Origin: Millisia brevis NBRC 105863
GTDB taxonomy: Bacteria > Actinomycetota > Actinomycetes > Mycobacteriales > Mycobacteriaceae
DNA: 64,000 nucleotides
Reading direction: 5' to 3'
Assembly: GCF_001552615.1 (NCBI RefSeq)
Contig: NZ_BCRN01000006.1
Coordinates: forward strand, 62,001-126,000
The position numbers and the translations under genes are program-made. Shown here piece after piece: positions 1-64,000 of this stretch; within the stretch, counting starts at the first letter, position 1; every line of letters starts with the position of its first letter. A model generated the notes under the pieces. The model was not told the DNA's origin and made no database searches. It saw nothing but the letters and a program-made list of their open reading frames with translations.

Positions 1-79
1 TGATCGCCATTCTCGCGACCCTCTCGATCCGAATCCGCGGCGATTCGTACCCCGTTCGACACGGAAGGCCCCGTCAGAC

Positions 80-928
80 ATGAAGTGGAAGCTGTACTCC
101 CGAACGACCGCCGTCGTCGGCTCCCTGCTGGTGCTCGCCGCCTGCTCCGGAACCGACATCGCCCTGCAAGCCGACCAGGAGCCGGTGGCGGTCGACCGGT
201 CGGTGACCCCCGAGCCCGCGCCGACCGAGGAGCCGGCCGTCGAGGAGGCTCCGCACTGGAGCTATACGGGCGTCGACGGCCCGGAGAACTGGGGCGAGCT
301 GGCTCCGCAGTTCGCCACCTGCGCGGTCGGTACCCACCAGTCGCCGATCGACCTGGCCCCGGCCGTATCCGGCGATGTCCCGCCGATCTCGTTCGCCTAC
401 GCGCCCGCCCCGGTGACGATCCTCAACAACGGCCACACCGTGCAGGTCGACTACCCGGAGGGCAGCTCGATCTCCCTCGGCGACGTCCGTTACCAGGTCG
501 CCCAGTACCACTTCCACGCACCGAGCGAGCACACGATCGGCGGTGTCTCCTACCCGGCCGAACTGCACATCGTGCACGCCAACGACGCCGGTGAACTCGC
601 GGTCGTCGGCATCCTGCTGACCGAGGGCGCCGCCAACCCGGCGCTCGAGCCGGTCCTGGCGAATCTGCCGGTCACCACCGCGCCGCCGGTGAATCTCGGC
701 CTGACGGTCGACGCGGCCGACTTCCTGCCCGCCGACCACACGTCCTACCGGTACAACGGATCGTTGACGACGCCGCCGTGCACCGAGGGTGTGAACTGGA
801 TCGTCATGGCGACGCCGGTCGAGGTGTCCGCCGACCAGATCGCCCGCCTCGACGCGGTGCTCGCCGGAAACAGCCGACCGGTCCAGGCGGTCAACGACCG
901 CACCCCGATCGAGGACGGCACCGCCTAG
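80..928 (+). CDS. Alpha-type carbonic anhydrase, lipoprotein
   Basis: Predicted zinc carbonic anhydrase (CO2/HCO3- interconversion) anchored outside the membrane. The 282-residue product has a lipoprotein signal with lipobox LAAC (Cys22), then a Pro/Glu-rich linker to about residue 58. The alpha-CA core starts at W60-S-Y. Zinc ligands are H144 and H146 in YHFHAPSEH and H163 in AELHIVH. QSPID (87-91) and LTTPPC are family motifs, and C81 plus the Cys of TPPC may form the usual disulfide. Length suits a bacterial alpha-CA with lipid anchor and linker. ATG at 80 is preceded by GGAAGG. It stands alone and ends at a strong hairpin. Family call is firm; the physiological role (CO2 supply or pH) is inferred. 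Confidence 0.93.
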   Translation: MKWKLYSRTTAVVGSLLVLAACSGTDIALQADQEPVAVDRSVTPEPAPTEEPAVEEAPHWSYTGVDGPENWGELAPQFATCAVGTHQSPIDLAPAVSGDVPPISFAYAPAPVTILNNGHTVQVDYPEGSSISLGDVRYQVAQYHFHAPSEHTIGGVSYPAELHIVHANDAGELAVVGILLTEGAANPALEPVLANLPVTTAPPVNLGLTVDAADFLPADHTSYRYNGSLTTPPCTEGVNWIVMATPVEVSADQIARLDAVLAGNSRPVQAVNDRTPIEDGTA

Positions 929-963
929 CGGCTGCATCCGGGGCCAACGGCCCCCAACCGACC

Positions 964-1002
964 GATCGGGGGTGGGCATACCGCATGTGCCCACCCCCGA
1001 TC
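964..1002. terminator. Bidirectional hairpin between convergent genes
   Basis: Perfect 15-bp inverted repeat (GATCGGGGGTGGGCA and its complement) with a 9-nt loop. It lies between the carbonic anhydrase and monooxygenase stop codons, so it probably ends transcription from both sides. There is no U tract, as is usual in high-GC actinobacteria. Confidence 0.75.
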
Positions 1003-1028
1003 ACCCCCACCACCCGGGGTCCGGCCGA

Positions 1029-2873
1029 TCAGCTCAGATGATGTACGTCCTGCAGGCCGTAGATCGGGGTCGGAATGCCCTCGTAGCGCGCCTTGAGCTG
1101 CAGCGCCAGGTAGAGCGAGTAGTGCCGGGACTGGTGCAGATTGCCGCCGTGGAACCACAGCCCCGGCTGCTGGGTCGGCTTCCACATATTTCGCTGTTCG
1201 CCCTCCCAGGGGCCGGGATCCTTGGTCGTCTCCGAACCGAGCCCCCAGACCTTGCCTACCCGGTCGGCGACGTCCTGGCCCATCAGATCGGCGGCCCAGC
1301 CGTTCATCGAGCCGTATCCGGTCGCGTAGACCACCACGTCGGCCGGCAACTCGGTCCCGCCGGCCAGTACCACCGAGTTCTCGGTCAGATGATCGACGTT
1401 GCCGTGCGCGAGCTTGATCGTGCCGTCGGCCACCAGATCGCAGGCGCCGACGTCGATGTAGTAGCCCGAGCCGCGGCGCAGGTACTTCATGAACAGCCCG
1501 GAGTCGTCGTCACCGAAGTCGAGGTCGAATCCGGCAGCCTCCAGCCGGTCGTAGAAGTCCTTGTCGCGTTCGCGGATCTGGTCGTACAGCGGGATCTGGA
1601 ATTCGTGCATGATCCGGTACGGCAGCGACGCGAAGGTCAGATCAGCCTTCTTGGTCGTCATTCCACCGGCGACGGCCTGCTCGCTGTACAGCGCGCCCAG
1701 ACCGATCTCCATCAGCGAATCCGACTTGACGATGTGCGTCGAGGACCGCTGGATCATCGTGGTGTCGATGCCGTTCTCGACCAGCGCCTTGCAGATGTCG
1801 TGCGCGGAGTTGTTGGCGCCGACCACCACCACCTTCTTGCCGACGTAGCCGTCCGGGCCGGGGTGGCGGCTCGAGTGGTGCTGGTCGCCCGCGAAGACGT
1901 CCTGGCCGGGGAAGGTCGGCACATTGGCCTTGCCGGACATGCCGGTGGCCAGCACCAGTTGGGTCGGATGCAGGGTCAGCCGCTCGCCGTCGCGGTCGAC
2001 CTCGACGGTCCACTTCTCGGTCGCCTCGTCGTAGGTGGCCGACAGGCAGGAGGTGCGGCTCCAGTAGGGCACTTCCATGACCCGGGTATAGAACTCGAGC
2101 CAGTCGCCGATCTTGTCCTTCGGCGCGAAGACCGGCCAGTTCGCCGGGAACGGCAGATACGGCAGGTGGTCGTACCAGACCGGATCGTGCAGGCAGAGCG
2201 ACTTGTAGCGCTTACGCCACTGGTCACCGGGACGATCGTGCTTGTCGATGACGATCGCCGGCACCCGCAGCTGCCGCAGTCGCGCGCCGAGGGCGATACC
2301 GCCCTGGCCGCCGCCGACGACCAGCACATAGGGCTGATCCTCGCGGCCGAGCGCGGCTTCCTCGGCCTCACGCTTCTCCGCCCACGACCGACGATCGGTA
2401 TCGGAACCGTGGACCGCACCGAGCACCCGGGTCGCGCCGGAGGATTCCTCGTGGCCCTTCAATTCCTGCAGGGTGGTCAGCAGCGTCCAGGCGGCGTCGC
2501 CGTCGCCGTCGTCGCGCAGCCGCAGATGGCCGACACCGCGCCCGGTAGCGGTGTCGAACTCGATGAACGCGGAGACCACGCCGCCGTCCTCGGTGGCCGG
2601 CTCGCTGGTGCGGAAGCCGCTCGGCGCGGTGTCGTCGAGCCGCTCGCCCAGCATGTCGGCGATCTGCTCGCGGCCCTCGACCGTCTTGAGATTCCAGGTG
2701 AAGGACACCAGGTCCCGCCAGAAGCTGTCGGTGGCGAACAAGCCGGTGACGCGTTCGATGTCGCGCGCGGCCAGGGCCGCTTCGAACGCACCGAGCCAGG
2801 CGTCGACGCGCTCCTGCGGGGAGGGTGCGGAGGCGTCGTCCGGGCCGGTCCGGGGTTCCAGAGTCTGGGTCAT
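1029..2873 (-). CDS. FAD/NAD(P)H flavin monooxygenase with N-terminal SnoaL/NTF2-like domain
   Basis: Predicted flavoprotein monooxygenase (oxygen insertion using NADPH and O2); substrate unknown. The 614-residue product has an N-terminal SnoaL/NTF2-like region of about 150 residues, then an FMO-type core. Visible motifs are the FAD Rossmann GGGQGG, an FMO-like FAGDQHHSSRH stretch where the last aromatic of FxGxxxHxxx(F/Y) is His, a second nucleotide site VVVVGANNSAHD, and the late ATGYGS segment. ATG at 2873 is chosen because GAGGAG lies 9 nt upstream; an in-frame upstream start at 2978 would lack this site. It is divergent from the GAF regulator, its likely controller. Ketone or alkane-derived substrates are possible, but nothing here fixes this. 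Confidence 0.85.
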   Translation of the reverse strand: MTQTLEPRTGPDDASAPSPQERVDAWLGAFEAALAARDIERVTGLFATDSFWRDLVSFTWNLKTVEGREQIADMLGERLDDTAPSGFRTSEPATEDGGVVSAFIEFDTATGRGVGHLRLRDDGDGDAAWTLLTTLQELKGHEESSGATRVLGAVHGSDTDRRSWAEKREAEEAALGREDQPYVLVVGGGQGGIALGARLRQLRVPAIVIDKHDRPGDQWRKRYKSLCLHDPVWYDHLPYLPFPANWPVFAPKDKIGDWLEFYTRVMEVPYWSRTSCLSATYDEATEKWTVEVDRDGERLTLHPTQLVLATGMSGKANVPTFPGQDVFAGDQHHSSRHPGPDGYVGKKVVVVGANNSAHDICKALVENGIDTTMIQRSSTHIVKSDSLMEIGLGALYSEQAVAGGMTTKKADLTFASLPYRIMHEFQIPLYDQIRERDKDFYDRLEAAGFDLDFGDDDSGLFMKYLRRGSGYYIDVGACDLVADGTIKLAHGNVDHLTENSVVLAGGTELPADVVVYATGYGSMNGWAADLMGQDVADRVGKVWGLGSETTKDPGPWEGEQRNMWKPTQQPGLWFHGGNLHQSRHYSLYLALQLKARYEGIPTPIYGLQDVHHLS

Positions 2874-2964
2874 GGCGGTGTTCTCCTCGGTGCCACGTCG
2901 CGAAGGTTTGTGACTCACAGCACACTCCTTCCGCAACGCGGCATCAAGGGTTGCAGTGGGTTGC

Positions 2965-2976
2965 GTCACATATGAC
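2965..2976. promoter_or_regulatory. Dyad GTCA-CATA-TGAC in divergent intergenic region
   Basis: An inverted repeat GTCA/TGAC with a 4-bp centre, flanked by GTTG on the left and AAC on the right, lies between the divergent monooxygenase and GAF-regulator genes. It is a candidate operator for the adjacent regulator. This rests on position and symmetry only. Confidence 0.35.
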
Positions 2977-3036
2977 AACGTTCGAGATGGTGTCGGTGGT
3001 GGCCCGGCTCTGTGATTGGGCGCACAATCGACTGCG

Positions 3037-4284
3037 ATGCCCGATATCTCCCCCGATCGTTCCGGACCCGAGCCCGCGGTGGCGTCGGGTGACGACCCAC
3101 GCCACTACGCCCGCCTGCTGTCGGCGGTGTACGACGCGGCGATGGGCGGTGGGCGCGGTCCCGCGCGGCCCCGGACCGTCATCAGCGACTCGTGGGGTCG
3201 CGCGCGCGTGGCGGGGGTCGACCCGGACGCCGGGGCCGGCGATATAGGCCCGGTGGTCACCGATCTGCAGGCCCGGCGGCAGTCCTCCGGTCTGGCATCG
3301 ATCCTCGAGCATCTCGTCCACGGCCTCGACTCCGTGGTCGCCGACGACAACATCCTGGTCGTCGCGGACGCCACCGGTCGCGTGCTCTGGCGCAACGGGG
3401 CCAATCGGGTCCTGCACCAGGCCGACCGGCTCGGTTTCGTCGAGGGCGCCGACTGGGCCGAGAGCGCGGTCGGCACCAATGCGATCGGTACCGCGTTGGC
3501 GTCCGGTCGGGCGGTGCAGGTCTTCTCCGCCGAGCACTACGTGCGCAGTCATCACTCCTGGACCTGCGCCGGCGCGCCGATCCTCGACCCGCGGACCGGT
3601 GCGGTCCTCGGCGTGGTCGACGTCAGCGGTCCGGCCGAGACGATCCACCCGACGACGGTGACCCTGGTCGACCTGGTCGCCCAGCTCGCGACCTCCCGGC
3701 TGCGCGATGCCCACCACCGGTCACTGGATCGGTTGAGAGCGGTGGCCGCGCCGATTCTCGCCCGCGCCGCCGGGCCGGCGCTCGCCGTCGACACCGAAGG
3801 GTGGGTGGCCGCGCTCGATACCGTCGCGCCACGCGAACGGGTCACCCTGCCGGCCGGGGCGACGCCCGGACGGGTGCGATTGGCCGAGCTGGGCACCTGC
3901 GACCTCGAGCCGCTGCCCGGCGGGTGGTTGGTCCGTCCGGTCCCCGATGACCGGGACCCGGGCAGCGTCCGCCTGTCGATCGACATCACCGATCCGGGAC
4001 GCCCGCGGGTGACGGTGTCGGGGACCGCCGGCCGGTGGACGCACGATCCCTCGCCGCGGCACGCCCAGATCCTGCTGCTGCTCGCCCGCCGCACGGGTGG
4101 GTTGCGCGCCTCGGACCTGTCGCTCGAGCTGTTCGGGGCGGCGGACCGTACCGTCACCGTGCGCGCGGAGATGTCCCGGTTGCGCAAACACATCGGTGGG
4201 CTGATCGCCGCGGGGCCGTACCGCTTCGTCGAGGGGACCGAGGTGGTCGTCGTCGATCAGTCGGCGAATTCCCGGTACCAGTAG
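3037..4284 (+). CDS. GAF-domain transcriptional regulator (AcoR-like N-terminus, winged-helix C-terminus)
   Basis: 415-residue predicted regulator. The N-terminal half resembles the sensory region of AcoR-type activators, with ISDSWGRARVAGVDP and a GAF core around GADWAESAVGTNAIGTAL and AEHYVRSHHSWTCAGAPI. There is no AAA+ sigma-54 module. The C-terminal 75 residues look like a winged helix (ASDLSLELFG... RAEMSRLRKHIG). This sigma-54-independent layout is common in actinobacteria beside aldehyde or alcohol oxidation genes. ATG 3037 is preferred over TTG 3016. It is divergent from the monooxygenase, which it probably controls. Its last 28 bp overlap the convergent GNAT gene. Confidence 0.82.
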   Translation: MPDISPDRSGPEPAVASGDDPRHYARLLSAVYDAAMGGGRGPARPRTVISDSWGRARVAGVDPDAGAGDIGPVVTDLQARRQSSGLASILEHLVHGLDSVVADDNILVVADATGRVLWRNGANRVLHQADRLGFVEGADWAESAVGTNAIGTALASGRAVQVFSAEHYVRSHHSWTCAGAPILDPRTGAVLGVVDVSGPAETIHPTTVTLVDLVAQLATSRLRDAHHRSLDRLRAVAAPILARAAGPALAVDTEGWVAALDTVAPRERVTLPAGATPGRVRLAELGTCDLEPLPGGWLVRPVPDDRDPGSVRLSIDITDPGRPRVTVSGTAGRWTHDPSPRHAQILLLLARRTGGLRASDLSLELFGAADRTVTVRAEMSRLRKHIGGLIAAGPYRFVEGTEVVVVDQSANSRYQ

Positions 4285-4742
4285 TAGGCCCGTTCGCCGC
4301 CCGGCTCGTCGGCGCAGCGATAGCCCTCGCGGAGGTAGAACCGCTGGGCATCGTGATCGCCCTCGTCGACGTTGATCTCGATCAGCCGGACCTCGCGGGC
4401 CCACACGATCTCGGTCATCAGCCCGAGCAACAGTGCGCCCGCGCCGTGGCCGCGGTGCTCCGGCGTCACGTACAGCTCGTCGAGCAGAGCGACCGGGCCG
4501 TCGTACCAGACGTTCGGCCGCAGGGTGATCAGTGCGATGCCGATCGCGCTCCCGCCGCTCTCCGCGAGCAGGGCGAGGGTCTGCCCGCCGGTCAGCAGGG
4601 AGCGCAGTCGGCCGGCCAGAACGTCGGGCGACGGTGTCGGCGTGTCGTATTCGCTGTTGAAATCGAACAGCAACCGCCCGAGGGTCGCCGCATCGGCGAC
4701 CTCGGCGCGACGGACGGTGATCGATGCGGCTTCGGAGATCAT
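4257..4742 (-). CDS. GNAT family N-acetyltransferase
   Basis: 161-residue acetyl-CoA-dependent N-acetyltransferase of the GNAT fold; substrate unknown. The acetyl-CoA loop is in motif A: LDELYVTPEHRGHGAGALLL, where R-G-H-G-A matches the Q/RxxGxG/A signature. The C-terminal strand IEINVDEGDHDAQRFYLREGYR is typical of family members acting on small molecules or protein N-termini. ATG 4742 gives the full domain. It follows the acyl-CoA ligase by 62 bp on the same strand and converges with the GAF regulator over 28 bp. Confidence 0.88.
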   Translation of the reverse strand: MISEAASITVRRAEVADAATLGRLLFDFNSEYDTPTPSPDVLAGRLRSLLTGGQTLALLAESGGSAIGIALITLRPNVWYDGPVALLDELYVTPEHRGHGAGALLLGLMTEIVWAREVRLIEINVDEGDHDAQRFYLREGYRCADEPGGERAYYWYREFAD

Positions 4743-4804
4743 GCCGCGACTGTAGATCCCGTGCGAACAGGTCCTCGCCGGCCGGCGGCCGGGCCTGTCT
4801 ACGC

Positions 4805-6427
<1,623 letters not shown>

Positions 6428-6604
6428 GGACGCTCCAGTTCGAGGCTGCGTGACGGTGAGGACGAACACGCCGCACTGTGATGCAGGTCGCACGCCCACC
6501 TCCAGGATGCCGGCCGCGGGTGCGTCGCGGGGCCGCTTTCCCGCCGCGTTCGAATCGATCGGCCGTGTTGTCCACCCACCGGCGGCGCCGACGGCGCTGC
6601 GCCT

Positions 6605-6728
6605 GGACCCGTGGGTCCCCTTCCCGCACGGACCCGTGGGTCCCCTTCCCGCACGGGCCCGTGGGTCCCCTTCCCGCACGGGCCCGTGGGTCCCCTTCCC
6701 GCACGGACCCGCGGTCCCCCTCCCGCAT
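6605..6728. repeat. Tandem repeat, five units of about 25 bp with internal dyad
   Basis: Units start at 6605, 6630, 6655, 6680 and 6705. Units 1-4 are 25 bp and nearly identical; unit 5 is 24 bp and diverged. Each begins GGACCCGTGGGTCC (or the GGGCCC variant), a 6-bp inverted repeat with a 2-bp centre, followed by CCTTCCCGCAC. The array fills the centre of the 397-bp non-coding gap between the divergent acyl-CoA ligase and patatin genes. No gene is credible here. It could be a multi-copy operator or a slippage-prone minisatellite. Confidence 0.9.
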
Positions 6729-6824
6729 GCTGTCGCGGGCCGGCTACGGTGACCTCTATCGCCCTCGACCCGCGGATGGGGCGGTCGTGGCATGCGCAGG
6801 GTTCGGGAACGGGGGAGACGCCGG

Positions 6825-7760
6825 GTGACGACACGAGCGTTGGTGATCGGCTGCGGCGGGACCATCGGGGGCGCCTGGAGCGTCGCGGTCCTGCACGCGC
6901 TGCGCGAGCAGACCGGCATCGAGCCCGCCGAGTGGGACATCCTGCAGGGCACCTCCGCCGGCGCCGAGATCGTCACGATGCTCGGCGGTGGGGCCGGGGT
7001 GGACGACCTGGTGGCGATGCACCGCGGCACCACCGGCGATCCGCGGTTGAAGGCGCATATCGCCGATACCCCGGCGAGCCTGCCGCCGATGCCCTGGCCG
7101 GTGACCACCCACATCCGCACGGTGTTGTCGCCCGCGGCGGGACATGCCCGGCTCGCCGGCCTGGCCCCGATCGGACGGGCCGACCCGTCCTGGTTGCAGC
7201 GTCTGGCGGATTCCTTCACCGAGGAGAACGGGCGCAGCGGCCACCCCGGCGTCCGGATGGTCGCCTACGACGTCGGTCGGCGACGCCGGGTCGCCTTCGG
7301 AGCGCCGGAGGCCCCGTCGGTCTCGGTGGGATCGGCGCTGCGGGCGTCGTGGGCCATCCCGGGCTGGATGCCCCCGGTCCGCATCTTCGGCCATACCTAT
7401 GTCGACGGTGGTGCCGCGTCGACCGCTTCGGTCGATCTGCTGCCCGAGGACACCGATCTGGTCTACGTCGTCGCGTCGATGGCGTCGGAGCGCGGTCATC
7501 GCGTCCCCGGCCCGTCCGGTCTGCTCGAGGACCGGTTGCTGCGGCGGCCGATGTCGGCGGTCCTCGCCCGCGAGATCGCCGAGGTGCGCGCCCGCGGCAC
7601 CCGGGTGGTGCCGATCCTGCCGACCACCACCGACCTGATCGGCCTGGGCGCGTACTTCATGGACCGCGATCGGCGCCCCGCGGCGTTCGAGTCCGCGATG
7701 ACCACCGCCGCCGAGACCGTCGCGCGCGCCCTGCGTGCCGGCGACCCGCCGCTCGCGTAA
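6825..7760 (+). CDS. Patatin-like phospholipase family protein
   Basis: 311-residue predicted serine acyl hydrolase with the Ser-Asp dyad of patatins. The oxyanion loop is GCGGTIGGAW at residues 9-18, the nucleophile elbow is GTSAG with Ser44, and the dyad aspartate is in YVDGGAAS near residue 190. No signal peptide or membrane segment is seen, so it is probably cytosolic. GTG 6825 is preferred over ATG 6792 because GGGGGAG lies about 8 nt upstream and the sequence then starts just before the first beta strand. It likely cleaves lipid esters; the substrate is unknown. It ends at a strong hairpin. Confidence 0.88.
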   Translation: MTTRALVIGCGGTIGGAWSVAVLHALREQTGIEPAEWDILQGTSAGAEIVTMLGGGAGVDDLVAMHRGTTGDPRLKAHIADTPASLPPMPWPVTTHIRTVLSPAAGHARLAGLAPIGRADPSWLQRLADSFTEENGRSGHPGVRMVAYDVGRRRRVAFGAPEAPSVSVGSALRASWAIPGWMPPVRIFGHTYVDGGAASTASVDLLPEDTDLVYVVASMASERGHRVPGPSGLLEDRLLRRPMSAVLAREIAEVRARGTRVVPILPTTTDLIGLGAYFMDRDRRPAAFESAMTTAAETVARALRAGDPPLA

Positions 7761-7780
7761 CTCCTGAACAGGCCGGTCAC

Positions 7781-7808
7781 CCGCGGGTACCACATGCGGT
7801 ACCCGCGG
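7781..7808. terminator. Hairpin after patatin gene
   Basis: Perfect 11-bp inverted repeat CCGCGGGTACC/GGTACCCGCGG with a 6-nt loop, 20 bp after the patatin stop. It separates that gene from the iron-regulated haem operon. Confidence 0.7.
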
Positions 7809-7873
7809 TCCTTCGGCGTGCCCATTTCCGACCTGTCGGGCCGGCGCCTTTTCGGTTCGGGTGACCACGATAG

Positions 7874-7925
7874 TTGACGTGCGAACTACTTGTGGTGTCT
7901 GATGCCCAAGGTAAGCGTCAGCTAA
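7874..7925 (+). promoter_or_regulatory. Predicted promoter with IdeR/DtxR-like iron box before hmuT
   Basis: TTGACG at 7874-7879 and TCTGAT at 7898-7903 (18-bp spacing) form a plausible promoter. Immediately downstream, 7907-7925 reads CAAGGTAAGCGTCAGCTAA. It agrees with the 19-bp IdeR/DtxR consensus TTAGGTTAGGCTAACCTAA at 14 positions by my count, allowing S at the centre and W near the ends. Placement over the expected start of transcription fits iron-dependent repression of a haem importer. Confidence 0.6.
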
Positions 7926-7954
7926 CGTCCGATACCCATCCTGGAGTCCACACC

Positions 7955-8962
7955 ATGAGATCGCTTCGTCGTTCCCGGGTCGCCGCCGTCGCGGTGGCGT
8001 CCGCCATCGTCCTGACCGCCTGTGGCCAGAGCGGCTCAGGAGATGGCGCCGCGGCCGGCCCGTCGGAACTCCCCGACGGCTGGACCTACGTTGCGGGGGA
8101 GGATGTTCCGTCGGCGAGCGATACCGACGAGCAGGTCCTGCCGGTCGAGGTGACCGGCGACGACGACGTGATCTCCGAGGTCACCGATACCACCCGCACG
8201 ATCGCCGGCGGCGACGACATCATCGAGGTTTTCGACGCGCTCGGACGGTCCGACGACATCTTCGCCGCCCCCGAGGAGTCGGCCACCGAGACCGGTCGCA
8301 ACGCTCCGCAGACGTTCCTGTTCAACCAGACCACCGGTACCGAGGGCGTGCTGAGCCTCGACGGCACCCTCTTCCTGGGCAACAGCGTGCGTCGGCATAC
8401 CGAGCTCGCCGCCCAGCTGCGGCAGGCCGGGCTCAACGCCGTCGTGATCGACAACCTGCAGGCGCCGGCCCAGAAGGTGCGCCGCATCGCCGAGGCCGCC
8501 GGGTACGCCGCGGCCGGCGCTCAGCTCGCCGCGCGGGTCGACGAGCAGCTCGCGGAGGCCACCGAGATCGGCAACACGGTCGACGACGTTCGCGTCCTGC
8601 ACATCTCGGCCACCGGCGCGGGCGGCGATCCCGCGGTCGCCGGCGAGGACACCGCCGCCCACACCGTGATCACCGCAGCGGGTGCGATCAACGTCGGCGC
8701 CGAGGCGAACGTCGAGGATTACTCGCCGATCAGCGAGGAGGGCATCGTCGACACCGCACCGGATGTGATCCTCTTGTCGCAGGCCGACCTCGAGACCTGG
8801 GGCGGCGTCGAGGGCATCCGCACCGCCTTCCCGACGCTGATGCAGACCCCGGCGGGCGAGAACAACCGCTTCGTGGTGATGCCCGACCTGCAGCTGAAGA
8901 TCGGCGGCATCTCCGCCGGCACCGGCGCGGTCGCCCTGGCCGAATACCTCCGCGGGCTGTGA
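7955..8962 (+). CDS. hmuT: Haem ABC transporter substrate-binding lipoprotein
   Basis: 335-residue lipoprotein (lipobox LTAC) of the HmuT/BtuF type that captures haem outside the membrane and delivers it to HmuU. After the lipidation site the two-lobed fold shows VLSLDGTLFLGNSV, LNAVVIDNL and an N-terminal stretch VEVTGDDDVISEVTDTTRTIAGG. The C-terminal lobe runs APDVILLSQADLETWGG. ATG 7955 is 8 nt after GGAG. It overlaps hmuU by 4 bp (GTGA). Operon context and the iron box favour haem over B12 or siderophores; a ferric-siderophore role is the main alternative. Confidence 0.88.
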   Translation: MRSLRRSRVAAVAVASAIVLTACGQSGSGDGAAAGPSELPDGWTYVAGEDVPSASDTDEQVLPVEVTGDDDVISEVTDTTRTIAGGDDIIEVFDALGRSDDIFAAPEESATETGRNAPQTFLFNQTTGTEGVLSLDGTLFLGNSVRRHTELAAQLRQAGLNAVVIDNLQAPAQKVRRIAEAAGYAAAGAQLAARVDEQLAEATEIGNTVDDVRVLHISATGAGGDPAVAGEDTAAHTVITAAGAINVGAEANVEDYSPISEEGIVDTAPDVILLSQADLETWGGVEGIRTAFPTLMQTPAGENNRFVVMPDLQLKIGGISAGTGAVALAEYLRGL

Positions 8963-10050
8963 GCACGTCGATCGACCTGGCCGACCGGACCGCGAGCGGG
9001 GGCTCGACGGCGGCCGGTCGACGCCGGGCCCGCGGCGCGGCGACCCTCACCGTCAGCTCGATCCTGTTGCTGGTGGCGGTGATCGGGTCCTTCGGCATCG
9101 GCGCCCTCGACGTCCCGCCCCTCGATGTGGTGCGCTCCATCGGCGGCAAGCTGGGCCTGGTGGACTACTCGTCGGTCTCGCCGCGCGACGTCTCGGTGGT
9201 CTGGGACCTGCGGCTGCCGCGAGTCCTGCTCGCCTGCCTGGTCGGCGCCTCGCTGGCGGTCGCCGGCGCGGCATTGCAGGGCCTGTTCGGCAATCCGTTG
9301 GCCGACCCCGGCGTCATCGGCGTCTCGAACGGGGCCGCGGTCGGAGCGGTCGGCGCGATCGTCACCGGCACGACGGTGTTGGGCACCTGGACGATCCCGG
9401 TGGCGGCCTTCCTCGGCGGTCTGATCGCCACCTCGATCATCTACCTGCTCGCACGCAAGGATCCGGGTGGCACCACCGTCACGATGTTGCTGGTCGGCAT
9501 CGCGATCGGCGCGGGGTGTTCGGCGATCACCGGCTTCTTCACCTACATCGCCGACACCGACGAACTGCAGCAGCTGACGTTCTGGCAGCTCGGTTCGCTG
9601 GGCAGCGCCAAGTGGGAGCAGGTCGCCATCGTGGTGGTCCCGGTCCTCGCCGGCATCGCCGGGGTGCTGGCCCTGGCGCGACCGCTCGACCTGCTCGCGC
9701 TCGGCGAGCGACAGGCCAATCACCTCGGTGTCGACGTCGTCGCCACCCGGCGGCTGCTGATCGTGTTGGCCGCGTTGCTGATCGGTTGCGCGGTGGCCTT
9801 CGCCGGGACGATCGGATTCGTCGGATTGGTGATCCCGCATATCGTGCGGCTGCTGATCGGCCCCGGCCACGCCTGGCTGCTCCCGGTATCCGCGGTGCTC
9901 GGCGCCCTGTTGATCGTTGTCGCGGACACGCTCTCCCGATCGATCGATCCGCCGCTGGAGGTGCCGCTCGGACTGTTCACCGCCGCGATCGGCGCTCCCT
10001 TCTTCCTGTGGCTCATCCAGCGTCAACGACCGAAGGGGATGGCGCTGTGA
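8959..10050 (+). CDS. hmuU: Haem ABC transporter permease (FecCD family)
   Basis: 363-residue FecCD-family permease, about ten hydrophobic segments, forming the membrane channel of the importer. Family hallmarks are WDLRLPRVLLACLVGASLAVAG, QGLFGNPLADPGVIGVSNGA, FWQLGSLGSAKWEQ and the cytoplasmic GTIGFVGLVIPHIVRLLIGPGH segment that contacts the ATPase. The GTG start overlaps the hmuT stop and the TGA stop overlaps the hmuV GTG, so translation is probably coupled along the operon. Confidence 0.93.
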   Translation: MSTSIDLADRTASGGSTAAGRRRARGAATLTVSSILLLVAVIGSFGIGALDVPPLDVVRSIGGKLGLVDYSSVSPRDVSVVWDLRLPRVLLACLVGASLAVAGAALQGLFGNPLADPGVIGVSNGAAVGAVGAIVTGTTVLGTWTIPVAAFLGGLIATSIIYLLARKDPGGTTVTMLLVGIAIGAGCSAITGFFTYIADTDELQQLTFWQLGSLGSAKWEQVAIVVVPVLAGIAGVLALARPLDLLALGERQANHLGVDVVATRRLLIVLAALLIGCAVAFAGTIGFVGLVIPHIVRLLIGPGHAWLLPVSAVLGALLIVVADTLSRSIDPPLEVPLGLFTAAIGAPFFLWLIQRQRPKGMAL

Positions 10051-10862
10051 AGGTGATCGGGCGGCAAGGGAGTCGGACGCCGGACCGGCCGACCGACGCC
10101 GGCGAGATCCCGGTACGCGTCGAGGGGGTCGGTCTGCGGATCGGCGACGCGCACATCCTGCAGGGCGTCACCCTCGGCTTCCGGCGCGGCAGCCTGACCG
10201 CGCTGGTCGGGCCGAACGGAGCGGGCAAGTCGACGCTTTTCGCGGTGATCGCCGGCGACATCGTCCCCACCGAGGGCGCGGCCATCATCGCGGGTCGGCC
10301 GGTATCCGACTGGGGGAGCAGGGATCTCGCCGCTCGCCGGTCGGTGCTGATCCAGGACCACCGGGTGCGCTTCGCGTTCACCGTGCGCGAGGTCGTCGAG
10401 ATGGGCCGTCAACCGCACCGCAGCGATCCGCTCGCCGACGACCGGATCGTCGGCGCAGCGATGACGACCACCGATGTCGCCCACCTCGCCGAACGGGAGG
10501 TCCCCTCGCTGTCGGGCGGCGAGGCGGCGCGGGCGGCCTTCGCCCGCGTGCTGGCCCAGGAATGCCCGATCGTTCTGCTCGACGAGCCGACCGCGGCGCT
10601 GGACCTGCGCCACCAGGAGCTATTGCTGACGACGGCCCGTGGGTTGGCGGACGCCGGCGCCTGCGTCCTGGTCGTCCTGCACGACCTCAATCTCGCGGCC
10701 GGCTACGCGGATCGCATCGTGATGCTGCGCAGGGGCCGCGTGGCCGCCGACGGAACGCCGTCCGACGTTCTGACCGCCGATACCGTTCGAGATGTCTACG
10801 GGCAGAACGTGATGGTGCTCGACCATCCCACCCGAGGGACTCCTCTGGTGGTCACGGTCTGA
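10047..10862 (+). CDS. hmuV: Haem ABC transporter ATP-binding protein
   Basis: 271-residue ABC ATPase powering haem import. Walker A is GPNGAGKST, the Q-loop lies around VLIQDHRVRFAFTV, the signature is LSGGEAARAAFARVLAQ, Walker B is IVLLDEPTAALD, and the switch histidine is in VVLHDLNLA. Length and C-terminal VYGQNVMVLDHPTRGTPLVV are typical of HmuV. GTG 10047 overlaps the hmuU stop (GTGA). It is the last gene of the operon, followed by two strong hairpins. Confidence 0.93.
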   Translation: MKVIGRQGSRTPDRPTDAGEIPVRVEGVGLRIGDAHILQGVTLGFRRGSLTALVGPNGAGKSTLFAVIAGDIVPTEGAAIIAGRPVSDWGSRDLAARRSVLIQDHRVRFAFTVREVVEMGRQPHRSDPLADDRIVGAAMTTTDVAHLAEREVPSLSGGEAARAAFARVLAQECPIVLLDEPTAALDLRHQELLLTTARGLADAGACVLVVLHDLNLAAGYADRIVMLRRGRVAADGTPSDVLTADTVRDVYGQNVMVLDHPTRGTPLVVTV

Positions 10863-10890
10863 CCCGTCCGAGAACGCGCGCCGCCATACC

Positions 10891-10970
10891 GGGGATGACA
10901 ACGGCGCTGCCGGGTGAACCCCGACAGCGCCGTTGTCATCCCCGCCCGGGCGAACGCGGATCGCCCGGGC
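10891..10970. terminator. Double hairpin between hmuV and katG
   Basis: Two adjacent perfect inverted repeats: 19 bp at 10891-10909/10925-10943 with a 15-nt loop, then 10 bp (GCCCGGGCGA) at 10944-10953/10961-10970 with a 7-nt loop. They lie between the convergent hmuV and katG stops and should stop transcription in both directions. Confidence 0.85.
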
Positions 10971-10982
10971 GGATCGTATGCA

Positions 10983-13686
<2,704 letters not shown>

Positions 13687-13703
13687 ACGTCAACAATGAA
13701 GGC

Positions 13704-13758
13704 TTTTCTGGACTGAGTCAACTATCAAACGGACTTTTTCTGGATTCGATCAACTATC
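13704..13758 (-). promoter_or_regulatory. Two direct copies of a 23-bp element upstream of furA
   Basis: TTTTCTGGA..GA.TCAACTATC occurs at 13704-13726 and again at 13736-13758, 32 bp apart (about three helical turns), with only a few mismatches. Read on the furA strand each copy gives GATAGTTGA followed by CCAGAAAA. The stretch is AT-rich relative to its surroundings and directly precedes furA. It is probably the FurA operator and promoter region; the copies may bind cooperating dimers. Confidence 0.6.
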
Positions 13759-13827
13759 CGCAGGTGAACGCGCCGCCGCGCGGGATGCCGCCGACGGCCC
13801 GTCGTACCGGTCCGGTTGACTGATGCG

Positions 13828-14522
13828 ATGGCGACGACCCGGCCCGTCGATCCCGCATCCGGCACCTGGAGTGTCCATCCGGTCACCCCCGAGCGGGTGG
13901 ACGACTTCGTCGCGGTCACCAATCCGAATCGGCGCGCCACGCACCGGTCACCCCCGAGCGGGTGGACGACTTCGTCGCGGTCACCAATCCGAATCGGCGC
14001 GCCACGCATTGCTGGTGTCTGTCCCATCGACTGACCGCCGGCGAGATCGACACCCTCGGACACGGCAGCCGCGAGACCGCCTTCCGGGCGCTCTGCGAAC
14101 GCCCGAATCCGCCGGGGGTGATCGGCTACCGCGACGGAATCCCGGTGGCCTGGTGCAGTATCGAACCGCGCAGTGCGAACACCAGACTCGGCCGATCGAA
14201 GCTGATCCGACCGATCGACGACGTTGCGGTGTGGAGCATCATCTGTGTCGTCATCCGCAGCGGCCACCGCAAGCGTGGCTACACCACGGCGCTGCTGGAG
14301 GGGGCGGTCGCCTACGCCGCCGAGCGCGGCGCCCCCGCGGTCGAGAGCTACCCGGTCGACGCCGCCGGCGGACGCATCGACCTGACGATGGCCTTCGTCG
14401 GCACCCGGGCGATGTTCGAGGCCGCCGGCTTCCACGTCGCCGGGACCACCGATGCGGTCGCGAGCAAGCTGCCCCGACTGGTCATGCGCCGCGATCTGCC
14501 GCCTTCGGTCTCCGGCACGTAG
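13828..14522 (+). pseudogene. GNAT-type acetyltransferase, frameshifted by a 65-bp tandem duplication
   Basis: The natural start is ATG 13828 (MATTRPVDPASG...VDDFVAVTNP). Its frame passes the first copy of a 65-bp repeat, enters the second copy out of register and stops at about 14034. The remaining protein continues in another frame from the second copy (VDDFVAVTNPNRRATHCWCL...) to 14522. It shows GNAT features: VWSIICVVIRSGHRKRGYTTALLEGAVAYA and FEAAGFHVAG. Deleting one copy would restore a single protein of about 209 residues. A GTG at 13962 in the second copy could still start a 187-residue product, so some activity may remain. No homologous substrate is known to me. Confidence 0.75.
13879..14008. 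repeat. Perfect 65-bp tandem duplication inside an acetyltransferase gene
   Basis: Copies at 13879-13943 and 13944-14008 are identical, beginning CCGGTCACCCCC and ending GCCACGCA. The unit is not a multiple of three, so it shifts the reading frame of the surrounding gene. Confidence 0.95.
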
Positions 14523-14650
14523 CGATCCCACCCGCGCCGCCCGTGGACGTCCCACCCGCCGGCCGGGCCGGGCGCCGACGTCAACTGCTAGAAACAACAG
14601 CGGAACAGTCCTCCGGCCATGTGTATGGCCCGGCAGATCGGAGCACCCGG

Positions 14651-15310
14651 ATGAGCCGCTACCAGCAGGAGGACCTGCCCGCGCAGGAGGTCGCCCGGTT
14701 GACCGCCCGCGCGACGCGCCTGGCGGACGCGGTGCGCGCGGTCGTGCAGACCACCGTGGTCAGCGAGGTCGGTGACGCGGAGGTCGACGAGGCGATCGCC
14801 CACCTCGAGGCCGCCAACGCCCTGCTCGGGCGCGAGACCTTGCCCGGCTCGTTCGGGGTGCGGTTCAACACCGACGGCACCCGCCGTGCCTGGGGCAATG
14901 CGGTGACCGGTACCCGCAACCCGATCGCACCCCCGGTCGTCCTCGAGCACGACGGCGAGCGCACATGGGGTGAGGTGACCCTCGGGCCGGGCTACGAGGG
15001 CCCGCCGGGACTCGTCCACGGGGGCATCCTCGCCGCGATCCTCGATCAGATCCTCGGTGCCGCCGCCGAGAACGCCGGGGCGCCCGGGATGACGGGCACC
15101 CTGACGGTCCGGTACCGCCGCGGCACCCCGCTCGGACCGATCCGGGCCGAGGCGTGGCTCGACCGCCGCGAGGGGGTCAAGACGTTCACCAAGGGGCAGC
15201 TCTCGACCGCCGACGGGGTGACCGCCGAGGCGGAGGGAGTCTTCATCCTGCCCCGCTGGGCACGCGAGGCCGCGGCCGAGTTCCTGCGTCCCGGCGTCGG
15301 CGACGCCTGA
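14651..15310 (+). CDS. PaaI-family hotdog thioesterase
   Basis: 219-residue predicted acyl-CoA thioesterase with the hotdog fold in its C-terminal 130 residues. Key segment GPPGLVHGGILAAILDQ contains the HGG of the PaaI family and the Asp that activates water. MTGTLTVRYRRGTPLG and the final strand are also typical. The N-terminal 80 residues are helical and carry no recognised domain. ATG 14651 is 8 nt after GGAG. It ends 4 bp from a convergent reductase gene. Confidence 0.87.
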   Translation: MSRYQQEDLPAQEVARLTARATRLADAVRAVVQTTVVSEVGDAEVDEAIAHLEAANALLGRETLPGSFGVRFNTDGTRRAWGNAVTGTRNPIAPPVVLEHDGERTWGEVTLGPGYEGPPGLVHGGILAAILDQILGAAAENAGAPGMTGTLTVRYRRGTPLGPIRAEAWLDRREGVKTFTKGQLSTADGVTAEAEGVFILPRWAREAAAEFLRPGVGDA

Positions 15311-15314
15311 ACGG

Positions 15315-15890
15315 TCAGGCCGTCTCGCCGGCCGAGTCGGCCGGCTTGCGGGGACCGACGACCCGATAGCGCAGGCAGGCGAAATCGCCGTTGCGGGCGA
15401 TCTCGGTCAGCTCGAGATCGAAGGGCCGCGGGAACAGGGGAGCGCCCGCACCGAGGGTGACCGGCGCGATCGACACGGTGACCTCGTCGAGCATGTCGGC
15501 CGCCGCGAACTGGGCGGCGAGATCCCCACCGCCGACCACCCAGATATCCCGATCGCCGGCGGCCGCGACGATGCGCTCCCGCAGGTCGGCGGGGGTGCCG
15601 GCGACGATGTGCACCGTATCGGCGACCGGTTCGAGGTCGCGGTGGGTGAACACGAAGCAGGGCTGGGTATACGGCCACGGTGAGTCGGCGGAGATCTCGT
15701 GCTCGAGCAGCCAGCGGTAGGTGGTCGAGCCCATCACGATCGCCCCGATATCCGCCAGGAACGCGTTCATGCTCATCGGCCCGGCCTCGTCGAAGGTCTG
15801 GACGAACAACCAGTCGAGGCTGTTGTGCACATCGGCGAGGTAGCCGTCGAGGGTGGTGGCGGTGTTGTACCTGAATCGGTTGGTGCTCAA
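15315..15890 (-). CDS. Dihydrofolate reductase-like (RibD C-terminal family) protein
   Basis: 191-residue protein of the RibD-C/DHFR-like fold, an NADPH-binding reductase family of mostly unknown substrates. Motifs: TTLDGYLAD at the N-terminus, IGAIVMGSTTYRW, and the nucleotide loop DIWVVGGGDLAAQF. The start is unusual: TTG 15890, preceded by GGAGGA at 5 nt, and it overlaps the stop of the upstream AraC gene as TTGA. This points to translational coupling with that regulator, so the two likely act together. Confidence 0.85.
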   Translation of the reverse strand: MSTNRFRYNTATTLDGYLADVHNSLDWLFVQTFDEAGPMSMNAFLADIGAIVMGSTTYRWLLEHEISADSPWPYTQPCFVFTHRDLEPVADTVHIVAGTPADLRERIVAAAGDRDIWVVGGGDLAAQFAAADMLDEVTVSIAPVTLGAGAPLFPRPFDLELTEIARNGDFACLRYRVVGPRKPADSAGETA

Positions 15891-16828
15891 GAGATTCCTC
15901 CGGATTGGTGGCGATGCCACAGGATGGGGTCGGGTTCGAGGCGCGGATCGGTGCGCGCGACACCCGCGTCGGCGAGCAACATGCGGGCCAGTTGTCGGCG
16001 CTGAATCGAGAACGTCAGGACATGCGCGGCGATCTGCGAGAGCAGAAACGACTCCGGCGGATCGCAGACGGCGTCGATGACGCGGTCGTGCCAGGCCCGT
16101 CGGCGTTCGATATCGCGGGTGAGCGCCAGCCAGCGCGGAGCGACCTGCCGGTGTCGCTCGAGCAGCGCCGCCGGGTCGTCGGCCGGTGGGGCGGGGGAGT
16201 CCTCGCCGGTGATCGATGCGATCCAGGGTTGCTTGTCGTGGACGAGGTGGGTGAGTATCTGCGCGAGCGACTCGTCGGGGGCGTCCCACGGCAGCAGACG
16301 GTGGCCGGGCAGCCGCCGGGCGCGGTAGGACTGCTCGTCGACCTCGGCCGCGACGGCCAGCAGCGCCGAGATGTCGTCGAGGTCGTGCCGAATCAGCAGG
16401 GCGGGAACATCTCCGGCCGACTCCTCGAAGATCTCGCCGCTGTCGACGTAGAGCACGGTCGGCCCGTGGAAGTGCACCCCATTGGGTGCGGGCAGCCAGT
16501 GCCCGCGCCGATCCTCGGGCGCCGGCGCGCTCGGCGGACGTCCGAAGGCGCGACCGAACGCCCTGGCGAAGCCGTCGACCGATTCGTAGCCGGCGGCGAA
16601 GGCCGCATCGGTGACCGTCGCACCCCGCTGGAGCTGCCAGGCCGCGCGCTCGAGCATGACCCGACGTCGCAACGCCACCGGCGACTCGCCGACATGCCGG
16701 GTGAGCTGTCGACCGAAGTGGAACGGGGAGACGTAGGCGCCGGCGGCCATCTCCGCGAGCGAGCCGTGCCCATCGGCCAGGACCGCGTCGAGGAGTTCCC
16801 GAATGCGATCCCGACCGATGTCCGTCAT
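15887..16828 (-). CDS. AraC-family regulator with DinB-like C-terminal region
   Basis: 313-residue regulator. The N-terminal 105 residues hold two helix-turn-helix motifs of the AraC type (SLAEMAAGAYVSPFHFGRQLTRHVGESP and TVTDAAFAAGYESVDGFARAFGRAFG). The C-terminal region looks like a DinB/YfiT four-helix domain, with candidate metal histidines in LTHLVHDKQ and AAHVLTFSIQRRQLARMLL. This AraC-DinB fusion type is often paired with small reductases. ATG 16828. Its stop overlaps the next gene's TTG start. Confidence 0.8.
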   Translation of the reverse strand: MTDIGRDRIRELLDAVLADGHGSLAEMAAGAYVSPFHFGRQLTRHVGESPVALRRRVMLERAAWQLQRGATVTDAAFAAGYESVDGFARAFGRAFGRPPSAPAPEDRRGHWLPAPNGVHFHGPTVLYVDSGEIFEESAGDVPALLIRHDLDDISALLAVAAEVDEQSYRARRLPGHRLLPWDAPDESLAQILTHLVHDKQPWIASITGEDSPAPPADDPAALLERHRQVAPRWLALTRDIERRRAWHDRVIDAVCDPPESFLLSQIAAHVLTFSIQRRQLARMLLADAGVARTDPRLEPDPILWHRHQSGGIS

Positions 16829-16892
16829 GGCTTCAGTATCGGACGGACCGATCCGCGCGCGCCCGACCGTTCTTGCTCACCCGGTCGGCCGA

Positions 16893-18155
16893 TCAGCCGA
16901 TGGACAGACCCCGCGCGGAGGCGGACGGCACCAACCGATCCAGCTGGGTGACGTGCTGCGGGCCGAGTTCGTCGAGGCTGCTGACCTGCAACAGCTTCAT
17001 GGTGCGCACGATCTGCTCCGCGAGGATCTCGATGGCGCGATCGACGCCGGCGCGACCGCCCGCCATCAGGCCGTACAGGTAGGCGCGGCCGATCAGGGTG
17101 AACTTCGCCCCCATCGCGATCGACGCGACGATGTCGGCGCCGTTCATGATGCCGGTGTCGATCGCGATCTCCGCATCGCGGCCGACCTCCCGGACCACCT
17201 CGGGGAGCAGCCGGAACGGCACGGGCGCCCGATCGAGCTGTCGGCCGCCGTGATTGGACAGCACGAGCCCGTCGACGCCCAGGTCGATCAGCCGCTTGGC
17301 GTCCTCGACGTTCTGGACCCCCTTGACCACCAGCTTCCCGGGCCACAGGGCCCGGATCTCGTCGAGATCATCGAACGAGATCGAGGGGTCCATCGCATTG
17401 TCCAGCAGCTCGCCGACGGTGCCGCCGGTCGACGACAGCGAGGCGAATTCCAGTTTCGGCGTCGTCAGGAAGTTGATCCACCAGGCCGGTCGCGGGATCG
17501 CGTTGAGCACGGTCGGCAGTGTCAGCACCGGCGGGATCGAGAAGCCGTTGCGCTTGTCGCGCAGCCGGGCGCCGGCCACCGGGGCGTCGACGGTGAAGAA
17601 GAGGGTGTCGAAACCGGCCGCCGCGGCCCGCTGGACCAGGGCATAGGAGATCGAGCGGTCCTTCATCACGTAGAGCTGGAACCAGTTGCGTCCGCCCGGG
17701 TTGGCGTCCTTGACCGCCTCGATCGAGGTCGTCCCCAGTGTGGAGAGCGAGAACGGGATGCCGGCCGCACCCGCCGCGCCGGCGCCGGCGACCTCACCCT
17801 CGGTCTGCATCAACCGGGTGAAGCCGGTCGGTGCGATACCGAAGGGCAGCGCGGACGGCCCGCCGAAGATGGTGGTCGAGGTGTCGACATGCGAGACGTC
17901 CCGCAGGATCGACGGGTGGAACTCGATGTCGGAGAAGGCCTGCCGGGACCGGTCCATCGAGATCTCGTCGTCGGCGGCGCCGTCGGTGTAGTCGAAGGCC
18001 GCCCGCGGGGTGCGGCGCTTCGCGATCTTACGCAGGTCCTCGATGGTCAGCGCCGCCGCCAGCCGTCGGGTGGTCGGATTGAACTCGGGCTTCTTGAGCG
18101 ATACCTGTTCGAAGAGCTCGCTCGGGTGCGGGAGCTGCCTCTTGATGGTGCTCAT
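16893..18155 (-). CDS. lldD: FMN-dependent L-lactate dehydrogenase / alpha-hydroxyacid oxidase
   Basis: 420-residue FMN alpha-hydroxyacid dehydrogenase of the LldD2 type, oxidising L-lactate to pyruvate and passing electrons to quinone. Motifs: [32 protein letters not shown], the FMN/substrate segment [12 protein letters not shown], the catalytic-site block [30 protein letters not shown] with active His, and [28 protein letters not shown] 18155 follows AAGGGG. It stands alone. Another 2-hydroxyacid is possible as substrate. Confidence 0.88.
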
Positions 18156-18374
18156 GACCTGCCCCTTTCGAGGGTCGTGACGACGTTGTCGGTCGTTCCC
18201 TGCTGGCATGTCACCACCTCGCGGCGGATAGGGCAAACCGGTTGGGCGCGGACCGGTCGGCGTCGGCTCCGACATATCCGTGAGAACGGGTCGAACCTGT
18301 CGGAGGGGGCCGGCAGGGTGGAGGTGTCCGAGATCGTGAGCGAGACCATCGAAACGGCAAGGGTGGGGATTTCC

Positions 18375-18812
18375 GTGGCACTCGACGTGCAGGTCACCTT
18401 CGATTGCTCCGACCCGGCGGCGCTGGCCGCCTTCTGGGCGGAGGCGCTGGGCTACGAGATTCAGCCGCCACCGCCGGGTTTCGACTCGTGGGATGCGGCA
18501 CTCGACGCCTTCGGGGTACCGGCGGAGGAGCGCAACAGCCGCTCGGCGGTGATCGACCCGGACGGGAAGGGGCCGCGGGTGTTCTTCCAGCGCGTTCCCG
18601 AGGGCAAGTCGGTCAAGAACCGGCTACATCTCGACGTGCGGTCCGCCCCGGGGTTGTCGGGGCCCGAGCGGATGGCGGCGCTCGAGGCCGCGTCCGCGCG
18701 CTTGACCGCCCTCGGTGCGGTCCGGTTGCGGCGGATCGAGCCGCAGCCGCCGATGGACGCCGGCTTCATCGTGATGACCGATCCCGAGGGCAACGAGTTC
18801 TGCCTCGACTGA
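18375..18812 (+). CDS. VOC-superfamily (glyoxalase/bleomycin-resistance fold) protein
   Basis: 145-residue single VOC domain of the subgroup opening [27 protein letters not shown] and closing [21 protein letters not shown], with the metal-site Glu in the last motif. This subgroup is often annotated glyoxalase-like but has no proven substrate. GTG 18375 is chosen as the last start before the first beta strand, with GGGG 6-9 nt upstream; earlier GTG codons would add a charged, non-homologous leader. It lies alone between lldD and the aldehyde dehydrogenase. Confidence 0.8.
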
Positions 18813-19006
18813 TGTAGGCCGATGGGTGGGGTGGCCGGTCCGGGGCCGGCGACGGCCGAATCGGGTGCTGTGGTGCGGATTACACGATCGATGCCTCGAT
18901 CGGGGCGTCGATCGGAATTATTGACCACTCAACCAGGTTATTGCCGACGTAAAGTAATTAACGGCCGCGACGGAGATCCCGCCGCAACCAGCAAGGAGAA
19001 GCAACG

Positions 19007-20398
19007 ATGGCTTTCCAAACGCTGAACCCCTACACCGAAGAGGTGGTTGCCACCTTCGACGAGCTGACCGACGCTCAGATCGATGCGGTGATCGACGAGG
19101 CGGACCGGGCCTTCCGCGAGTGGAAGAAGACCCCGCTGTCCACCCGGACGAACCTGTTGGCGACGGCCGCGCAGCGTCTGCGTGACAACAAGGACCACTA
19201 CGCGGAGATCCTGACCCTCGAGATGGGCAAGGTCATCGGGGAGGCGCGGGCCGAGGTCGAGTTGACGGCCGAGATCTTCGACTACTACGCCAAGAACGCC
19301 GACCGGCTGCTCGAGCCGGAGCCCATTCCGGTCGCCGACCCGCGCTCCGGGCGGGCCTACCTGTCGCGTGAGCCCTTGGGCGTCATCTACGCGATCGAGC
19401 CCTGGAACTTCCCGTACTACCAGCTCGTCCGAGTAGCCGCCCCGCAGCTGTCCGCGGGCAACACCGTGGTGCTCAAGCACGCCTCGAACGTGCCGCAGTC
19501 CGCGCTGGCCTTCGAGAAGCTGTTGACCGATTCGGGCGCTCCGAAGGGCGTGTACACCAACGTCTTCGTGGCCACCTCGACCACCGAGCGCATCCTGGCC
19601 AACCCGAAGGTTCGCGGCGTCGCATTGACCGGTAGCGAGCGGGCCGGACGTTCCGTCGCGCAGCTCGCCGCCAAGCATCTCAAGAAGAGCACCCTCGAAC
19701 TCGGTGGGGCCGACGCGTTCATCGTCCTCGAGGACGCCGACATCGACAAGGCCGTCGAGTGGGCCGTCTTCGGACGCCACTGGAACGCCGGCCAGGTCTG
19801 CGTCTCGTCGAAGCGCCTGATCGTCGTCGACGCCGTATACGACGAGTTCCTCGCCAAGTACCGCGCCGGTGTCGCGAACCTGGTCGCCGGTGACCCGATG
19901 GATCCGGCCACCACCCTGGCCCCGCTGTCCTCCCAGACCGCCGCCGATCAGCTCGGCGAGCAGGTCAAGTCCGCCATCGCCGGCGGCGCCACCGCCGAGG
20001 AGGTCGGCCCGGCCGTTCCGGAGAAGGGCGCCTTCTTCCAGCCGACCATCCTGACCGACATCAGCAAGGACAACCCCGCCTTCTACGAGGAGTTCTTCGG
20101 GCCGGTCAGCCAGGTCTACCGGGTCAAGGACGAGGCCGAGGCGATCGAGATCGCGAACGACTCGCCCTTCGGTCTCGGTGGATCGGTGTTCACCACCGAC
20201 GAGGCCCGCGGCGAGCGGGTTGCCCACCAGCTCGACACCGGCATGGTGTTCGTCAACCATCCGACCGGCGTCAAGGCGGACATCCCCTTCGGCGGTGTCA
20301 AGAACTCGGGCTACGGCCACGAGCTGATCGGACTCGGCTTCGACGAGTTCATCAACATCAAGGTGATCGACGTCGTCGACATCGACGCCCCGTTCTGA
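19007..20398 (+). CDS. Succinate-semialdehyde dehydrogenase-type aldehyde dehydrogenase
   Basis: 463-residue NAD(P)+ aldehyde dehydrogenase. Catalytic residues are visible: N134 in EPWNFPYY, general base E231 in LELGGADAF, and nucleophile C265 in NAGQVCVSSKR; K157 supports cofactor binding. The short N-terminus and overall sequence fit the GabD/Sad group that converts succinate semialdehyde to succinate. ATG 19007 lies 8 nt after AAGGAG. It is monocistronic, followed by an 18-bp perfect hairpin. Substrate assignment is by family and could be another semialdehyde. Confidence 0.87.
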   Translation: MAFQTLNPYTEEVVATFDELTDAQIDAVIDEADRAFREWKKTPLSTRTNLLATAAQRLRDNKDHYAEILTLEMGKVIGEARAEVELTAEIFDYYAKNADRLLEPEPIPVADPRSGRAYLSREPLGVIYAIEPWNFPYYQLVRVAAPQLSAGNTVVLKHASNVPQSALAFEKLLTDSGAPKGVYTNVFVATSTTERILANPKVRGVALTGSERAGRSVAQLAAKHLKKSTLELGGADAFIVLEDADIDKAVEWAVFGRHWNAGQVCVSSKRLIVVDAVYDEFLAKYRAGVANLVAGDPMDPATTLAPLSSQTAADQLGEQVKSAIAGGATAEEVGPAVPEKGAFFQPTILTDISKDNPAFYEEFFGPVSQVYRVKDEAEAIEIANDSPFGLGGSVFTTDEARGERVAHQLDTGMVFVNHPTGVKADIPFGGVKNSGYGHELIGLGFDEFINIKVIDVVDIDAPF

Positions 20399-20413
20399 TC
20401 GAATCTTCTGCAC

Positions 20414-20453
20414 CACAGCGGCGCCCCGGGTATCCACCCGGGGCGCCGCTGTG
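20414..20453 (+). terminator. Strong hairpin after the aldehyde dehydrogenase
   Basis: Perfect 18-bp inverted repeat (CACAGCGGCGCCCCGGGT and complement) with a 4-nt loop, 15 bp after the stop codon and before the convergent reductase gene. Confidence 0.85.
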
Positions 20454-20514
20454 CTGTCGATACAGTGTCCCGCCCATAGCGCCGCCGCGTCGGTACTGCC
20501 GCGGCCGGCGACCG

Positions 20515-21093
20515 CTAGGACCGGACGTACTCGTTGATCAGCACGCCCGACTCGAAGGGGCTGCTGTTCACCAGCTTCCACGAGCCCGCCGGCCCGCCGA
20601 GCGCACCGGCGAAGAGCGGTATTCCGTCGCCGCCGAGCAGGATCGGATTGACCTTCAGGATCAGCCGGTCGATCCGATCGGCGAGCGCGCCGGCCAGGAT
20701 TCCGCCGCCGCAGAGCCAGATCCCCGCACCGCCGCGGGCTTTGAGCGCATCGACCACCTCCGCCGGCGAACCTTCCGCGCGTTCGACCCCCGGCCCCAGC
20801 GGCCGGTCGGTTCGACGGTCGAAGACGATCTGTCGCAGGTGCGGGTAGGGGGAGTCGACTCCCACGGCGCGCCCGACGTCGTAGGTATGCGCACCCATCA
20901 ACACGGTGTCGAAGCGGTCGACCGGCGGGGTCAGCCCGAGGGCACTGAGCGCGGCTCCGGGCAGGGTATCGGTGAATCGGGTGACGATCGTGTCCATGTG
21001 ATCACCGACGACGGGAAACGCGGAGTAGTCCCCGTCCGCCGCCGCGATCCGACCGTCGAGACTCACCGCCACGACATAGACCAATTCGCGCAT
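20515..21093 (-). CDS. Dihydrofolate reductase-like (RibD C-terminal family) protein
   Basis: 192-residue RibD-C/DHFR-like reductase: VAVSLDGRIAAADGDYSAFP at the N-terminus, VLMGAHTYDVGR, nucleotide loop GIWLCGGGILAGAL and ILLGGDGIPLFAG. It is the second member of this family in the window and differs clearly from the first. ATG 21093 is 5 nt after GGAGG; the GTG two codons upstream would bury the ribosome site. It is divergent from a TetR gene with a shared palindrome, so it is probably that regulator's target. Substrate unknown. Confidence 0.85.
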   Translation of the reverse strand: MRELVYVVAVSLDGRIAAADGDYSAFPVVGDHMDTIVTRFTDTLPGAALSALGLTPPVDRFDTVLMGAHTYDVGRAVGVDSPYPHLRQIVFDRRTDRPLGPGVERAEGSPAEVVDALKARGGAGIWLCGGGILAGALADRIDRLILKVNPILLGGDGIPLFAGALGGPAGSWKLVNSSPFESGVLINEYVRS

Positions 21094-21123
21094 GTCCACC
21101 TCCAGTGTGTCGCTGCCAACCGA

Positions 21124-21145
21124 AACTACGACAGATGTCGTGGTT
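21124..21145. promoter_or_regulatory. 22-bp dyad, probable TetR operator
   Basis: AAC-T-ACGACA-GA-TGTCGT-G-GTT is symmetric over 22 bp apart from the centre and one flanking pair. It sits between the divergent reductase (start 21093) and TetR (start 21227) genes, the usual place for a TetR operator. Confidence 0.65.
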
Positions 21146-21226
21146 GAACAAGCGGTTTACGCCCGCGACGTGGGTCCGACCGGCTGGGGCAGGGGACCGG
21201 ACGGGATGGCCGGCTACTCTCGAGTC

Positions 21227-21814
21227 ATGGTCCGCAACGACGAGCGTCGAGTGCTGATCGCCGACACCGCGATCCGCGTGCTCGCGGAGGCGGGGGCGCG
21301 TGGGCTGACCTTTCGCGCGGTCGACGCCGAGGCGCACCTACCGCGCGGCACCACCTCGAACTACTTCCGCGCCCGATCGACACTGATCGGCGCCGCAATC
21401 GATCGGATCGGCGCGCGGCTCGCGCCGAACCCGGAGACCCTGCGGACGTTGGGCCGGCGCACCGCGGGTCCCGATCTGTTCGCCGACTACATCCGCGACA
21501 TCATCGACCGCCTGCTCGGCGACCGGGAGGCGACGACGGCGCTGTTCGAACTGCGACTCAACGCCGCTCGTGATCCGGAGATCGGCGAGCGCATCGGACA
21601 TTGGCTGCGGACGGCGTTCGCCGCCGACGTCGCGTTCAACGCCGACGCCGGATTGCCGGGCGGCAGATTCGAGATCGCCCTGTTTCACTACGCCATCGAC
21701 GGGTACATCCTCGATCGGCTCACGATGCCGATCGCCCCGGACATCGGCGGCGACCCGGTGATCGACACCCTGGTGGACGCCCTCTTCGGTCCGCGGACGC
21801 AGCGACGCCCGTGA
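21227..21814 (+). CDS. TetR-family transcriptional regulator
   Basis: 195-residue TetR protein. The N-terminal HTH is GARGLTFRAVDAEAHLPRGTTSNYFRARSTLIGAAI; the Pro-Arg-Gly-Thr-Thr-Ser-Asn-Tyr-Phe recognition helix is typical. The C-terminal ligand domain (about 60-195) is all-helical and unassigned. ATG 21227. The divergent reductase gene and the dyad at 21124-21145 suggest it represses itself and that gene. Its stop lies inside a long hairpin. Confidence 0.9.
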   Translation: MVRNDERRVLIADTAIRVLAEAGARGLTFRAVDAEAHLPRGTTSNYFRARSTLIGAAIDRIGARLAPNPETLRTLGRRTAGPDLFADYIRDIIDRLLGDREATTALFELRLNAARDPEIGERIGHWLRTAFAADVAFNADAGLPGGRFEIALFHYAIDGYILDRLTMPIAPDIGGDPVIDTLVDALFGPRTQRRP

Positions 21815-21846
21815 GCTCCGGTCGAACCGGAACCCACGGGCGTCGC
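21802..21846. terminator. Hairpin overlapping the TetR stop codon
   Basis: GCGACGCCCGTG at 21802-21813 pairs perfectly with CACGGGCGTCGC at 21835-21846, and inside it TCCGGT/ACCGGA forms a second stem. The stop TGA lies at the base of the first arm. It separates TetR from a convergent membrane-protein gene. Confidence 0.7.
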
Positions 21847-21859
21847 CGTACGGCGGCGA

Positions 21860-22174
21860 TCAGTTGCCGGTCGGCCGCGGCGGGACGTGGTTGAGGTAGT
21901 CCTCGAGGTGGGAACGGTGCTCGGTCGGAATCAGCGGATTGGCGCTGACCAGGATCTCCTCCTGGTCGGTGGTCTCCTGCTCCTGTCGAATCACCGTACG
22001 GAAGGCCGCAACGGTGGCGACGAATCCGACACCCGCTGCCACGCCGAAGATCCAGGCCGTCGAAAAGCCCGAGGCGAGGCCGTAGGCGAACAACCCGAGG
22101 AGCGCGAACGACACGATCACCACGACGTACCCGATCGAGGTGAGCGGAATGGCGCGAGCCCTGCTACTGCTCAT
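21860..22174 (-). CDS. Small two-TM membrane protein, function unknown
   Basis: 104 residues. Two hydrophobic segments, about residues 13-34 and 38-58, are joined by a short turn, and a hydrophilic C-terminal tail of about 45 residues is rich in Glu, Gln and His. I do not recognise the family. ATG 22174 follows AGGAAGGA. The gene starts next to three palindromic sites shared with a divergent TetR gene, so it is probably the regulated target. A small membrane partner in stress or efflux is conceivable but not shown. Confidence 0.72.
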   Translation of the reverse strand: MSSSRARAIPLTSIGYVVVIVSFALLGLFAYGLASGFSTAWIFGVAAGVGFVATVAAFRTVIRQEQETTDQEEILVSANPLIPTEHRSHLEDYLNHVPPRPTGN

Positions 22175-22207
22175 GATGGATTCCTTCCTGAGAACGATAC
22201 AGTCAGT

Positions 22208-22252
22208 GTAGCGCTACATTCAACGTAGCGCTACATGTGATGTAGCGCTTAC
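22208..22252. promoter_or_regulatory. Three palindromic TetR-type operator copies with 17-bp spacing
   Basis: TGTAGCGCTACA (22208-22219), GTAGCGCTAC (22226-22235) and GTAGCGCTTAC (from 22243) have centres 17 bp apart. The first two are perfect palindromes and the third is slightly decayed. They fill the gap between the divergent small membrane-protein and TetR genes, indicating cooperative binding of the TetR product. Confidence 0.75.
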
Positions 22253-22298
22253 CGCAAACGGTAACCTCGACACGTGCCGATGAAAGGTGGCGTTGCGG

Positions 22299-22910
22299 AT
22301 GAGGCCGACCAGTGACACTCGGATCGTCGCGGCCACCCTGGATCTGATGCGTTCGGGTGGGCCGCGGGCGGTGACGATCGAGGCGGTGGCCGCCCATGCC
22401 GGTGTCGCCCGCACGACGATCTACCGTCGATACGCCGACCGCGAGGAGATGCTGCACGCCGCACTGGAGGTGCTGGCCGATCCCGAGCCGATGCCGGCGC
22501 TGTCCACCCCGGAGGAGCGGCTGCGGTGGGTGATCGTCACCGCGACCGACATCGTCGTCTCCGGTATCGGTTTCGGCGGGCTCGCGGCATTGATCACCGG
22601 TTCCGATCCGGCGTTCAGCGACGCCTTCCGCGACGTCCTGACTCGGCATCGCAGCGCGTTGACCGCAGCTATCGAGGAGGGGATCGCCGAGGGGTCCTTC
22701 CGCGCCGACCTCGAGCCGGAGACCTTCGTCGACGGGATCGTCGGGGTTCTGGTATCCGAATGTGCCCGCACCGGTGGGATTTCCGATGACTACGAGGAGC
22801 GCCTGGTCACGCTGTTCCTGCCGACCGCCCGCACCGGGCAGGAACGGCCCCGACACCCCCACCGCTCGGGGGAGTCGTTCATTCACGCGGTCGACGGCGA
22901 GAGCGCCTGA
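22299..22910 (+). CDS. TetR-family transcriptional regulator
   Basis: 203-residue TetR regulator with HTH GPRAVTIEAVAAHAGVARTTIYRRYADREEMLHAAL, a classic recognition helix. The C-terminal domain resembles the TetR_C_11-like class (EGIAEGSFRADLEPETFVDGIVGVLV). ATG 22299 is preceded by AAAGGTGG. It is divergent from a small membrane protein across triple palindromes, and 4 bp upstream of the next gene, with which it probably forms an operon. Confidence 0.9.
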   Translation: MRPTSDTRIVAATLDLMRSGGPRAVTIEAVAAHAGVARTTIYRRYADREEMLHAALEVLADPEPMPALSTPEERLRWVIVTATDIVVSGIGFGGLAALITGSDPAFSDAFRDVLTRHRSALTAAIEEGIAEGSFRADLEPETFVDGIVGVLVSECARTGGISDDYEERLVTLFLPTARTGQERPRHPHRSGESFIHAVDGESA

Positions 22911-22914
22911 GACC

Positions 22915-23835
22915 GTGGCGGATCGGTCGGGGGTGACCCGGTACCGCTATACCAATCTCAGTGCCGCGCTGCGGGATCGGCGGTCACCGCTGCGCGAGTA
23001 CCTGGATCGGACCTTTCCGGCGGTGCGTGCGGTGCAGTCCGACTATCGGTCCCGGGTGGGAGCGATCGTCGTTCCGTCCGAGGGTGCCGATCCGGCCCTG
23101 GTCGGCGTGGCTTTCGATCTGGGCGTTCGGCTTCGGCTCGAACCGGAGCGGGTGCCGGCGATCGCGACGATCGCCTTCGGCGCGATGCCGCATCGGCAGG
23201 CGGTGATACGGGAGGTCGGTCACGAGGCCGGCCGCAGCGCTCTCGCCAACGATGCTGCGGGATTCGCCCGGGCCTGTTGGGCGTTGGCGTTGTGTGTCCA
23301 GGTCTATCGCGACGGCGGTATCGGCCCGGATTCCGCGCTCTACCGCCTGGTGCGAGCCGACCGCTTCACCGCGGCCGATCTGCTCGCAGTCGCCGGGGCG
23401 GCGGCGATCGGTGAACTGATCGGCCTCGACGACCTCGCCCGTCGCCGATTCCTGCCGCGCCTGCGGCGACCCTGGTACCTCGGGCCGACCTTCGACGCTT
23501 CGGCCCTCTGCGCGGCGGACGCCGACCTGATCGCCGACCATCTTCTGATCGACATCAAGACCCGACTCGGACCCCGCGATCCGCGTACCGGTGTGCGGTC
23601 GGATCGCCTGCCGGCCGCGGACATTCGTCAACTGGTGGCCTACGCGCTGTTCGACACGTCCGATCGTTTCGGGGTGCGTGAGATCGGCATCTACTCGGCT
23701 CGGTACGGCGAGTTGGTCACCCGGCCGCTGCGCGAGACGCTCGATCTGTTGGCGGGTCGGCCGGTGGACCTCCCGCACGAGCGAGCCGAGGTGCGTCGGC
23801 TGCTCGCCGGGGGAGGTCCGACCGAGCCGGTCTAG
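22915..23835 (+). CDS. Predicted PD-(D/E)XK (RecB/Cas4-like) nuclease-fold protein
   Basis: 306 residues, usually labelled hypothetical. The C-terminal third shows a RecB/Cas4-like signature: an Asp in CAADADLIADH (D204 or D208), D213-I-K215 in LLIDIKTRL (the D/E-x-K pair), and Q239-L-V-A-Y243 in RQLVAYALF, followed by GVREIGIYSARYGEL. The first 190 residues are helical with no known domain. GTG 22915 is only 4 bp after the TetR stop, so it is co-transcribed with it. The nuclease call is inference from motifs; the fold may have lost activity. It shares its TAG stop region with the convergent FKBP gene. Confidence 0.68.
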   Translation: MADRSGVTRYRYTNLSAALRDRRSPLREYLDRTFPAVRAVQSDYRSRVGAIVVPSEGADPALVGVAFDLGVRLRLEPERVPAIATIAFGAMPHRQAVIREVGHEAGRSALANDAAGFARACWALALCVQVYRDGGIGPDSALYRLVRADRFTAADLLAVAGAAAIGELIGLDDLARRRFLPRLRRPWYLGPTFDASALCAADADLIADHLLIDIKTRLGPRDPRTGVRSDRLPAADIRQLVAYALFDTSDRFGVREIGIYSARYGELVTRPLRETLDLLAGRPVDLPHERAEVRRLLAGGGPTEPV

Positions 23836-24407
23836 CCCGCGAGGATCTGGATCGCGAAGACCAGCGTGTCGCCGATCTCGATCCCGGCGGCCGGCATGCC
23901 GTTGGCGTAGCCGTCGGCCGACGTCATCGCCACCGCGACCGTCGAGCCGACCGTCTGGCCCGCGATCGCGAGGCGGAATCCGTCGATCACACCGTTGAGC
24001 GGGAACTGTACGGGCGTCCCGCTGGTGTAGCTGCTGTCGAAGATGTCCCCGGTGCGACCGTTGACACCCTCGTAGCAGACCGACACGGTCGCGGTGTCGG
24101 CGACGACCGGACCGTCCCCGGCCTGCAGGGTCTGCACCGTGGTCTGGGTGACGTTGAACGGGGTCTGCACGTCGATGCGCGGGGCGCTCGAGTCGGTCGG
24201 AGCGACGACCGCGACACTGCCGGTGTCACCGCTGAAGTCCCAGTCCGCGGCGGTATTTGCGTCCGGCACCTCGGTGGGGCAGGTCGCCGCGGCGTCGCCG
24301 GACGTCCGGGTGGTGGTGGTCGATGCGGAATCGTCCCCCGAACCGCAGGCGGTCAGGGTGACGGTCAGCGCGGTGGCCACAGCCACGGCAGCGAGGGTGA
24401 ATCTCAT
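23832..24407 (-). CDS. FKBP-type peptidyl-prolyl isomerase, lipoprotein
   Basis: 191-residue exported protein. Lipobox LTAC lies about residues 18-21, then a Ser/Thr-rich linker. The C-terminal 115 residues form an FKBP domain: VCYEGVNGRTGDIFDSSYTSGTPVQFPLNGVIDGFRLAIAGQTVGSTVAVAM, with the Asp-Ser-Ser and the GVIDGF pocket typical of bacterial FKBPs. It probably speeds proline isomerisation in secreted proteins. ATG 24407. Its stop overlaps the nuclease-like gene's stop by 4 bp (convergent). Confidence 0.88.
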   Translation of the reverse strand: MRFTLAAVAVATALTVTLTACGSGDDSASTTTTRTSGDAAATCPTEVPDANTAADWDFSGDTGSVAVVAPTDSSAPRIDVQTPFNVTQTTVQTLQAGDGPVVADTATVSVCYEGVNGRTGDIFDSSYTSGTPVQFPLNGVIDGFRLAIAGQTVGSTVAVAMTSADGYANGMPAAGIEIGDTLVFAIQILAG

Positions 24408-24484
24408 CGGGCCACCGTACAACGCGAGCCCGGTCGCGAACGACGATCGCCCCACCCGCGTCCGATAGGTCCGCACGGTCGTCA

Positions 24485-24553
24485 CGACCTCTTCACCACG
24501 GTCGTCCCGACCTCTTCACCACGGTCGTCCCGACTTCTTCACCACAGTCGTCC
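24485..24553. repeat. Three tandem 23-bp repeats with internal dyad
   Basis: CGACCTCTTCACCACGGTCGTCC is repeated at 24485, 24508 and 24531 with two changes in the third copy. Each unit has ACGACC and GGTCGT as inverted ends separated by 10 bp. The array lies between the FKBP start and the hydroxyacid dehydrogenase gene. It is a plausible multi-copy operator, possibly for that dehydrogenase. Confidence 0.85.
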
Positions 24554-24625
24554 CCGGCGGCGCCAAAGCGGAGCATGATGGGCAGGATCCGACGATCTCG
24601 AACAGCCCACGAGAGCGAGCCGGCC

Positions 24626-27600
24626 ATGTCCGCTGTCCATCAGCCCCACTCCGCCGCGTCCACCCCGCGAACGGAGGAGTCCCCGTCCGATGCCCCGTCG
24701 CATCCGACGCTCAATCCGACGCCGGCGGAGGCGAATCCGACCGCGTTCCCGCAGTCGACGCGCCACGACGGGATCGGTCCGGTGCGCACCAGACGCGCCA
24801 TGAGTCACCCGCCGAGCCCTCGCTACGCCGACCGGGCACAAGCGGACATTCTCGACGTCTCGGATACCGATCTGGCTCGGGATCTTGCGGAGATCGTCGG
24901 TGCGGCCGAGGTGTTCACCTCCGCGACCGATCTGGTGCGCTTCTCCGCCGACGCCAGCCCGTACCGCATGATCCCGTCGGCGGTGGTCCGCCCGCGAGAT
25001 GTCGACGACGTCGTCGCCCTGCTCGGCTACGCGCGCCGCACCGGGCGCGGCCTGACGATGCGCGGCGGTGGGTCGAGCCTCAACGGACAATCGCAGACCG
25101 AGGACATCCTCGTCGACATGCGCGAGCATTTCCGGGCGGTCGAGGTCCTCGACTCCGGCGCGCGGCTGCGCGGACAGCCGGGGGTCGTCCTGAACCGGGC
25201 GAACGGACATCTGCTGCGGCACGGCCGGATGCTCGGCCCCGATCCCGCCTCGTCCGGCGCGGCGACCCTCGGCGGCGTGATCGCCAACAACGCCTCCGGG
25301 ATGACCAGCGGCGTGATCCACACCGCCAACAAGACCCTCGACTCGCTGGTGATCGTGCTGCCCTCCGGGACGGTGATCGATACCGGCGCCGACGACGCCG
25401 AAGCCGACCTCGCCCGCCGCGAGCCGGCCCTGTACGCCGAACTGCTGGCGATCCGCGATGAATTGCGGGCCGATCCGGCTCTGGCCGAACGCATCACCCG
25501 CAAGTTCGCGATCAAGAACACCTCCGCCTACCGGCTGGACGCCTTCCTCGAGCACGATCGGGCGATCGACATCCTGCTCGGCGCGGTGGTCGGCTCGGAG
25601 GGCACCTTCGCGGTGATCGTCGACTCGACCTGGCGCACCGTGCCGATCGGTTCGCACCGGACCACCGGCTTCCTGCACTTCCCGGATGTGCGTTCCGCGG
25701 CCGCGGTCGTGGCGGGGCTCAACGACGCCGATGCCCAGGCCGTCGAATTGATGGACGCCGCATCGCTGCGCTCCCTGCAGGGGGTCGCGGGCATCCCGGA
25801 GTGGGTCGCCGGCCTGTCCCCGGATGCCCCCGACGCGGTCATCCTCACCGAACGACGCGCGGAGGACGACGCCGCCCTCGACGACTTCGAGGCCCGCGTC
25901 GAGCAGATCGTCGGCGATACGGTGCTGCGGGACGGCGACGCCCCGCTGATGACCCGCGACCGGGAGCAGGCGGCGGTCTACTGGCGGATGCGCTCGGGCC
26001 TGCTGGCTACGATCGGCGCCGCGCGCCCCGCCGGTACCGCCCTGATCACCGAGGACGTCGTCGTGCCCCCGCAACGGCTCCCGGACGCGGTCTCCGACCT
26101 ACAGCAGTTGTTGGTGGACAACAACTTCACCGGTGCGGTCAACGGTCACGCCTCGGCCGGCAACCTGCACTTCTACCTCTACCTCGACGCCACCACCCCG
26201 GAGAAGGTCGCCGACTACCGCACGTTCATGACCCAACTGGTCGACCTGATCACCGGCACCTACGACGGGTCGCTCAAAGGGGAACACGGCACCGGACGCA
26301 ATATGGCGCCGTTCATCGAGCAGGAGTGGGGGCCGGAGGTGATGCGTTATCTGCATCGCCTCAAGAACGCCTTCGACCCCGACGGGCTGCTGGGCCGCGG
26401 GGTCTTCCTCAACGACGATCCCGACGCCGCGTTCACCCACCTCAAGTCGATGCCCGGGGTGCACCCGCACCTCGATCCGTGCATCGAATGCGGCTTCTGT
26501 GAACCGGTCTGCCCGTCCCGCCATCTGACGACCACCCCCCGGCAGCGGATCGTGTTGCAACGCGAGATCGCCCGCCAGGGGCACGACGGACCGGTCGCCC
26601 GACGGCTGGTCGACGAGTACGCGTACGACGCGGTGGAGACCTGCGCGGGGGACTCGTCCTGCGCGATCGCCTGTCCGGTGGACATCGACACCGGCGCGGC
26701 GATGAAGCAGCTGCGCCAGGACGGCTTCGGTTCGGTCGCCGAGGGGATCGGCGCGACCGTCGCGCGGCAGTGGGGGACCGCCGAACGCCTGACCAGGGTG
26801 GCCCTGCGCACCGCGTCGACGGCGAAGAAGGTAATCGGCGACAGCGGCCTCGCGGCGATCACCGACATCGCCCGCCGGGTCGGCGGCGAGGACCTGATCC
26901 CGCGGTGGGTTCCGGAGATCCCGACCGCGGCGCCCCGCCTGCCGGCCACCACCCGTGAGGGCGCCGAGGCGGTCTACTTCAGCGCCTGCATCAACCGGAT
27001 CTTCGGGCCGCCCACCGGCGCTCCCGATGCGACCGGTGTCGCGGAAGCCGTTGTCGCCCTGGCTCGGCGGGCCGGACATCCGGTCTGGATCCCCGAGGAT
27101 ATCGGCGGTCTGTGCTGTGCGACGGTCTGGCACAGCAAGGGCCTCCAGGACGGGAACCGACAGATGGCGGCCCGCATTCTGGACGCGATGTGGCGGTGGT
27201 CCGATCGGGGCCGGCTGCCGATCGTGGTCGACGCGGCGTCCTGCACCCTCGGGGTGACCGACGAGATCCTGCCCTACCTGACCCCACCGCAACGCTCGCG
27301 GCACGAACGCCTGCGCATCATGGACGCGATGACCTTCGCCCGCACGGTTCTGCTCGCGGACCTGACGATTCCGGAGCCGGCGGCGCCGGTCGCCGTTGTG
27401 CATCCCACCTGTTCGATGCACACCCTGGGCATCGACGGCGATCTGCGGGCCCTGGCGGCCCTGGTCGGGGAGGAGGTCTTCGAACCGGTGGCGGCGACCT
27501 GCTGCGCCTTTGCCGGCGACCGCGGCATGCTGCACCCGGAGCTCACCCGTGCCGCGACGATGGAGGAGACCGCGGAGGTCGCGGCCCGCCTCGACGAACT

Positions 27601-27736
27601 CGGCGACGCCGCCGATCGGGCGGCCTTCGTCAGCGGCAATCGAACCTGTGAACTCGGGATGCAGCATGCGACCGGCGAACCCTACGAGTCGGTCCTGGTC
27701 ACCCTCGAGCGTCTGACCCGACCCGCGGTGGGTTAG
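24626..27736 (+). CDS. D-2-hydroxyacid (D-lactate/glycolate-type) dehydrogenase, FAD plus Fe-S fusion
   Basis: About 1036 residues joining a GlcD/Dld-type FAD-linked oxidase (VAO fold; MRGGGSSLNGQ, GPDPASSGAATLGGVIANNASG, GEHGTGRN) to a GlcF-like module. The latter has two ferredoxin-type Cys clusters (CIECGFCEPVCP and CAGDSSCAIACP) and two CCG-type segments (GLCC...SCTLG and HPTCSMHTLG...ATCCAFAGDRGM). Such fusions oxidise D-2-hydroxyacids and feed quinones or cytochromes. The start is uncertain: ATG 24626 follows a weak GAGAG and gives a low-complexity leader; ATG 24800 would start nearer the first conserved residue. The 23-bp repeats upstream may regulate it. Confidence 0.85.
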   Translation: MSAVHQPHSAASTPRTEESPSDAPSHPTLNPTPAEANPTAFPQSTRHDGIGPVRTRRAMSHPPSPRYADRAQADILDVSDTDLARDLAEIVGAAEVFTSATDLVRFSADASPYRMIPSAVVRPRDVDDVVALLGYARRTGRGLTMRGGGSSLNGQSQTEDILVDMREHFRAVEVLDSGARLRGQPGVVLNRANGHLLRHGRMLGPDPASSGAATLGGVIANNASGMTSGVIHTANKTLDSLVIVLPSGTVIDTGADDAEADLARREPALYAELLAIRDELRADPALAERITRKFAIKNTSAYRLDAFLEHDRAIDILLGAVVGSEGTFAVIVDSTWRTVPIGSHRTTGFLHFPDVRSAAAVVAGLNDADAQAVELMDAASLRSLQGVAGIPEWVAGLSPDAPDAVILTERRAEDDAALDDFEARVEQIVGDTVLRDGDAPLMTRDREQAAVYWRMRSGLLATIGAARPAGTALITEDVVVPPQRLPDAVSDLQQLLVDNNFTGAVNGHASAGNLHFYLYLDATTPEKVADYRTFMTQLVDLITGTYDGSLKGEHGTGRNMAPFIEQEWGPEVMRYLHRLKNAFDPDGLLGRGVFLNDDPDAAFTHLKSMPGVHPHLDPCIECGFCEPVCPSRHLTTTPRQRIVLQREIARQGHDGPVARRLVDEYAYDAVETCAGDSSCAIACPVDIDTGAAMKQLRQDGFGSVAEGIGATVARQWGTAERLTRVALRTASTAKKVIGDSGLAAITDIARRVGGEDLIPRWVPEIPTAAPRLPATTREGAEAVYFSACINRIFGPPTGAPDATGVAEAVVALARRAGHPVWIPEDIGGLCCATVWHSKGLQDGNRQMAARILDAMWRWSDRGRLPIVVDAASCTLGVTDEILPYLTPPQRSRHERLRIMDAMTFARTVLLADLTIPEPAAPVAVVHPTCSMHTLGIDGDLRALAALVGEEVFEPVAATCCAFAGDRGMLHPELTRAATMEETAEVAARLDELGDAADRAAFVSGNRTCELGMQHATGEPYESVLVTLERLTRPAVG

Positions 27737-28569
27737 AGCTCCTCTCCGGCATCGATCTTCAGTTCGGTGCCGGTGACGTAGCGCGCCTCGTCGGAGACCA
27801 GCCAGGCCACCGCATTCGAGACGTCGAGCGGCTCGACCCAGGGGATGGGCAGCTTGTTGAGGGTCTGATACCGCGGTGCGATCGCCTCGCGGGTGCGCTC
27901 CTCGGGCGGCAGGTCCGGGGCGAACAGCGCATAGGTGGGCGCGTTCTGGATCATCGGGGTGTCGACCGCACTGGGGTGAATCGTGTTGACCCGGATCGAT
28001 TCCGGAGCCAGCTCGATCGCGGCGGTGCGCATCAGCCCGACGACGCCGTGTTTGGCGGTGACGTAGTGGCCGAAGCCGGCCATACCCTTCAACCCCGCCG
28101 TCGAACTGCACATGACGATCGATCCGCCCCGCCCACCGGCGCGGATCGCCGGTACCGCGGCCTGCAGGGTATGCCACATGCCGATCAGGTTGACGTCGAT
28201 CATGTCCCGGAACTGCTGCTCGGACATCGTGTCGAGGGCGCCGAAGCCGAAGATCCCGGCGTTGGCGACCGCGATGTCGAGGCGACCCAGTTCGGCGACC
28301 CCGGCGGCGACCGCCTCGGTCAGCGCCGCGCCGTCGCGCACGTCGGTGCGCGAGGAGACGATGCGACGTCCGGTGGCCTTCACCAACCGCGCGGTCTCCT
28401 CGAGGTCCTCGGGTGTCGCCATATCGAAGGGCACGGTGTCGATCTGGCGGGCGATGTCGACCGCGATGATGTCGGCACCCTCCCGCGCGAGCCGAACCGC
28501 GTGGCTGCGTCCCTGTCCGCGGGCCGCTCCCGTGATCAGGGCGACCTTTCCGTCGAGCTTTTTTGTCAT
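27733..28569 (-). CDS. Mycofactocin-type SDR oxidoreductase
   Basis: 278-residue short-chain dehydrogenase. The cofactor loop GAARGQGRSHAVRLAREGADIIAVDI and the longer insertion after beta 2 (IARQIDTVPFDMATPEDLEETARLV) mark the mycofactocin-coupled SDR subfamily, in which NAD is bound without exchange and mycofactocin takes the electrons. Catalytic Ser/Tyr/Lys are in MCSSTAG and YVTAKHG. No mycofactocin genes lie in this window. It follows the alpha/beta hydrolase by 56 bp and overlaps the convergent dehydrogenase stop by 4 bp. Likely an alcohol dehydrogenase. Confidence 0.87.
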   Translation of the reverse strand: MTKKLDGKVALITGAARGQGRSHAVRLAREGADIIAVDIARQIDTVPFDMATPEDLEETARLVKATGRRIVSSRTDVRDGAALTEAVAAGVAELGRLDIAVANAGIFGFGALDTMSEQQFRDMIDVNLIGMWHTLQAAVPAIRAGGRGGSIVMCSSTAGLKGMAGFGHYVTAKHGVVGLMRTAAIELAPESIRVNTIHPSAVDTPMIQNAPTYALFAPDLPPEERTREAIAPRYQTLNKLPIPWVEPLDVSNAVAWLVSDEARYVTGTELKIDAGEEL

Positions 28570-28625
28570 GGTGTTCTTTCCACCTTCGTATCGGGTCGAG
28601 CCGGGTCGAATGGGGAGAAACGGGG

Positions 28626-29372
28626 TCAGGCGGGCTGTCCGACGGAGGCCGCGGCGAGGACCGCCTCGACCACCCGGTGCGGGCGGGCGGCGGGAACGTC
28701 GTGGCCGCAGTCGGCCTCGATGACCGTCGCTCCCGCGCGCTGCGCCATGAAGCGCTGCAGTTCGGTCGGTACCGCGTGGTCGGCGGTGGCGACGATCTGC
28801 CACTTCGGCAGCGTGGAAAGCTCGACCGTCGTGGCACCGCCGAGGGCCTCCGCGGTGATCGGGCGCTGGCCGAAGGCCGTGTCGCGGGCGGCGTCGGCGG
28901 CGAGCCCACCGGCGTACACATCGGCATACCGATCGGCGCGAATGTAGAGGTCGGTGCGGCCGTCGGCGGTCGGGCGGGTGACCAGGTTCTCGGGGGTCAG
29001 AATCGAACCCGGAAAGCGGCCATTGAGCTGTCCGGAACTCTCGCCGCGCTCCGGGATGAAGGCCGCGACGTAGACGAGGGCGACGGCGTTGTCGATGCCG
29101 TCGACGGCCTCGATGATCACCGCGCCGGCGTAGGAGTGGCCGACCAGCACGATCGGGCCCTCGATCGTCTCGAGAACCGAGTGCACGTAATCGGCGTCAC
29201 CCGACAGATCGCGCAGCGGGTTGGCTACCGTGACGATCGGAAATCCCTGACCGGACAGCACGTTCGCGGCGGTGGCCCAGCCGGAGGAATCGGCGAAGGC
29301 GCCGTGCACGAAGACGACGGTCGGCTTGAGGGCGTCCCCGGTGGTCGGCCGGTCGTGATGGAAGATGCTCAT
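28626..29372 (-). CDS. Alpha/beta-fold hydrolase
   Basis: 248-residue alpha/beta hydrolase: oxyanion strand VVFVHGAFADSSGW, nucleophile elbow GHSYAG, acid region near VATADHAVP, and catalytic His in EADCGHDVPAARP. The small cap suits an esterase or a hydroxynitrile-lyase/methylesterase-like type. ATG 29372 follows AGAGG. It heads an operon with the mycofactocin-type SDR and is divergent from a LysR gene with a palindrome between them, so it is probably LysR-controlled. Substrate unknown. Confidence 0.86.
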   Translation of the reverse strand: MSIFHHDRPTTGDALKPTVVFVHGAFADSSGWATAANVLSGQGFPIVTVANPLRDLSGDADYVHSVLETIEGPIVLVGHSYAGAVIIEAVDGIDNAVALVYVAAFIPERGESSGQLNGRFPGSILTPENLVTRPTADGRTDLYIRADRYADVYAGGLAADAARDTAFGQRPITAEALGGATTVELSTLPKWQIVATADHAVPTELQRFMAQRAGATVIEADCGHDVPAARPHRVVEAVLAAASVGQPA

Positions 29373-29472
29373 GGTGAACCTCTTTCGGCGATGGCCCGGA
29401 TCGGATTCCCGGGCGACATCCCGATGCTGCGCCCCGGGGAGCGCCCCTCGCCAATGCCTATTCGCGCGACTG

Positions 29473-29491
29473 TGATGCCCTCGAGGCATCA
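29473..29491. promoter_or_regulatory. LysR-type operator TGATGCC-N5-GGCATCA
   Basis: A perfect 7-bp inverted repeat with 5-bp spacer, matching the general LysR T-N11-A pattern. It lies 45 bp before the LysR start in the divergent gap with the hydrolase/SDR operon. Confidence 0.7.
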
Positions 29492-29535
29492 GGACCGGCC
29501 GGCGCTGGCGACCCGAACTGTCGTAGGATCCGGCC

Positions 29536-30384
29536 ATGAACCTCGACCTGCGCAGGTTGGAGTACTTTGTCGCAGTTGCGAAGAACGAGAGTTATGTCCG
29601 AGCGGCCGAGCAGTTGCACCTGACGCAGCCGTCGCTGAGCCGGCAGATCGTGGCGCTCGAGCAGTCGCTCGGCGTGCAACTGTTCACCCGCGATCGGCGC
29701 GGCACCGCGCTGACCCCGGCGGGGGTGCAGTTGCTCGAGGACGCCGAGCCGTTGATCGCGGCGGCGATCGCGCTCGAGCGGCGGGTGCGGGCGGCGGCGC
29801 GCACCACGAACGAGTTCACCGTCGGGTTCATGCCGGGGGTGCCGTCCACCGTGTTGATCGCGAAGTTTCGGGCGGCCCATCCGGACCTGACCGTCGACGC
29901 GCGCTATGTCCCGATGGTCGAGCAGGAGCCCTACCTGCTCGACGGCACCGTCGACGTCAGCTTCGTGTGGCTGCCGCTACGGTCGCCGGACCTCGGCGCG
30001 GTCGAACTGTTCACCGAACCGCGGTTCGCGGTGGTGCCGACCGATGCTCCACAGGCCCGGGCGCCGGAGGTGGCGCTCGATGACCTCGACCCGCTCGCCC
30101 TGATCGAGGATCCGGCGACGCTGCCGCAGTGGCACGGGCGGGTGGCCGCCCGGCAACGGCCATTCGTCGCGGTGGAGGAGCGGCTCGAGGCGGTCGCCGC
30201 GGGGGAGGGGTTCAGCGTCATCCCCGAGGGGATCGCGCGGTATCACAATCGGCCCGACGTTGTGGCCGTGCGGATTTCGAATATCCCACCGGCCCCCGTC
30301 GGTCTCGCGTATACCCGGCATCGGACGATGCCCGAGATCGCGTCCTTCGCGCGCTTCGCCCGCCAGCTGCTGGCCCCGCCGTAG
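29536..30384 (+). CDS. LysR-family transcriptional regulator
   Basis: 282-residue LysR protein: N-terminal winged HTH (LRRLEYFVAVAKNESYVRAAEQLHLTQPSLSRQIVALEQSLGVQLFTRDRRGTALT) and a periplasmic-binding-like effector domain from about residue 90. ATG 29536 is 8 nt after AGGA. It is divergent from the hydrolase/SDR operon with a palindromic box between, its likely target. Its 3' end is overlapped antisense by the extended C-terminus of the EamA gene. Confidence 0.92.
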   Translation: MNLDLRRLEYFVAVAKNESYVRAAEQLHLTQPSLSRQIVALEQSLGVQLFTRDRRGTALTPAGVQLLEDAEPLIAAAIALERRVRAAARTTNEFTVGFMPGVPSTVLIAKFRAAHPDLTVDARYVPMVEQEPYLLDGTVDVSFVWLPLRSPDLGAVELFTEPRFAVVPTDAPQARAPEVALDDLDPLALIEDPATLPQWHGRVAARQRPFVAVEERLEAVAAGEGFSVIPEGIARYHNRPDVVAVRISNIPPAPVGLAYTRHRTMPEIASFARFARQLLAPP

Positions 30385-31420
30385 TCGTCGGGGCGCCGGG
30401 CGTCGGTCGCGCGCGGCGGGAGCGTCGGTGACTCGACGCGACCGTCGGTGCCGTCGCCTCAGGAGTCCTCCGGGCCGACGTCGATCGGACCGATCGTGGG
30501 GGATTGGTCTGACCGAAGCCGAGGGCGGCCAGCGCGAGGGCGAATCCGAGCAGCTGGATCGCACCGAGCGCCTGTCCGAGCACGACGGCACCGAGCGTCG
30601 CGGCCACCAGCGGCGACACCAGGCCCAGCAGCGAGGTCGAGGTGACCGGCAGCTTCCGCACGCTCGCGAACCACAGGGTGTACGACAGCAGTCCGCCGAA
30701 GAGCCCCAACCACAGGTAGCCGAGCGCGGCCCGCCCGTCGATGTCGGCGGGAACACCCTCGGTCAGCAACGTCAACGGCAGCAGCACCAGGCCACCGGCG
30801 GTGAGCTGCCAGCCGGCGTAACCGAGCGCCCCGACGCCCTCGGGGCGTCCCCACCGCTTCGTGAGGACCAGGCCGAGAGCCATCGCCCCGGCGCTCGCCA
30901 GGCCGGCCGCGATCCCGATCGGGTCGAACCCCGCCCCGGGGCCGATGACGACCAGTCCGATGCCGACCACCCCGACGACACCCCAGCCCAACCGCCAGGC
31001 CGACAACCGTTCCGACAGAACGCCGACCGCCAGCAGCACCACCAGCAGCGGTTGGATCGCGACCAGGGTCGCCGCGACACCGCCCGGCAGCCGTTCGGCC
31101 GCGACGAACAACAGCGGGAAGAAGACCCCGATGTTGAGCGCCCCGGTGATGCCGACCTTCCACCACCAGCTGCCGCGCGGCAGCTTCCGCACGATCAGCA
31201 GAGCCAACAGTCCGGCGGGCAGGGCGCGCATCAGCGACGCGAAGAAGGGATGCCCCGCGGGCAGCAGTTCGGTGGTCACCAGATAGGTCGACCCCCAGAT
31301 CGCCGGCGCGGCGGCGGTCACCAGGGTCAGTCCGAGTCGATTCGCCGCGATCCGGCCGAGAACGGTCGCCCGTGGCGGTGCGGTCGAGGGCGCCGGGGCG
31401 GCAGGTGTCGTCGTTGTCAC
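30218..31420 (-). CDS. EamA/DMT-family transporter, possibly frameshifted at its C-terminus
   Basis: Ten hydrophobic segments in two EamA repeats (APAIWGSTYLVTTELLPAGHP opens the first; AAPLVAATLGAVVLGQ-like VSPLVAATLGAVVLGQALGAIQ is in the second) mark a drug/metabolite exporter. The hydrophobic core ends at LALAALGFGQTNPP. The remaining roughly 90 residues are Arg/Pro/Ser-rich and run antisense into the LysR gene. A one-base insertion at the C5 run (plus-strand G5 at 30498-30502) would instead give a short tail TIGPIDVGPEDS and stop at 30459, so a recent frameshift or read error is suspected. GTG 31420 is chosen; ATG 31462 adds an unlikely leader. It is divergent from a LysR gene. Confidence 0.8.
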   Translation of the reverse strand: MTTTTPAAPAPSTAPPRATVLGRIAANRLGLTLVTAAAPAIWGSTYLVTTELLPAGHPFFASLMRALPAGLLALLIVRKLPRGSWWWKVGITGALNIGVFFPLLFVAAERLPGGVAATLVAIQPLLVVLLAVGVLSERLSAWRLGWGVVGVVGIGLVVIGPGAGFDPIGIAAGLASAGAMALGLVLTKRWGRPEGVGALGYAGWQLTAGGLVLLPLTLLTEGVPADIDGRAALGYLWLGLFGGLLSYTLWFASVRKLPVTSTSLLGLVSPLVAATLGAVVLGQALGAIQLLGFALALAALGFGQTNPPRSVRSTSARRTPEATAPTVASSHRRSRRARPTPGAPTTTAGPAAGGRSARRTRSRASSDAGYTRDRRGPVGYSKSARPQRRADCDTARSPRG

Positions 31421-31478
31421 CGGATCCACGGTCCCGAAGTCGGGCCCATCAATCCAACACATACTTTTCAGAGCAGCG

Positions 31479-31493
31479 ATCGTGGCCCACGAT
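31479..31493. promoter_or_regulatory. 15-bp palindrome upstream of LysR gene
   Basis: ATCGTGG-C-CCACGAT is a perfect palindrome ending 7 bp before the LysR ATG at 31500, in the gap with the divergent EamA gene. It is a candidate autoregulatory site. Confidence 0.55.
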
Positions 31494-31499
31494 GGATCG

Positions 31500-32450
31500 A
31501 TGGAGCTTCACCAACTGCGGTACGTCCTGGCCGTGGCCGAGACCCAGAACTTCACCCGGGCGGCCGAACAGTGCTACGTGGTGCAGTCGGCCCTCAGCCA
31601 CCAGATCAAGCATCTCGAGAACGAGTTGGGCGTCAAGCTGTTCGCCCGCACCAGTCGACGGGTCGAACTGACCGAGGCGGGCCGCGCCTTCCTGCCCGGG
31701 GCGCGCGCTTGCCTCGAGGCCGCCGAGCGGGCGGCGGCGGACGCGGCGGCGGCCGACGGGCGGATTCGCGGCCGGCTGACCATCGGGGTGATCCCCACCG
31801 TCGGGGCGATCCACATGCCGTCGGTGCTGCGCGACTTCCACCTGGCCTATCCGGAGGTGCGGATCACCCTGCACGAGGCGAGCAGCGACACCCTGATCGC
31901 CGCGATCGACGACGGCAAGGTCGACGTGGCGCTGCTCGGGCTTCCGGAATCCGACCCGGCCCGACGGGTCCGCACCCGCGAGTTGGCCCGCGACCGGCAT
32001 GTGGCGGTCATGAGCACCGCGCATCGGCTCGCGGACCGCACCTCGCTGCACCTGTCGGAGTTGATGGGGGAGACCTTCGCCGATTTCCCGGCCGGCTCGC
32101 CGGGCCGCGCGCAGACCGACCTGGCCTTCGAGAATGCCCGCCTGCAGCGCACGGTCGCCTTCGAGGCGGCCGACCCCGCCCTGGTCGTCGGGCTGATCGA
32201 ACAGAATCTCGCGATCGCCCTCCTGCCGTCCGTGGTGGCTCCGGTCCGGTCCGATCTCGCGCGAATCCCCTTGGTGGACGGACCGACCCGCATCGAATAC
32301 CTGGCGTGGAGTCTGTTCAATCCCAGCCCGGCCGCGGCGGCGTTCATCGAGGTGGTCGCCGCCGCCATGCCACCGACGCCGACGCCGACGCCGGACGATG
32401 CTCAGGCCGAGGAGTCACCGTTGTCGGTGAGCAGCTCCCGGTCGAGGTGA
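31500..32450 (+). CDS. LysR-family transcriptional regulator
   Basis: 316-residue LysR protein of the group starting MELHQLRYVLAVAETQNFTRAAEQCYVVQSALSHQIKHLENELGVKLFARTSRRV. This group often sits divergent from EamA-type exporters. The effector domain covers about residues 92-300, with a Pro/Thr-Asp tail. ATG 31500 is preferred to GTG 31482. It probably controls the divergent EamA gene through the palindrome at 31479. Its last 49 bp overlap the convergent TetR gene. Confidence 0.9.
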   Translation: MELHQLRYVLAVAETQNFTRAAEQCYVVQSALSHQIKHLENELGVKLFARTSRRVELTEAGRAFLPGARACLEAAERAAADAAAADGRIRGRLTIGVIPTVGAIHMPSVLRDFHLAYPEVRITLHEASSDTLIAAIDDGKVDVALLGLPESDPARRVRTRELARDRHVAVMSTAHRLADRTSLHLSELMGETFADFPAGSPGRAQTDLAFENARLQRTVAFEAADPALVVGLIEQNLAIALLPSVVAPVRSDLARIPLVDGPTRIEYLAWSLFNPSPAAAAFIEVVAAAMPPTPTPTPDDAQAEESPLSVSSSRSR

Positions 32451-33061
32451 AGAATCCCGTCGGCGGCGAGCCCGACGGTCAGCTCGCCGAGGATCTCGGT
32501 GTCCAGACCCGACCGCAGCGCCGTCCGCGCCCCGCCGATCGCCAGGCCCACCAGCAGCTCCGCCATCGCGTCGGCCCGGGGCGCGGCCGGCGGGTGCCCG
32601 CCCTCGGTGAGGCGTCGGTGGATCATCTCCGAGACCCGCTCGTTGACCGACACCACCAGTTCGTCGTACACCCGGTTGGCCGCGTCCGGGCGGGGGCTGT
32701 GCGCGAAGATCAGCCGGAAACCGGCCGGACGGGTGCGGGCGAAGCGGAACAACGCCAGGATGTCGTACCGGATCTCATCGCGCACCGACAGTGATTCCGA
32801 GGCGGTGTACGCGGTGAACAGCGCATCGGTCAGCAGGCCGACCTCGCGCTGGAAAGCGCGCAGGTAGAGCGCCTCCTTGTCGCCGAAGTGGGCGTACAAC
32901 GTCGGTTTGGTGACCTGCGCGGCCTCCGCCAACTCGGCCACGGTCGCGTCGCGGTAGCCCAGACGATCGAAGACACCCACCACGGCGTCGAGCAAGTCGT
33001 CGTCCGTGGGGCGATGACCCGAACTCTTGGGAGCTCGGCGCCCGCGTTCCGGCCTGGGCAC
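32402..33061 (-). CDS. TetR-family transcriptional regulator
   Basis: 219-residue TetR protein. HTH region: LGYRDATVAELAEAAQVTKPTLYAHFGDKEALYLRAF. The ligand domain contains RPAGFRLIFAHSPRPDAANRVYDELV, a type seen in TetR_C_14-like regulators. GTG 33061 follows AGAGG at 7 nt. No divergent target is close enough to assign. It overlaps the convergent LysR gene by 49 bp. Confidence 0.88.
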   Translation of the reverse strand: MPRPERGRRAPKSSGHRPTDDDLLDAVVGVFDRLGYRDATVAELAEAAQVTKPTLYAHFGDKEALYLRAFQREVGLLTDALFTAYTASESLSVRDEIRYDILALFRFARTRPAGFRLIFAHSPRPDAANRVYDELVVSVNERVSEMIHRRLTEGGHPPAAPRADAMAELLVGLAIGGARTALRSGLDTEILGELTVGLAADGILHLDRELLTDNGDSSA

Positions 33062-33215
33062 TGCACAACCTCTTCACATCCGAATTGGTGTGACACACAG
33101 TATGCAGCGAGATTGCCGCGACGGCAGAATTCGGACGATATACCGGATATCGACGGCGATTTCGGGCGGCATAACGGACCGGGCGCAGCGGCGTCGTGTC
33201 CGATATCGTCGCGCT

Positions 33216-33554
33216 GTGACCGAACAACTGTTCTCCTACGGGACTCTGCGTCAGGACGATGTGCAGGAATCCCTCTTCGGTAGGACCGTCCCGTCGGTCG
33301 CCGACGCGATCCCCGGCTACCGGCTCGAGTGGTTGCCGATCACCGATCCGGCGGTTATCGCGACCAGCGGGTCCGACCGTCACCCGGTGCTGCGCCGCGG
33401 CACCGCGGCCGACAGGGTCGAGGGGGACCGTCTCGCGATCGACATCACCGAGCTGGCAGCCGCCGACGACTACGAGGTGGACGACTACATCCGTATCCGG
33501 GTCACCCTCGCCTCGGGTGTCGACGCCTGGGTCTACGTCGCCGGGAACGACTGA
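33216..33554 (+). CDS. Gamma-glutamylcyclotransferase-like (AIG2/GGCT fold) protein
   Basis: 112 residues. The N-terminal FSYGTLR is the substrate-binding hallmark of the GGCT fold, followed by VPSVADAIPGYRLEWLPI. An acidic patch at YEVDDYIRIRVTL could supply the catalytic Glu. It may release 5-oxoproline from gamma-glutamyl compounds, but many bacterial members are untested. GTG 33216 has no clear ribosome site. Its last 22 bp overlap the convergent luciferase-like gene. Confidence 0.8.
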   Translation: MTEQLFSYGTLRQDDVQESLFGRTVPSVADAIPGYRLEWLPITDPAVIATSGSDRHPVLRRGTAADRVEGDRLAIDITELAAADDYEVDDYIRIRVTLASGVDAWVYVAGND

Positions 33555-34705
33555 GCCGCGGATCGCTGCCGCACCGGCCAGCCGTTGCCGCGCCCGATCC
33601 CTCGGCCGGTCAACCGGGGAGCGACGGTCTCGACGAAATCGTGCATGCCGGCGGGGCTGTGTGCGAACTTCACCACGAATCCGTCGCAGGCCTCCGCCTC
33701 GAGCCATCGATTCATGACTGTGGCGATGTGTTCGCCGGTACCCGCGACGGCGAGGTGTCCGCGGCTGCCGGCGATACGGTCGATCAGATCCCGCCAGGTC
33801 GCCGCGTCGCCGATCCCGCGGGCGATCGTGTCGAGCACCCCCGCCCGACTCCGGATGCCCTGATGGTTGCCGTCGAGCACCACCTCCCGAAGCGGGGTGT
33901 CGAGCCCGGATCCCGGTAGTTCGACCCCGTACATCCCGAGCATGTGACGCGCGGCGTGTTCGGTGACCAGGGCGTTGAGCCGGCGTCGCAGCTCGTCGGC
34001 TGCGGACGCGGTCGGCCCGATGATCGTCAGGATCCCCGGCAGCACCCGCAGCTCGTCCGGATCGCGCCCGAAGTCCGCCGCGCGCCGGCGCAGATCGAAA
34101 CGGGTGGCACGCGCCGCCTCCAGGGTCGGCGCGGCGATGAACACCACCTCCGCGAACCGGGCCGCGAACTGCCGACCCGCCTCGGAGGCGCCCGCCTGCA
34201 CCAGCAACGGCCGATCGGCGCCCCAGCGGTCGAGCACCTCCCGAACGACGCCCTCCGCCAGGCGATAGCGCTCGTCGTGTTCCGGCACCGCGACATCCCC
34301 GAAGGAGCGGGCGGTCGCCGGGGCGCCGGTGGTCACGATGTTCCACCCGGCCCGGCCACCGGACACCGCGCCCAGGGTGCGATACGTGGCGGCCAACTGT
34401 TCCGGGGTCGCGAAGACCGTCGAGCCGGTGACCACCGCACCGATATCGGGGACCGCGGCGGTCACCGCGGCGGCCAGGGTGGTCGGCTCGAAGGGCCATC
34501 GGACCACCGACTTGACCAGGGGGTCGAATCCGACGAAGTCCGCGAAGAAGATCCCGTCGAATCCGCCGCCGGCGAGCGTGCGGGCCACCTCGACGTAGTA
34601 GCTCGGATCGGACAGTCGTTCGATCGGGGAACCGGGCAGTCGCCAGGCGCCCTCGTGGTCGCCGGAATGGTGCATATCGCCGAGCAGCAAGGGGATGGCA
34701 CTCAT
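33533..34705 (-). CDS. LLM-class FMN-dependent monooxygenase (NtaA/SnaA/DszA family)
   Basis: 390-residue two-component flavin monooxygenase using FMNH2 from a partner reductase. The luciferase-like barrel shows GGGFDGIFFADF, the signature GAVSGGRAGWNIVTTG and VPEHDERYRLAEGVVREVLDRW. The SGGRxxWNxVT motif marks the NtaA/DszA group, which oxidises N- or S-containing or desaturated organics. ATG 34705 follows GGAG and overlaps the upstream gene's stop (ATGA). It is last in a four-gene operon with a short LLM protein, an SDR and an acyl-CoA-dehydrogenase-like enzyme. Substrate unknown; a DszA-like sulfone role is only one option. Confidence 0.88.
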   Translation of the reverse strand: MSAIPLLLGDMHHSGDHEGAWRLPGSPIERLSDPSYYVEVARTLAGGGFDGIFFADFVGFDPLVKSVVRWPFEPTTLAAAVTAAVPDIGAVVTGSTVFATPEQLAATYRTLGAVSGGRAGWNIVTTGAPATARSFGDVAVPEHDERYRLAEGVVREVLDRWGADRPLLVQAGASEAGRQFAARFAEVVFIAAPTLEAARATRFDLRRRAADFGRDPDELRVLPGILTIIGPTASAADELRRRLNALVTEHAARHMLGMYGVELPGSGLDTPLREVVLDGNHQGIRSRAGVLDTIARGIGDAATWRDLIDRIAGSRGHLAVAGTGEHIATVMNRWLEAEACDGFVVKFAHSPAGMHDFVETVAPRLTGRGIGRGNGWPVRQRSAAQSFPAT

Positions 34706-35271
34706 CGGGTGATCTCCTCGGCGGTGGTGACATTCGGATCCGCGACGGCCGGCCCGGCGGCGATCGGAACGGTCCGTTGGGGTCCCGGTGGGGCGTCCAG
34801 CGCGGCGTCGATGCGGTAGTGCCGACCGGTGAACCGGACCGGGCGCACCCGGTCGGTGTCGACGTGTACGCCCGACGCGCGATCGTTGATCACCGCGTCG
34901 GGCGCCCACGAGGTGAGCAGCCCGGCGACGATACGGGCGGCCTCGGCGGCGCGTTCCGGTTCGACGTCGACCGGGGTCCACGCGAGACGCCCACCGGACA
35001 GCTTGTCCAACTCCGCCAACCGGCGGGCGATCGCGTAGGGATGCCAGCGAGGTGTCGGCACCCGCAGGGTGGTGTGGATGCCGGGCACGGCCGTGATGAT
35101 CGCCGCCGCCAGAACAAACGGATCGATCCCGGGGGCGTTGTCGACGTCGATGACGAGTCGCTCCGGCGCGGTCTGCCGCAGTTCGGCGAGCACCGCCTCC
35201 GGTGCGGCGTCGTCGGTGAGGTTTAGGACCACCGCATTACCTACCGCACTGTCCGCCGCCGCCCCGCTCAC
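34702..35271 (-). CDS. Short luciferase-like (LLM) protein, about half the usual length
   Basis: 189 residues with weak but clear resemblance to the N-terminal half of LLM monooxygenases: VLNLTDDAAPEAVLAELRQ, ELDKLSGGRLAWTPVDVEPE, and FTGRHYRIDAALDAPPGPQRTVPIAAG. The usual C-terminal barrel half is absent, and the opening strand is degenerate. It is tightly coupled on both sides (GTGA with the SDR, ATGA with the full LLM enzyme), so it is translated and retained. It may be a partner subunit of the following LLM enzyme or a decaying copy. Confidence 0.72.
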   Translation of the reverse strand: MSGAAADSAVGNAVVLNLTDDAAPEAVLAELRQTAPERLVIDVDNAPGIDPFVLAAAIITAVPGIHTTLRVPTPRWHPYAIARRLAELDKLSGGRLAWTPVDVEPERAAEAARIVAGLLTSWAPDAVINDRASGVHVDTDRVRPVRFTGRHYRIDAALDAPPGPQRTVPIAAGPAVADPNVTTAEEITR

Positions 35272-36065
35272 GGCCGCTCCGGGGCCGGTCGGTACTCTCC
35301 GACGTACCGCCCGCCGTCGACGACATACTCGGCGCCGGTCGAGAAGCGGGACGCCGCCGAGAGCAGGAAGACCACCAGGGCGCTGATGTCGGCGGGCTGC
35401 CCGGGGGTGCGGATCACCTGATTCGGCAGGATCGACGCGCCGAGACCGGCGATGAAGTCGGTCTCGATCCGCCCCGGGTGGATCGAGTTCACCCGAATAC
35501 CCCAGTGCCCCAGATCGATCGCCGCCGACCGGGTAAGCCCGCGCACCGCCCACTTCGTGGTGACGTAGGCGGCCCGGTCGGCGATGCCGATCATCCCGGC
35601 GATCGAGGAGACGTTGACGATCGATCCGCCGCCGGCGTCGCGCAGGGCGGGCGCCGCCGCCCGGATGCCCAGCAGCGGACCCTCGACGTTGACCCGGTGG
35701 ACCTGCCGGAACTCGTCGACGTCGAGGTCGGTGACCGAGCCGGAACCGAAGATCCCCGCGTTGTTCACCAGCCCCCGCACGTCGCCGAGTTCGCGGGCGG
35801 CGGCCACCGCCGCGGTCCAGGAGTCCTCGTCGGTGACGTCCAATTCGACCGCCGCGGCGGCGTCACCCAGGTCGTCGGCGACCGACTTCACCCCGGCGAC
35901 GTCGATATCGCCGAGCAGGACCCGCCCGCCGGCGGCGACGATTCGCCGCGCATGGGAGGCACCCATGCCCTTCGCTCCGCCGGTGACGATGTGCACGCCG
36001 CCGGCGAGGGCCTCCGGGGTGAAGATGCGGTCGATGTTCCCCTGTTCCGAGCTGCCCGGCGACAT
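35268..36065 (-). CDS. SDR-family oxidoreductase
   Basis: 265-residue classical SDR: cofactor motif TGGAKGMGASHARRI, D-V-T-D, NNAG in VNNAGIFGSG, catalytic Ser in VNVSSIAG, YVTTKWA with Tyr and Lys, and HPGRIETDF. ATG 36065 lies 1 bp after the upstream dehydrogenase stop; its own stop overlaps the next gene (GTGA). NAD(H) is likely because of GDIDV at beta 2. It presumably handles an alcohol or ketone in the catabolic operon. Confidence 0.9.
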   Translation of the reverse strand: MSPGSSEQGNIDRIFTPEALAGGVHIVTGGAKGMGASHARRIVAAGGRVLLGDIDVAGVKSVADDLGDAAAAVELDVTDEDSWTAAVAAARELGDVRGLVNNAGIFGSGSVTDLDVDEFRQVHRVNVEGPLLGIRAAAPALRDAGGGSIVNVSSIAGMIGIADRAAYVTTKWAVRGLTRSAAIDLGHWGIRVNSIHPGRIETDFIAGLGASILPNQVIRTPGQPADISALVVFLLSAASRFSTGAEYVVDGGRYVGEYRPAPERP

Positions 36066-36066
36066 C

Positions 36067-37281
36067 TCAGAGCAGGCCGAGCGCGAACGTGCCGATGTAC
36101 GCGCGGATCGCGTCGGAGTTCGGCGGGTGGAAGGCGCCGGCCCGCACGTCGCGGTACAGCCGCTCCAATTCGTTGCGGCGGTGCAGTGATCCGGCTCCGG
36201 CGATGTCGAGCGCGGCGTCGGTGACGCTGCGTGCGGTGCGGGTGCCGTTCTCCTTGGCGGCGAACAGCCGCAGCAGAACCCGGTCACCGAGATCCTCCCC
36301 GGCGGTCAACGCCGCGGTCAGGTTGTCGAGCTGCCCGGTGGTCGCCTCGAGCGCCAATTCCGCCTCGGCGACGTGATATTGGATGAACGGCTTGTTCGCG
36401 ACGGTCTCGTTGCCCAGGCTCAGAGCGCGCCTGGAGGTCGCGGTGGCGATCGCCAGGTCGAGCGCGCGGCGGGCCACGCCGAGGTAGATGTTGCCCAGCA
36501 GCGGCAAAACCCACGGGAAGATCGCGGCGACGTAATCGTCCGGCGGCGTTCCCAATTCGAAGACGCCGACGGTGCGGTCGGCGGGCACGAAGACGTCCTT
36601 CAGCACGGTGTCGTGGCTGGCGGTGGCCCGCACGCCGAGGGTGTCCCAGGTCTCCACCGTCGAGACCCCGACGTCCTCGCGGGAGACGAAGGTGTGCACG
36701 ATCCGCGGATGCTCGGGGTCCGAGTTGTCCCGGGCGTGGATGCCCAGCCAGGTCCAGGCGGGGGAGAGCGAGGTGAAGATCTTGTGCCCGTCGAGTCGGT
36801 AGCCGCCCTCGACCGGGGTGGCGATCGTCAGCGAGTCGTCGATGGCCAGGTCGTTGCCCGGTTCGCCGTGTCCGGCGGCGATCACCCGTCCGGCGACCAC
36901 CTCGTCGACCAGCCACTGCAGGCTGTCATCGCCCGCGGCGATCCGGGAGGCCAGGGCGCCCACCCAGTAGAGGTGCATGTTGATGCCGAGCGCGGTCGCC
37001 GGGGCGTAGCTCGCCAGCCGGCGCTGCTCGAGGTTGAGCTCGTGGAGCGACAGCCCGAGCCCGCCGTGCGAGCGGGGGATGACCGCGCGCAGGTAGCCCA
37101 GCTCCCGCAGATCCTCGAGATCGTCGGCGAAGAAGGTGTTGTCGCGGTCGTGCGCGACGGCCCGCTCCCGGAAGCGCTCGAGGGTGTCCTCGGGGAGCAC
37201 ATAGGACGGAGCCGACGGTTCGGTGGCGGTCTCGACGGTAGCGATGTCGGCCCGATCGGTGCCGATGTCTGTTTGTGTCAT
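36067..37281 (-). CDS. Acyl-CoA dehydrogenase-family flavoprotein
   Basis: 404-residue ACAD-fold flavoprotein: N-terminal helical domain, beta domain HGEPGNDLAIDD...YRLDGHKIFTSLSPAWTW, and C-terminal helical bundle ending RRNELERLYRDVRAGAFHPPNSDAIRAYIG. I do not see the clear catalytic Glu context of true acyl-CoA dehydrogenases, and the HPPNSD C-terminus fits the FMN-monooxygenase-like branch (DszC/SfnC/HsaA relatives) as well. It is first gene of the SDR-LLM-LLM operon and divergent from LysR by 41 bp. Either dehydrogenation or flavin-dependent oxygenation is possible. ATG 37281 follows AAAGGA. Confidence 0.85.
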   Translation of the reverse strand: MTQTDIGTDRADIATVETATEPSAPSYVLPEDTLERFRERAVAHDRDNTFFADDLEDLRELGYLRAVIPRSHGGLGLSLHELNLEQRRLASYAPATALGINMHLYWVGALASRIAAGDDSLQWLVDEVVAGRVIAAGHGEPGNDLAIDDSLTIATPVEGGYRLDGHKIFTSLSPAWTWLGIHARDNSDPEHPRIVHTFVSREDVGVSTVETWDTLGVRATASHDTVLKDVFVPADRTVGVFELGTPPDDYVAAIFPWVLPLLGNIYLGVARRALDLAIATATSRRALSLGNETVANKPFIQYHVAEAELALEATTGQLDNLTAALTAGEDLGDRVLLRLFAAKENGTRTARSVTDAALDIAGAGSLHRRNELERLYRDVRAGAFHPPNSDAIRAYIGTFALGLL

Positions 37282-37322
37282 CGTGATTCCTTTGCTGGAG
37301 TGCGTACGCGGGCGGGCGCACG

Positions 37323-38267
37323 ATGGGTGAAGTGAGAACCGAACATGTTCGTACCGCTCTGGCGATCGCGGAGACGGCCTCTTTTCGGGCCGCGGCGCTA
37401 CGGTTGGGGATCAGCCAATCGACAGTCAGCGCCCATATCGACTCGCTGGAGACAGAACTGGGCGTCACTCTGTTCGAACGCTCCCGCAGCGGGGCGCGCC
37501 TGAGCGCGGCCGGCCGCCTCGTGCACTCGGCCCTGCTCGGCCTGCGCGATGCCGAGGATGTCCTGCGGGATGCCGCCCGCGGCGCGATCACCGACACCAG
37601 CGAGGTGATCCGGGTGGCCGCCGTGAACGCGGCGGTCACGACCGTTCTGCCGGAGAGCCTGCACGCGCTGGTCGACGACCCCGCCGTCGAGGTGCGCGTC
37701 AGCATCCGCGGCTCGCGCGACGTCATCGACCGGATCCGTTCCCAGCGAGCCGATCTCGGGGTGATCGCCTACGAGGTCGGCCGCGAACCGGACAGCGTCG
37801 GTATCCGCATCGATCCGCTGCTGACCGGTTCGGTGGGGGTGCTCACCCCGCCGGGGCATCCGATCGCCCGGGCGCGGCGGGTGACCACAGCGGATCTGCG
37901 CGGTCAGCGGCTGGTGGCCTTCCACCCCGGCTACCTGATGCACGCGGTCGCCGAACGGCTGCTCGCCGACGCCGACGTCCGGGTGGTCTCGCACGTCGAT
38001 TCGACCCCGGACGCGATCCGGCAGGTCGCCGCCGGTGTCGGGATCTGCCTGGTACCGGATTTCAGTGTGGTCGCCGGCGACGCCGACGAGTGGCGGGCGC
38101 TCGAGGGGGCCGCGGACCGCATCGGCCTGGCGCTGATCCGCCGCGAGGACGCGGTGCCGTCGTCCCGGCTGCGGCGGCTCGAACAGGAGATCCATCGGCA
38201 CGCGGCCGACTACCGCCGCCGTCACGGCACGCCCACCGGCAGCACGACCGTCCGGGTGACGGTGTAG
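37323..38267 (+). CDS. LysR-family transcriptional regulator of the catabolic cluster
   Basis: 314-residue LysR protein: HTH VRTALAIAETASFRAAALRLGISQSTVSAHIDSLETELGVTLFERSRSGARLS and an effector domain from about residue 93. ATG 37323. The gap to the divergent acyl-CoA-dehydrogenase-like gene is only 41 bp, so its operator must overlap that promoter. It sits between the two halves of the cluster and converges with the aldehyde dehydrogenase gene (46-bp overlap). It probably controls both operons. Confidence 0.9.
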   Translation: MGEVRTEHVRTALAIAETASFRAAALRLGISQSTVSAHIDSLETELGVTLFERSRSGARLSAAGRLVHSALLGLRDAEDVLRDAARGAITDTSEVIRVAAVNAAVTTVLPESLHALVDDPAVEVRVSIRGSRDVIDRIRSQRADLGVIAYEVGREPDSVGIRIDPLLTGSVGVLTPPGHPIARARRVTTADLRGQRLVAFHPGYLMHAVAERLLADADVRVVSHVDSTPDAIRQVAAGVGICLVPDFSVVAGDADEWRALEGAADRIGLALIRREDAVPSSRLRRLEQEIHRHAADYRRRHGTPTGSTTVRVTV

Positions 38268-39586
38268 TCCTCGATCGCCGCGCGCACGCCCTCGCGCCCC
38301 CGTCCGGAATCCTTGACGCCGCCGAACGGGGTGAGATCCGAACGGAACGTGGGGATATCGCCGATGACCACCTGCCCGACCTCGAGGTCGCGGGCGGCCC
38401 GGAAGGCGAGGTCGATATCGCGGGTGAAGATGCCGGCGCTCAGGCCGAACCGGGTGTCGTTCGCCGCCGCGAGGGCGTCGTCGACGTGGTCGTAGGGCAG
38501 GACCGATACCACCGGGCCGAAGAGCTCCTCGGTGATCGCCCGGACATGAGCGGGGGTGTCGACCAGTACCGTCGGCTCGATGACCCGCCCGTCCCCGCTG
38601 CCCGACCCGCCGGTCGCCACGCGGGCACCCGCCTGCGTGGCCTCGTCGATCCACGACCGGATGCGGCGGGCGGCGTGCTCGTCGATCACCGGTCCGACAT
38701 CGTCGCGCAGGTCCTGGCGGCGGGCCGCGTCGACCAGCGCCGACACGAACGGCTCGAGGTGCGCACGGGGGACGTAGACCCGTTGCGGCGAGGTGCAGGC
38801 CTGCCCCGCGTTGTAGAACGCGAAGGTGGCGATCCGATCGGCGGCGTGCGCGATGTCGCTGTCCGACAGGTAATCCGGCGCCACGATGGCGGCCGCGTTG
38901 CTGCCGAGTTCGACGATCACCTGCTTGCGCGGCACCGCGTCGACGATCCGCCAGCCGACGGTGTCCGATCCGGTGAAGCTGACCACCGGCAGCCGCGGGT
39001 GGGTGATCAGTTCCCAGACGTCGGTTCGGTCGATCGTGGCGTCCGCGACCACCACCGCACCCGCGGGCAGACCGGCCCGCTCGATCACGCCGCGGATCGC
39101 GTCGACCGTTCGGGGCGTCCGCGGGCTGGACACCAACAGGGTCGAGGCACCCGCCGCCAACGCCGGTGCGATCTTGTGGATCGCCAGGTGCAGCGGAAAG
39201 TTGAACGGCGCCAACGCGAGCACGGGCCCGCGGGGAACCCGCAGGGTCAGGCCCAGCCGTCCGGCACCGGTGGCTTGGGCGTCGAGCCGCTGCGCGTCCG
39301 GGTGCAGTCCGATCGCCTCGTGGGCGCCGATCCGCGCGATCGCGGCCGCCCGCTGCGCCTCGATCCGCGCCCACGGCGCCGGCTTGCCGGTGTCGGCGTG
39401 GATCGAGGCCGCGACGGACTCGGCGTCGGTGCGGATCGCCTCGGCCAACGACTCGAGCCATCCGGCGCGGTCGGCGGCGGTCGCCGACCGAGTCTGCGCG
39501 AACCCCGCCCACACGGCGTCGACGAGCGCGGGCACGTCGAGCGCCGTGGAGGCGGGGCTACCGGCCGTGGTGTCCGCGAGCGTCAC
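38222..39586 (-). CDS. Aldehyde dehydrogenase
   Basis: 454-residue ALDH. N129 (FNFPLH), E226 (VELGSN) and nucleophile C264 (NAGQACTSPQRV) are present. The usual cofactor-ribose Lys position is replaced (LLVSSPRTP), and ELGG reads ELGS, so cofactor use may be atypical. GTG 39586 overlaps the upstream CMD gene stop (GTGA). It probably oxidises an aldehyde produced by the luciferase-like monooxygenase. Exact substrate unknown. Confidence 0.87.
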   Translation of the reverse strand: MTLADTTAGSPASTALDVPALVDAVWAGFAQTRSATAADRAGWLESLAEAIRTDAESVAASIHADTGKPAPWARIEAQRAAAIARIGAHEAIGLHPDAQRLDAQATGAGRLGLTLRVPRGPVLALAPFNFPLHLAIHKIAPALAAGASTLLVSSPRTPRTVDAIRGVIERAGLPAGAVVVADATIDRTDVWELITHPRLPVVSFTGSDTVGWRIVDAVPRKQVIVELGSNAAAIVAPDYLSDSDIAHAADRIATFAFYNAGQACTSPQRVYVPRAHLEPFVSALVDAARRQDLRDDVGPVIDEHAARRIRSWIDEATQAGARVATGGSGSGDGRVIEPTVLVDTPAHVRAITEELFGPVVSVLPYDHVDDALAAANDTRFGLSAGIFTRDIDLAFRAARDLEVGQVVIGDIPTFRSDLTPFGGVKDSGRGREGVRAAIEDYTVTRTVVLPVGVP

Positions 39587-40251
39587 GGATGTACCGCGGC
39601 CGTGGCGTCGTCGGCGGGGGTGTCGTGCGCGGGAGTGTCGTGCGCGGCGCCGAAGATCTCGCGGTCCGGGGTCAGCCCCAACGCCAGCGAGATCCGATTG
39701 GTGGCGTTGATCGCCGCGACGATCTGCACCACCTCGTAGATGTCCTCGTCGGTCAGCCCGAATCCGCGCAGACCCTCGATCGTGTCCGCCTCGATATCGC
39801 GCGGGCGGTCGGTCAGCTCCAACGCCAGCTCGATCAGGGCGTGCTCCCGCTCGGACAGCTCGGTCACCTCGCGGTGATCGAGGGCCACGCGGTGTGCGAG
39901 CCACCCGTCGCCGAGGAAGGCACCCAGCTCGTGGACGTGCAGGGCGTGGCAATACGAGCAGCCGTTGCGGACCGAGACCACGGTCGCGAGGATTTCGCGT
40001 TCGCGGCGGGTGATCCCCTGGCCCGGGGCGTCCGCCGAACCCTGCAGCAGCGGGAACAGATACGCGTTGAGACGCTCGAAATGCCCGTCGTCGAGGGCGA
40101 ATCCACGCAGCCAGTTCGGCAGGAAGCCGCTCTGCTTGCGGGTCGCGTCGAAGACCGCCTTCGTCTCCGGGGAGACCTCGTCGTCGGTGGGGACGTGCAG
40201 CCGGGAGATCCGGGTGGACTCCTGCGGCCGAGCCTGCGTCGATGCGGTCAT
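39583..40251 (-). CDS. Carboxymuconolactone decarboxylase/AhpD-fold protein with CxxC
   Basis: 222-residue peroxidase-related protein of the CMD/AhpD fold. The active segment NGCSYCHALHVHELG carries the CxxC plus His of AhpD-like enzymes. The N-terminal block KQSGFLPNWLRGFALDDGHFERL is shared with the next gene. It could be an alkylhydroperoxide reductase or a decarboxylase/isomerase-like enzyme. The start is ATG 40251. It lies 27 bp after a paralogue and overlaps the aldehyde dehydrogenase start. As I recall, pairs of such proteins accompany luciferase-like monooxygenases. Confidence 0.85.
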   Translation of the reverse strand: MTASTQARPQESTRISRLHVPTDDEVSPETKAVFDATRKQSGFLPNWLRGFALDDGHFERLNAYLFPLLQGSADAPGQGITRREREILATVVSVRNGCSYCHALHVHELGAFLGDGWLAHRVALDHREVTELSEREHALIELALELTDRPRDIEADTIEGLRGFGLTDEDIYEVVQIVAAINATNRISLALGLTPDREIFGAAHDTPAHDTPADDATAAVHP

Positions 40252-40278
40252 CGCTCTACCTCCGTTCGTCCGGCGCGA

Positions 40279-40893
40279 TCAGGAAAAGAACTGGTCGTCG
40301 GGGGTGACCTGGAGGAAGATGCTGAACCGGTTCGCCGCGGCGAAGGCGGACACCACGTGCACCGCCTCGAAGATCTCCGCGTCGCTCAGTCCGAGGTCGC
40401 GCAGCCGCTCGATATCGGCGTCGTCGATCTCGTTGGGGTGCAGCGACAGCTTGCTCGCGAACTCGGCGAGCACCCGGTGCTTCGCGGACAGCTCGCGGAC
40501 CTCGCGATAGTCGATCGCGACGCGGGTGCCCAGGCGGCGGTCACCGATCGCCGATCCGAGGCTCTGCGCGTGGTTGAGTCGGCAATAGGAGCAGCCGTTC
40601 TCGGCGGAACTGACCGTCGCGAGGATCTCGCGATCGACGTACGGCAGCAGGCCGGAGTTCGGGTCGAGCAACGCCAGCAGGTAGGTGTTGAAGCGGGCGG
40701 CGTGGCCGCCGCCCAGGGCGAAGGCGCGGGCCCAGTTGGGGATGTAGCCGAGCTGCCGCTCGAGGGAACGCAGCTGATCGGCGAGTTCGGCCGGCAGCTG
40801 GTCCGGTTCGGGGACGGTCAGTCGGGAGATCGAGTCCACGGCAGCCGCATGTGGGGTCGCCGACTCGGAAGGGGACGTGAGTGTTTCGGTCAT
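40279..40893 (-). CDS. Carboxymuconolactone decarboxylase/AhpD-fold protein with CxxC (paralogue)
   Basis: 204-residue paralogue of the following gene: RQLGYIPNWARAFALGGGHAARFNTYLL, active segment ENGCSYCRLNHAQSLG, and LSDAEIFEAVHVVSAFAAANRFS. It may form hetero-oligomers with it. ATG 40893 follows TGAGGA. It is the first gene of the CMD-CMD-aldehyde dehydrogenase operon, downstream of two dyads (41007-41093) that probably control it. Confidence 0.85.
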   Translation of the reverse strand: MTETLTSPSESATPHAAAVDSISRLTVPEPDQLPAELADQLRSLERQLGYIPNWARAFALGGGHAARFNTYLLALLDPNSGLLPYVDREILATVSSAENGCSYCRLNHAQSLGSAIGDRRLGTRVAIDYREVRELSAKHRVLAEFASKLSLHPNEIDDADIERLRDLGLSDAEIFEAVHVVSAFAAANRFSIFLQVTPDDQFFS

Positions 40894-41006
40894 GGCATCC
40901 TCACCATCGGTTGCGCCCGAAGGTCCGGGCACGGTCATCGAGGTCGATTCCGCGGCCCGTTCGCCGCGTATCAACCTGCCGAAACGCTAGGTAACCCTCG
41001 GGATGT

Positions 41007-41033
41007 GAACCAGGACTGCAACCGCTCTGGTTC
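41007..41033. promoter_or_regulatory. Dyad GAACCAG-N13-CTGGTTC
   Basis: Perfect 7-bp inverted repeat in the 234-bp divergent gap between the CMD operon and the methyltransferase gene. The 27-bp span suits LysR or TetR binding; the LysR at 37323 is the nearest candidate. Confidence 0.5.
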
Positions 41034-41072
41034 AAACCTTGCGAACCGCCCGTGATCGAGAGTGGGGCGGAA

Positions 41073-41093
41073 GTGATCGGGAAATCCGATCAC
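41073..41093. promoter_or_regulatory. Dyad GTGATCG-N7-CGATCAC
   Basis: A second perfect 7-bp inverted repeat (21-bp span) in the same gap, 34 bp before the methyltransferase start. It may be an operator for that gene or for the CMD operon. Confidence 0.5.
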
Positions 41094-41127
41094 CGCCTCC
41101 GATTGCCCGAATCGATAGGATGCGCCG

Positions 41128-41736
41128 GTGGACGACCACGCCCGAGCCCGCTGGAATCACAACATCCACTACCACTCGGTCGTGCTCGACGCCGTGCCGC
41201 CACACGCGCGCAGCGCCCTCGACGTGGGCACCGGAAATGGCGTGCTCGCGAACGATCTTCGCGCCGTCCTTACCGACGTCACCGCCATCGATACGGACGC
41301 CGAGGTGCTCGCCGAGGCGCGCACGACCGATCCGTCGATCCACTGGGTCCTCGGCGACGTCATGACCCACCGCCTCGCCCGGCGCTTCGACGTGGTGGCC
41401 TCGGTCGCCACCGTGCACCACCTACCCGATCTGTCGGCGACGCTACGGCGCCTGGCCGATCTGACCGCGCCGTCCGGCGTTCTGGTCGTGATCGGGCTCG
41501 CCGCTCGAACGAGGCTGCGCGACTGCGCGTTCGCAGCCGTGGGAACCGTCCAGCACCGGTGGTACGCGAGGCGACGCGGGTATTGGGAACATACGGCGCC
41601 GGTGGTGTGGCCGCCGCCGCATTCCTTCGAGGAGGTCGACCGCTGCGCCGCCCGCATCCTGCCGGGCGTGCGGTGGCGGCACCTGCCGTTGTTCCGCTAC
41701 GCCCTGGTGTGGCAGAAACCGGCCCACGACAACTGA
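41128..41736 (+). CDS. Class I SAM-dependent methyltransferase
   Basis: 202-residue methyltransferase. SAM motif I is ALDVGTGNGVLA, the acidic loop is TAIDTDAEVLAEA, and motif IV region is DVVASVATVHHLPDLSATLRRLADL. The C-terminal part has WVPPPHSFEEV-like WPPPHSFEEVDRCAARILPG. This subgroup acts on small molecules; substrate unknown. GTG 41128 lies 7 nt after AGGA. Confidence 0.88.
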   Translation: MDDHARARWNHNIHYHSVVLDAVPPHARSALDVGTGNGVLANDLRAVLTDVTAIDTDAEVLAEARTTDPSIHWVLGDVMTHRLARRFDVVASVATVHHLPDLSATLRRLADLTAPSGVLVVIGLAARTRLRDCAFAAVGTVQHRWYARRRGYWEHTAPVVWPPPHSFEEVDRCAARILPGVRWRHLPLFRYALVWQKPAHDN

Positions 41737-41769
41737 TCGTCGGCCGATTCGATCACCGTCGCGGGCGCG

Positions 41770-42177
41770 TCAGTCGACAACCGCGGCAACCGCCTCGATC
41801 TCGACCAATTGATCGTCGTACCCCAGGACGGTGACGCCGAACAGCGTGCTGGGTACGTCGTGTGCGCCGAAGGCGCCGCGAACGACCTCCCAGGCTGCCA
41901 CCAGATCGGCGCGATTCGACGACGCGACCAACACCCGGGTGTTGATCACGTCGGTCAACGTCGCACCGGCCGCATCGAGGGCGGTCGTCAGGTTCCGTAC
42001 GCAGATGGCGGCCTGCCCGGCGTAGTCCCCGATGGATCCGGTACGGCCGTCCCGGTCGAGCGGGCAGGCGCCGGCCAGGAAGATCAGCCTGGCGTGCGCC
42101 GGTGCTGTTGCCGCGTAGGCGTATTGCGCGACGGAGGACAGATCGTTCGCTCTGATCAGGGTCACCGCTGTCGGCAC
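41770..42177 (-). CDS. RidA/YjgF-family protein
   Basis: 135-residue single-domain RidA-fold protein: VAQYAYAATAPAHARLIFLAGACPLDRDG, VRNLTTALDAAGATLTDVINTRVLV, and the closing LVEIEAVAAVVD. RidA hydrolyses reactive enamine/imine intermediates; the key Arg seen in RidA (IEARL) is not at the expected place here, so this may be a divergent YjgF member. GTG 42177 lies 7 nt after GGAGG. Confidence 0.83.
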   Translation of the reverse strand: MPTAVTLIRANDLSSVAQYAYAATAPAHARLIFLAGACPLDRDGRTGSIGDYAGQAAICVRNLTTALDAAGATLTDVINTRVLVASSNRADLVAAWEVVRGAFGAHDVPSTLFGVTVLGYDDQLVEIEAVAAVVD

Positions 42178-42261
42178 GAGAAATCCTCCCACTGGACGAT
42201 CCCTCATGATCCCGGGTCCGCCGCCGCCGGCCGGCACACTCCCTCCGGTTCGTGCCCGGGG

Positions 42262-43932
42262 TCAGTTCCGGGTGAGCAGCGGCTGCAGGCGTTCGGTGTC
42301 CGCGTCCGTCCAGCCCGCGGGCTCGAGGATCGCCTGCCAGGCGTAGGGGATCGCCGACAGGTAGTTGTGACCGTGGCCGTCCGGCACGCCGGTCGACACC
42401 GCCATGTCGGCCGACACCTGCAGGAAGGTGACAAACGGAATCCACCGGGTCGCCCCAACCACGTCGCGGCCGCGGGCTTCCTCGAGCCAGTCCGGCTGGT
42501 TGAGGATCAGGTTCGGCGACCACCAGGTGATCGGGTCGGATGCGTGCTGCAGGTAGACCACCCGCGATTGGGCCCAGGGAGCGTCCGGGCGGTCGAGGTC
42601 ACCCTGGTCGGCGATATAGCGCAGGTGCCGGCCGTCGTCGTAGATCGGAAGCCATTCCGGCGAACCCGCGTCGCGATTGGTGGTCGCATCGCGCCACAGG
42701 GTGTTGTTGAACGTCGGACCGACCAGCAGGGCTCCGTCGGTGCGGGCGGCGACCGTCGGCACGGTGCCGAACGCCGCCTCCGCGCCGAACGAGCCGAGGC
42801 TCTCGCCGAAGACCACCAACTGCGGGCGCTCCGCCTCCGGCAGTTCGCGGATGCGGGCGTCGATCGCCTCGAACAGCGCGCTACCCGCCTGACGGGCCCG
42901 TTCACTGTCGACGAGGAAGGACACCCAACTGGGCAGATACGAGTACTGAATCGCGACGGACGCGACGTCGCCGTTGTACATGTATTCGAGGCTGTCGACG
43001 GTCGCCTTGTTGGTCCACCCGGACCCGGTCGTCGCGCCGACGGCGATCACCGCCCGCTCCAAACCGCCGGCCCGCACCAATTCGTCGGCGGCCAATGCGG
43101 CGTTCGCCCGCAGATCGTCGCCCGATCCCAGACCGATGAAGACGCGCACCGGCTCGACGGCCGGGCTGTCGTTGAACGCGCTCAGATCCTCGACGCTCGG
43201 CCCGTGGGCGATGAACGTTCGACCTTCGCGGCCGAGTGAATCCCAGGTCACCAGGGAGTCCGGTCCACCGGAGCGCAGCGAGGTGGTCGGCGGCTCGGAG
43301 CCCGCCGACGTCTCATTGTTCGCGGCGGCGAAGACCGAGTTGAGCGCGGCCAACGAGTAGCGCGCGACCACACCGTTGAGGATCAGCACCGTCACGAGGA
43401 TGACGATCAACCCACCCGCGGCGGCCGAGATCCGCGGCGGAGCGACCCGATTGAGCGCCCGGGTCAGCCGGATGACCAGACCGCCCCACAGCTGGCCCAA
43501 CCGGATGAACAGCAGCAGGATGAGCGCGGCGATCAGGATCACCAACGGATAGGCGATGAACGACAGCCGCTCGACCCCCATGAGGTCGCGGATCTGGTTC
43601 TGCCAGACCCGGAACAGCAGCAGCATCACCACGGTGCCCACCACGAAGACTCCGCCGAGCCCGAGCCACCAGCGGCGTGCCGGTCGCGGCCACGGCTCGG
43701 TGCGGGAGAGCAGGTAGGCGCTCAACCAGGCGCCGAAGACACCCAGGCTGTATCCGAGGGCGCCCGCCGCGCCGGAGACCACACCTTGGAAGAGAGGGCC
43801 GCGCGGCAGGAGCGACGGGGTCAGCGACAACCAGAGGAAGAGCACACCGACGATCGCGCCCGGGAAACTGCATCGCGGGATGATCCGCTCGAGTATCGGG
43901 GTCTGCTCGGGCTGCCTGTGCCGCGTGACCAT
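42262..43932 (-). CDS. Membrane-anchored alpha/beta hydrolase (Abhydrolase_9 type)
   Basis: 556 residues. The N-terminal 180 residues have about five membrane segments (CSFPGAIVGVLFLWLSLTPSLLPRGPLFQGVVSGAAGALGYS onward). The C-terminal hydrolase domain has FGESLGSFGAEAAF with the nucleophile Ser, FVGPTFNNTLW-like LLVGPTFNNTLWRD, YLQHASDPITWW with a candidate acid, and GHGHNY with His. This two-domain type is typical of actinobacteria and untested enzymatically. ATG 43932 is 5 nt after GGAGG. Confidence 0.87.
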   Translation of the reverse strand: MVTRHRQPEQTPILERIIPRCSFPGAIVGVLFLWLSLTPSLLPRGPLFQGVVSGAAGALGYSLGVFGAWLSAYLLSRTEPWPRPARRWWLGLGGVFVVGTVVMLLLFRVWQNQIRDLMGVERLSFIAYPLVILIAALILLLFIRLGQLWGGLVIRLTRALNRVAPPRISAAAGGLIVILVTVLILNGVVARYSLAALNSVFAAANNETSAGSEPPTTSLRSGGPDSLVTWDSLGREGRTFIAHGPSVEDLSAFNDSPAVEPVRVFIGLGSGDDLRANAALAADELVRAGGLERAVIAVGATTGSGWTNKATVDSLEYMYNGDVASVAIQYSYLPSWVSFLVDSERARQAGSALFEAIDARIRELPEAERPQLVVFGESLGSFGAEAAFGTVPTVAARTDGALLVGPTFNNTLWRDATTNRDAGSPEWLPIYDDGRHLRYIADQGDLDRPDAPWAQSRVVYLQHASDPITWWSPNLILNQPDWLEEARGRDVVGATRWIPFVTFLQVSADMAVSTGVPDGHGHNYLSAIPYAWQAILEPAGWTDADTERLQPLLTRN

Positions 43933-44404
43933 GTCCACCTCCGCCGTGGGCCGGGCGCCACTGAGGGATCGCGAGACGACCCGATAGCGGTGGCTCCACG
44001 ACAGGTCGTTCCACCGAATCGGCGTACCACCTTGGCGACGAGTGCATTTGTATCACCACCGGTCGCCATTCACGACAACAGGAGCCCGCCATTTCTGATG
44101 CCTGTCACGAATTGTGATGCAGTGCACCTCATTCCATTGGGGGTGAACGAGAGTGAATCGTTCGGATATTTCCTCGCCTCGCCGGTACTCGGACGAACAT
44201 CGTCGCCGCAACGTCCGCAATCGCGGTGTGTACCAACCGTCCGCCGGATAACGCGGGCCGTCGCAGACTCCGGGCCGCATTCCGCCCCGCTCGAGCGGAG
44301 CGCCGGCTGTCCCGGATCGGCATCGCGAGACGGACGCCCTGCGAGGCGAGCCCGAGAATGCGCACCTGTGTGAGACTCGGGGGAGACCTCGACGGAAGGG
44401 CGAC
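43933..44404. other. 472-bp gap with no credible gene
   Basis: Divergent gap between the membrane hydrolase and GPP34 genes. The only candidate reading frames are antisense or codon-biased shadows. An AT-richer patch at about 44080-44180 and a CCGCTCGAGCGG palindrome at 44287-44298 are the only notable features; the former may hold promoters. Confidence 0.5.
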
Positions 44405-45115
44405 ATGGTGGACACCCCGAACAGTGCCGGGACGCTCCCTGCCGAGCCCACGTTCGTCGAGGATCTGCTGCTCCTGCTGTTCGACCCGACCACGGGCACG
44501 ATCGCGGGGGAGGGCACCCTGTTCTACGTCCTCGGCGGGGCGGTCCTCGCCGAGTTGGGGGCTCGCGGTCTCGTCGCGGCGCCCGAGGACTCCACCCCTG
44601 GCGGCGAGATCCTGCACGCCGTCGACGGTGCGGTTCGACCGGTCGACCCGCTGATCGCCGACGCCTTCGACCGGGTCGCCCGCACACCGACCGCCGCTCA
44701 GGTCCTGCTGGCCGCGGTCGGGCCCGGTCTGCGCCAACCCGTGCTCGACCGCCTCGTCGACCGGGGCTACATCCGCGTCGAGAAGCGGCGCTTCCTCGGA
44801 CTGATCCCCACCACCACGCTTGTCCCCGCCGATGTCACCCGCAGGTCCGAACTCCTGGTGTCGGTGCGCGCGGTCCTGGTCGACGGGGCCCCGCCGACTC
44901 CCCGGATCGGTGCGCTGGCGGCCCTGCTGTCCGCAAGCGGCTCGTTGCCGACCTTCCATCCCGACATCCCGTGGTCGAGCCCGGTGATCGCCCGCGCCAA
45001 ACAACTCGAACAGGGCGACTGGGGTGCGCAGGCCGCCGAGATCGCGGTGACCCGCACGATGACGGTCATCATCAACAACGCCGTGATCGCGGCGGTGGTG
45101 GCGCCGAAGCCGTAA
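44405..45115 (+). CDS. GPP34 (GOLPH3-like) family protein
   Basis: 236 residues matching the GOLPH3/VPS74 fold that in eukaryotes binds PI4P on Golgi membranes. The family strands are FVEDLLLLLFDPTTGTIAGEGTLFYVLGGAVLAELGARG and GYIRVEKRRFLGLIPTTTLVPADV; the last is a typical internal motif. Bacterial members are common in actinobacteria with unknown role, perhaps peripheral membrane-lipid binding. ATG 44405 follows GGAAGG. Its stop lies 58 bp before the TerD-HNH gene. Confidence 0.88.
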   Translation: MVDTPNSAGTLPAEPTFVEDLLLLLFDPTTGTIAGEGTLFYVLGGAVLAELGARGLVAAPEDSTPGGEILHAVDGAVRPVDPLIADAFDRVARTPTAAQVLLAAVGPGLRQPVLDRLVDRGYIRVEKRRFLGLIPTTTLVPADVTRRSELLVSVRAVLVDGAPPTPRIGALAALLSASGSLPTFHPDIPWSSPVIARAKQLEQGDWGAQAAEIAVTRTMTVIINNAVIAAVVAPKP

Positions 45116-45173
45116 AGGTCTTCCGGACTGAACCGATAATGGTCTGTGGGTGCGTCTCGATAGGCTGCCCACC

Positions 45174-46832
45174 ATGGCATCGGTAGTCGAATTGCGGTCC
45201 GGAGCGAATATGACGATCGCCGCGGAGCCTTTGACGGTCACCGTGGAGTCGGATTCGGGTTCGATGGTCGACGCTCAGGCTCTGCTGGTCGGACCGGCGG
45301 GCCGGGTGCGAGCCGATGATGACTTCGTCTTTTTCAATGCTCCGCAGCATCGATCGGGAGCGGTTCGGGTGGCCTCTGCCCGGCGACGTGCGGTCGTCGA
45401 GGTCGATCCGCGTCGAGTGGAGTCCACCATCGATCGGATCGTCCTCTCAATATCCGTCGATCACGACGTTCGAGCTCGAGGGACCCGATTCCGTGTCTCG
45501 ATCGACCGCCGCGGCTCCGAACTCGCCATCTACTGCGATGACTGGCCTGCCGGTATCACGGCCTTGATGGTCGGGGAGTTCTATCGCCGCGGCGATGCGT
45601 GGAAGTTTCGCGCCATCGGCCAGGGGTGGGACACCGGAGTCGCCGGTTTGGCCGAGCACTTCGGAGTCGCCATCGATGATCCGGGGCCATCCCACCAGCC
45701 GGAATCGGATCGTCGTCGCGCGGCCGAGCAACCGCGGAATCCGGCACCGCCCACCCCTCCCCGTGGTGACGCGCGCCCGGCGAACTGGTATCCGGATACG
45801 CAGCAGCCAGGCCTGCTTCGTTGGTGGGACTCCCGTGGATGGACGGATCGAACACGGCCCAACTTCTCCGGACAGCCGTCTACCTGTCCCCGGTGTGGAG
45901 GAGAACTGAAGGACCGGCTACTCGGGGGCACGCCGATCTGTAAGCAATGTCGCGGTCCGATCAATCAGCTGATGGATGAATGGGTGTCGCGAGCGCGCGA
46001 TGTCCTCGATGCGCATGGGCCGCACGGGCCGGATTGGGACGACCTCTGGGCGAGGCTGAGATTCGAGATGATCCCCGAAGAGGTCGGATACTCGGCGCTG
46101 CGCAAAGTTGCATTGCGTTATCTCGAACGCGTAGTGGCCTTCGCGTTCGCGGATGGCGCCATCGAACAGTCGGAGCTCGACCACTTCACTCGAGCGGTAG
46201 CCGCACTGCACATACCTCCAGGCAAACAGATCGACGAGCTATGTGGACGAATGCAGCGCGGGCGCATGCTTACGCGGCTTCGCGATGGCGATCTTCCCCG
46301 GGCGACGGCGCACTCCGTGCACCTGGATTCCGACGAGTTGTTGCATCTGCAGGCACCGGTCCGTCGTGTTCGTCAACGGGCGAACGGGCCGAGAGTGGAT
46401 GAGGGGCAGCTGCTGGTCACCAACAAGAAGCTCCGATTCGTCGGACCGACGAGCGGGACCGAAGTCGCCTGGTCGAAGGTGACCAGCATCAGCATCGAGC
46501 GGAACAGCGTCATCGTTGCAGCTACGACCGCCGCAGGGGGCGGTGTGTACACCGCGCATGATCCGGAGTACGTGGCTGCGGTGCTCGAGGGCACCTTGCG
46601 GGTGTCGAAGCGATTGGTTCTCGTACCGGGCATGCGCGACTCGCGGTCCATCCCACAGCACGTACGCAACGCAGTGTGGCAGCGCGACGGCGCGCGTTGC
46701 ACCCAGTGTGGCGCATCGGAGTACCTTGAGTTCGACCATGTGATTCCGTTCAGCCGGGGCGGCGCCACCAGCGTCAACAATCTCCAGATACTTTGTCGTG
46801 CATGCAATCAGGCGAAGGGTGCTCGCCTCTAG
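45174..46832 (+). CDS. TerD - DUF2510 - zinc ribbon - TerB-like - PH-like - HNH endonuclease multidomain protein
   Basis: 552 residues in visible modules. A TerD-like domain covers 2-168 (ELRSGANMTI ... YRRGDAWKFRAIGQGWDTGVAGLAEHFGV). A DUF2510 Trp repeat is at 202-230 (WYPDTQQPGLLRWWDSRGWTD). A zinc ribbon uses C238/C241/C256/C259. A TerB-like helical region is at 268-372 (FADGAIEQSELDHF). A PH-like domain is at 383-478. A C-terminal HNH nuclease at 491-552 has C509/C512, D521-H522 and C541/C544. TerD and TerB are tellurite-stress domains linked by comparative genomics to defence and damage response. The role is unknown; a nuclease effector recruited by Ter domains is inference. ATG 45174 has only weak AGG upstream. 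Confidence 0.85.
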   Translation: MASVVELRSGANMTIAAEPLTVTVESDSGSMVDAQALLVGPAGRVRADDDFVFFNAPQHRSGAVRVASARRRAVVEVDPRRVESTIDRIVLSISVDHDVRARGTRFRVSIDRRGSELAIYCDDWPAGITALMVGEFYRRGDAWKFRAIGQGWDTGVAGLAEHFGVAIDDPGPSHQPESDRRRAAEQPRNPAPPTPPRGDARPANWYPDTQQPGLLRWWDSRGWTDRTRPNFSGQPSTCPRCGGELKDRLLGGTPICKQCRGPINQLMDEWVSRARDVLDAHGPHGPDWDDLWARLRFEMIPEEVGYSALRKVALRYLERVVAFAFADGAIEQSELDHFTRAVAALHIPPGKQIDELCGRMQRGRMLTRLRDGDLPRATAHSVHLDSDELLHLQAPVRRVRQRANGPRVDEGQLLVTNKKLRFVGPTSGTEVAWSKVTSISIERNSVIVAATTAAGGGVYTAHDPEYVAAVLEGTLRVSKRLVLVPGMRDSRSIPQHVRNAVWQRDGARCTQCGASEYLEFDHVIPFSRGGATSVNNLQILCRACNQAKGARL

Positions 46833-46854
46833 GCCCGCGCGGAGTTCGCGGCGG

Positions 46855-47388
46855 TCACAGCGCCACGCGAACCTTCGGGAAGATGCGGCCATTCGAAAAC
46901 CGCCGTCCCTCGATGGTCAGGAGCCGCTCCTTGCGCTCGAGCCCGGCGGAGAAGCCGACCAATTCGCCGGTCGCGCCGATCACCCGGTGGCAGGGGATCA
47001 CGATCAGCAAGGGGTTGCGCGCAACGGCCCGCCCGACCCGCTGGGCCGCGGCGCGGTCGCCGATGCGCTCGGCGAGCCGCCCGTAGGTGACGGTGTCGCC
47101 GTACGGAATCTCCCGGAGCATCGCCCACACGGTCTCCTGGAACGGGTCGCCGTACGTGGCGAGCGGCAGGTCGAAACTCGCCCGGGTGACGGCGAGATAC
47201 TGGATCATCTGCGAATGCGCTGCGTGGGCAACCGGATTGGCGACGAGGGGTACCTCCACCCCGAGGCGTTCCGCCGCCGGCGCCCCGGCTTGTCCCTCGA
47301 GGAAGGTGCCGATCAGACCGTCTCTGTTGACGACGTAGGTGATCTCGCCGAGCTCGGTCGACATCCGACTGTGGATGACTGCGCTCAT
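46855..47388 (-). CDS. ogt: Methylated-DNA-[protein]-cysteine S-methyltransferase
   Basis: 177-residue O6-alkylguanine-DNA alkyltransferase that transfers the alkyl group to its own Cys. The active motif is IPCHRVIGATGELVGFSAGLERKERLL, preceded by the DNA-binding helix YGRLAERIGDRAAAQRVGRAVARNPL. It has no Ada N-terminal domain, so it is the Ogt type. ATG 47388. Its stop lies 22 bp from the convergent TerD-HNH stop, and it is divergent from a TetR gene. Confidence 0.93.
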   Translation of the reverse strand: MSAVIHSRMSTELGEITYVVNRDGLIGTFLEGQAGAPAAERLGVEVPLVANPVAHAAHSQMIQYLAVTRASFDLPLATYGDPFQETVWAMLREIPYGDTVTYGRLAERIGDRAAAQRVGRAVARNPLLIVIPCHRVIGATGELVGFSAGLERKERLLTIEGRRFSNGRIFPKVRVAL

Positions 47389-47533
47389 CGTTCCGCCCTT
47401 CGGTATGCCGTGGTGGGTTCCACGAACACCGGGTAGACGCGGCGGACGCCCCGAATGTGAGCCGCGCATCCGCAACCGGAGATCCCGTGCAACCGCCGGA
47501 ACCGCTCGGTCGGGGCTGCGAGATACTGGGACC

Positions 47534-48115
47534 ATGCGGTCGCGGAGCAGGATCATCGATGCCGTACAGACCCTCATCGGTCAGTCGGGATTCTCCGGTG
47601 TCTCGATCGCCTCGGCCGCGCAGGCCGCCGGGGTGACGCGGCAGACGATCTACTCCATTTTCGGCAGCCGCGAGGAGCTCGTGTCGCAGGCCGTCGCCGA
47701 ACACCTCACCGATATCGTGCGCGGCCTCCAGGAACAGCTGGGAGCAGCGACGACGCCGACGGGTTATGTGGTCGATTTGATCGTCGCGTGTCGAACGATC
47801 GTCCGGACCGATCCGGTACTCCGAGCCCTCCTGCTGCACGACGCGAACAACCCGCTCTTCGACTCGGGGGCCCTGGAGCGGGCCCGGGCCGTGGGGATCG
47901 GCCTGCTGTCGCCGATGGAGGAGTTGTTCCCGTATACCGACGAGCAGTTGGCCGATATCGCGGACTTCTGCATCCATCTGGGGTGGTCGGCGATCTGTTT
48001 CGACGCCCCCTCCGCTCGATCCGACGCCGAGCTGGATCGCTTTCTGACCCGTTGGCTGACACCGGCTTTCGCGAATCTGACCGAAGTGTCCGCAAGCGAC
48101 ACCGGCACGCACTGA
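47534..48115 (+). CDS. TetR-family transcriptional regulator
   Basis: 193-residue TetR protein with HTH SGFSGVSIASAAQAAGVTRQTIYSIFGSREELVSQAV. The remaining helical domain has LLLHDANNPLFDSGALERARAVG, seen in TetR regulators of lipid or sterol genes. ATG 47534. It lies 201 bp upstream of the co-directional cholesterol oxidase, which is a plausible target but has its own promoter. Confidence 0.9.
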   Translation: MRSRSRIIDAVQTLIGQSGFSGVSIASAAQAAGVTRQTIYSIFGSREELVSQAVAEHLTDIVRGLQEQLGAATTPTGYVVDLIVACRTIVRTDPVLRALLLHDANNPLFDSGALERARAVGIGLLSPMEELFPYTDEQLADIADFCIHLGWSAICFDAPSARSDAELDRFLTRWLTPAFANLTEVSASDTGTH

Positions 48116-48198
48116 CCTCCCTGCTCCCCGTCGACCGACCGCATTCCGGAACGTCCGGACGGGCGTGGATGTCCGCCGTCCGGCAGCACCTGTGAATC

Positions 48199-48228
48199 TT
48201 GACACTTTCGAGCCGGATCGTCTAGTTT
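48199..48228 (+). promoter_or_regulatory. Promoter with consensus -35 before cholesterol oxidase
   Basis: TTGACA at 48199-48204 is a perfect -35. A -10 of TCTAGT (48221-48226, 16-bp spacing) or TAGTTT (48223-48228, 18-bp) follows. This would give a leader of about 85 nt to the ATG at 48317. Confidence 0.6.
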
Positions 48229-48316
48229 TCCGGCGACGGGTGGTCGGTGCGACACCCTGGCGAAGTTCCGGGGCGGCCGTTCGGGCGGTCCCGCAGGCCA
48301 AAAGGGCGGATCGCAT

Positions 48317-49930
48317 ATGACAGGTTTGAGTCGGAGAACCTTCCTGGCTGCGGGCGTAGCGGCCTCGATGAGTCTGGCGGCGCCGTTCGCCGCGGGCGCC
48401 ACCTCGACCCCGATCGCCGCTCGGGTGCGCAATGTCGCCCTGACCCGGGAGGACCACCGCGTGGTCATCGTGGGGTCGGGTTTCGGTGGGGGAGTCGCGG
48501 CACTTCGACTGGCTCGGGCGGGTGTCCCGTCGGTGCTGCTCGAGCGTGGCCGCAAGTGGCCCACCGGGCCCAATTCCACTACCTTTCCGACGCTTTCGTC
48601 GTTGGAGAGTCGCGCGCTCTGGTACGGATCGGCACCGGAGCTCTTCGGCCGGCCGGTGAACGTCGATCCCTACGTCGGGTTGATCGAGGCGGTGGTCGGC
48701 GACAACATGACCGCGCTCTGCGGCGCGGGTGTCGGGGGCGGTTCCCTTGTCTATCAGGGGATGTCACTTCAGCCGAGCGAGGAGGTCTTCTACGACTGGT
48801 TCCCCTCGGGCATCGACTGGGCCGCCATGGACGGGACACATTATCCGGAGGTGGCGCGGATGCTGGGGCTCGCCGTCGCGCCGGACGAGTTGATCGACTC
48901 GCCGAACTATCAGGCGTCCAGGGTCTTTGCGGCGCAGGCCCGCCGCGCGGGTATGCCCGTTTCCAAGATCCCGATGCCGATCGACTGGAACTACGCCTTG
49001 GCGGAGTTGCGGGGCGAGATGCGCCCGGCGTACACCAACGGCGACGGCGCGCTCGGTGTGAACAACGGCGGCAAGCACTCGGTGGACGTCACCTATATCG
49101 CCGAGGCGGAGGCGACCGGACGGGTCGACCTGCGCACCCAGCACGAGGTCACCGACGTCGCCCGTGCCGCCGACGGGCGGTGGGAGGTCCACGTGGACCG
49201 AATCGACAGCACCGGAGCGGTTCTCGAGCAGCTCGTCCTGACGACGCCGACGCTGATCATGGCCGCGGGCAGCCTCAACACCACCCGCCTGCTGGTGCGC
49301 GCCTCCGCCACCGGGCTCATCCCGGACCTGCCGGACGATCTCGGCCGGCACTGGGGTACCAACGCGGATCGCATCTATCTGTGGACCGATCCCACCGCCG
49401 GATTCGGTGCGGAGCAGGGCGGTCCGGTGGTCTACGGCAGCCTCCAATGGGACGTCCCGGCCCGCGCGCATACCCTCATCCAGGCGTCGATCCCCGCGTT
49501 GCGGGCGCCCACCTTCGATCTCGATACCCAGAGCACCGTCATGGTCGGCTACGGCGTCAGCCCGGACCGCGGCCGGTTCCGCTACGACGAGCGCCTCGGT
49601 CGAGCCGTGCTGGAATGGCTCCACGACGGCGACAGCGCGATCATCCGCGACGCCATCGCGGTATCCGCGCACCGCGTCGCCGGGACCACCGGCACCCTGC
49701 TCGATACCAATGCGATCGTTCCGTCCACCTGGCATCCGTTGGGCGGGGCCACGATCGACAAGGTCTGCGACCTGTCCGGCCGGGTGCTGGGACAGCGCGG
49801 CCTCTACGTCCTGGACGGCGCGCTGATGCCGGGTACCGCTGCCGCCTGCAATCCCTCGATGACGATCGCCGCCCTTGCCGAGTACGCGCTCGCCGACATC
49901 GTCGCGAGCGACGTCGGCCGCCTCATCTGA
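48317..49930 (+). CDS. Cholesterol oxidase, secreted class I GMC flavoenzyme
   Basis: 537-residue oxidase of 3-beta-hydroxysteroids to 4-en-3-ones with H2O2 release. A Tat signal (SRRTFLAAG) and a signal-peptidase-like stretch to about residue 28 indicate export. FAD loop VIVGSGFGGG lies at 51-59. Catalytic H473 (STWHPLGG) and N512 (ACNPSMT) align with the known His/Asn pair of Streptomyces/Brevibacterium oxidases, and the genuine GMC layout is complete. ATG 48317. Followed 39 bp later by a secreted lipase gene, probably one operon; together they would attack sterols and their esters. Confidence 0.93.
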   Translation: MTGLSRRTFLAAGVAASMSLAAPFAAGATSTPIAARVRNVALTREDHRVVIVGSGFGGGVAALRLARAGVPSVLLERGRKWPTGPNSTTFPTLSSLESRALWYGSAPELFGRPVNVDPYVGLIEAVVGDNMTALCGAGVGGGSLVYQGMSLQPSEEVFYDWFPSGIDWAAMDGTHYPEVARMLGLAVAPDELIDSPNYQASRVFAAQARRAGMPVSKIPMPIDWNYALAELRGEMRPAYTNGDGALGVNNGGKHSVDVTYIAEAEATGRVDLRTQHEVTDVARAADGRWEVHVDRIDSTGAVLEQLVLTTPTLIMAAGSLNTTRLLVRASATGLIPDLPDDLGRHWGTNADRIYLWTDPTAGFGAEQGGPVVYGSLQWDVPARAHTLIQASIPALRAPTFDLDTQSTVMVGYGVSPDRGRFRYDERLGRAVLEWLHDGDSAIIRDAIAVSAHRVAGTTGTLLDTNAIVPSTWHPLGGATIDKVCDLSGRVLGQRGLYVLDGALMPGTAAACNPSMTIAALAEYALADIVASDVGRLI

Positions 49931-49969
49931 ACCATCCCCGCACCCACGGCTTCAATCCCTGGAGGACCC

Positions 49970-51283
49970 ATGCCCGCACCGCAGCGGGCTCGTCGACTCC
50001 GACGAGTCATCGTTCTGGCCACCGTCGCCCTCACCGCGTCCGTCCTCGGCTCACCGACCGCGTCGGCGGCGCCGGTGGACACCTTTTACGATCCGCCGGC
50101 GCCGTTGGAATCGGCACGCGGATCGATCCTGAAGGCCGAACCGTTGGCGACCTACGCTCTTCCGGCGGTCGGTGGCGGAACCTGGCCGGTGCAGGCACAA
50201 CGGGTCATGTTCACCTCTCGCACCATGGACGACGTACCGGTCGCGGTGACCGGGGTATTTATCGACAACACCGCCGCGTGGACCGGACCGGGGGAGCGGC
50301 CGACGGTGATCATCGCTCCCGGAACGGTGGGGCAGGGCGACCGGTGCGCCCCTTCGGTGGCCTTCGCCAACGGTGTCCACGCCGAGATCGACAGCGGACT
50401 GCCCTCCATCTCGGTCAACCAGGAGGCGGCGTCCGCCGCGCTGTGGACCGCCCGCGGCGCACGGGTCTTGGTGACCGACTACATCGGCCTCGGCACCCCC
50501 GGCATCCACACCTACACCAACCGGGTGGAGAGCGCGCACGCCGTACTGGACGCCGCGCGGGCGGCGAATGCGCTGTCCGGAACCGGGTCCGCCACGCCGC
50601 TGCTGTTCTGGGGGTACTCCCAGGGCGGCGGTGCCACCGCGGCGGCCGCCGAACTGCAGCCGAGCTATGCGCCGGAGCTCAACCTGCGCGGTGCCTGGGC
50701 CGGCGGGCCGCCCGCCGACCTGGCGGCCGTACTCCGGCAGGTCGACGGCAGCCTGATCGGGGGAGCGATCGGATTCACCCTCAACGGGTTGATCGACAGA
50801 TATCCGGTACTCGACACCCGCATCGACCAGGTGCTCAGCCCTTACGGCCGAGAGACGTTGCGCGAGTTGAGCACGAAGTGCATCGGCGACGTCATCCTGA
50901 CCCATCCCTTCCTGCGGACGAATACTCTCACCGTCGACGGCCGCAGCCTCTCGGAGTGGCTCGCCGAGATCCCGGAGGCGGGCCCGATCCTCGAGGAGCA
51001 ACGGATCGGTCGGCTGACCCCGGCGGCTCCGGTGATCATCACCAGCGGCATCAACGACGACACCGTCCCGTACGGGCAGGCTCGTCAATTGGCCGTGGAC
51101 TGGTGTGAGCGCGGCGCCTCGGTCACCTTCCGCACCAACCATCTGCCCGCCATCGCACCGGGGACAACCCTGCCGAACCACTTCGGTCCGCAGATCATCG
51201 ATGGCTACCTCGAAACCGCGGTGGTCGACGATCTCACCGAACTCCTCAGTGGCACAACATTATCCGGATGCTCGCTCGACTGA
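49970..51283 (+). CDS. Secreted lipase (LIP family)
   Basis: 437-residue exported lipase with a cleavable Sec signal (VALTASVLGSPTASA-A). Nucleophile is in the elbow GYSQGGGA; the acid and His lie near SGINDDTVPYGQA and FRTNHLPA. The lid-insert between strands is typical of LIP family lipases of mycobacteria and rhodococci. ATG 49970 follows GGAGGA. It lies directly behind the cholesterol oxidase and may free sterols or fatty acids from esters; substrate is inferred. Confidence 0.9.
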   Translation: MPAPQRARRLRRVIVLATVALTASVLGSPTASAAPVDTFYDPPAPLESARGSILKAEPLATYALPAVGGGTWPVQAQRVMFTSRTMDDVPVAVTGVFIDNTAAWTGPGERPTVIIAPGTVGQGDRCAPSVAFANGVHAEIDSGLPSISVNQEAASAALWTARGARVLVTDYIGLGTPGIHTYTNRVESAHAVLDAARAANALSGTGSATPLLFWGYSQGGGATAAAAELQPSYAPELNLRGAWAGGPPADLAAVLRQVDGSLIGGAIGFTLNGLIDRYPVLDTRIDQVLSPYGRETLRELSTKCIGDVILTHPFLRTNTLTVDGRSLSEWLAEIPEAGPILEEQRIGRLTPAAPVIITSGINDDTVPYGQARQLAVDWCERGASVTFRTNHLPAIAPGTTLPNHFGPQIIDGYLETAVVDDLTELLSGTTLSGCSLD

Positions 51284-51424
51284 TCCCGTCGGAGTCGAGC
51301 AGGACCTTGCGGAAGCCACCGCGGCGCCGTGGGCGACGAGGAGTGATTCGCGGCGAGATCTGGACTGTTTATTCGACCGCTGCATGTTCTCTGGTCGTGT
51401 CGACTCGAGGACCGGTTGTTCGGA

Positions 51425-51859
51425 TCAGTCCGAGGGGCGATTCACTGGAATGACGCGGACGATGCCGTCCAAACCGTCGAAGTCGTCAGGGTTTGTCGTG
51501 TAGAGGGGCAGCATCGCGGCAGTCGAAACGGAAGCGATCATAAGGTCGGCTATCCGCCGCCGGGGCGTTCTGCCGCGGGCTTGGACCGCAGCGCTTATGC
51601 GTCCGAATATGCGAGCAGCGTCGGCGTCGAAGGGCAAGGGGTCGAACTCGTTCTCGACACGCTGAAGGACCGCGGCGCGGCGCGCGCGCTCGTCGGCCGC
51701 CCGGGCGTCGTTGCCGCTCACGAGATGAACGCCGGCGGAGAGTTCGGCCAGTGTGATTGCGCTGATCGCCATCTCATCGGGCAGTTCTTCGGGATCGATC
51801 CCGTGCCGAAGTATCAAGATGTTTGTGTCGAGCAACCCGCGCTGCGGCTCATCGGGCAT
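51425..51859 (-). CDS. vapC: VapC-like PIN-domain toxin
   Basis: 144-residue PIN domain ribonuclease. Acidic residues D11 (LLDTNIL), E39 (TLAEL) and D105 (RIADLMIA) plus the C-terminal TTNPDDF fit VapC. These toxins cleave specific RNAs and are held inactive by the paired antitoxin. ATG 51859 overlaps the antitoxin gene by 11 bp, the usual coupling. It is the first clear accessory gene at the left edge of the island. Confidence 0.9.
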   Translation of the reverse strand: MPDEPQRGLLDTNILILRHGIDPEELPDEMAISAITLAELSAGVHLVSGNDARAADERARRAAVLQRVENEFDPLPFDADAARIFGRISAAVQARGRTPRRRIADLMIASVSTAAMLPLYTTNPDDFDGLDGIVRVIPVNRPSD

Positions 51860-52118
51860 ACGGGTCGCTCAAGCTTTCGTCGTACGTACGTTCTTGATCC
51901 GCCCGAAACTTCTCTACATCGATCAGTGGAACCAGTATCGAGCCACGGGCAAACTCTGCGCGCGAAACGAAGTTCGATCGCCGACGCAGAGGGATGAGTT
52001 CTCCGATCCGGTGTCCGTCGCGGGTGACTGTGAAGGAATCGCCGCCTTCCACCGCGTCCATGATCTCCTTGGATCGCATGCGGAGGTCACGCTGGCTGAC
52101 TTCACGCGGAGCACTCAT
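51849..52118 (-). CDS. Phd/YefM-family antitoxin
   Basis: 89-residue antitoxin: APREVSQRDLRMRSKEIMDAVEGGDSFTVTRDGHRIGELIP is the Phd/YefM DNA-binding fold, with a flexible C-terminal tail (FRADQERTYDES) that would wrap the toxin. Its stop overlaps the toxin start by 11 bp. ATG 52118 lies within a palindrome that is its probable own operator. Confidence 0.88.
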   Translation of the reverse strand: MSAPREVSQRDLRMRSKEIMDAVEGGDSFTVTRDGHRIGELIPLRRRSNFVSRAEFARGSILVPLIDVEKFRADQERTYDESLSDPYAR

Positions 52119-52128
52119 GTGTCACATG
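52116..52128. promoter_or_regulatory. Palindrome CATGTGTCACATG over the antitoxin start
   Basis: A perfect 13-bp palindrome centred on T52122 covers the antitoxin ATG. Autoregulation by an antitoxin-toxin complex binding here is typical of these systems. Confidence 0.55.
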
Positions 52129-52470
52129 ATAGCACGCTGTAGCACGGCTTGGAGAGACAAGCATACGCAGAGGATGTTGCTGATGCGGTCACGTTTCGTG
52201 GGCATATTGACGTGAGCCATTACGGACTCCAGGTCGGGGAGTCGTGTGAAGTCTCGTCGGCGACCTACTGGGTGTCTCGCGCTCCGTGAGAGACGCGGAT
52301 TGTCGGTGGACACTGAAAGTGGTAGTGCTGCCAGCAATCTGGGAGTCTCTGACTTCGATCGATCCAGTCAAGTAGAACGTTCGCGTGACGCTTGAAACGA
52401 GAGTTCCGACGAATTGACGCCTGCGCGGACCTCAATGCCAGCATGGTTGGAGTCGTTGGGGGTCGCCGCT
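52129..52470. other. Gap of about 340 bp without a recognised gene
   Basis: Lower GC than the flanking chromosome, with no credible coding frame. It could be remnant DNA of a lost element, but I cannot identify one. Confidence 0.4.
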
Positions 52471-53011
52471 CTAGTCTAACGTCGTTGAGTCAACATCTGT
52501 CGCCTTGTACATGCGCTCGAAATGTTCGGCATCGGCGGCTCGGAGGAACTCCATGCAACGCCGGATCTGCCCGTGAACGGCGCGAGCGTCCAGTACGTCG
52601 ACAGTCTCGCTCCCCTCACCGTGGGAGTAGCGGTTGCAGAAGTCGCAGGCGCTCTTCCTCTTCCTTGGCGTCAATCGCCTCGCGACCCAGTGTGACGATC
52701 GCCGATGCACTGGCACCAGCGAGGAACGCCGATAGGTTCGCGTCCACCCACCTGCGAGTGAAGACGGCCATGGTAGGGGCTGGACTCGAATCGCCCTCCG
52801 CAATGCTCGTCCGCTGCCGCTGGCGGTCCTCCCAGATGACGTCTGCCACTGAGCTGCCCTCAGCCACGCTCAGGAGCAACTCCGACAGAGTGGATTTTCC
52901 GCTGCCGTTGTGGCCGTAGACGACGGTCCTAGATCCGGCCGGAAGTTCCTCAGCCCAGAAGCCCTTATCCAGCGACCGCCAACGGGATCTGACATCAAGT
53001 CTGCGAAGCAT
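52471..53011 (-). pseudogene. Remnant of an AAA-family ATPase gene (AAA_13/RloC-like), internally deleted
   Basis: From ATG 53011 about 131 residues read as an ATPase N-terminus: LPAGSRTVVYGHNGSGKSTLSELLL (Walker A residues 33-41) then a helical segment to a stop at 52616. A second frame from about 52700 to 52471 reads like a C-terminal tail (RRCMEFLRAADAEHFERMYK). Intact AAA_13 proteins are about 700 residues, so most of the gene, including Walker B, is missing. A large deletion plus frameshift is inferred. Confidence 0.6.
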
Positions 53012-53092
53012 AACTTGGAACCCTAGTCGTCATCACCGACATCATGTCGTTCGTGGGTCAGGACCACGGACCGTGCGTGCGTCATTTCCCTC

Positions 53093-53144
53093 TGTCAACG
53101 ACGGTTGAAATGTGACCCCTTTTCGACGGTTGAAAGTTGACCCC
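53093..53144. mobile_element. Solitary IS21-like end with duplicated transposase-binding motif
   Basis: TGTCAACGACGG begins at 53093, and CGACGGTTGAAANNTGACCCC occurs at 53099-53119 and 53124-53144 (25 bp apart). TGTCAA ends with internal repeats are typical of IS21-family termini. No istA or istB genes are present, so this is an isolated end or deletion scar. Family assignment is from recall. Confidence 0.42.
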
Positions 53145-53299
53145 CTATTGGTTGTTGGTTGGTTAGTCGTCGGTTGTTGTAGCCGAAACTGGCGCAGCGG
53201 GGGTGAGAAAGTCGAATCAGCTTCAGTCGGCACGCAGTGGAGACCTACTGGAGCGTTGTTCATGGCTGAGGAACACGACTCCCAGATTGTTGTCACTCA

Positions 53300-53337
53300 C
53301 TCCCATCTATGGTGTCAAACTCTCATCTACCGTGTCA
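53300..53337. repeat. Two direct repeats CTCNCATCTA..GTGTCA
   Basis: Copies at 53300-53317 and 53320-53337 (20-bp period) with three mismatches, preceded by TGTCACTCA. They resemble a second, different IS-end structure. The 53338-53679 stretch that follows holds no credible gene. Confidence 0.55.
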
Positions 53338-53679
53338 TCCGACACGGATGGCAGCGGAAGCCCGGCGAAGATGAAGTCGACACTACTGGTAACCCTGCAT
53401 ATTCGATCGCTGCATAATCTCAGTAGGGATGGGATCCCCCCGTACCGGAGGTAGGCGATCACGGCCAGCGGCCTGGATCTCGAGGGCGTTCGTGGCGAGT
53501 AGGCCCATGCGAACCGGGGGCTCGCTACGCTAGCCGTCGAATGCGTGAGCCGTAGTCAATTCGCCAGCCAAGGCGATCTGAATCGCTATGTTCGGACCGA
53601 CGGAGGCGAACAGAATGTCGGCCCCGTCTGCTTGGATGTCGGTGAGCCCGATTGACGGGGACGACGAGTGGGAGTCGCG

Positions 53680-54168
53680 ATGGCGCAGTCAGTATTCTTC
53701 AGTTTCCAGTACGAGCCCGACAACTGGCGTGTCCAGCAAGTAATGAACATGGGTGCAGTTTCCGGAGGTTCGGCCTTCACTCCGCAGGACTGGGAGTCCG
53801 TGCGCTATAAGACTGACGCCGCCATCGAGAAGTGGATTCATGAGCAGATGTCGTACACGAAGGCCGTTATCGTCCTCGTGGGCGCGAGCACGGCAGATAG
53901 CCGCTGGGTCAAACACGAGATTATCAAGGGGTGGAACGACCATCGTCCCCTGCTGGGAGTCCGTATTCACAATCTCCTGGACAAGGATGGATACGCGTCC
54001 TCGTGGGGCGATGACCCGTTTGCCGCCATTTCTATGACGGGCGGCGGCACGATGGCGGACTACGTAGAGGTCATCAACCCGAGCGGCGGCGACAGCAAAG
54101 CCGTCTACCGAACGATCCAGGACAACTTGGAGGATTGGGTGAATTCCCGTGCCTACAAGTCATCGTGA
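53680..54168 (+). CDS. ThsB-like TIR-fold protein (MTH538/DUF1863 type)
   Basis: 162 residues forming a whole TIR-like domain: SVFFSFQYEPDNWRVQQVMN opens it, then DWESVRYKTDAAIEKWIHEQM, VIVLVGASTADSRWVKHEIIKGW, and GVRIHNLLDKDG. E80 of the WVKHEI motif is at the position of the catalytic Glu used for NAD+ cleavage by TIR enzymes. This subfamily includes Thoeris ThsB, which makes an NAD-derived signal in phage defence; no ThsA homologue follows here. ATG 53680 is 5 nt after GGGAG. Its last 20 bp overlap the HIT gene, so the products are co-expressed. GC is visibly lower than in the flanking chromosome. Confidence 0.88.
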   Translation: MAQSVFFSFQYEPDNWRVQQVMNMGAVSGGSAFTPQDWESVRYKTDAAIEKWIHEQMSYTKAVIVLVGASTADSRWVKHEIIKGWNDHRPLLGVRIHNLLDKDGYASSWGDDPFAAISMTGGGTMADYVEVINPSGGDSKAVYRTIQDNLEDWVNSRAYKSS

Positions 54169-54595
54169 CTGTCCATTTTGCAACATCGTTCGACGCGACG
54201 ATCTGGACGCTCGGGAGGTCTACCGTGACGAGCACGTCATAGCGTTCTTTCCCACCGAGCCTGCAGTACTGGGGCACACAATGGTCGCACCTCGCGAGCA
54301 CATTCCAGATATCTGGTCACTGCACGAGGATATTGCGACGCATCTAGCGCGCGCTACTGTCCGGGTCGCATCAGCTGTCCGTGAGGCGACGGAGTTGAAA
54401 GGTTTGAACATCATCCAATCGAATGGAGAGGTCGCAACACAAACGATCTTCCACCTCCATGTGCACCTTGTCCCACGATGGGATGGCGACGCGATGGGAC
54501 CTATCTGGCCCAACGAGACGGATTACACAGAGCAGGCAAAGGATCTGATGCAGGAGCGAGTTCGACAGGCTTGTCGGAGAATCGACACCCGATGA
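54149..54595 (+). CDS. HIT-family nucleotide hydrolase/transferase
   Basis: 148-residue HIT protein. CPFCNIV (residues 8-14) and the triad H102-L-H104-V-H106-LVP are intact, with H104 the expected nucleophile. HIT enzymes cleave phosphoramidates, dinucleoside polyphosphates or NAD-like nucleotides. GTG 54149 overlaps the TIR gene by 20 bp, and its TGA overlaps the next ATG (ATGA). A signal-degrading or processing role is therefore inferred. Confidence 0.9.
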   Translation: MPTSHRDCPFCNIVRRDDLDAREVYRDEHVIAFFPTEPAVLGHTMVAPREHIPDIWSLHEDIATHLARATVRVASAVREATELKGLNIIQSNGEVATQTIFHLHVHLVPRWDGDAMGPIWPNETDYTEQAKDLMQERVRQACRRIDTR

Positions 54596-55074
54596 CCACG
54601 CAACCTCCAAGCCCAGACTCCGAGGATAGACGGAAACATCTCGACTTTATCCAGGCCGTCGTCACGCGCATGTCCGCAGCGTCGTCAAACGCGAAGGCAT
54701 GGCTTCTGCCTGTGGTCACTGCCGCATACGGTTACGCCCTCACCCGCAGGGCCGACTCCGTTGCTCTACTCGGCCTCGGGGCCACTCTGCTTTTCGCCTA
54801 TCTGGACGCCAACTACCTGCGGCAGGAGAAGCGCTTCCGAAGCCTCTATAAGGCGGTTGCCTCAGGGCGGTACGACATCGAGAGCTTTTCTCTTCAACCG
54901 GACGATCTGCCATCTGAGGTGCCATCCAAGGAGAAGGGTGATTGGCCGCCAGGAACGCCACGCTGGATCAATCGGCTGCTGCCAGGTCCAAGCGTTTGGC
55001 TTTCATGGTCAGTCGGGATCTTCTATTTTCCGGTTGCCGCGTTGGGTTTGGTGATCGCCTGTGTGGTGCGGTAG
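54592..55074 (+). CDS. Small membrane protein linked to TIR and HIT genes
   Basis: 160 residues: hydrophilic start, then LDFIQAVVTRMSAASSNAKAWLLP, two close hydrophobic segments (about 36-52 and 55-72), a charged stretch DANYLRQEKRFRSLYKAVASG, a Pro-rich acidic loop, and a third segment at about 136-158. I recall this helix-TM-TM-LRQE-(K/R)-F-R layout as a family without assigned function that occurs beside TIR-like genes. It could be the membrane effector of the system. ATG 54592 overlaps the HIT stop. Confidence 0.75.
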   Translation: MTTQPPSPDSEDRRKHLDFIQAVVTRMSAASSNAKAWLLPVVTAAYGYALTRRADSVALLGLGATLLFAYLDANYLRQEKRFRSLYKAVASGRYDIESFSLQPDDLPSEVPSKEKGDWPPGTPRWINRLLPGPSVWLSWSVGIFYFPVAALGLVIACVVR

Positions 55075-55173
55075 AGCTGTGCATGCCTATAGGCTTATAG
55101 GACAGCAGCCAGAGGTTGTTCACGCGAGGCGTTGGGTCTTTTGACAGTGTTGGCGTTGCCGAGGCGGACGCTG

Positions 55174-57936
55174 TCAGACTCGCCCCTTCGACTTCCCTGT
55201 TCCCTCTCCGATCATTCGGGCGTAGCGGGACAACAGTAGTACTTCGCATTGCTCGACGTCACGAATGTCGACGTCGAGGTGCTTCTCGACGATTGCATCA
55301 AGCCTTCGATGCGCGGACAGGAGTTCGCTGGGCATTCCATTGGCATCGTAGAGTGTTTCCAACGTTTTGCCCGGGAACATCTTTCTTACTTCCAGAACTT
55401 CTCTTCCCGCGGCGATCGCCGCAGCTCGAAAGCCACTATCGGACTGCGGGATTGGAAAAGTGTTCCAGACCAGGGTGTTCGAGAAGTTACTGTCCGCGCG
55501 CGTGTGCCCGCCCGCAAGTCGTTGCCACACCGCGAAGATTCGGGATCCGGCGATGGCGAAGATGAATCCGTCCGAGTCGGGGGCCGTGAACAGTGTGTTG
55601 TTGACGACGACATCGGGAGTCGAGTGCCCTGCGGGCAGGTAGAGGCGACTGTGGCTTGTGACCTTTGGGATAGCCAGGTAAGGCTCGGAGGGTTGGCGGT
55701 AGTTGGTGAACAGGTGCGGGGTCAACGCCTTACGGTTCGCCTCCGCATCTGAGCTGTCAGTGCGCCGCTTCTTGACCTCTCGCAGTCGCTCCTCAATCAG
55801 CTCGCTGCCAGCCCAGTCGTCCGGGTCTGCGTCGCGTAGCCACAGAACCCACCGTGGCTTTCCCTTCAGCAGGGTGGTGTTGGAGAGTAGCGGCCTGATG
55901 AACTTGGACGCGATGGGGTCTGCTTGAAAGGCGGGGAGAGCCTCAGGCTTCACGACGAGGTTGTTGAAGTCCCATAATTTGTTCCCCTCGACCAGTGGCG
56001 GCAAGTGGGTAGGTACCGGTTTCCGCGATGCGCGGACGGCGACATTTGGGGCGTCCAGTAGGTAAGGATTGATATTTCGGACGCTCCGAACCTCCGGCTT
56101 CCCTACGCCGTTGGCGGGGTAGCGGAACAGCTTGCGCTCGATGAGCTTAGTCGCCCGTACCAGTCCGACGATCACGACGTGAACACCAGCCGGGTTGTCG
56201 GACTCGGAGTCCCAGTCGAAGGGACGGTGTGCAAATCCAATCGTCCACCCCGAATTCAGGATGGGGGGCCACAGCGGCGCGACTGACTGGCCCTGGCAGA
56301 TCGAGCTGGTGGCGACGAACGCGAACCGGCAGTTCGGGGCTGTGAGGTACTCTGACGCTTTCCGGAACCATGCCGAAACGTAGTCAAGGTTGCCGTTGTA
56401 GTCTCGCCCCAGGGCGGTCCGGAGGTCGGCAGTCTGTGCTGGGGTGCGTTCCTTTTGGCCAGCGTAAGGTGGGTTTCCGAAGACGATCACCTTTTCGCTG
56501 GACGGAAGTACCGCTGTCCAGTCGATTTCCAGCGCGTTTCCTTGCTTGATCTTGGACGCGATGGTGATAGGTAGGCGGTCGGGTGCGACGCCGAACTCCA
56601 GTTCCATTTGCTGGTTGGCGAGGTGATCCACGAGCAGCATCGCGGTCTCGGCGATGCGGGCAGGCCACTCGTCGATCTCGATGCCGTAGAAGTGGTCGAG
56701 GGTGACCTGTATGTCGGCCGTGACGTCGAACGTCAGTTGCGCACGGTCCACGCCCGTGGCAGTTCCGTCGAGCATGTCGAGGTCGCGGCGCCGGCGCAGG
56801 ATCTCAAGTTCGAGAGAGCGTAGCTCGCGGTAGGAGACGACGAGGAAGTTGCCACATCCGCAGGCTGGGTCGAGGAACCGCAGCTGTCCCAACTCATTAT
56901 GGAGACGTGTGAGCTGGCCCTTGTCGTCCCACGACCGCTTGAGGCGATCCCGGTAGTCGTCGAGAAACAGCGGCTCGATTGTCTTGAGGATGTTCGCTTC
57001 GGTCGTGTAGTGCTCGCCGCCGTGCCGACGGGCTTCCTTGCTCTTGACGGTTTGGAACATCGACCCGAACACTGCGGGCGAGATGATTGACCAGTCGAAC
57101 TCGCACGCCGCGATCAGCGCATCACGGAACGCCGAGGTCAGCGCGGGCAGCCGTAGTGGATCTCCGAAAAGTCCACCGTTGATGTATCGAAACGCCGCAT
57201 ATGGGCTGTCTGCGCGAAGCTGGCGCTGCTTCTCATCAGTGTCGAGAATCTCGAACAAGCCCTGCAGATCCTTGTGAAGATCGGCCGCGGTCGTGCTTTC
57301 ACGTAGGTACCGCTCGAACAGTCCCTCCGGCTTCCACATGTCCGCGTCGTCACCGAACAGCAGGAATAGCAGCCGGGCAAGGAGCAGGGTGGCGTCGTGT
57401 TCGCCGACGCCAGCGGCTTCGAGTTCGGTGTAGAGGGTGCCCATAAGTCGGGCGGCGGCGACGGATGCGGTTTCGGCTTCGTGGTCGAAGGCGTCACGCA
57501 TCTTGTCGAGTAGGGCGACGAGGGTGATGTCGGTATCGAAGTCGAGTTCGATCGCTTGTAACCGGTCGGTCAGGTGTGTGGCCTGGTCACCGACGTGGTG
57601 TTCGTGGACGAGGAGTTTGGCGTTGGCGCTTCCGAGCTGGGCGCGTCGCGGCCAGCGCCATTCCTGTCGGCGCTCGTTGCTGAAGATGACGAGGCGTTCG
57701 TGGTTGTCCTTGCCCACGAGCACGTCGATCATTCGCTGTGTCTTGCGTGGCGGGAGCACTGGACAGTGCCAGATGCGCAGTCCCTTGTAGCCGGCGACCT
57801 GCGTGAGTGAGAAGATCTCGTCATCGACCTCGATTGCGAGGTCGGGGCGGTCTGGGTTGTTCCAGCCGAGCTCGTCGATGAATAGGGTGCGGAATTCCCG
57901 TGTGTCGACGAGGTCGAGTAGGCGGGTGCTAGTCAC
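55174..57936 (-). CDS. Type II/ISP-like N6-adenine DNA methyltransferase (MmeI/YeeA-type)
   Basis: 920-residue DNA methyltransferase. A helical N-terminal region is followed by GEHYTTEANI (residues 307-316), SAM motif I FLDPACGCGNF (354-364) and catalytic NPPY (488-491), the N6-adenine (gamma-class) order. The C-terminal 350 residues probably contain target recognition (FVATSSICQGQSVAPLWP, FDWDSESDNPAGVHVV). No clear nuclease motif is seen in it. GTG 57936 overlaps the helicase stop (GTGA), so it pairs with that gene as the modification half of a restriction-like system. Confidence 0.88.
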   Translation of the reverse strand: MTSTRLLDLVDTREFRTLFIDELGWNNPDRPDLAIEVDDEIFSLTQVAGYKGLRIWHCPVLPPRKTQRMIDVLVGKDNHERLVIFSNERRQEWRWPRRAQLGSANAKLLVHEHHVGDQATHLTDRLQAIELDFDTDITLVALLDKMRDAFDHEAETASVAAARLMGTLYTELEAAGVGEHDATLLLARLLFLLFGDDADMWKPEGLFERYLRESTTAADLHKDLQGLFEILDTDEKQRQLRADSPYAAFRYINGGLFGDPLRLPALTSAFRDALIAACEFDWSIISPAVFGSMFQTVKSKEARRHGGEHYTTEANILKTIEPLFLDDYRDRLKRSWDDKGQLTRLHNELGQLRFLDPACGCGNFLVVSYRELRSLELEILRRRRDLDMLDGTATGVDRAQLTFDVTADIQVTLDHFYGIEIDEWPARIAETAMLLVDHLANQQMELEFGVAPDRLPITIASKIKQGNALEIDWTAVLPSSEKVIVFGNPPYAGQKERTPAQTADLRTALGRDYNGNLDYVSAWFRKASEYLTAPNCRFAFVATSSICQGQSVAPLWPPILNSGWTIGFAHRPFDWDSESDNPAGVHVVIVGLVRATKLIERKLFRYPANGVGKPEVRSVRNINPYLLDAPNVAVRASRKPVPTHLPPLVEGNKLWDFNNLVVKPEALPAFQADPIASKFIRPLLSNTTLLKGKPRWVLWLRDADPDDWAGSELIEERLREVKKRRTDSSDAEANRKALTPHLFTNYRQPSEPYLAIPKVTSHSRLYLPAGHSTPDVVVNNTLFTAPDSDGFIFAIAGSRIFAVWQRLAGGHTRADSNFSNTLVWNTFPIPQSDSGFRAAAIAAGREVLEVRKMFPGKTLETLYDANGMPSELLSAHRRLDAIVEKHLDVDIRDVEQCEVLLLSRYARMIGEGTGKSKGRV

Positions 57937-60900
57937 GAACGAACTCCCATGCTGGAAACAATGCGGATCGGATCTTTGCCGGTGCGAGTGGCGATGACGA
58001 GCTGCCCATCCTTGTGAAGGGCGGTGATTAGGGCGGTCAGGTCGTCGTTGTCAGCGCCGTTTCGGACCGCCCGGCGCAGGCGGTGCTCGGCGTCCTTCAT
58101 CAGGGGATGCTGGTACAGCGCTTCGAGGGCGAGTTCGGTGTCGGCGGCGTGATTGTGGAGGGTTACGCTAAGCCGGTTCCACAGGGTGCGGCGTACTCCA
58201 CGTGGCCTGCCAGCCGCAACGTGAGGGTTGGCCAGGTCGCCGCGAACGAGCGTTTCGAGGAGACTGTCGTGGTCGTCGGCGTGTTCGAGACCGCGTTCTT
58301 CGGGAGTGGCTTCGAAAGCCCGGAGCACCTCATGGCCGGTGAGCAGACTGGTCTGCCCGTCGGCGGTGGCGGATCCGAACCCGTCGATGCCGGATTCTGT
58401 TCTTACATAGCAGATCACGCCGTCATTGGTGTCTGAGAGGCGGCGGGTGCGGGTGGCCGAGATCATGTCCGGGAGGCTGGCGATCTTTGCCGCGAGTTCT
58501 GGGGTGTCCTTCTGCGCCTGGTGCCAGCGTTGGTAGGCGAGGCTTGAGGCGTCGACGTCGTCGGCGGCATCTTGATCGTCGAGGTTGCCGTTGTAGAGGT
58601 CGGTGATGGCCTTGACTTCGGTGTCGCTCCCGAAGAACTGCTCGTCGGAGCCGAATGCCTCGGCGTTGGCGTGCAGTCGGTCGCTGATGCGTTGCCGTAG
58701 GGAGATGACATTGTCGACGGACTCGTGGAAGAACGAGTACAGCAGGACTGTGTCGGCGTTCTGGCCGACGCGATCGACGCGGCCGGCGCGTTGGATCAGC
58801 CGGATGATCGCCCACGGCAGGTCGTAGTTGACCACGATGTGCGCGTCCTGTAGGTTCTGTCCTTCGCTGAGGACGTCGGTGGCGATTAGGATTCGCAACT
58901 CGTTGTCGGGTGTGGTGTCGGTCTGCTGGCCGGGCAGTGTATTCGAGCGGGGGGAGAAGCGGTGCGCGAGGCGGGTGGGGTCATCGCTGTCACCGGTGGC
59001 GATCCCGACCCTGGTGATGCCAGCGGCTTGCAATGCGGCGCCGATGTAGTCGGCGGTGTCCTTGTATTCGGTAAACACCAGCACCTTTTCGTTCGGATGC
59101 TTGGTGCTCAGCAGGGTGAGAAGGGCGTCGAGTTTGGAGTCCCGTCCCGGCGTCCAGTTTCCATAGCTGGCAAGGAGGGACCAGAGGGTGTTTGTGTCGG
59201 TGGCCAGATCCTGACGCAGATCTTTGGTGAAGATGTCTGGCCTGACCCAGGTTAGCCCCGCCGGATTCGCTTCTCGGAGTGCCTCGTAGCGCAGCGAAGC
59301 TTCTTGACTCACCTCGTCCGCGGTAGGAATCTTGTCGTTGTTCGGGTCTTCGTCTTCACCGAAGGTGTTCTCGGTGATGGTTCCGGTCGGTATCGCCAGG
59401 TCGTTGTCGATTGCGTACGAGAACAATTCGTTGCGTGCGATGTGCCGTTTGAGCGAGAGGGTGAACGAGTGCCCACACGAGGACAAGCGCTTGTAGAACG
59501 TGGTGCGGACGAACCCGGCGACGTTACCGCGTCCGCGGGCGAGATTGTCGACGAACTCCTTCTCCGATTCTCGGAGTTGGACGGTCGTTGAGATGTAGCT
59601 GCCGAGTTCGTAGCGGGGCAGGATCAGTTTGGTCATGGCGTCGAGGGTGGTGTCGCTGGCCATTAGCACGGCTGGATCTTCGGGTCCGAAGGAGTGATCG
59701 ACAGGCTTTGGGATGCGTTGCGGGAACTGGAAGCGGGTGCCGTTTGCGAACTCGAGATACTGGCGGCCGTTCTCGTCCGTAAGTGAGTAGTTGTTCTTGA
59801 TGAAGGTGCGGGTGCGCCGCACCAAGTGTTCGCTCATCAACCGCTTCCAGTCGTCGGGGTCCTCCGATCGTCGGAATGCCGCCATTGTGGTCGTTTTGCC
59901 GTCGACCTTGTCCGCCAGGCGTGGGTCGGCGGACAGTGCGTTGACCGGGGCGATTCCGAGGTCGTCGTCATCGTCGACGTACAGGGCTAGCTGGTTCGCC
60001 ACGTCTTGAAACCGGATGTTGTACGGGGTGGCGGTCAACAGCAGTGCCTTGCTGTCGTTGACGTGGATGTAGTCCTGGATCGCCTTGTAGTCGCGGCGGG
60101 TGTCGTTGCGCAGGGTGTGGGATTCGTCGACGATGACGAACGCATACCGCCGCAGTTCGGGCAGGATCGTGTGCGCCATGCTGTAGGGGACGACCCGACC
60201 ATGCAGGTCGTATGCTTCAAAGTGCTCTTCCCACATTGAGACCAAGTTCTTCGGGCACACCACGAGTGGCATGTATCCGTGCTCATCTCGCAGCATCAAC
60301 GCGACCGCGATTGCGGTGAGGGTCTTACCTAGTCCGACGACGTCGCCGAGCATGGTGCCGCGTTTAGTCATGATTCGGCGTGCAAGTGTCTGCACCGCGG
60401 TGGCCTGGTAGTCCAGCAATTGCTTGCTGATCTCGGAGGGCACCGAGTACTCGGCCAAACCCTCGCGTACGTCGCGAGAGAGGTCGTAGCAAACCTTCAA
60501 GAACACCTCGTACGGGCGGCGGGGCTCTTTGCGGACCCAGGATTCGTCGAGCAGGTCAAGCACGTCGGCGGTGACCGGCCGGCTGAACCGGTCGTTCCAG
60601 CGGTCTTCGAACCACTGCGCAAGTGTTTCGGCGCCGGATGTATCGAGGACGTCGACGTTGAGTTCGAGATTGTGGGTGAGGCCGGGGGCCGTAAGGTTGG
60701 AAGAACCGACAAAACCGGTGATCGGGTTATTCAGGTCCTGCCGGTGACAGATGTAGGTCTTTCCGTGCAGGGGCCGGCGGGTAAACACCTTGATCTCCAC
60801 TGCGCCCTGGGCGAGAAGATCCCGCAGCGACTGCAACGCCGCACGATCTGCGTTGGTCGGAAGCCCTCGCATCAGCTGTGTGCGTAGCTGTTCGAGCAGC

Positions 60901-61199
60901 TGTGCCTTGCGTTCACGGGCTGCGTTCGCGTCAGCGTCCGGCCGAGGTTTGCCGTCGACCCCGGCCTGTAGATCTTCCAACGTTTCCTGCTGCGGGCCGG
61001 TCATAACCATCCCGATCAGGATTCGCACAACCGGACCGGTTGAGCCAGCGGCGACCTTCTCCCGGACGAGGGAGTCAAACGCACCCCAGCCGCGAAGGTT
61101 GAAGTAGCCGACCGCGACGTCCATCCGGTCCGACACCTGCAGCGACTGCTGAAGGTGCGTCCCAAGGTTGAACTTGATGTTGTCGAAGATCCGTGTCAC
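57933..61199 (-). CDS. PLD-nuclease / SNF2-type helicase fusion of a restriction-like system
   Basis: 1088 residues. N-terminal phospholipase-D-like domain: H145-x-K147 in RPLHGKTYICHRQD and S166-S-N168 in GFVGSSNLTAPGL, one HKD set that would dimerise. SF2 helicase core: Walker A GDVVGLGKT (285-293), DESH box (358-361), LLLTATP, and motif VI QRAGRVDRVGQ. The C-terminal 250 residues are unassigned. It likely translocates on DNA and cuts it. GTG 61199 follows AAGGAG by 11 nt; its stop overlaps the methyltransferase. Resembles DISARM-class 1 parts (helicase, methylase, PLD), but only two genes are seen. Confidence 0.88.
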   Translation of the reverse strand: MTRIFDNIKFNLGTHLQQSLQVSDRMDVAVGYFNLRGWGAFDSLVREKVAAGSTGPVVRILIGMVMTGPQQETLEDLQAGVDGKPRPDADANAARERKAQLLEQLRTQLMRGLPTNADRAALQSLRDLLAQGAVEIKVFTRRPLHGKTYICHRQDLNNPITGFVGSSNLTAPGLTHNLELNVDVLDTSGAETLAQWFEDRWNDRFSRPVTADVLDLLDESWVRKEPRRPYEVFLKVCYDLSRDVREGLAEYSVPSEISKQLLDYQATAVQTLARRIMTKRGTMLGDVVGLGKTLTAIAVALMLRDEHGYMPLVVCPKNLVSMWEEHFEAYDLHGRVVPYSMAHTILPELRRYAFVIVDESHTLRNDTRRDYKAIQDYIHVNDSKALLLTATPYNIRFQDVANQLALYVDDDDDLGIAPVNALSADPRLADKVDGKTTTMAAFRRSEDPDDWKRLMSEHLVRRTRTFIKNNYSLTDENGRQYLEFANGTRFQFPQRIPKPVDHSFGPEDPAVLMASDTTLDAMTKLILPRYELGSYISTTVQLRESEKEFVDNLARGRGNVAGFVRTTFYKRLSSCGHSFTLSLKRHIARNELFSYAIDNDLAIPTGTITENTFGEDEDPNNDKIPTADEVSQEASLRYEALREANPAGLTWVRPDIFTKDLRQDLATDTNTLWSLLASYGNWTPGRDSKLDALLTLLSTKHPNEKVLVFTEYKDTADYIGAALQAAGITRVGIATGDSDDPTRLAHRFSPRSNTLPGQQTDTTPDNELRILIATDVLSEGQNLQDAHIVVNYDLPWAIIRLIQRAGRVDRVGQNADTVLLYSFFHESVDNVISLRQRISDRLHANAEAFGSDEQFFGSDTEVKAITDLYNGNLDDQDAADDVDASSLAYQRWHQAQKDTPELAAKIASLPDMISATRTRRLSDTNDGVICYVRTESGIDGFGSATADGQTSLLTGHEVLRAFEATPEERGLEHADDHDSLLETLVRGDLANPHVAAGRPRGVRRTLWNRLSVTLHNHAADTELALEALYQHPLMKDAEHRLRRAVRNGADNDDLTALITALHKDGQLVIATRTGKDPIRIVSSMGVRS

Positions 61200-61341
61200 G
61201 CGGGTCAGCGCTCCTTACATCTCGATCGAAGCTGAACGTAGCTGTCCTGGTCGTCAGACGGAGAACAGCGCCCGAGCTTCCTTGGCCGTCGCCGCGTGAG
61301 AAGCACAACCTGTTGATCGAGGATGCGATCCCGTTGTACCG

Positions 61342-62844
61342 TCATGAGCCTGGCCTCGGTGCGCTGGCATATCTGCCCCACGGCTCGGAAGCGAGGTCAG
61401 CGTGTTTCTGCGTCACCTGGTCGCTATACCCAAGCATCTCTGCGACGACCGGGGCTGGGACTTGAGTGACGAGTTCCCGAATTGCAGTGTTTCGTGCGCC
61501 GAGCAGGTTGATCCCGAGATCGCGGAGTCGGATCATCACGGTGTTGGGGTGCAGGTGTTCTCCAGGTCTGTAGCCAGGAAAGAGCCACGGACTGTCTGAT
61601 CCGCTAGTTCGCAGGTTGTGACGTTGGGTGATGTGTTGTCGAAGAAGCGAGTCGAAGGGGGCTGGGACAGGGGAGGGCGTCACCCCCAGCTGCAAAGCAA
61701 GACCGTCGGGCGAGACGATCACTTTCGCCATGGGTAGCTCGGCGATCTTTACGAGCGGCTGAGCATAAAGAAGCAGCAGGGTACCGGCCACGCGGTAGGG
61801 AAGTGATTCACTGTCGCCGTCGAGGAGTTCTCGGATCCACGCGAGTCGTTGCTCTTGCGTGAGCAGTCGTACGGACTTGGCCTGACGAAACCCGAGGGAC
61901 ACTGAACGATTGATGCGTGAGTTCGCGCACCACACAAGGAAAGTCCGGATCAAGTGGCGTGTCGTCGGGCCAGCAGTCACCCATTGGTCTACGTCCTGCT
62001 GGACGCACGTCGCGATCGTGCGCCCGTGCTCGTCGTGAAGCCACTGAAGAAACTTCAGAGTCTCCGTGATCTCTTGCTTGGACGAGTGAACTGGCCCGCG
62101 TGTTGAGTTTCCGGCCAGCGCAATTTCGTTGATCCTGCGTAGATGATGCCAGGTAGCGAACTGACGAACAGGTCGCTCGATGTCAGGTTCGTCAACGTGC
62201 GTGAGCTTCTCGTCCAGCCATCGCTCGAACAGTGCGATGTACTTGTCGCGCGGGGGAATAGCCTTGTGATGCAGGAGAACTGATCGAAGGTGCTCAACAT
62301 GTTTGCCGCTTGGTTCAAACTGATCAAGACCGTCATGGCTGAGTGGTGTCGTTCCGGAGGCAATCGCTGACAGGAGGTTCTGCACTTTGCCGGAACGCTT
62401 CCAGGTAAGGATGCTCTCTGGCCGGTCGGCGCCGCATAGCGCATCGATAAGGGTCTTGATGCCGTCCGGTGAACCGTCGCGCAAGAGGTCGCGTTCTAGA
62501 TCGGATCGCAGTGCGCAGCGCGCACAGCTACCCCGACGGTAGGGGCGTGCTTCCTGCTCACAAGTCAGACATTGATAATTCTGACTGATTCCTGCGCAGC
62601 CGCGGCAGACGGGCTGTTCGCCGATGTCTAGGCGACCCGGGAGCATTCGGTTCATTCCGCAACTGGGACAGGTGCCGTAGAGGTTCGTGGCGTCGTAGTA
62701 GCACGAGTTGCAGATTTTGCCGTCTGGCCATGTGACTGCGGCCTTGCGCATGTGGCGGTCACAGCGAGCACACTGAAGATCGCCGTCGGTTGCTTGAGGC
62801 CGCCCGCGAACAGTGTTGCGTCGGCGTGGTTCAATCGTCGTCAC
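61342..62844 (-). CDS. Zinc-ribbon protein with degenerate tyrosine-recombinase domain
   Basis: 500 residues. The first 115 carry six CxxC pairs (CARC, CNSC, CPSC, CRGC, CLTC, CARC), enough for three zinc ribbons. The C-terminal 200 residues follow the tyrosine-recombinase fold (LPYRVAGTLLLLYAQPLVKIAELPM ... LGARNTAIRELVTQVPAPVVAEMLGYSDQVTQKHADLA), but the HxxR His, the LGH His and the Tyr are altered, so catalysis is doubtful. GTG 62844 is chosen because AGGA lies 6 nt upstream; TTG 62850 is possible. It overlaps the XRE gene by 14 bp and belongs to the recombinase operon. It may target or control the active recombinase. Confidence 0.75.
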   Translation of the reverse strand: MTTIEPRRRNTVRGRPQATDGDLQCARCDRHMRKAAVTWPDGKICNSCYYDATNLYGTCPSCGMNRMLPGRLDIGEQPVCRGCAGISQNYQCLTCEQEARPYRRGSCARCALRSDLERDLLRDGSPDGIKTLIDALCGADRPESILTWKRSGKVQNLLSAIASGTTPLSHDGLDQFEPSGKHVEHLRSVLLHHKAIPPRDKYIALFERWLDEKLTHVDEPDIERPVRQFATWHHLRRINEIALAGNSTRGPVHSSKQEITETLKFLQWLHDEHGRTIATCVQQDVDQWVTAGPTTRHLIRTFLVWCANSRINRSVSLGFRQAKSVRLLTQEQRLAWIRELLDGDSESLPYRVAGTLLLLYAQPLVKIAELPMAKVIVSPDGLALQLGVTPSPVPAPFDSLLRQHITQRHNLRTSGSDSPWLFPGYRPGEHLHPNTVMIRLRDLGINLLGARNTAIRELVTQVPAPVVAEMLGYSDQVTQKHADLASEPWGRYASAPRPGS

Positions 62845-63166
62845 TGACAATCCTCGCTCGTCGTGGACGGACAGACTTGTTCAATTCGACGACGTTCTCT
62901 CGGCCGGCACTGGCTGCCTTCTTGCGAGCATTGGCGGCTGTCACGGTGACTAGATCCTCTGGGCCGCAGTCGAAGATGTCGCAGAGCGCGGCAATGAGTT
63001 TGAGTGACACGCGCTCGGGACGTTGGTGGACCAACCGGTAGACCTGTGGCCGGGAAAGTGTGATTCCGCGCTCATGGAGGCGGGGGATGAGGTCCGTGCT
63101 GTTGTGCATTTGGTTTCCGGCCATGAGCTCGGCGAGCCGCCAGGTGTAGTCGACATCGCGTTTCAC
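62831..63166 (-). CDS. XRE-family (Cro/C1-type) regulator
   Basis: 111-residue helix-turn-helix protein: HERGITLSRPQVYRLVHQRPERVSLKLIAALCDIFDCGPEDLV is a Cro/C1 fold of the HTH_26 kind. The C-terminal tail is basic. GTG 63166 overlaps the recombinase stop by 4 bp (GTGA), and its stop overlaps the zinc-ribbon gene. It may control excision of the island or expression of the downstream restriction genes. Confidence 0.88.
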   Translation of the reverse strand: MKRDVDYTWRLAELMAGNQMHNSTDLIPRLHERGITLSRPQVYRLVHQRPERVSLKLIAALCDIFDCGPEDLVTVTAANARKKAASAGRENVVELNKSVRPRRARIVSDDD

Positions 63167-64000
63167 GATGCTCCACCATTCTCGGTGGCCGAGAGTGCGG
63201 CAGAGATCGTCGCATCGAGCGCGGTGCGGAGGGTTCGGGTGCGATAGTCGCTGCTCACGCAGCTGTAGATGGCGGTGGTGGATGCGTGTTCGTGTCCCAT
63301 TTGGTGTTGGACGAACATCGAGTCCCAGCCGTCTTCAAGTAGGTGTGTCGCGTACGAACGTCGGAAGGAGTGAAGGTCGAGTCCGGACGAGAGGTCGAGG
63401 TCATCGCAGTACCGGCGAAATCGGCGGATGAGAGTGGTCTCCGATACTAGATTTCCTCGTTCGCTGGGGAACAGGTCGATTCCATCGTCCATGTGGGGCT
63501 GGCCGTTCTCGAGCCAATCTGCGATGACCTCGGGAGTCCAATCGAAGACGGTGAGAACGCCGCGGCGCTTGGGAGGTGAGCCTTTCTTGGCTTTGCCATA
63601 ACGCACGTTGACGAGCCCGTACTTGCCGAACTCTTTCGCGTGGGGGTTTCGAGCGAAGTCGACGGTTTGGAGGTGCGCCAATTCGTTGAACCGCAGACCG
63701 TAAGAGTATGCGAGCTTGAACATCACCGAATCTCGGTATGCGGGGAGCCATCCCTTACGACCTGATGCCGAGACCGCAGAAACCTGTTCATCGGCGTGGT
63801 CGAAGAAGTCCTGAATCTCGCGCTTGGTGAATGCGCGTTTGTCCGGCCGCGATTCGTTCTCCTGGACGTGCTGCGCGGTGTTCCAGTCGAAGAAGACCTG
63901 CGAGGGATGCGTACCGAAGAGTTCCTCGCAGACGCGGTCCCAGCCGTAGTCCGGATTGGCGACGTAGGAGCAGAACTGCCGCAGCCCTACCTGGTAGGAC
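63163..64000 (-). CDS. Tyrosine recombinase/integrase, N-terminus beyond the window
   Basis: The frame is open from the stop at 63163 to the right edge, giving about 279 residues without a start, so the gene continues outside. All catalytic elements are visible: Arg in YSYGLRFNELAHL, Lys in RYGKAKKG, HSFRR (HxxR), MGHEH and Tyr in TTAIYSCV. The SAM-like N-terminal domain is partly seen (YQVGLRQFCSYVANPDYGWDR). It is probably the mobility enzyme of the island; no attachment site was recognised. Confidence 0.9.
   Translation of the reverse strand, partial: SYQVGLRQFCSYVANPDYGWDRVCEELFGTHPSQVFFDWNTAQHVQENESRPDKRAFTKREIQDFFDHADEQVSAVSASGRKGWLPAYRDSVMFKLAYSYGLRFNELAHLQTVDFARNPHAKEFGKYGLVNVRYGKAKKGSPPKRRGVLTVFDWTPEVIADWLENGQPHMDDGIDLFPSERGNLVSETTLIRRFRRYCDDLDLSSGLDLHSFRRSYATHLLEDGWDSMFVQHQMGHEHASTTAIYSCVSSDYRTRTLRTALDATISAALSATENGGAS

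Follow-up and report, generated by a model that had tools for sequence, protein, structure and literature searches.

A two-gene unit of Millisia brevis pairing an MmeI-type methyltransferase with a PLD-SNF2 protein as a putative ATP-dependent restriction-modification system

Two overlapping genes in a 64,000-nucleotide stretch of the Millisia brevis NBRC 105863 genome (the window, to which all coordinates refer) probably encode a two-component ATP-dependent restriction-modification system, as judged from their sequences. Its R subunit would combine a PLD-type nuclease with an SNF2 motor, and its M/S subunit, a methyltransferase (MTase), would be docked to it via an N-terminal domain, referred to here as the N-domain. 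The MTase is better framed as an MmeI-type protein whose own cis nuclease has been exchanged for another domain, with the PLD-SNF2 subunit provided in trans.

Results

The two genes and the domains recognized in their products are as follows.

57933..61199, minus strand, PLD nuclease-SNF2 helicase fusion gene (putative R subunit), 1088 aa, GTG start
60555..61199, minus strand, PLD-type nuclease domain, about residues 1-215 (HxK at 60759-60767, GSSNLT at 60690-60707, E179)
59970..60452, minus strand, first RecA-like SNF2 domain, about residues 250-410, limits estimated (Walker A GDVVGLGKT at 60321-60347, DESH, TAT)
58725..59147, minus strand, second RecA-like domain (Helicase_C), about residues 685-825 (motif VI QRAGRVDR at 58770-58793)
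55174..57936, minus strand, MmeI-like gamma N6-adenine methyltransferase gene with target recognition domain (putative M/S subunit), 920 aa, GTG start
57472..57936, minus strand, N-domain at the MmeI nuclease position, residues 1-155, travelling with the helicase
57166..57399, minus strand, MmeI helical spacer PF20465, residues 180-257, Pfam match
56128..56940, minus strand, MmeI DNA-methyltransferase domain PF20473, residues 333-603, Pfam match
56845-56871, minus strand, MTase motif I DPACGCGNF, residues 356-364
56464-56475, minus strand, MTase motif IV NPPY, residues 488-491
55444..56055, minus strand, MmeI target recognition domain (TRD) PF20466, residues 628-831, Pfam match
55264..55410, minus strand, MmeI C-terminal domain PF20467, residues 843-891, Pfam match

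The two reading frames share 4 bp with the sequence GTGA, which agrees with the overlap reported in an earlier note on this DNA, and GGGAG is located a few bases 5' of the second start. The same note described a two-gene restriction-like unit in which an HKD-type PLD nuclease is fused to an SF2 helicase. The unit and the fusion were borne out, as PLD and SNF2 families (PLDc_2, RE_NgoFVII, SNF2-rel_dom and Helicase_C) match one chain in Pfam; the term HKD is loose, because the Asp of the classical motif is missing and the residues found are HxK (H145, K147), then GSSN (N168) and E179. This order is presumably the same as in BfiI. In the helicase tree, which the earlier note had called for, the clade of this helicase forms one side of a branch with 100/99 support; the tree carries a long-branch warning, and L048 was left out of it. 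Of 21 clade helicases, 19 retain the HxK motif, the other two being decayed copies. The sequence search gave no solved relative of the PLD domain with E <0.18, and no Pfam domain was matched in helicase residues 826-1088 (about 260 C-terminal residues).

In the MTase, all four MmeI families (PF20465, PF20473, PF20466 and PF20467) were matched above the Pfam cut-off, and the MmeI_N nuclease domain was absent from the same scan. The gamma-class N6-adenine assignment based on NPPY, made in the earlier note, holds, with both motif I and NPPY found. The MTase profile, built from an 8-row alignment, matched MmeI (5hr4) over profile positions 159-910 with 713 bits, and the PADLOC Type IIG model scored 835 bits on the MTase, as against only 79.6 bits for DrmMI, the comparison that the earlier note had proposed. 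Motor, nuclease, MTase and TRD are all present with intact sequence motifs. For both proteins, AlphaFold gave low-confidence models (pLDDT 52 and 40), too poor for a reading of fold or interface.

The N-domain has a length of 155 residues, equal to that of the MmeI nuclease domain whose place it takes, and its conserved residues include W25, W93 and W95. A degenerate PD-(D/E)XK domain, suspected by eye, was rejected as its identity, since comparison with a shallow profile of four MmeI_N domains gave no similarity. In an alignment of 21 rows, no D...(D/E)xK signature was found in columns that are fully or almost fully conserved, and the best match among PDB sequences was a threonine aldolase with E 0.024.

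Among ten relative contig loci examined, eight carry a full-length helicase (76-81% identity), and the pairing of the two genes is beyond chance, because the MTase gene directly follows the helicase in all eight; in L006, L007 and L008 the MTase ends early near the contig end. The most frequent third gene family, a resolvase-type recombinase, reaches only 6 of the 23 loci. MTase relatives were not found in viral contigs, and of 13 phage records with helicase matches none covers 80% of the query and all are below 60% identity.

The linkage between N-domain and helicase appears near-strict in the sequences compared. The clade helicase is also listed in 22 of the 23 plasmid records bearing the N-domain, and the N-domain occurs in 22 of 24 plasmid records listed with the clade helicase, among the helicase matches listed (the best 40 of 608 and the best 60 of 531; the N-domain lists are complete). 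Within the best 40 of 403 plasmid matches of the MTase (a further plasmid list gave the best 40 of 166), 11 start at residue 1-6, and the clade helicase is listed in each of them; the other 29 do not start before residue 106, and their records are all outside those listed with the clade helicase. In the family genomes possessing the helicase, N-domain and helicase are adjacent in eight of nine, the ninth being truncated. The replacement of the nuclease follows the same division: the three other paired MmeI-bodied MTases scanned lack MmeI_N and keep the remaining MmeI domains, and all four unpaired ones scanned have MmeI_N. With our own profiles, the nuclease was found in 9/9 and the N-domain in 0/9 unpaired MmeI-bodied MTases, four of the nine having seeded the nuclease profile. 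Moreover, the N-domain is carried by Eco57I-type MTase bodies in cyanobacteria and Pelobacter (L027, L030, L037); the body itself is exchanged, and the linkage spans three phyla. The Pelobacter N-domain (L030) was missed by BLAST with the M. brevis N-domain and found with the Synechocystis query. For one N-domain MTase, that of Calothrix (L068), the 12 kb examined contain no clade helicase.

Mean identity among 13 close relatives (L006 and L007, at contig ends, and L010, with the same matches as L005, omitted) was 79% for the helicase, 77% for the N-domain, 67% for the MTase, 43% for the TRD and 42% for the C-terminal domain; the last two are the most variable parts of the MTase, and exchange of the TRD is evident at the sequence level. 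Correlation with helicase identity, in 11 of the 13 loci (L008, without the C-terminal part, and L048, with half a helicase, omitted), was highest for the N-domain (r=0.56, p=0.0006), followed by the spacer (0.36, p=0.004), the C-terminal domain (0.22, p=0.03), the MTase (0.05, p=0.32) and the TRD (0.03, p=0.39). The coding part of the N-domain adjoins the helicase gene, and therefore linkage drag could yield part of this distance gradient.

The paired MTase of Synechocystis 6803 (L027) is located on pSYSX and is matched over its whole length by the PADLOC Type IIG model (2662 bits). In the accessible literature on the five methylation motifs of this strain, the enzymes named do not include the pSYSX paired MTase, which casts doubt on the methylation activity of at least one relative. 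GAAGGC was considered as its motif and rejected, as the accessible part of the literature attributes GAAGGC to M.Ssp6803IV, and slr6095 is a type I M subunit. The gene of M.Ssp6803IV we take to be sll8009, on a plasmid other than pSYSX. The name 'slr6050' was not found in the literature searched.

Discussion

In the mechanism that we infer, the MmeI-type protein would read an asymmetric site via its TRD and methylate one adenine. When it meets foreign DNA that is unmodified, this protein would act as the specificity subunit and dock the PLD-SNF2 protein through the N-domain; the SNF2 motor would then travel along the DNA, and two PLD domains arriving from two sites would meet to form a nuclease that cuts, by which the pair may restrict phage.

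Other readings of the gene pair have to be weighed against this one. It is unlikely that the pair works by BREX- or DISARM-like exclusion, with methylation as the mark of self DNA and a PLD-SNF2 protein that keeps unmodified DNA from replicating or entering but makes no site-directed double-strand cuts. Such a system would suit the best PADLOC models of the helicase, which are C3a139 (HKD+Snf2, 123 bits), DrmD, PLD_Helicase and BrxHI, as well as the BREX-related Type-2 systems, which, according to the accessible part of the source, comprise DUF499, an HKD-helicase, an N6-MTase and DUF3780 (PMC12839542). However, DUF499, the core of BREX-related systems, has 0 matches in the genome (a control matched in 1 of 14 genomes), DISARM core genes are absent among the ten proteins scanned at 51425-63999, the loci share no constant third gene, and the catalytic HxK is retained in nearly all clade helicases.

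The two proteins could also act independently of each other, the one as an MTase and the other as a SauUSI-like Type IV nuclease directed against foreign modified DNA, and be found together only through shared mobile elements. SauUSI is indeed a PLD-SF2 fusion with its own 5mC TRD in the same chain, as far as the accessible text describes it (PMC7913695), and the C-terminal part of the helicase lacking a Pfam match would leave room for such a domain. The gene overlap, the linkage of N-domain and helicase in three phyla, and the lack of a cis nuclease in MTases that accompany the helicase make this explanation improbable. Less probable again, and in our estimate very doubtful, is that the N-domain is itself a nuclease, either with a novel fold or of a PD-(D/E)XK type that escapes recognition, with the PLD-SNF2 protein as an accessory remodeller; the position and length of the N-domain speak for it, and the lack of the signature and of similarity to MmeI_N or to PDB entries speaks against it.

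The restriction-modification reading can be extended. The chances seem about even that the N-domain is a dedicated coupling module by which two or more types of MTase (MmeI-type in Actinomycetota, Eco57I-type in Cyanobacteria and Pelobacter) interchangeably drive a single conserved PLD-SNF2 motor-nuclease, the N-domain replacing the nuclease in every one of them, and that such pairs form a distinct class of ATP-dependent restriction systems. The proposal of a distinct class in the earlier note is supported. The PADLOC label 'Type IIG REase-MTase' implies a nuclease that is missing in the paired MmeI-bodied enzymes scanned and that likely lies in the adjoining gene. If the reading is true, swapping one N-terminal domain would turn a Type IIL enzyme of one chain into a motor-driven system, or the reverse. 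The pair would also escape the lone-strand methylation problem of MmeI enzymes, in which a daughter duplex stays unmodified, since a requirement for two sites can be imposed by motor collision. A portable connector would also help in the design of programmable restriction. A description of the two-gene unit was not found in print in a search that most subscription papers lay outside, and its absence is not proven.

DISARM class 1 consists of DrmD, DrmMI, DrmA, DrmB and DrmC, and the pair resembles it in having an SNF2 helicase, an N6-MTase and a PLD nuclease among its parts. The absence of DrmA and DrmB given in the earlier note was confirmed, DrmC being likewise not found among the ten proteins, but the kinship to DISARM was not: DrmD, whose cut-off is 610 bits, reached 134.6, and membership was rejected because core genes are missing. 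DrmB we equate with DUF1998/MZB, and the sole MZB match (PF09369) of the genome is a 930-aa frame on another contig (C8), away from the pair. NF042964, a phospholipase D-like domain-containing anti-phage protein, scored higher as the top NCBIfam match of the helicase (156.7 bits), yet far under its cut-off of 1100. Membership in BREX-related Type-2 was also rejected; an HKD-SNF2 helicase and an N6-MTase are held in common, but the unit described here has two genes and no DUF499 in its genome, and DUF3780 had no Pfam match among the ten proteins. The C3a139 model is matched over its full length (394 bits) by a Listeria relative, which stands beside a different kind of MTase and a DEAD helicase.

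With MmeI and Type IIL enzymes, the MTase shares the spacer, gamma MTase, TRD and C-terminal domains; it differs in that their N-terminal PD-(D/E)XK nuclease is replaced and the motor-nuclease partner is provided in trans. In Type ISP enzymes (LlaGI, LlaBIII), nuclease, motor, gamma MTase and TRD constitute one machine in one chain with an Mrr-like nuclease, according to the available part of the source (PMC3874165), whereas two chains and a PLD nuclease are found here. CglI, as described in the accessible sections (PMC5737866), consists of a PLD nuclease with a B3 domain and an SF2 helicase-like subunit as two separate proteins. In CglI and NgoAVII, a PLD nuclease and an SF2 ATPase are likewise used for ATP-dependent restriction, but here the two are fused, B3 and Z1 domains gave no Pfam match at E 0.001 in the fusion protein, and specificity apparently resides in the MmeI-type MTase. 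SauUSI (Type IV) is likewise a single chain with an N-terminal PLD nuclease and an SF2 ATPase. CglI (PMC5737866) and SauUSI (PMC7913695) are precedents for the proposed system.

The gene pair and its surroundings

The putative restriction subunit, a PLD-SNF2 helicase, and the putative modification and specificity subunit, an MmeI-like gamma N6-adenine methyltransferase (MTase), are encoded by genes that overlap by GTGA. The pair and its neighbours in the window are as follows.

57933-61199, minus strand: PLD-SNF2 helicase gene, 1088 aa (PLD-type nuclease domain, SNF2/SF2 motor, C-terminal region without Pfam match)
55174-57936, minus strand: MmeI-like MTase gene, 920 aa (spacer, MTase, target recognition (TRD) and C-terminal domains by Pfam)
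61342-63999, minus strand, continuing into locus L064 to about 6285: tyrosine recombinase, small HTH protein and 502-aa protein, directly upstream of the pair
53668-55074, plus strand: three-gene TIR-HIT cassette with PADLOC matches, convergent with the MTase gene
52616-53011, minus strand: AAA_13-like short fragment (PDC-S06, 40 bits)
51425-52118, minus strand: PIN-domain (VapC-like) gene with a small upstream ORF, adjoining the AAA_13-like fragment

The 502-aa protein has no Pfam match and a cysteine-rich N-terminus. In the TIR-HIT-membrane cassette downstream of the pair, the TIR protein is ThsB-like (PADLOC ThsB, 188 bits; also PDC-M50B, 158 bits), the HIT-family protein matches ThsC2 (57 bits) and the third protein PDC-M50A (67 bits); judged by these matches, the cassette is a candidate Thoeris-like system with an added HIT gene. 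The small ORF upstream of the VapC-like gene looks like its antitoxin, and the PIN-domain gene and AAA_13-like fragment sit at the left edge of a region of low G+C content (60% at positions 52000-64000 versus 69% at positions 1-50000). The pair and its surroundings are read as a small defence island. The most recurrent family among the genes flanking the pair, a resolvase-type recombinase, occurs in six of 23 loci. On a Gordonia plasmid (L029) an integrase gene likewise lies upstream of the pair, and an ATP-binding protein without PADLOC match directly follows the MTase (12062-13339). In Anabaena (L037, 7503-9301) the MTase is followed by an ATPase matching HEC-01A (169 bits) and a DUF4276 protein, and on two cyanobacterial plasmids (L027, 10487-11120; L040, 8473-9106) the genes for helicase and MTase are separated by two others, a small hypothetical gene and one for a VapC toxin.

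An MmeI-like enzyme with a different N-terminal domain

Sequence comparison indicates that the window MTase is an MmeI without its nuclease. A profile of eight relatives matched the MmeI sequence (PDB 5hr4) at positions 159-910 with 713 bits and showed no match before profile position 159, and residues 1-155 of MmeI form the PD-(D/E)XK nuclease (PMC4833311). By Pfam, this domain (MmeI_N) was not found in the window MTase or in three MTases likewise paired with a relative of the window helicase, hereafter a clade helicase (L028, L029, L038); it is present in the unpaired L044-L047, whose bodies (the part after the N-terminal domain) are 40-45% identical to that of the window enzyme. With our own profiles, the nuclease was matched in all nine unpaired MmeI-bodied enzymes (L044-L047, L059-L063), four of them being its seeds and "unpaired" meaning no clade helicase within the loci fetched, and the domain standing in its place in the window MTase (residues 1-155, the N-domain) in none of these nine. 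In paired enzymes the nuclease profile gave short weak stretches only, with E no better than 4e-5 and nearly all at the spacer boundary. On a Methylobacterium plasmid (L047, 3533-10190), an MmeI-like enzyme keeping the nuclease domain is followed by a gene with a phospholipase D family annotation (PLDc_2, 20 bits, below cut-off) and a Cas3-like HD-helicase gene.

The N-domain, as far as sequence distribution can tell, belongs to the helicase. Among 72,556 plasmid records, the window query found it in 20 and a Synechocystis query in 22 (union 23, complete lists); a clade helicase (identity of at least 34% over at least half of the query) occurs in at least 24 records among the matches listed (best 40 of 608, best 60 of 531). 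Both occur together in 22 records among the matches listed, several of them near-copies (for instance four from Synechocystis 6803 or a derivative of it), so that independent cases are fewer. By visual comparison of coordinates, the two are on the same strand and no more than about 0.7 kb apart in 21 of these 22, and rearranged in NZ_CP063660. In Calothrix AP018277 (L068), the 12 kb fetched contain an N-domain MTase and lack a clade helicase, and two Leptolyngbya boryana records, in which the helicase match ends near residue 607 (window numbering), gave no N-domain match. Among the best 40 of 403 plasmid records with MTase matches, all 11 matches starting at residue 1-6 were in clade-helicase records, and none of the 29 starting at residue 106 or later was in a clade-helicase record among those listed. 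A search of 351 genomes of the window's family for the helicase gave nine with a match at E 1e-80 or better. Eight of them have an N-domain MTase next to the helicase, which in one genome is divided between contig ends, and in the ninth the helicase is a fragment. Of 396 genomes of the phylum, three contain the N-domain, in every case immediately downstream of the end of a clade helicase; in L067 the frame holding that end is only 166 aa long.

At the sequence level, the MTase body is exchangeable. Three loci, the cyanobacterial L027 and L040 and L030 from Pelobacter, join the N-domain to bodies that went undetected at E 0.001 by window-body BLAST or the MmeI-body profile, and L037 and L068 gave weak body matches. 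Pfam assigns the L027, L030 and L037 bodies to the Eco57I type (81-96 bits), along with partial matches to MmeI_Mtase (33-37 bits), which makes the two types distant relatives; the window MTase just reaches the Eco57I cut-off (25.5 bits). For the L030 N-domain, BLAST gave no match from the window query and a match at 33% identity from the Synechocystis query. In haloarchaea, similar bodies occur in records without a detected N-domain among the matches listed (best 40 of 166 records). Mean identity over 13 close relatives was 79% for the helicase, 77% for the N-domain, 67% for the MTase domain, 43% for the TRD and 42% for the C-terminal domain. In 11 of these 13 loci, identity correlated with that of the helicase for the N-domain (r=0.56, p=0.0006) and spacer (0.36, p=0.004), weakly for the C-terminal domain (0.22, p=0.03), and not for the MTase domain (0.05, p=0.32) or TRD (0.03, p=0.39); part of this correlation could be due to linkage, the N-domain being encoded close to the helicase gene. 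The L008 TRD is 81% identical to that of the window, and L008 may share its specificity.

The predicted motor-nuclease

The Walker A, DESH, TAT and VI motifs are conserved across the relatives, a few of which have S in place of T389. Of 21 clade helicases, 19 retain both H145 and K147, and all 21 retain N168 and E179. The exceptions are L041 (Dolichospermum, 5001-9206; K147 to D), where all that is left of the MTase is a 286-aa N-domain ORF, and L039, where the pair genes are in broken frames; both are decayed copies, L041 being a decayed or repurposed pair. Two helicase copies from different genomes are broken near Walker A, within the motif in L078 (1372-2463) and just after it in L057 (7780-8880), either by coincidence or at a favoured break point. 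In a tree of 33 helicases, a branch (100/99) separates the 21 clade members from the other sequences; the tree carries a long-branch warning, and its sequences do not include DrmD, SauUSI or CglI. Six more distant PLD-SNF2 helicases were examined with their surroundings (L033-L036, L042, L043). In three of them (L033, L034, L043; 27-29% identity) the helicase gene comes after an Eco57I-type MTase gene, from which a small gene on the opposite strand separates it in L033. A distant Listeria helicase is accompanied by a site-specific MTase and a DEAD helicase.

Discussion

The favoured reading is that the pair acts in restriction driven by the motor, by analogy with CglI, which combines a PLD nuclease and an SF2 ATPase and for which translocation followed by cleavage on collision has been proposed (PMC5737866), and with SauUSI, which unites both parts in a single chain and forms its PLD active sites between protomers (PMC7913695). 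The MmeI-type TRD would supply specificity, and the N-domain would couple the MTase to the motor-nuclease. Self-protection of MmeI by lone-strand methylation is a known puzzle (PMC3874165), which a collision requirement, if true, would solve. Evidence against this reading comes from Synechocystis 6803, for which five methylated motifs are reported with enzymes assigned; the paired pSYSX MTase is absent from the enzymes named for them in the portions of the literature examined. The M.Ssp6803IV gene is presumably sll8009, on another plasmid than pSYSX. Structure prediction of both proteins gave no usable model.

In the literature searched, no description was found of a domain replacing the MmeI nuclease, nor of its tracking a helicase. 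HKD-helicase/N6-MTase pairs are known in BREX-related systems (PMC12839542), and both PLD-SF2 restriction enzymes and MmeI enzymes are already known; beside these, the pair appears to be a new form of ATP-dependent restriction-modification.
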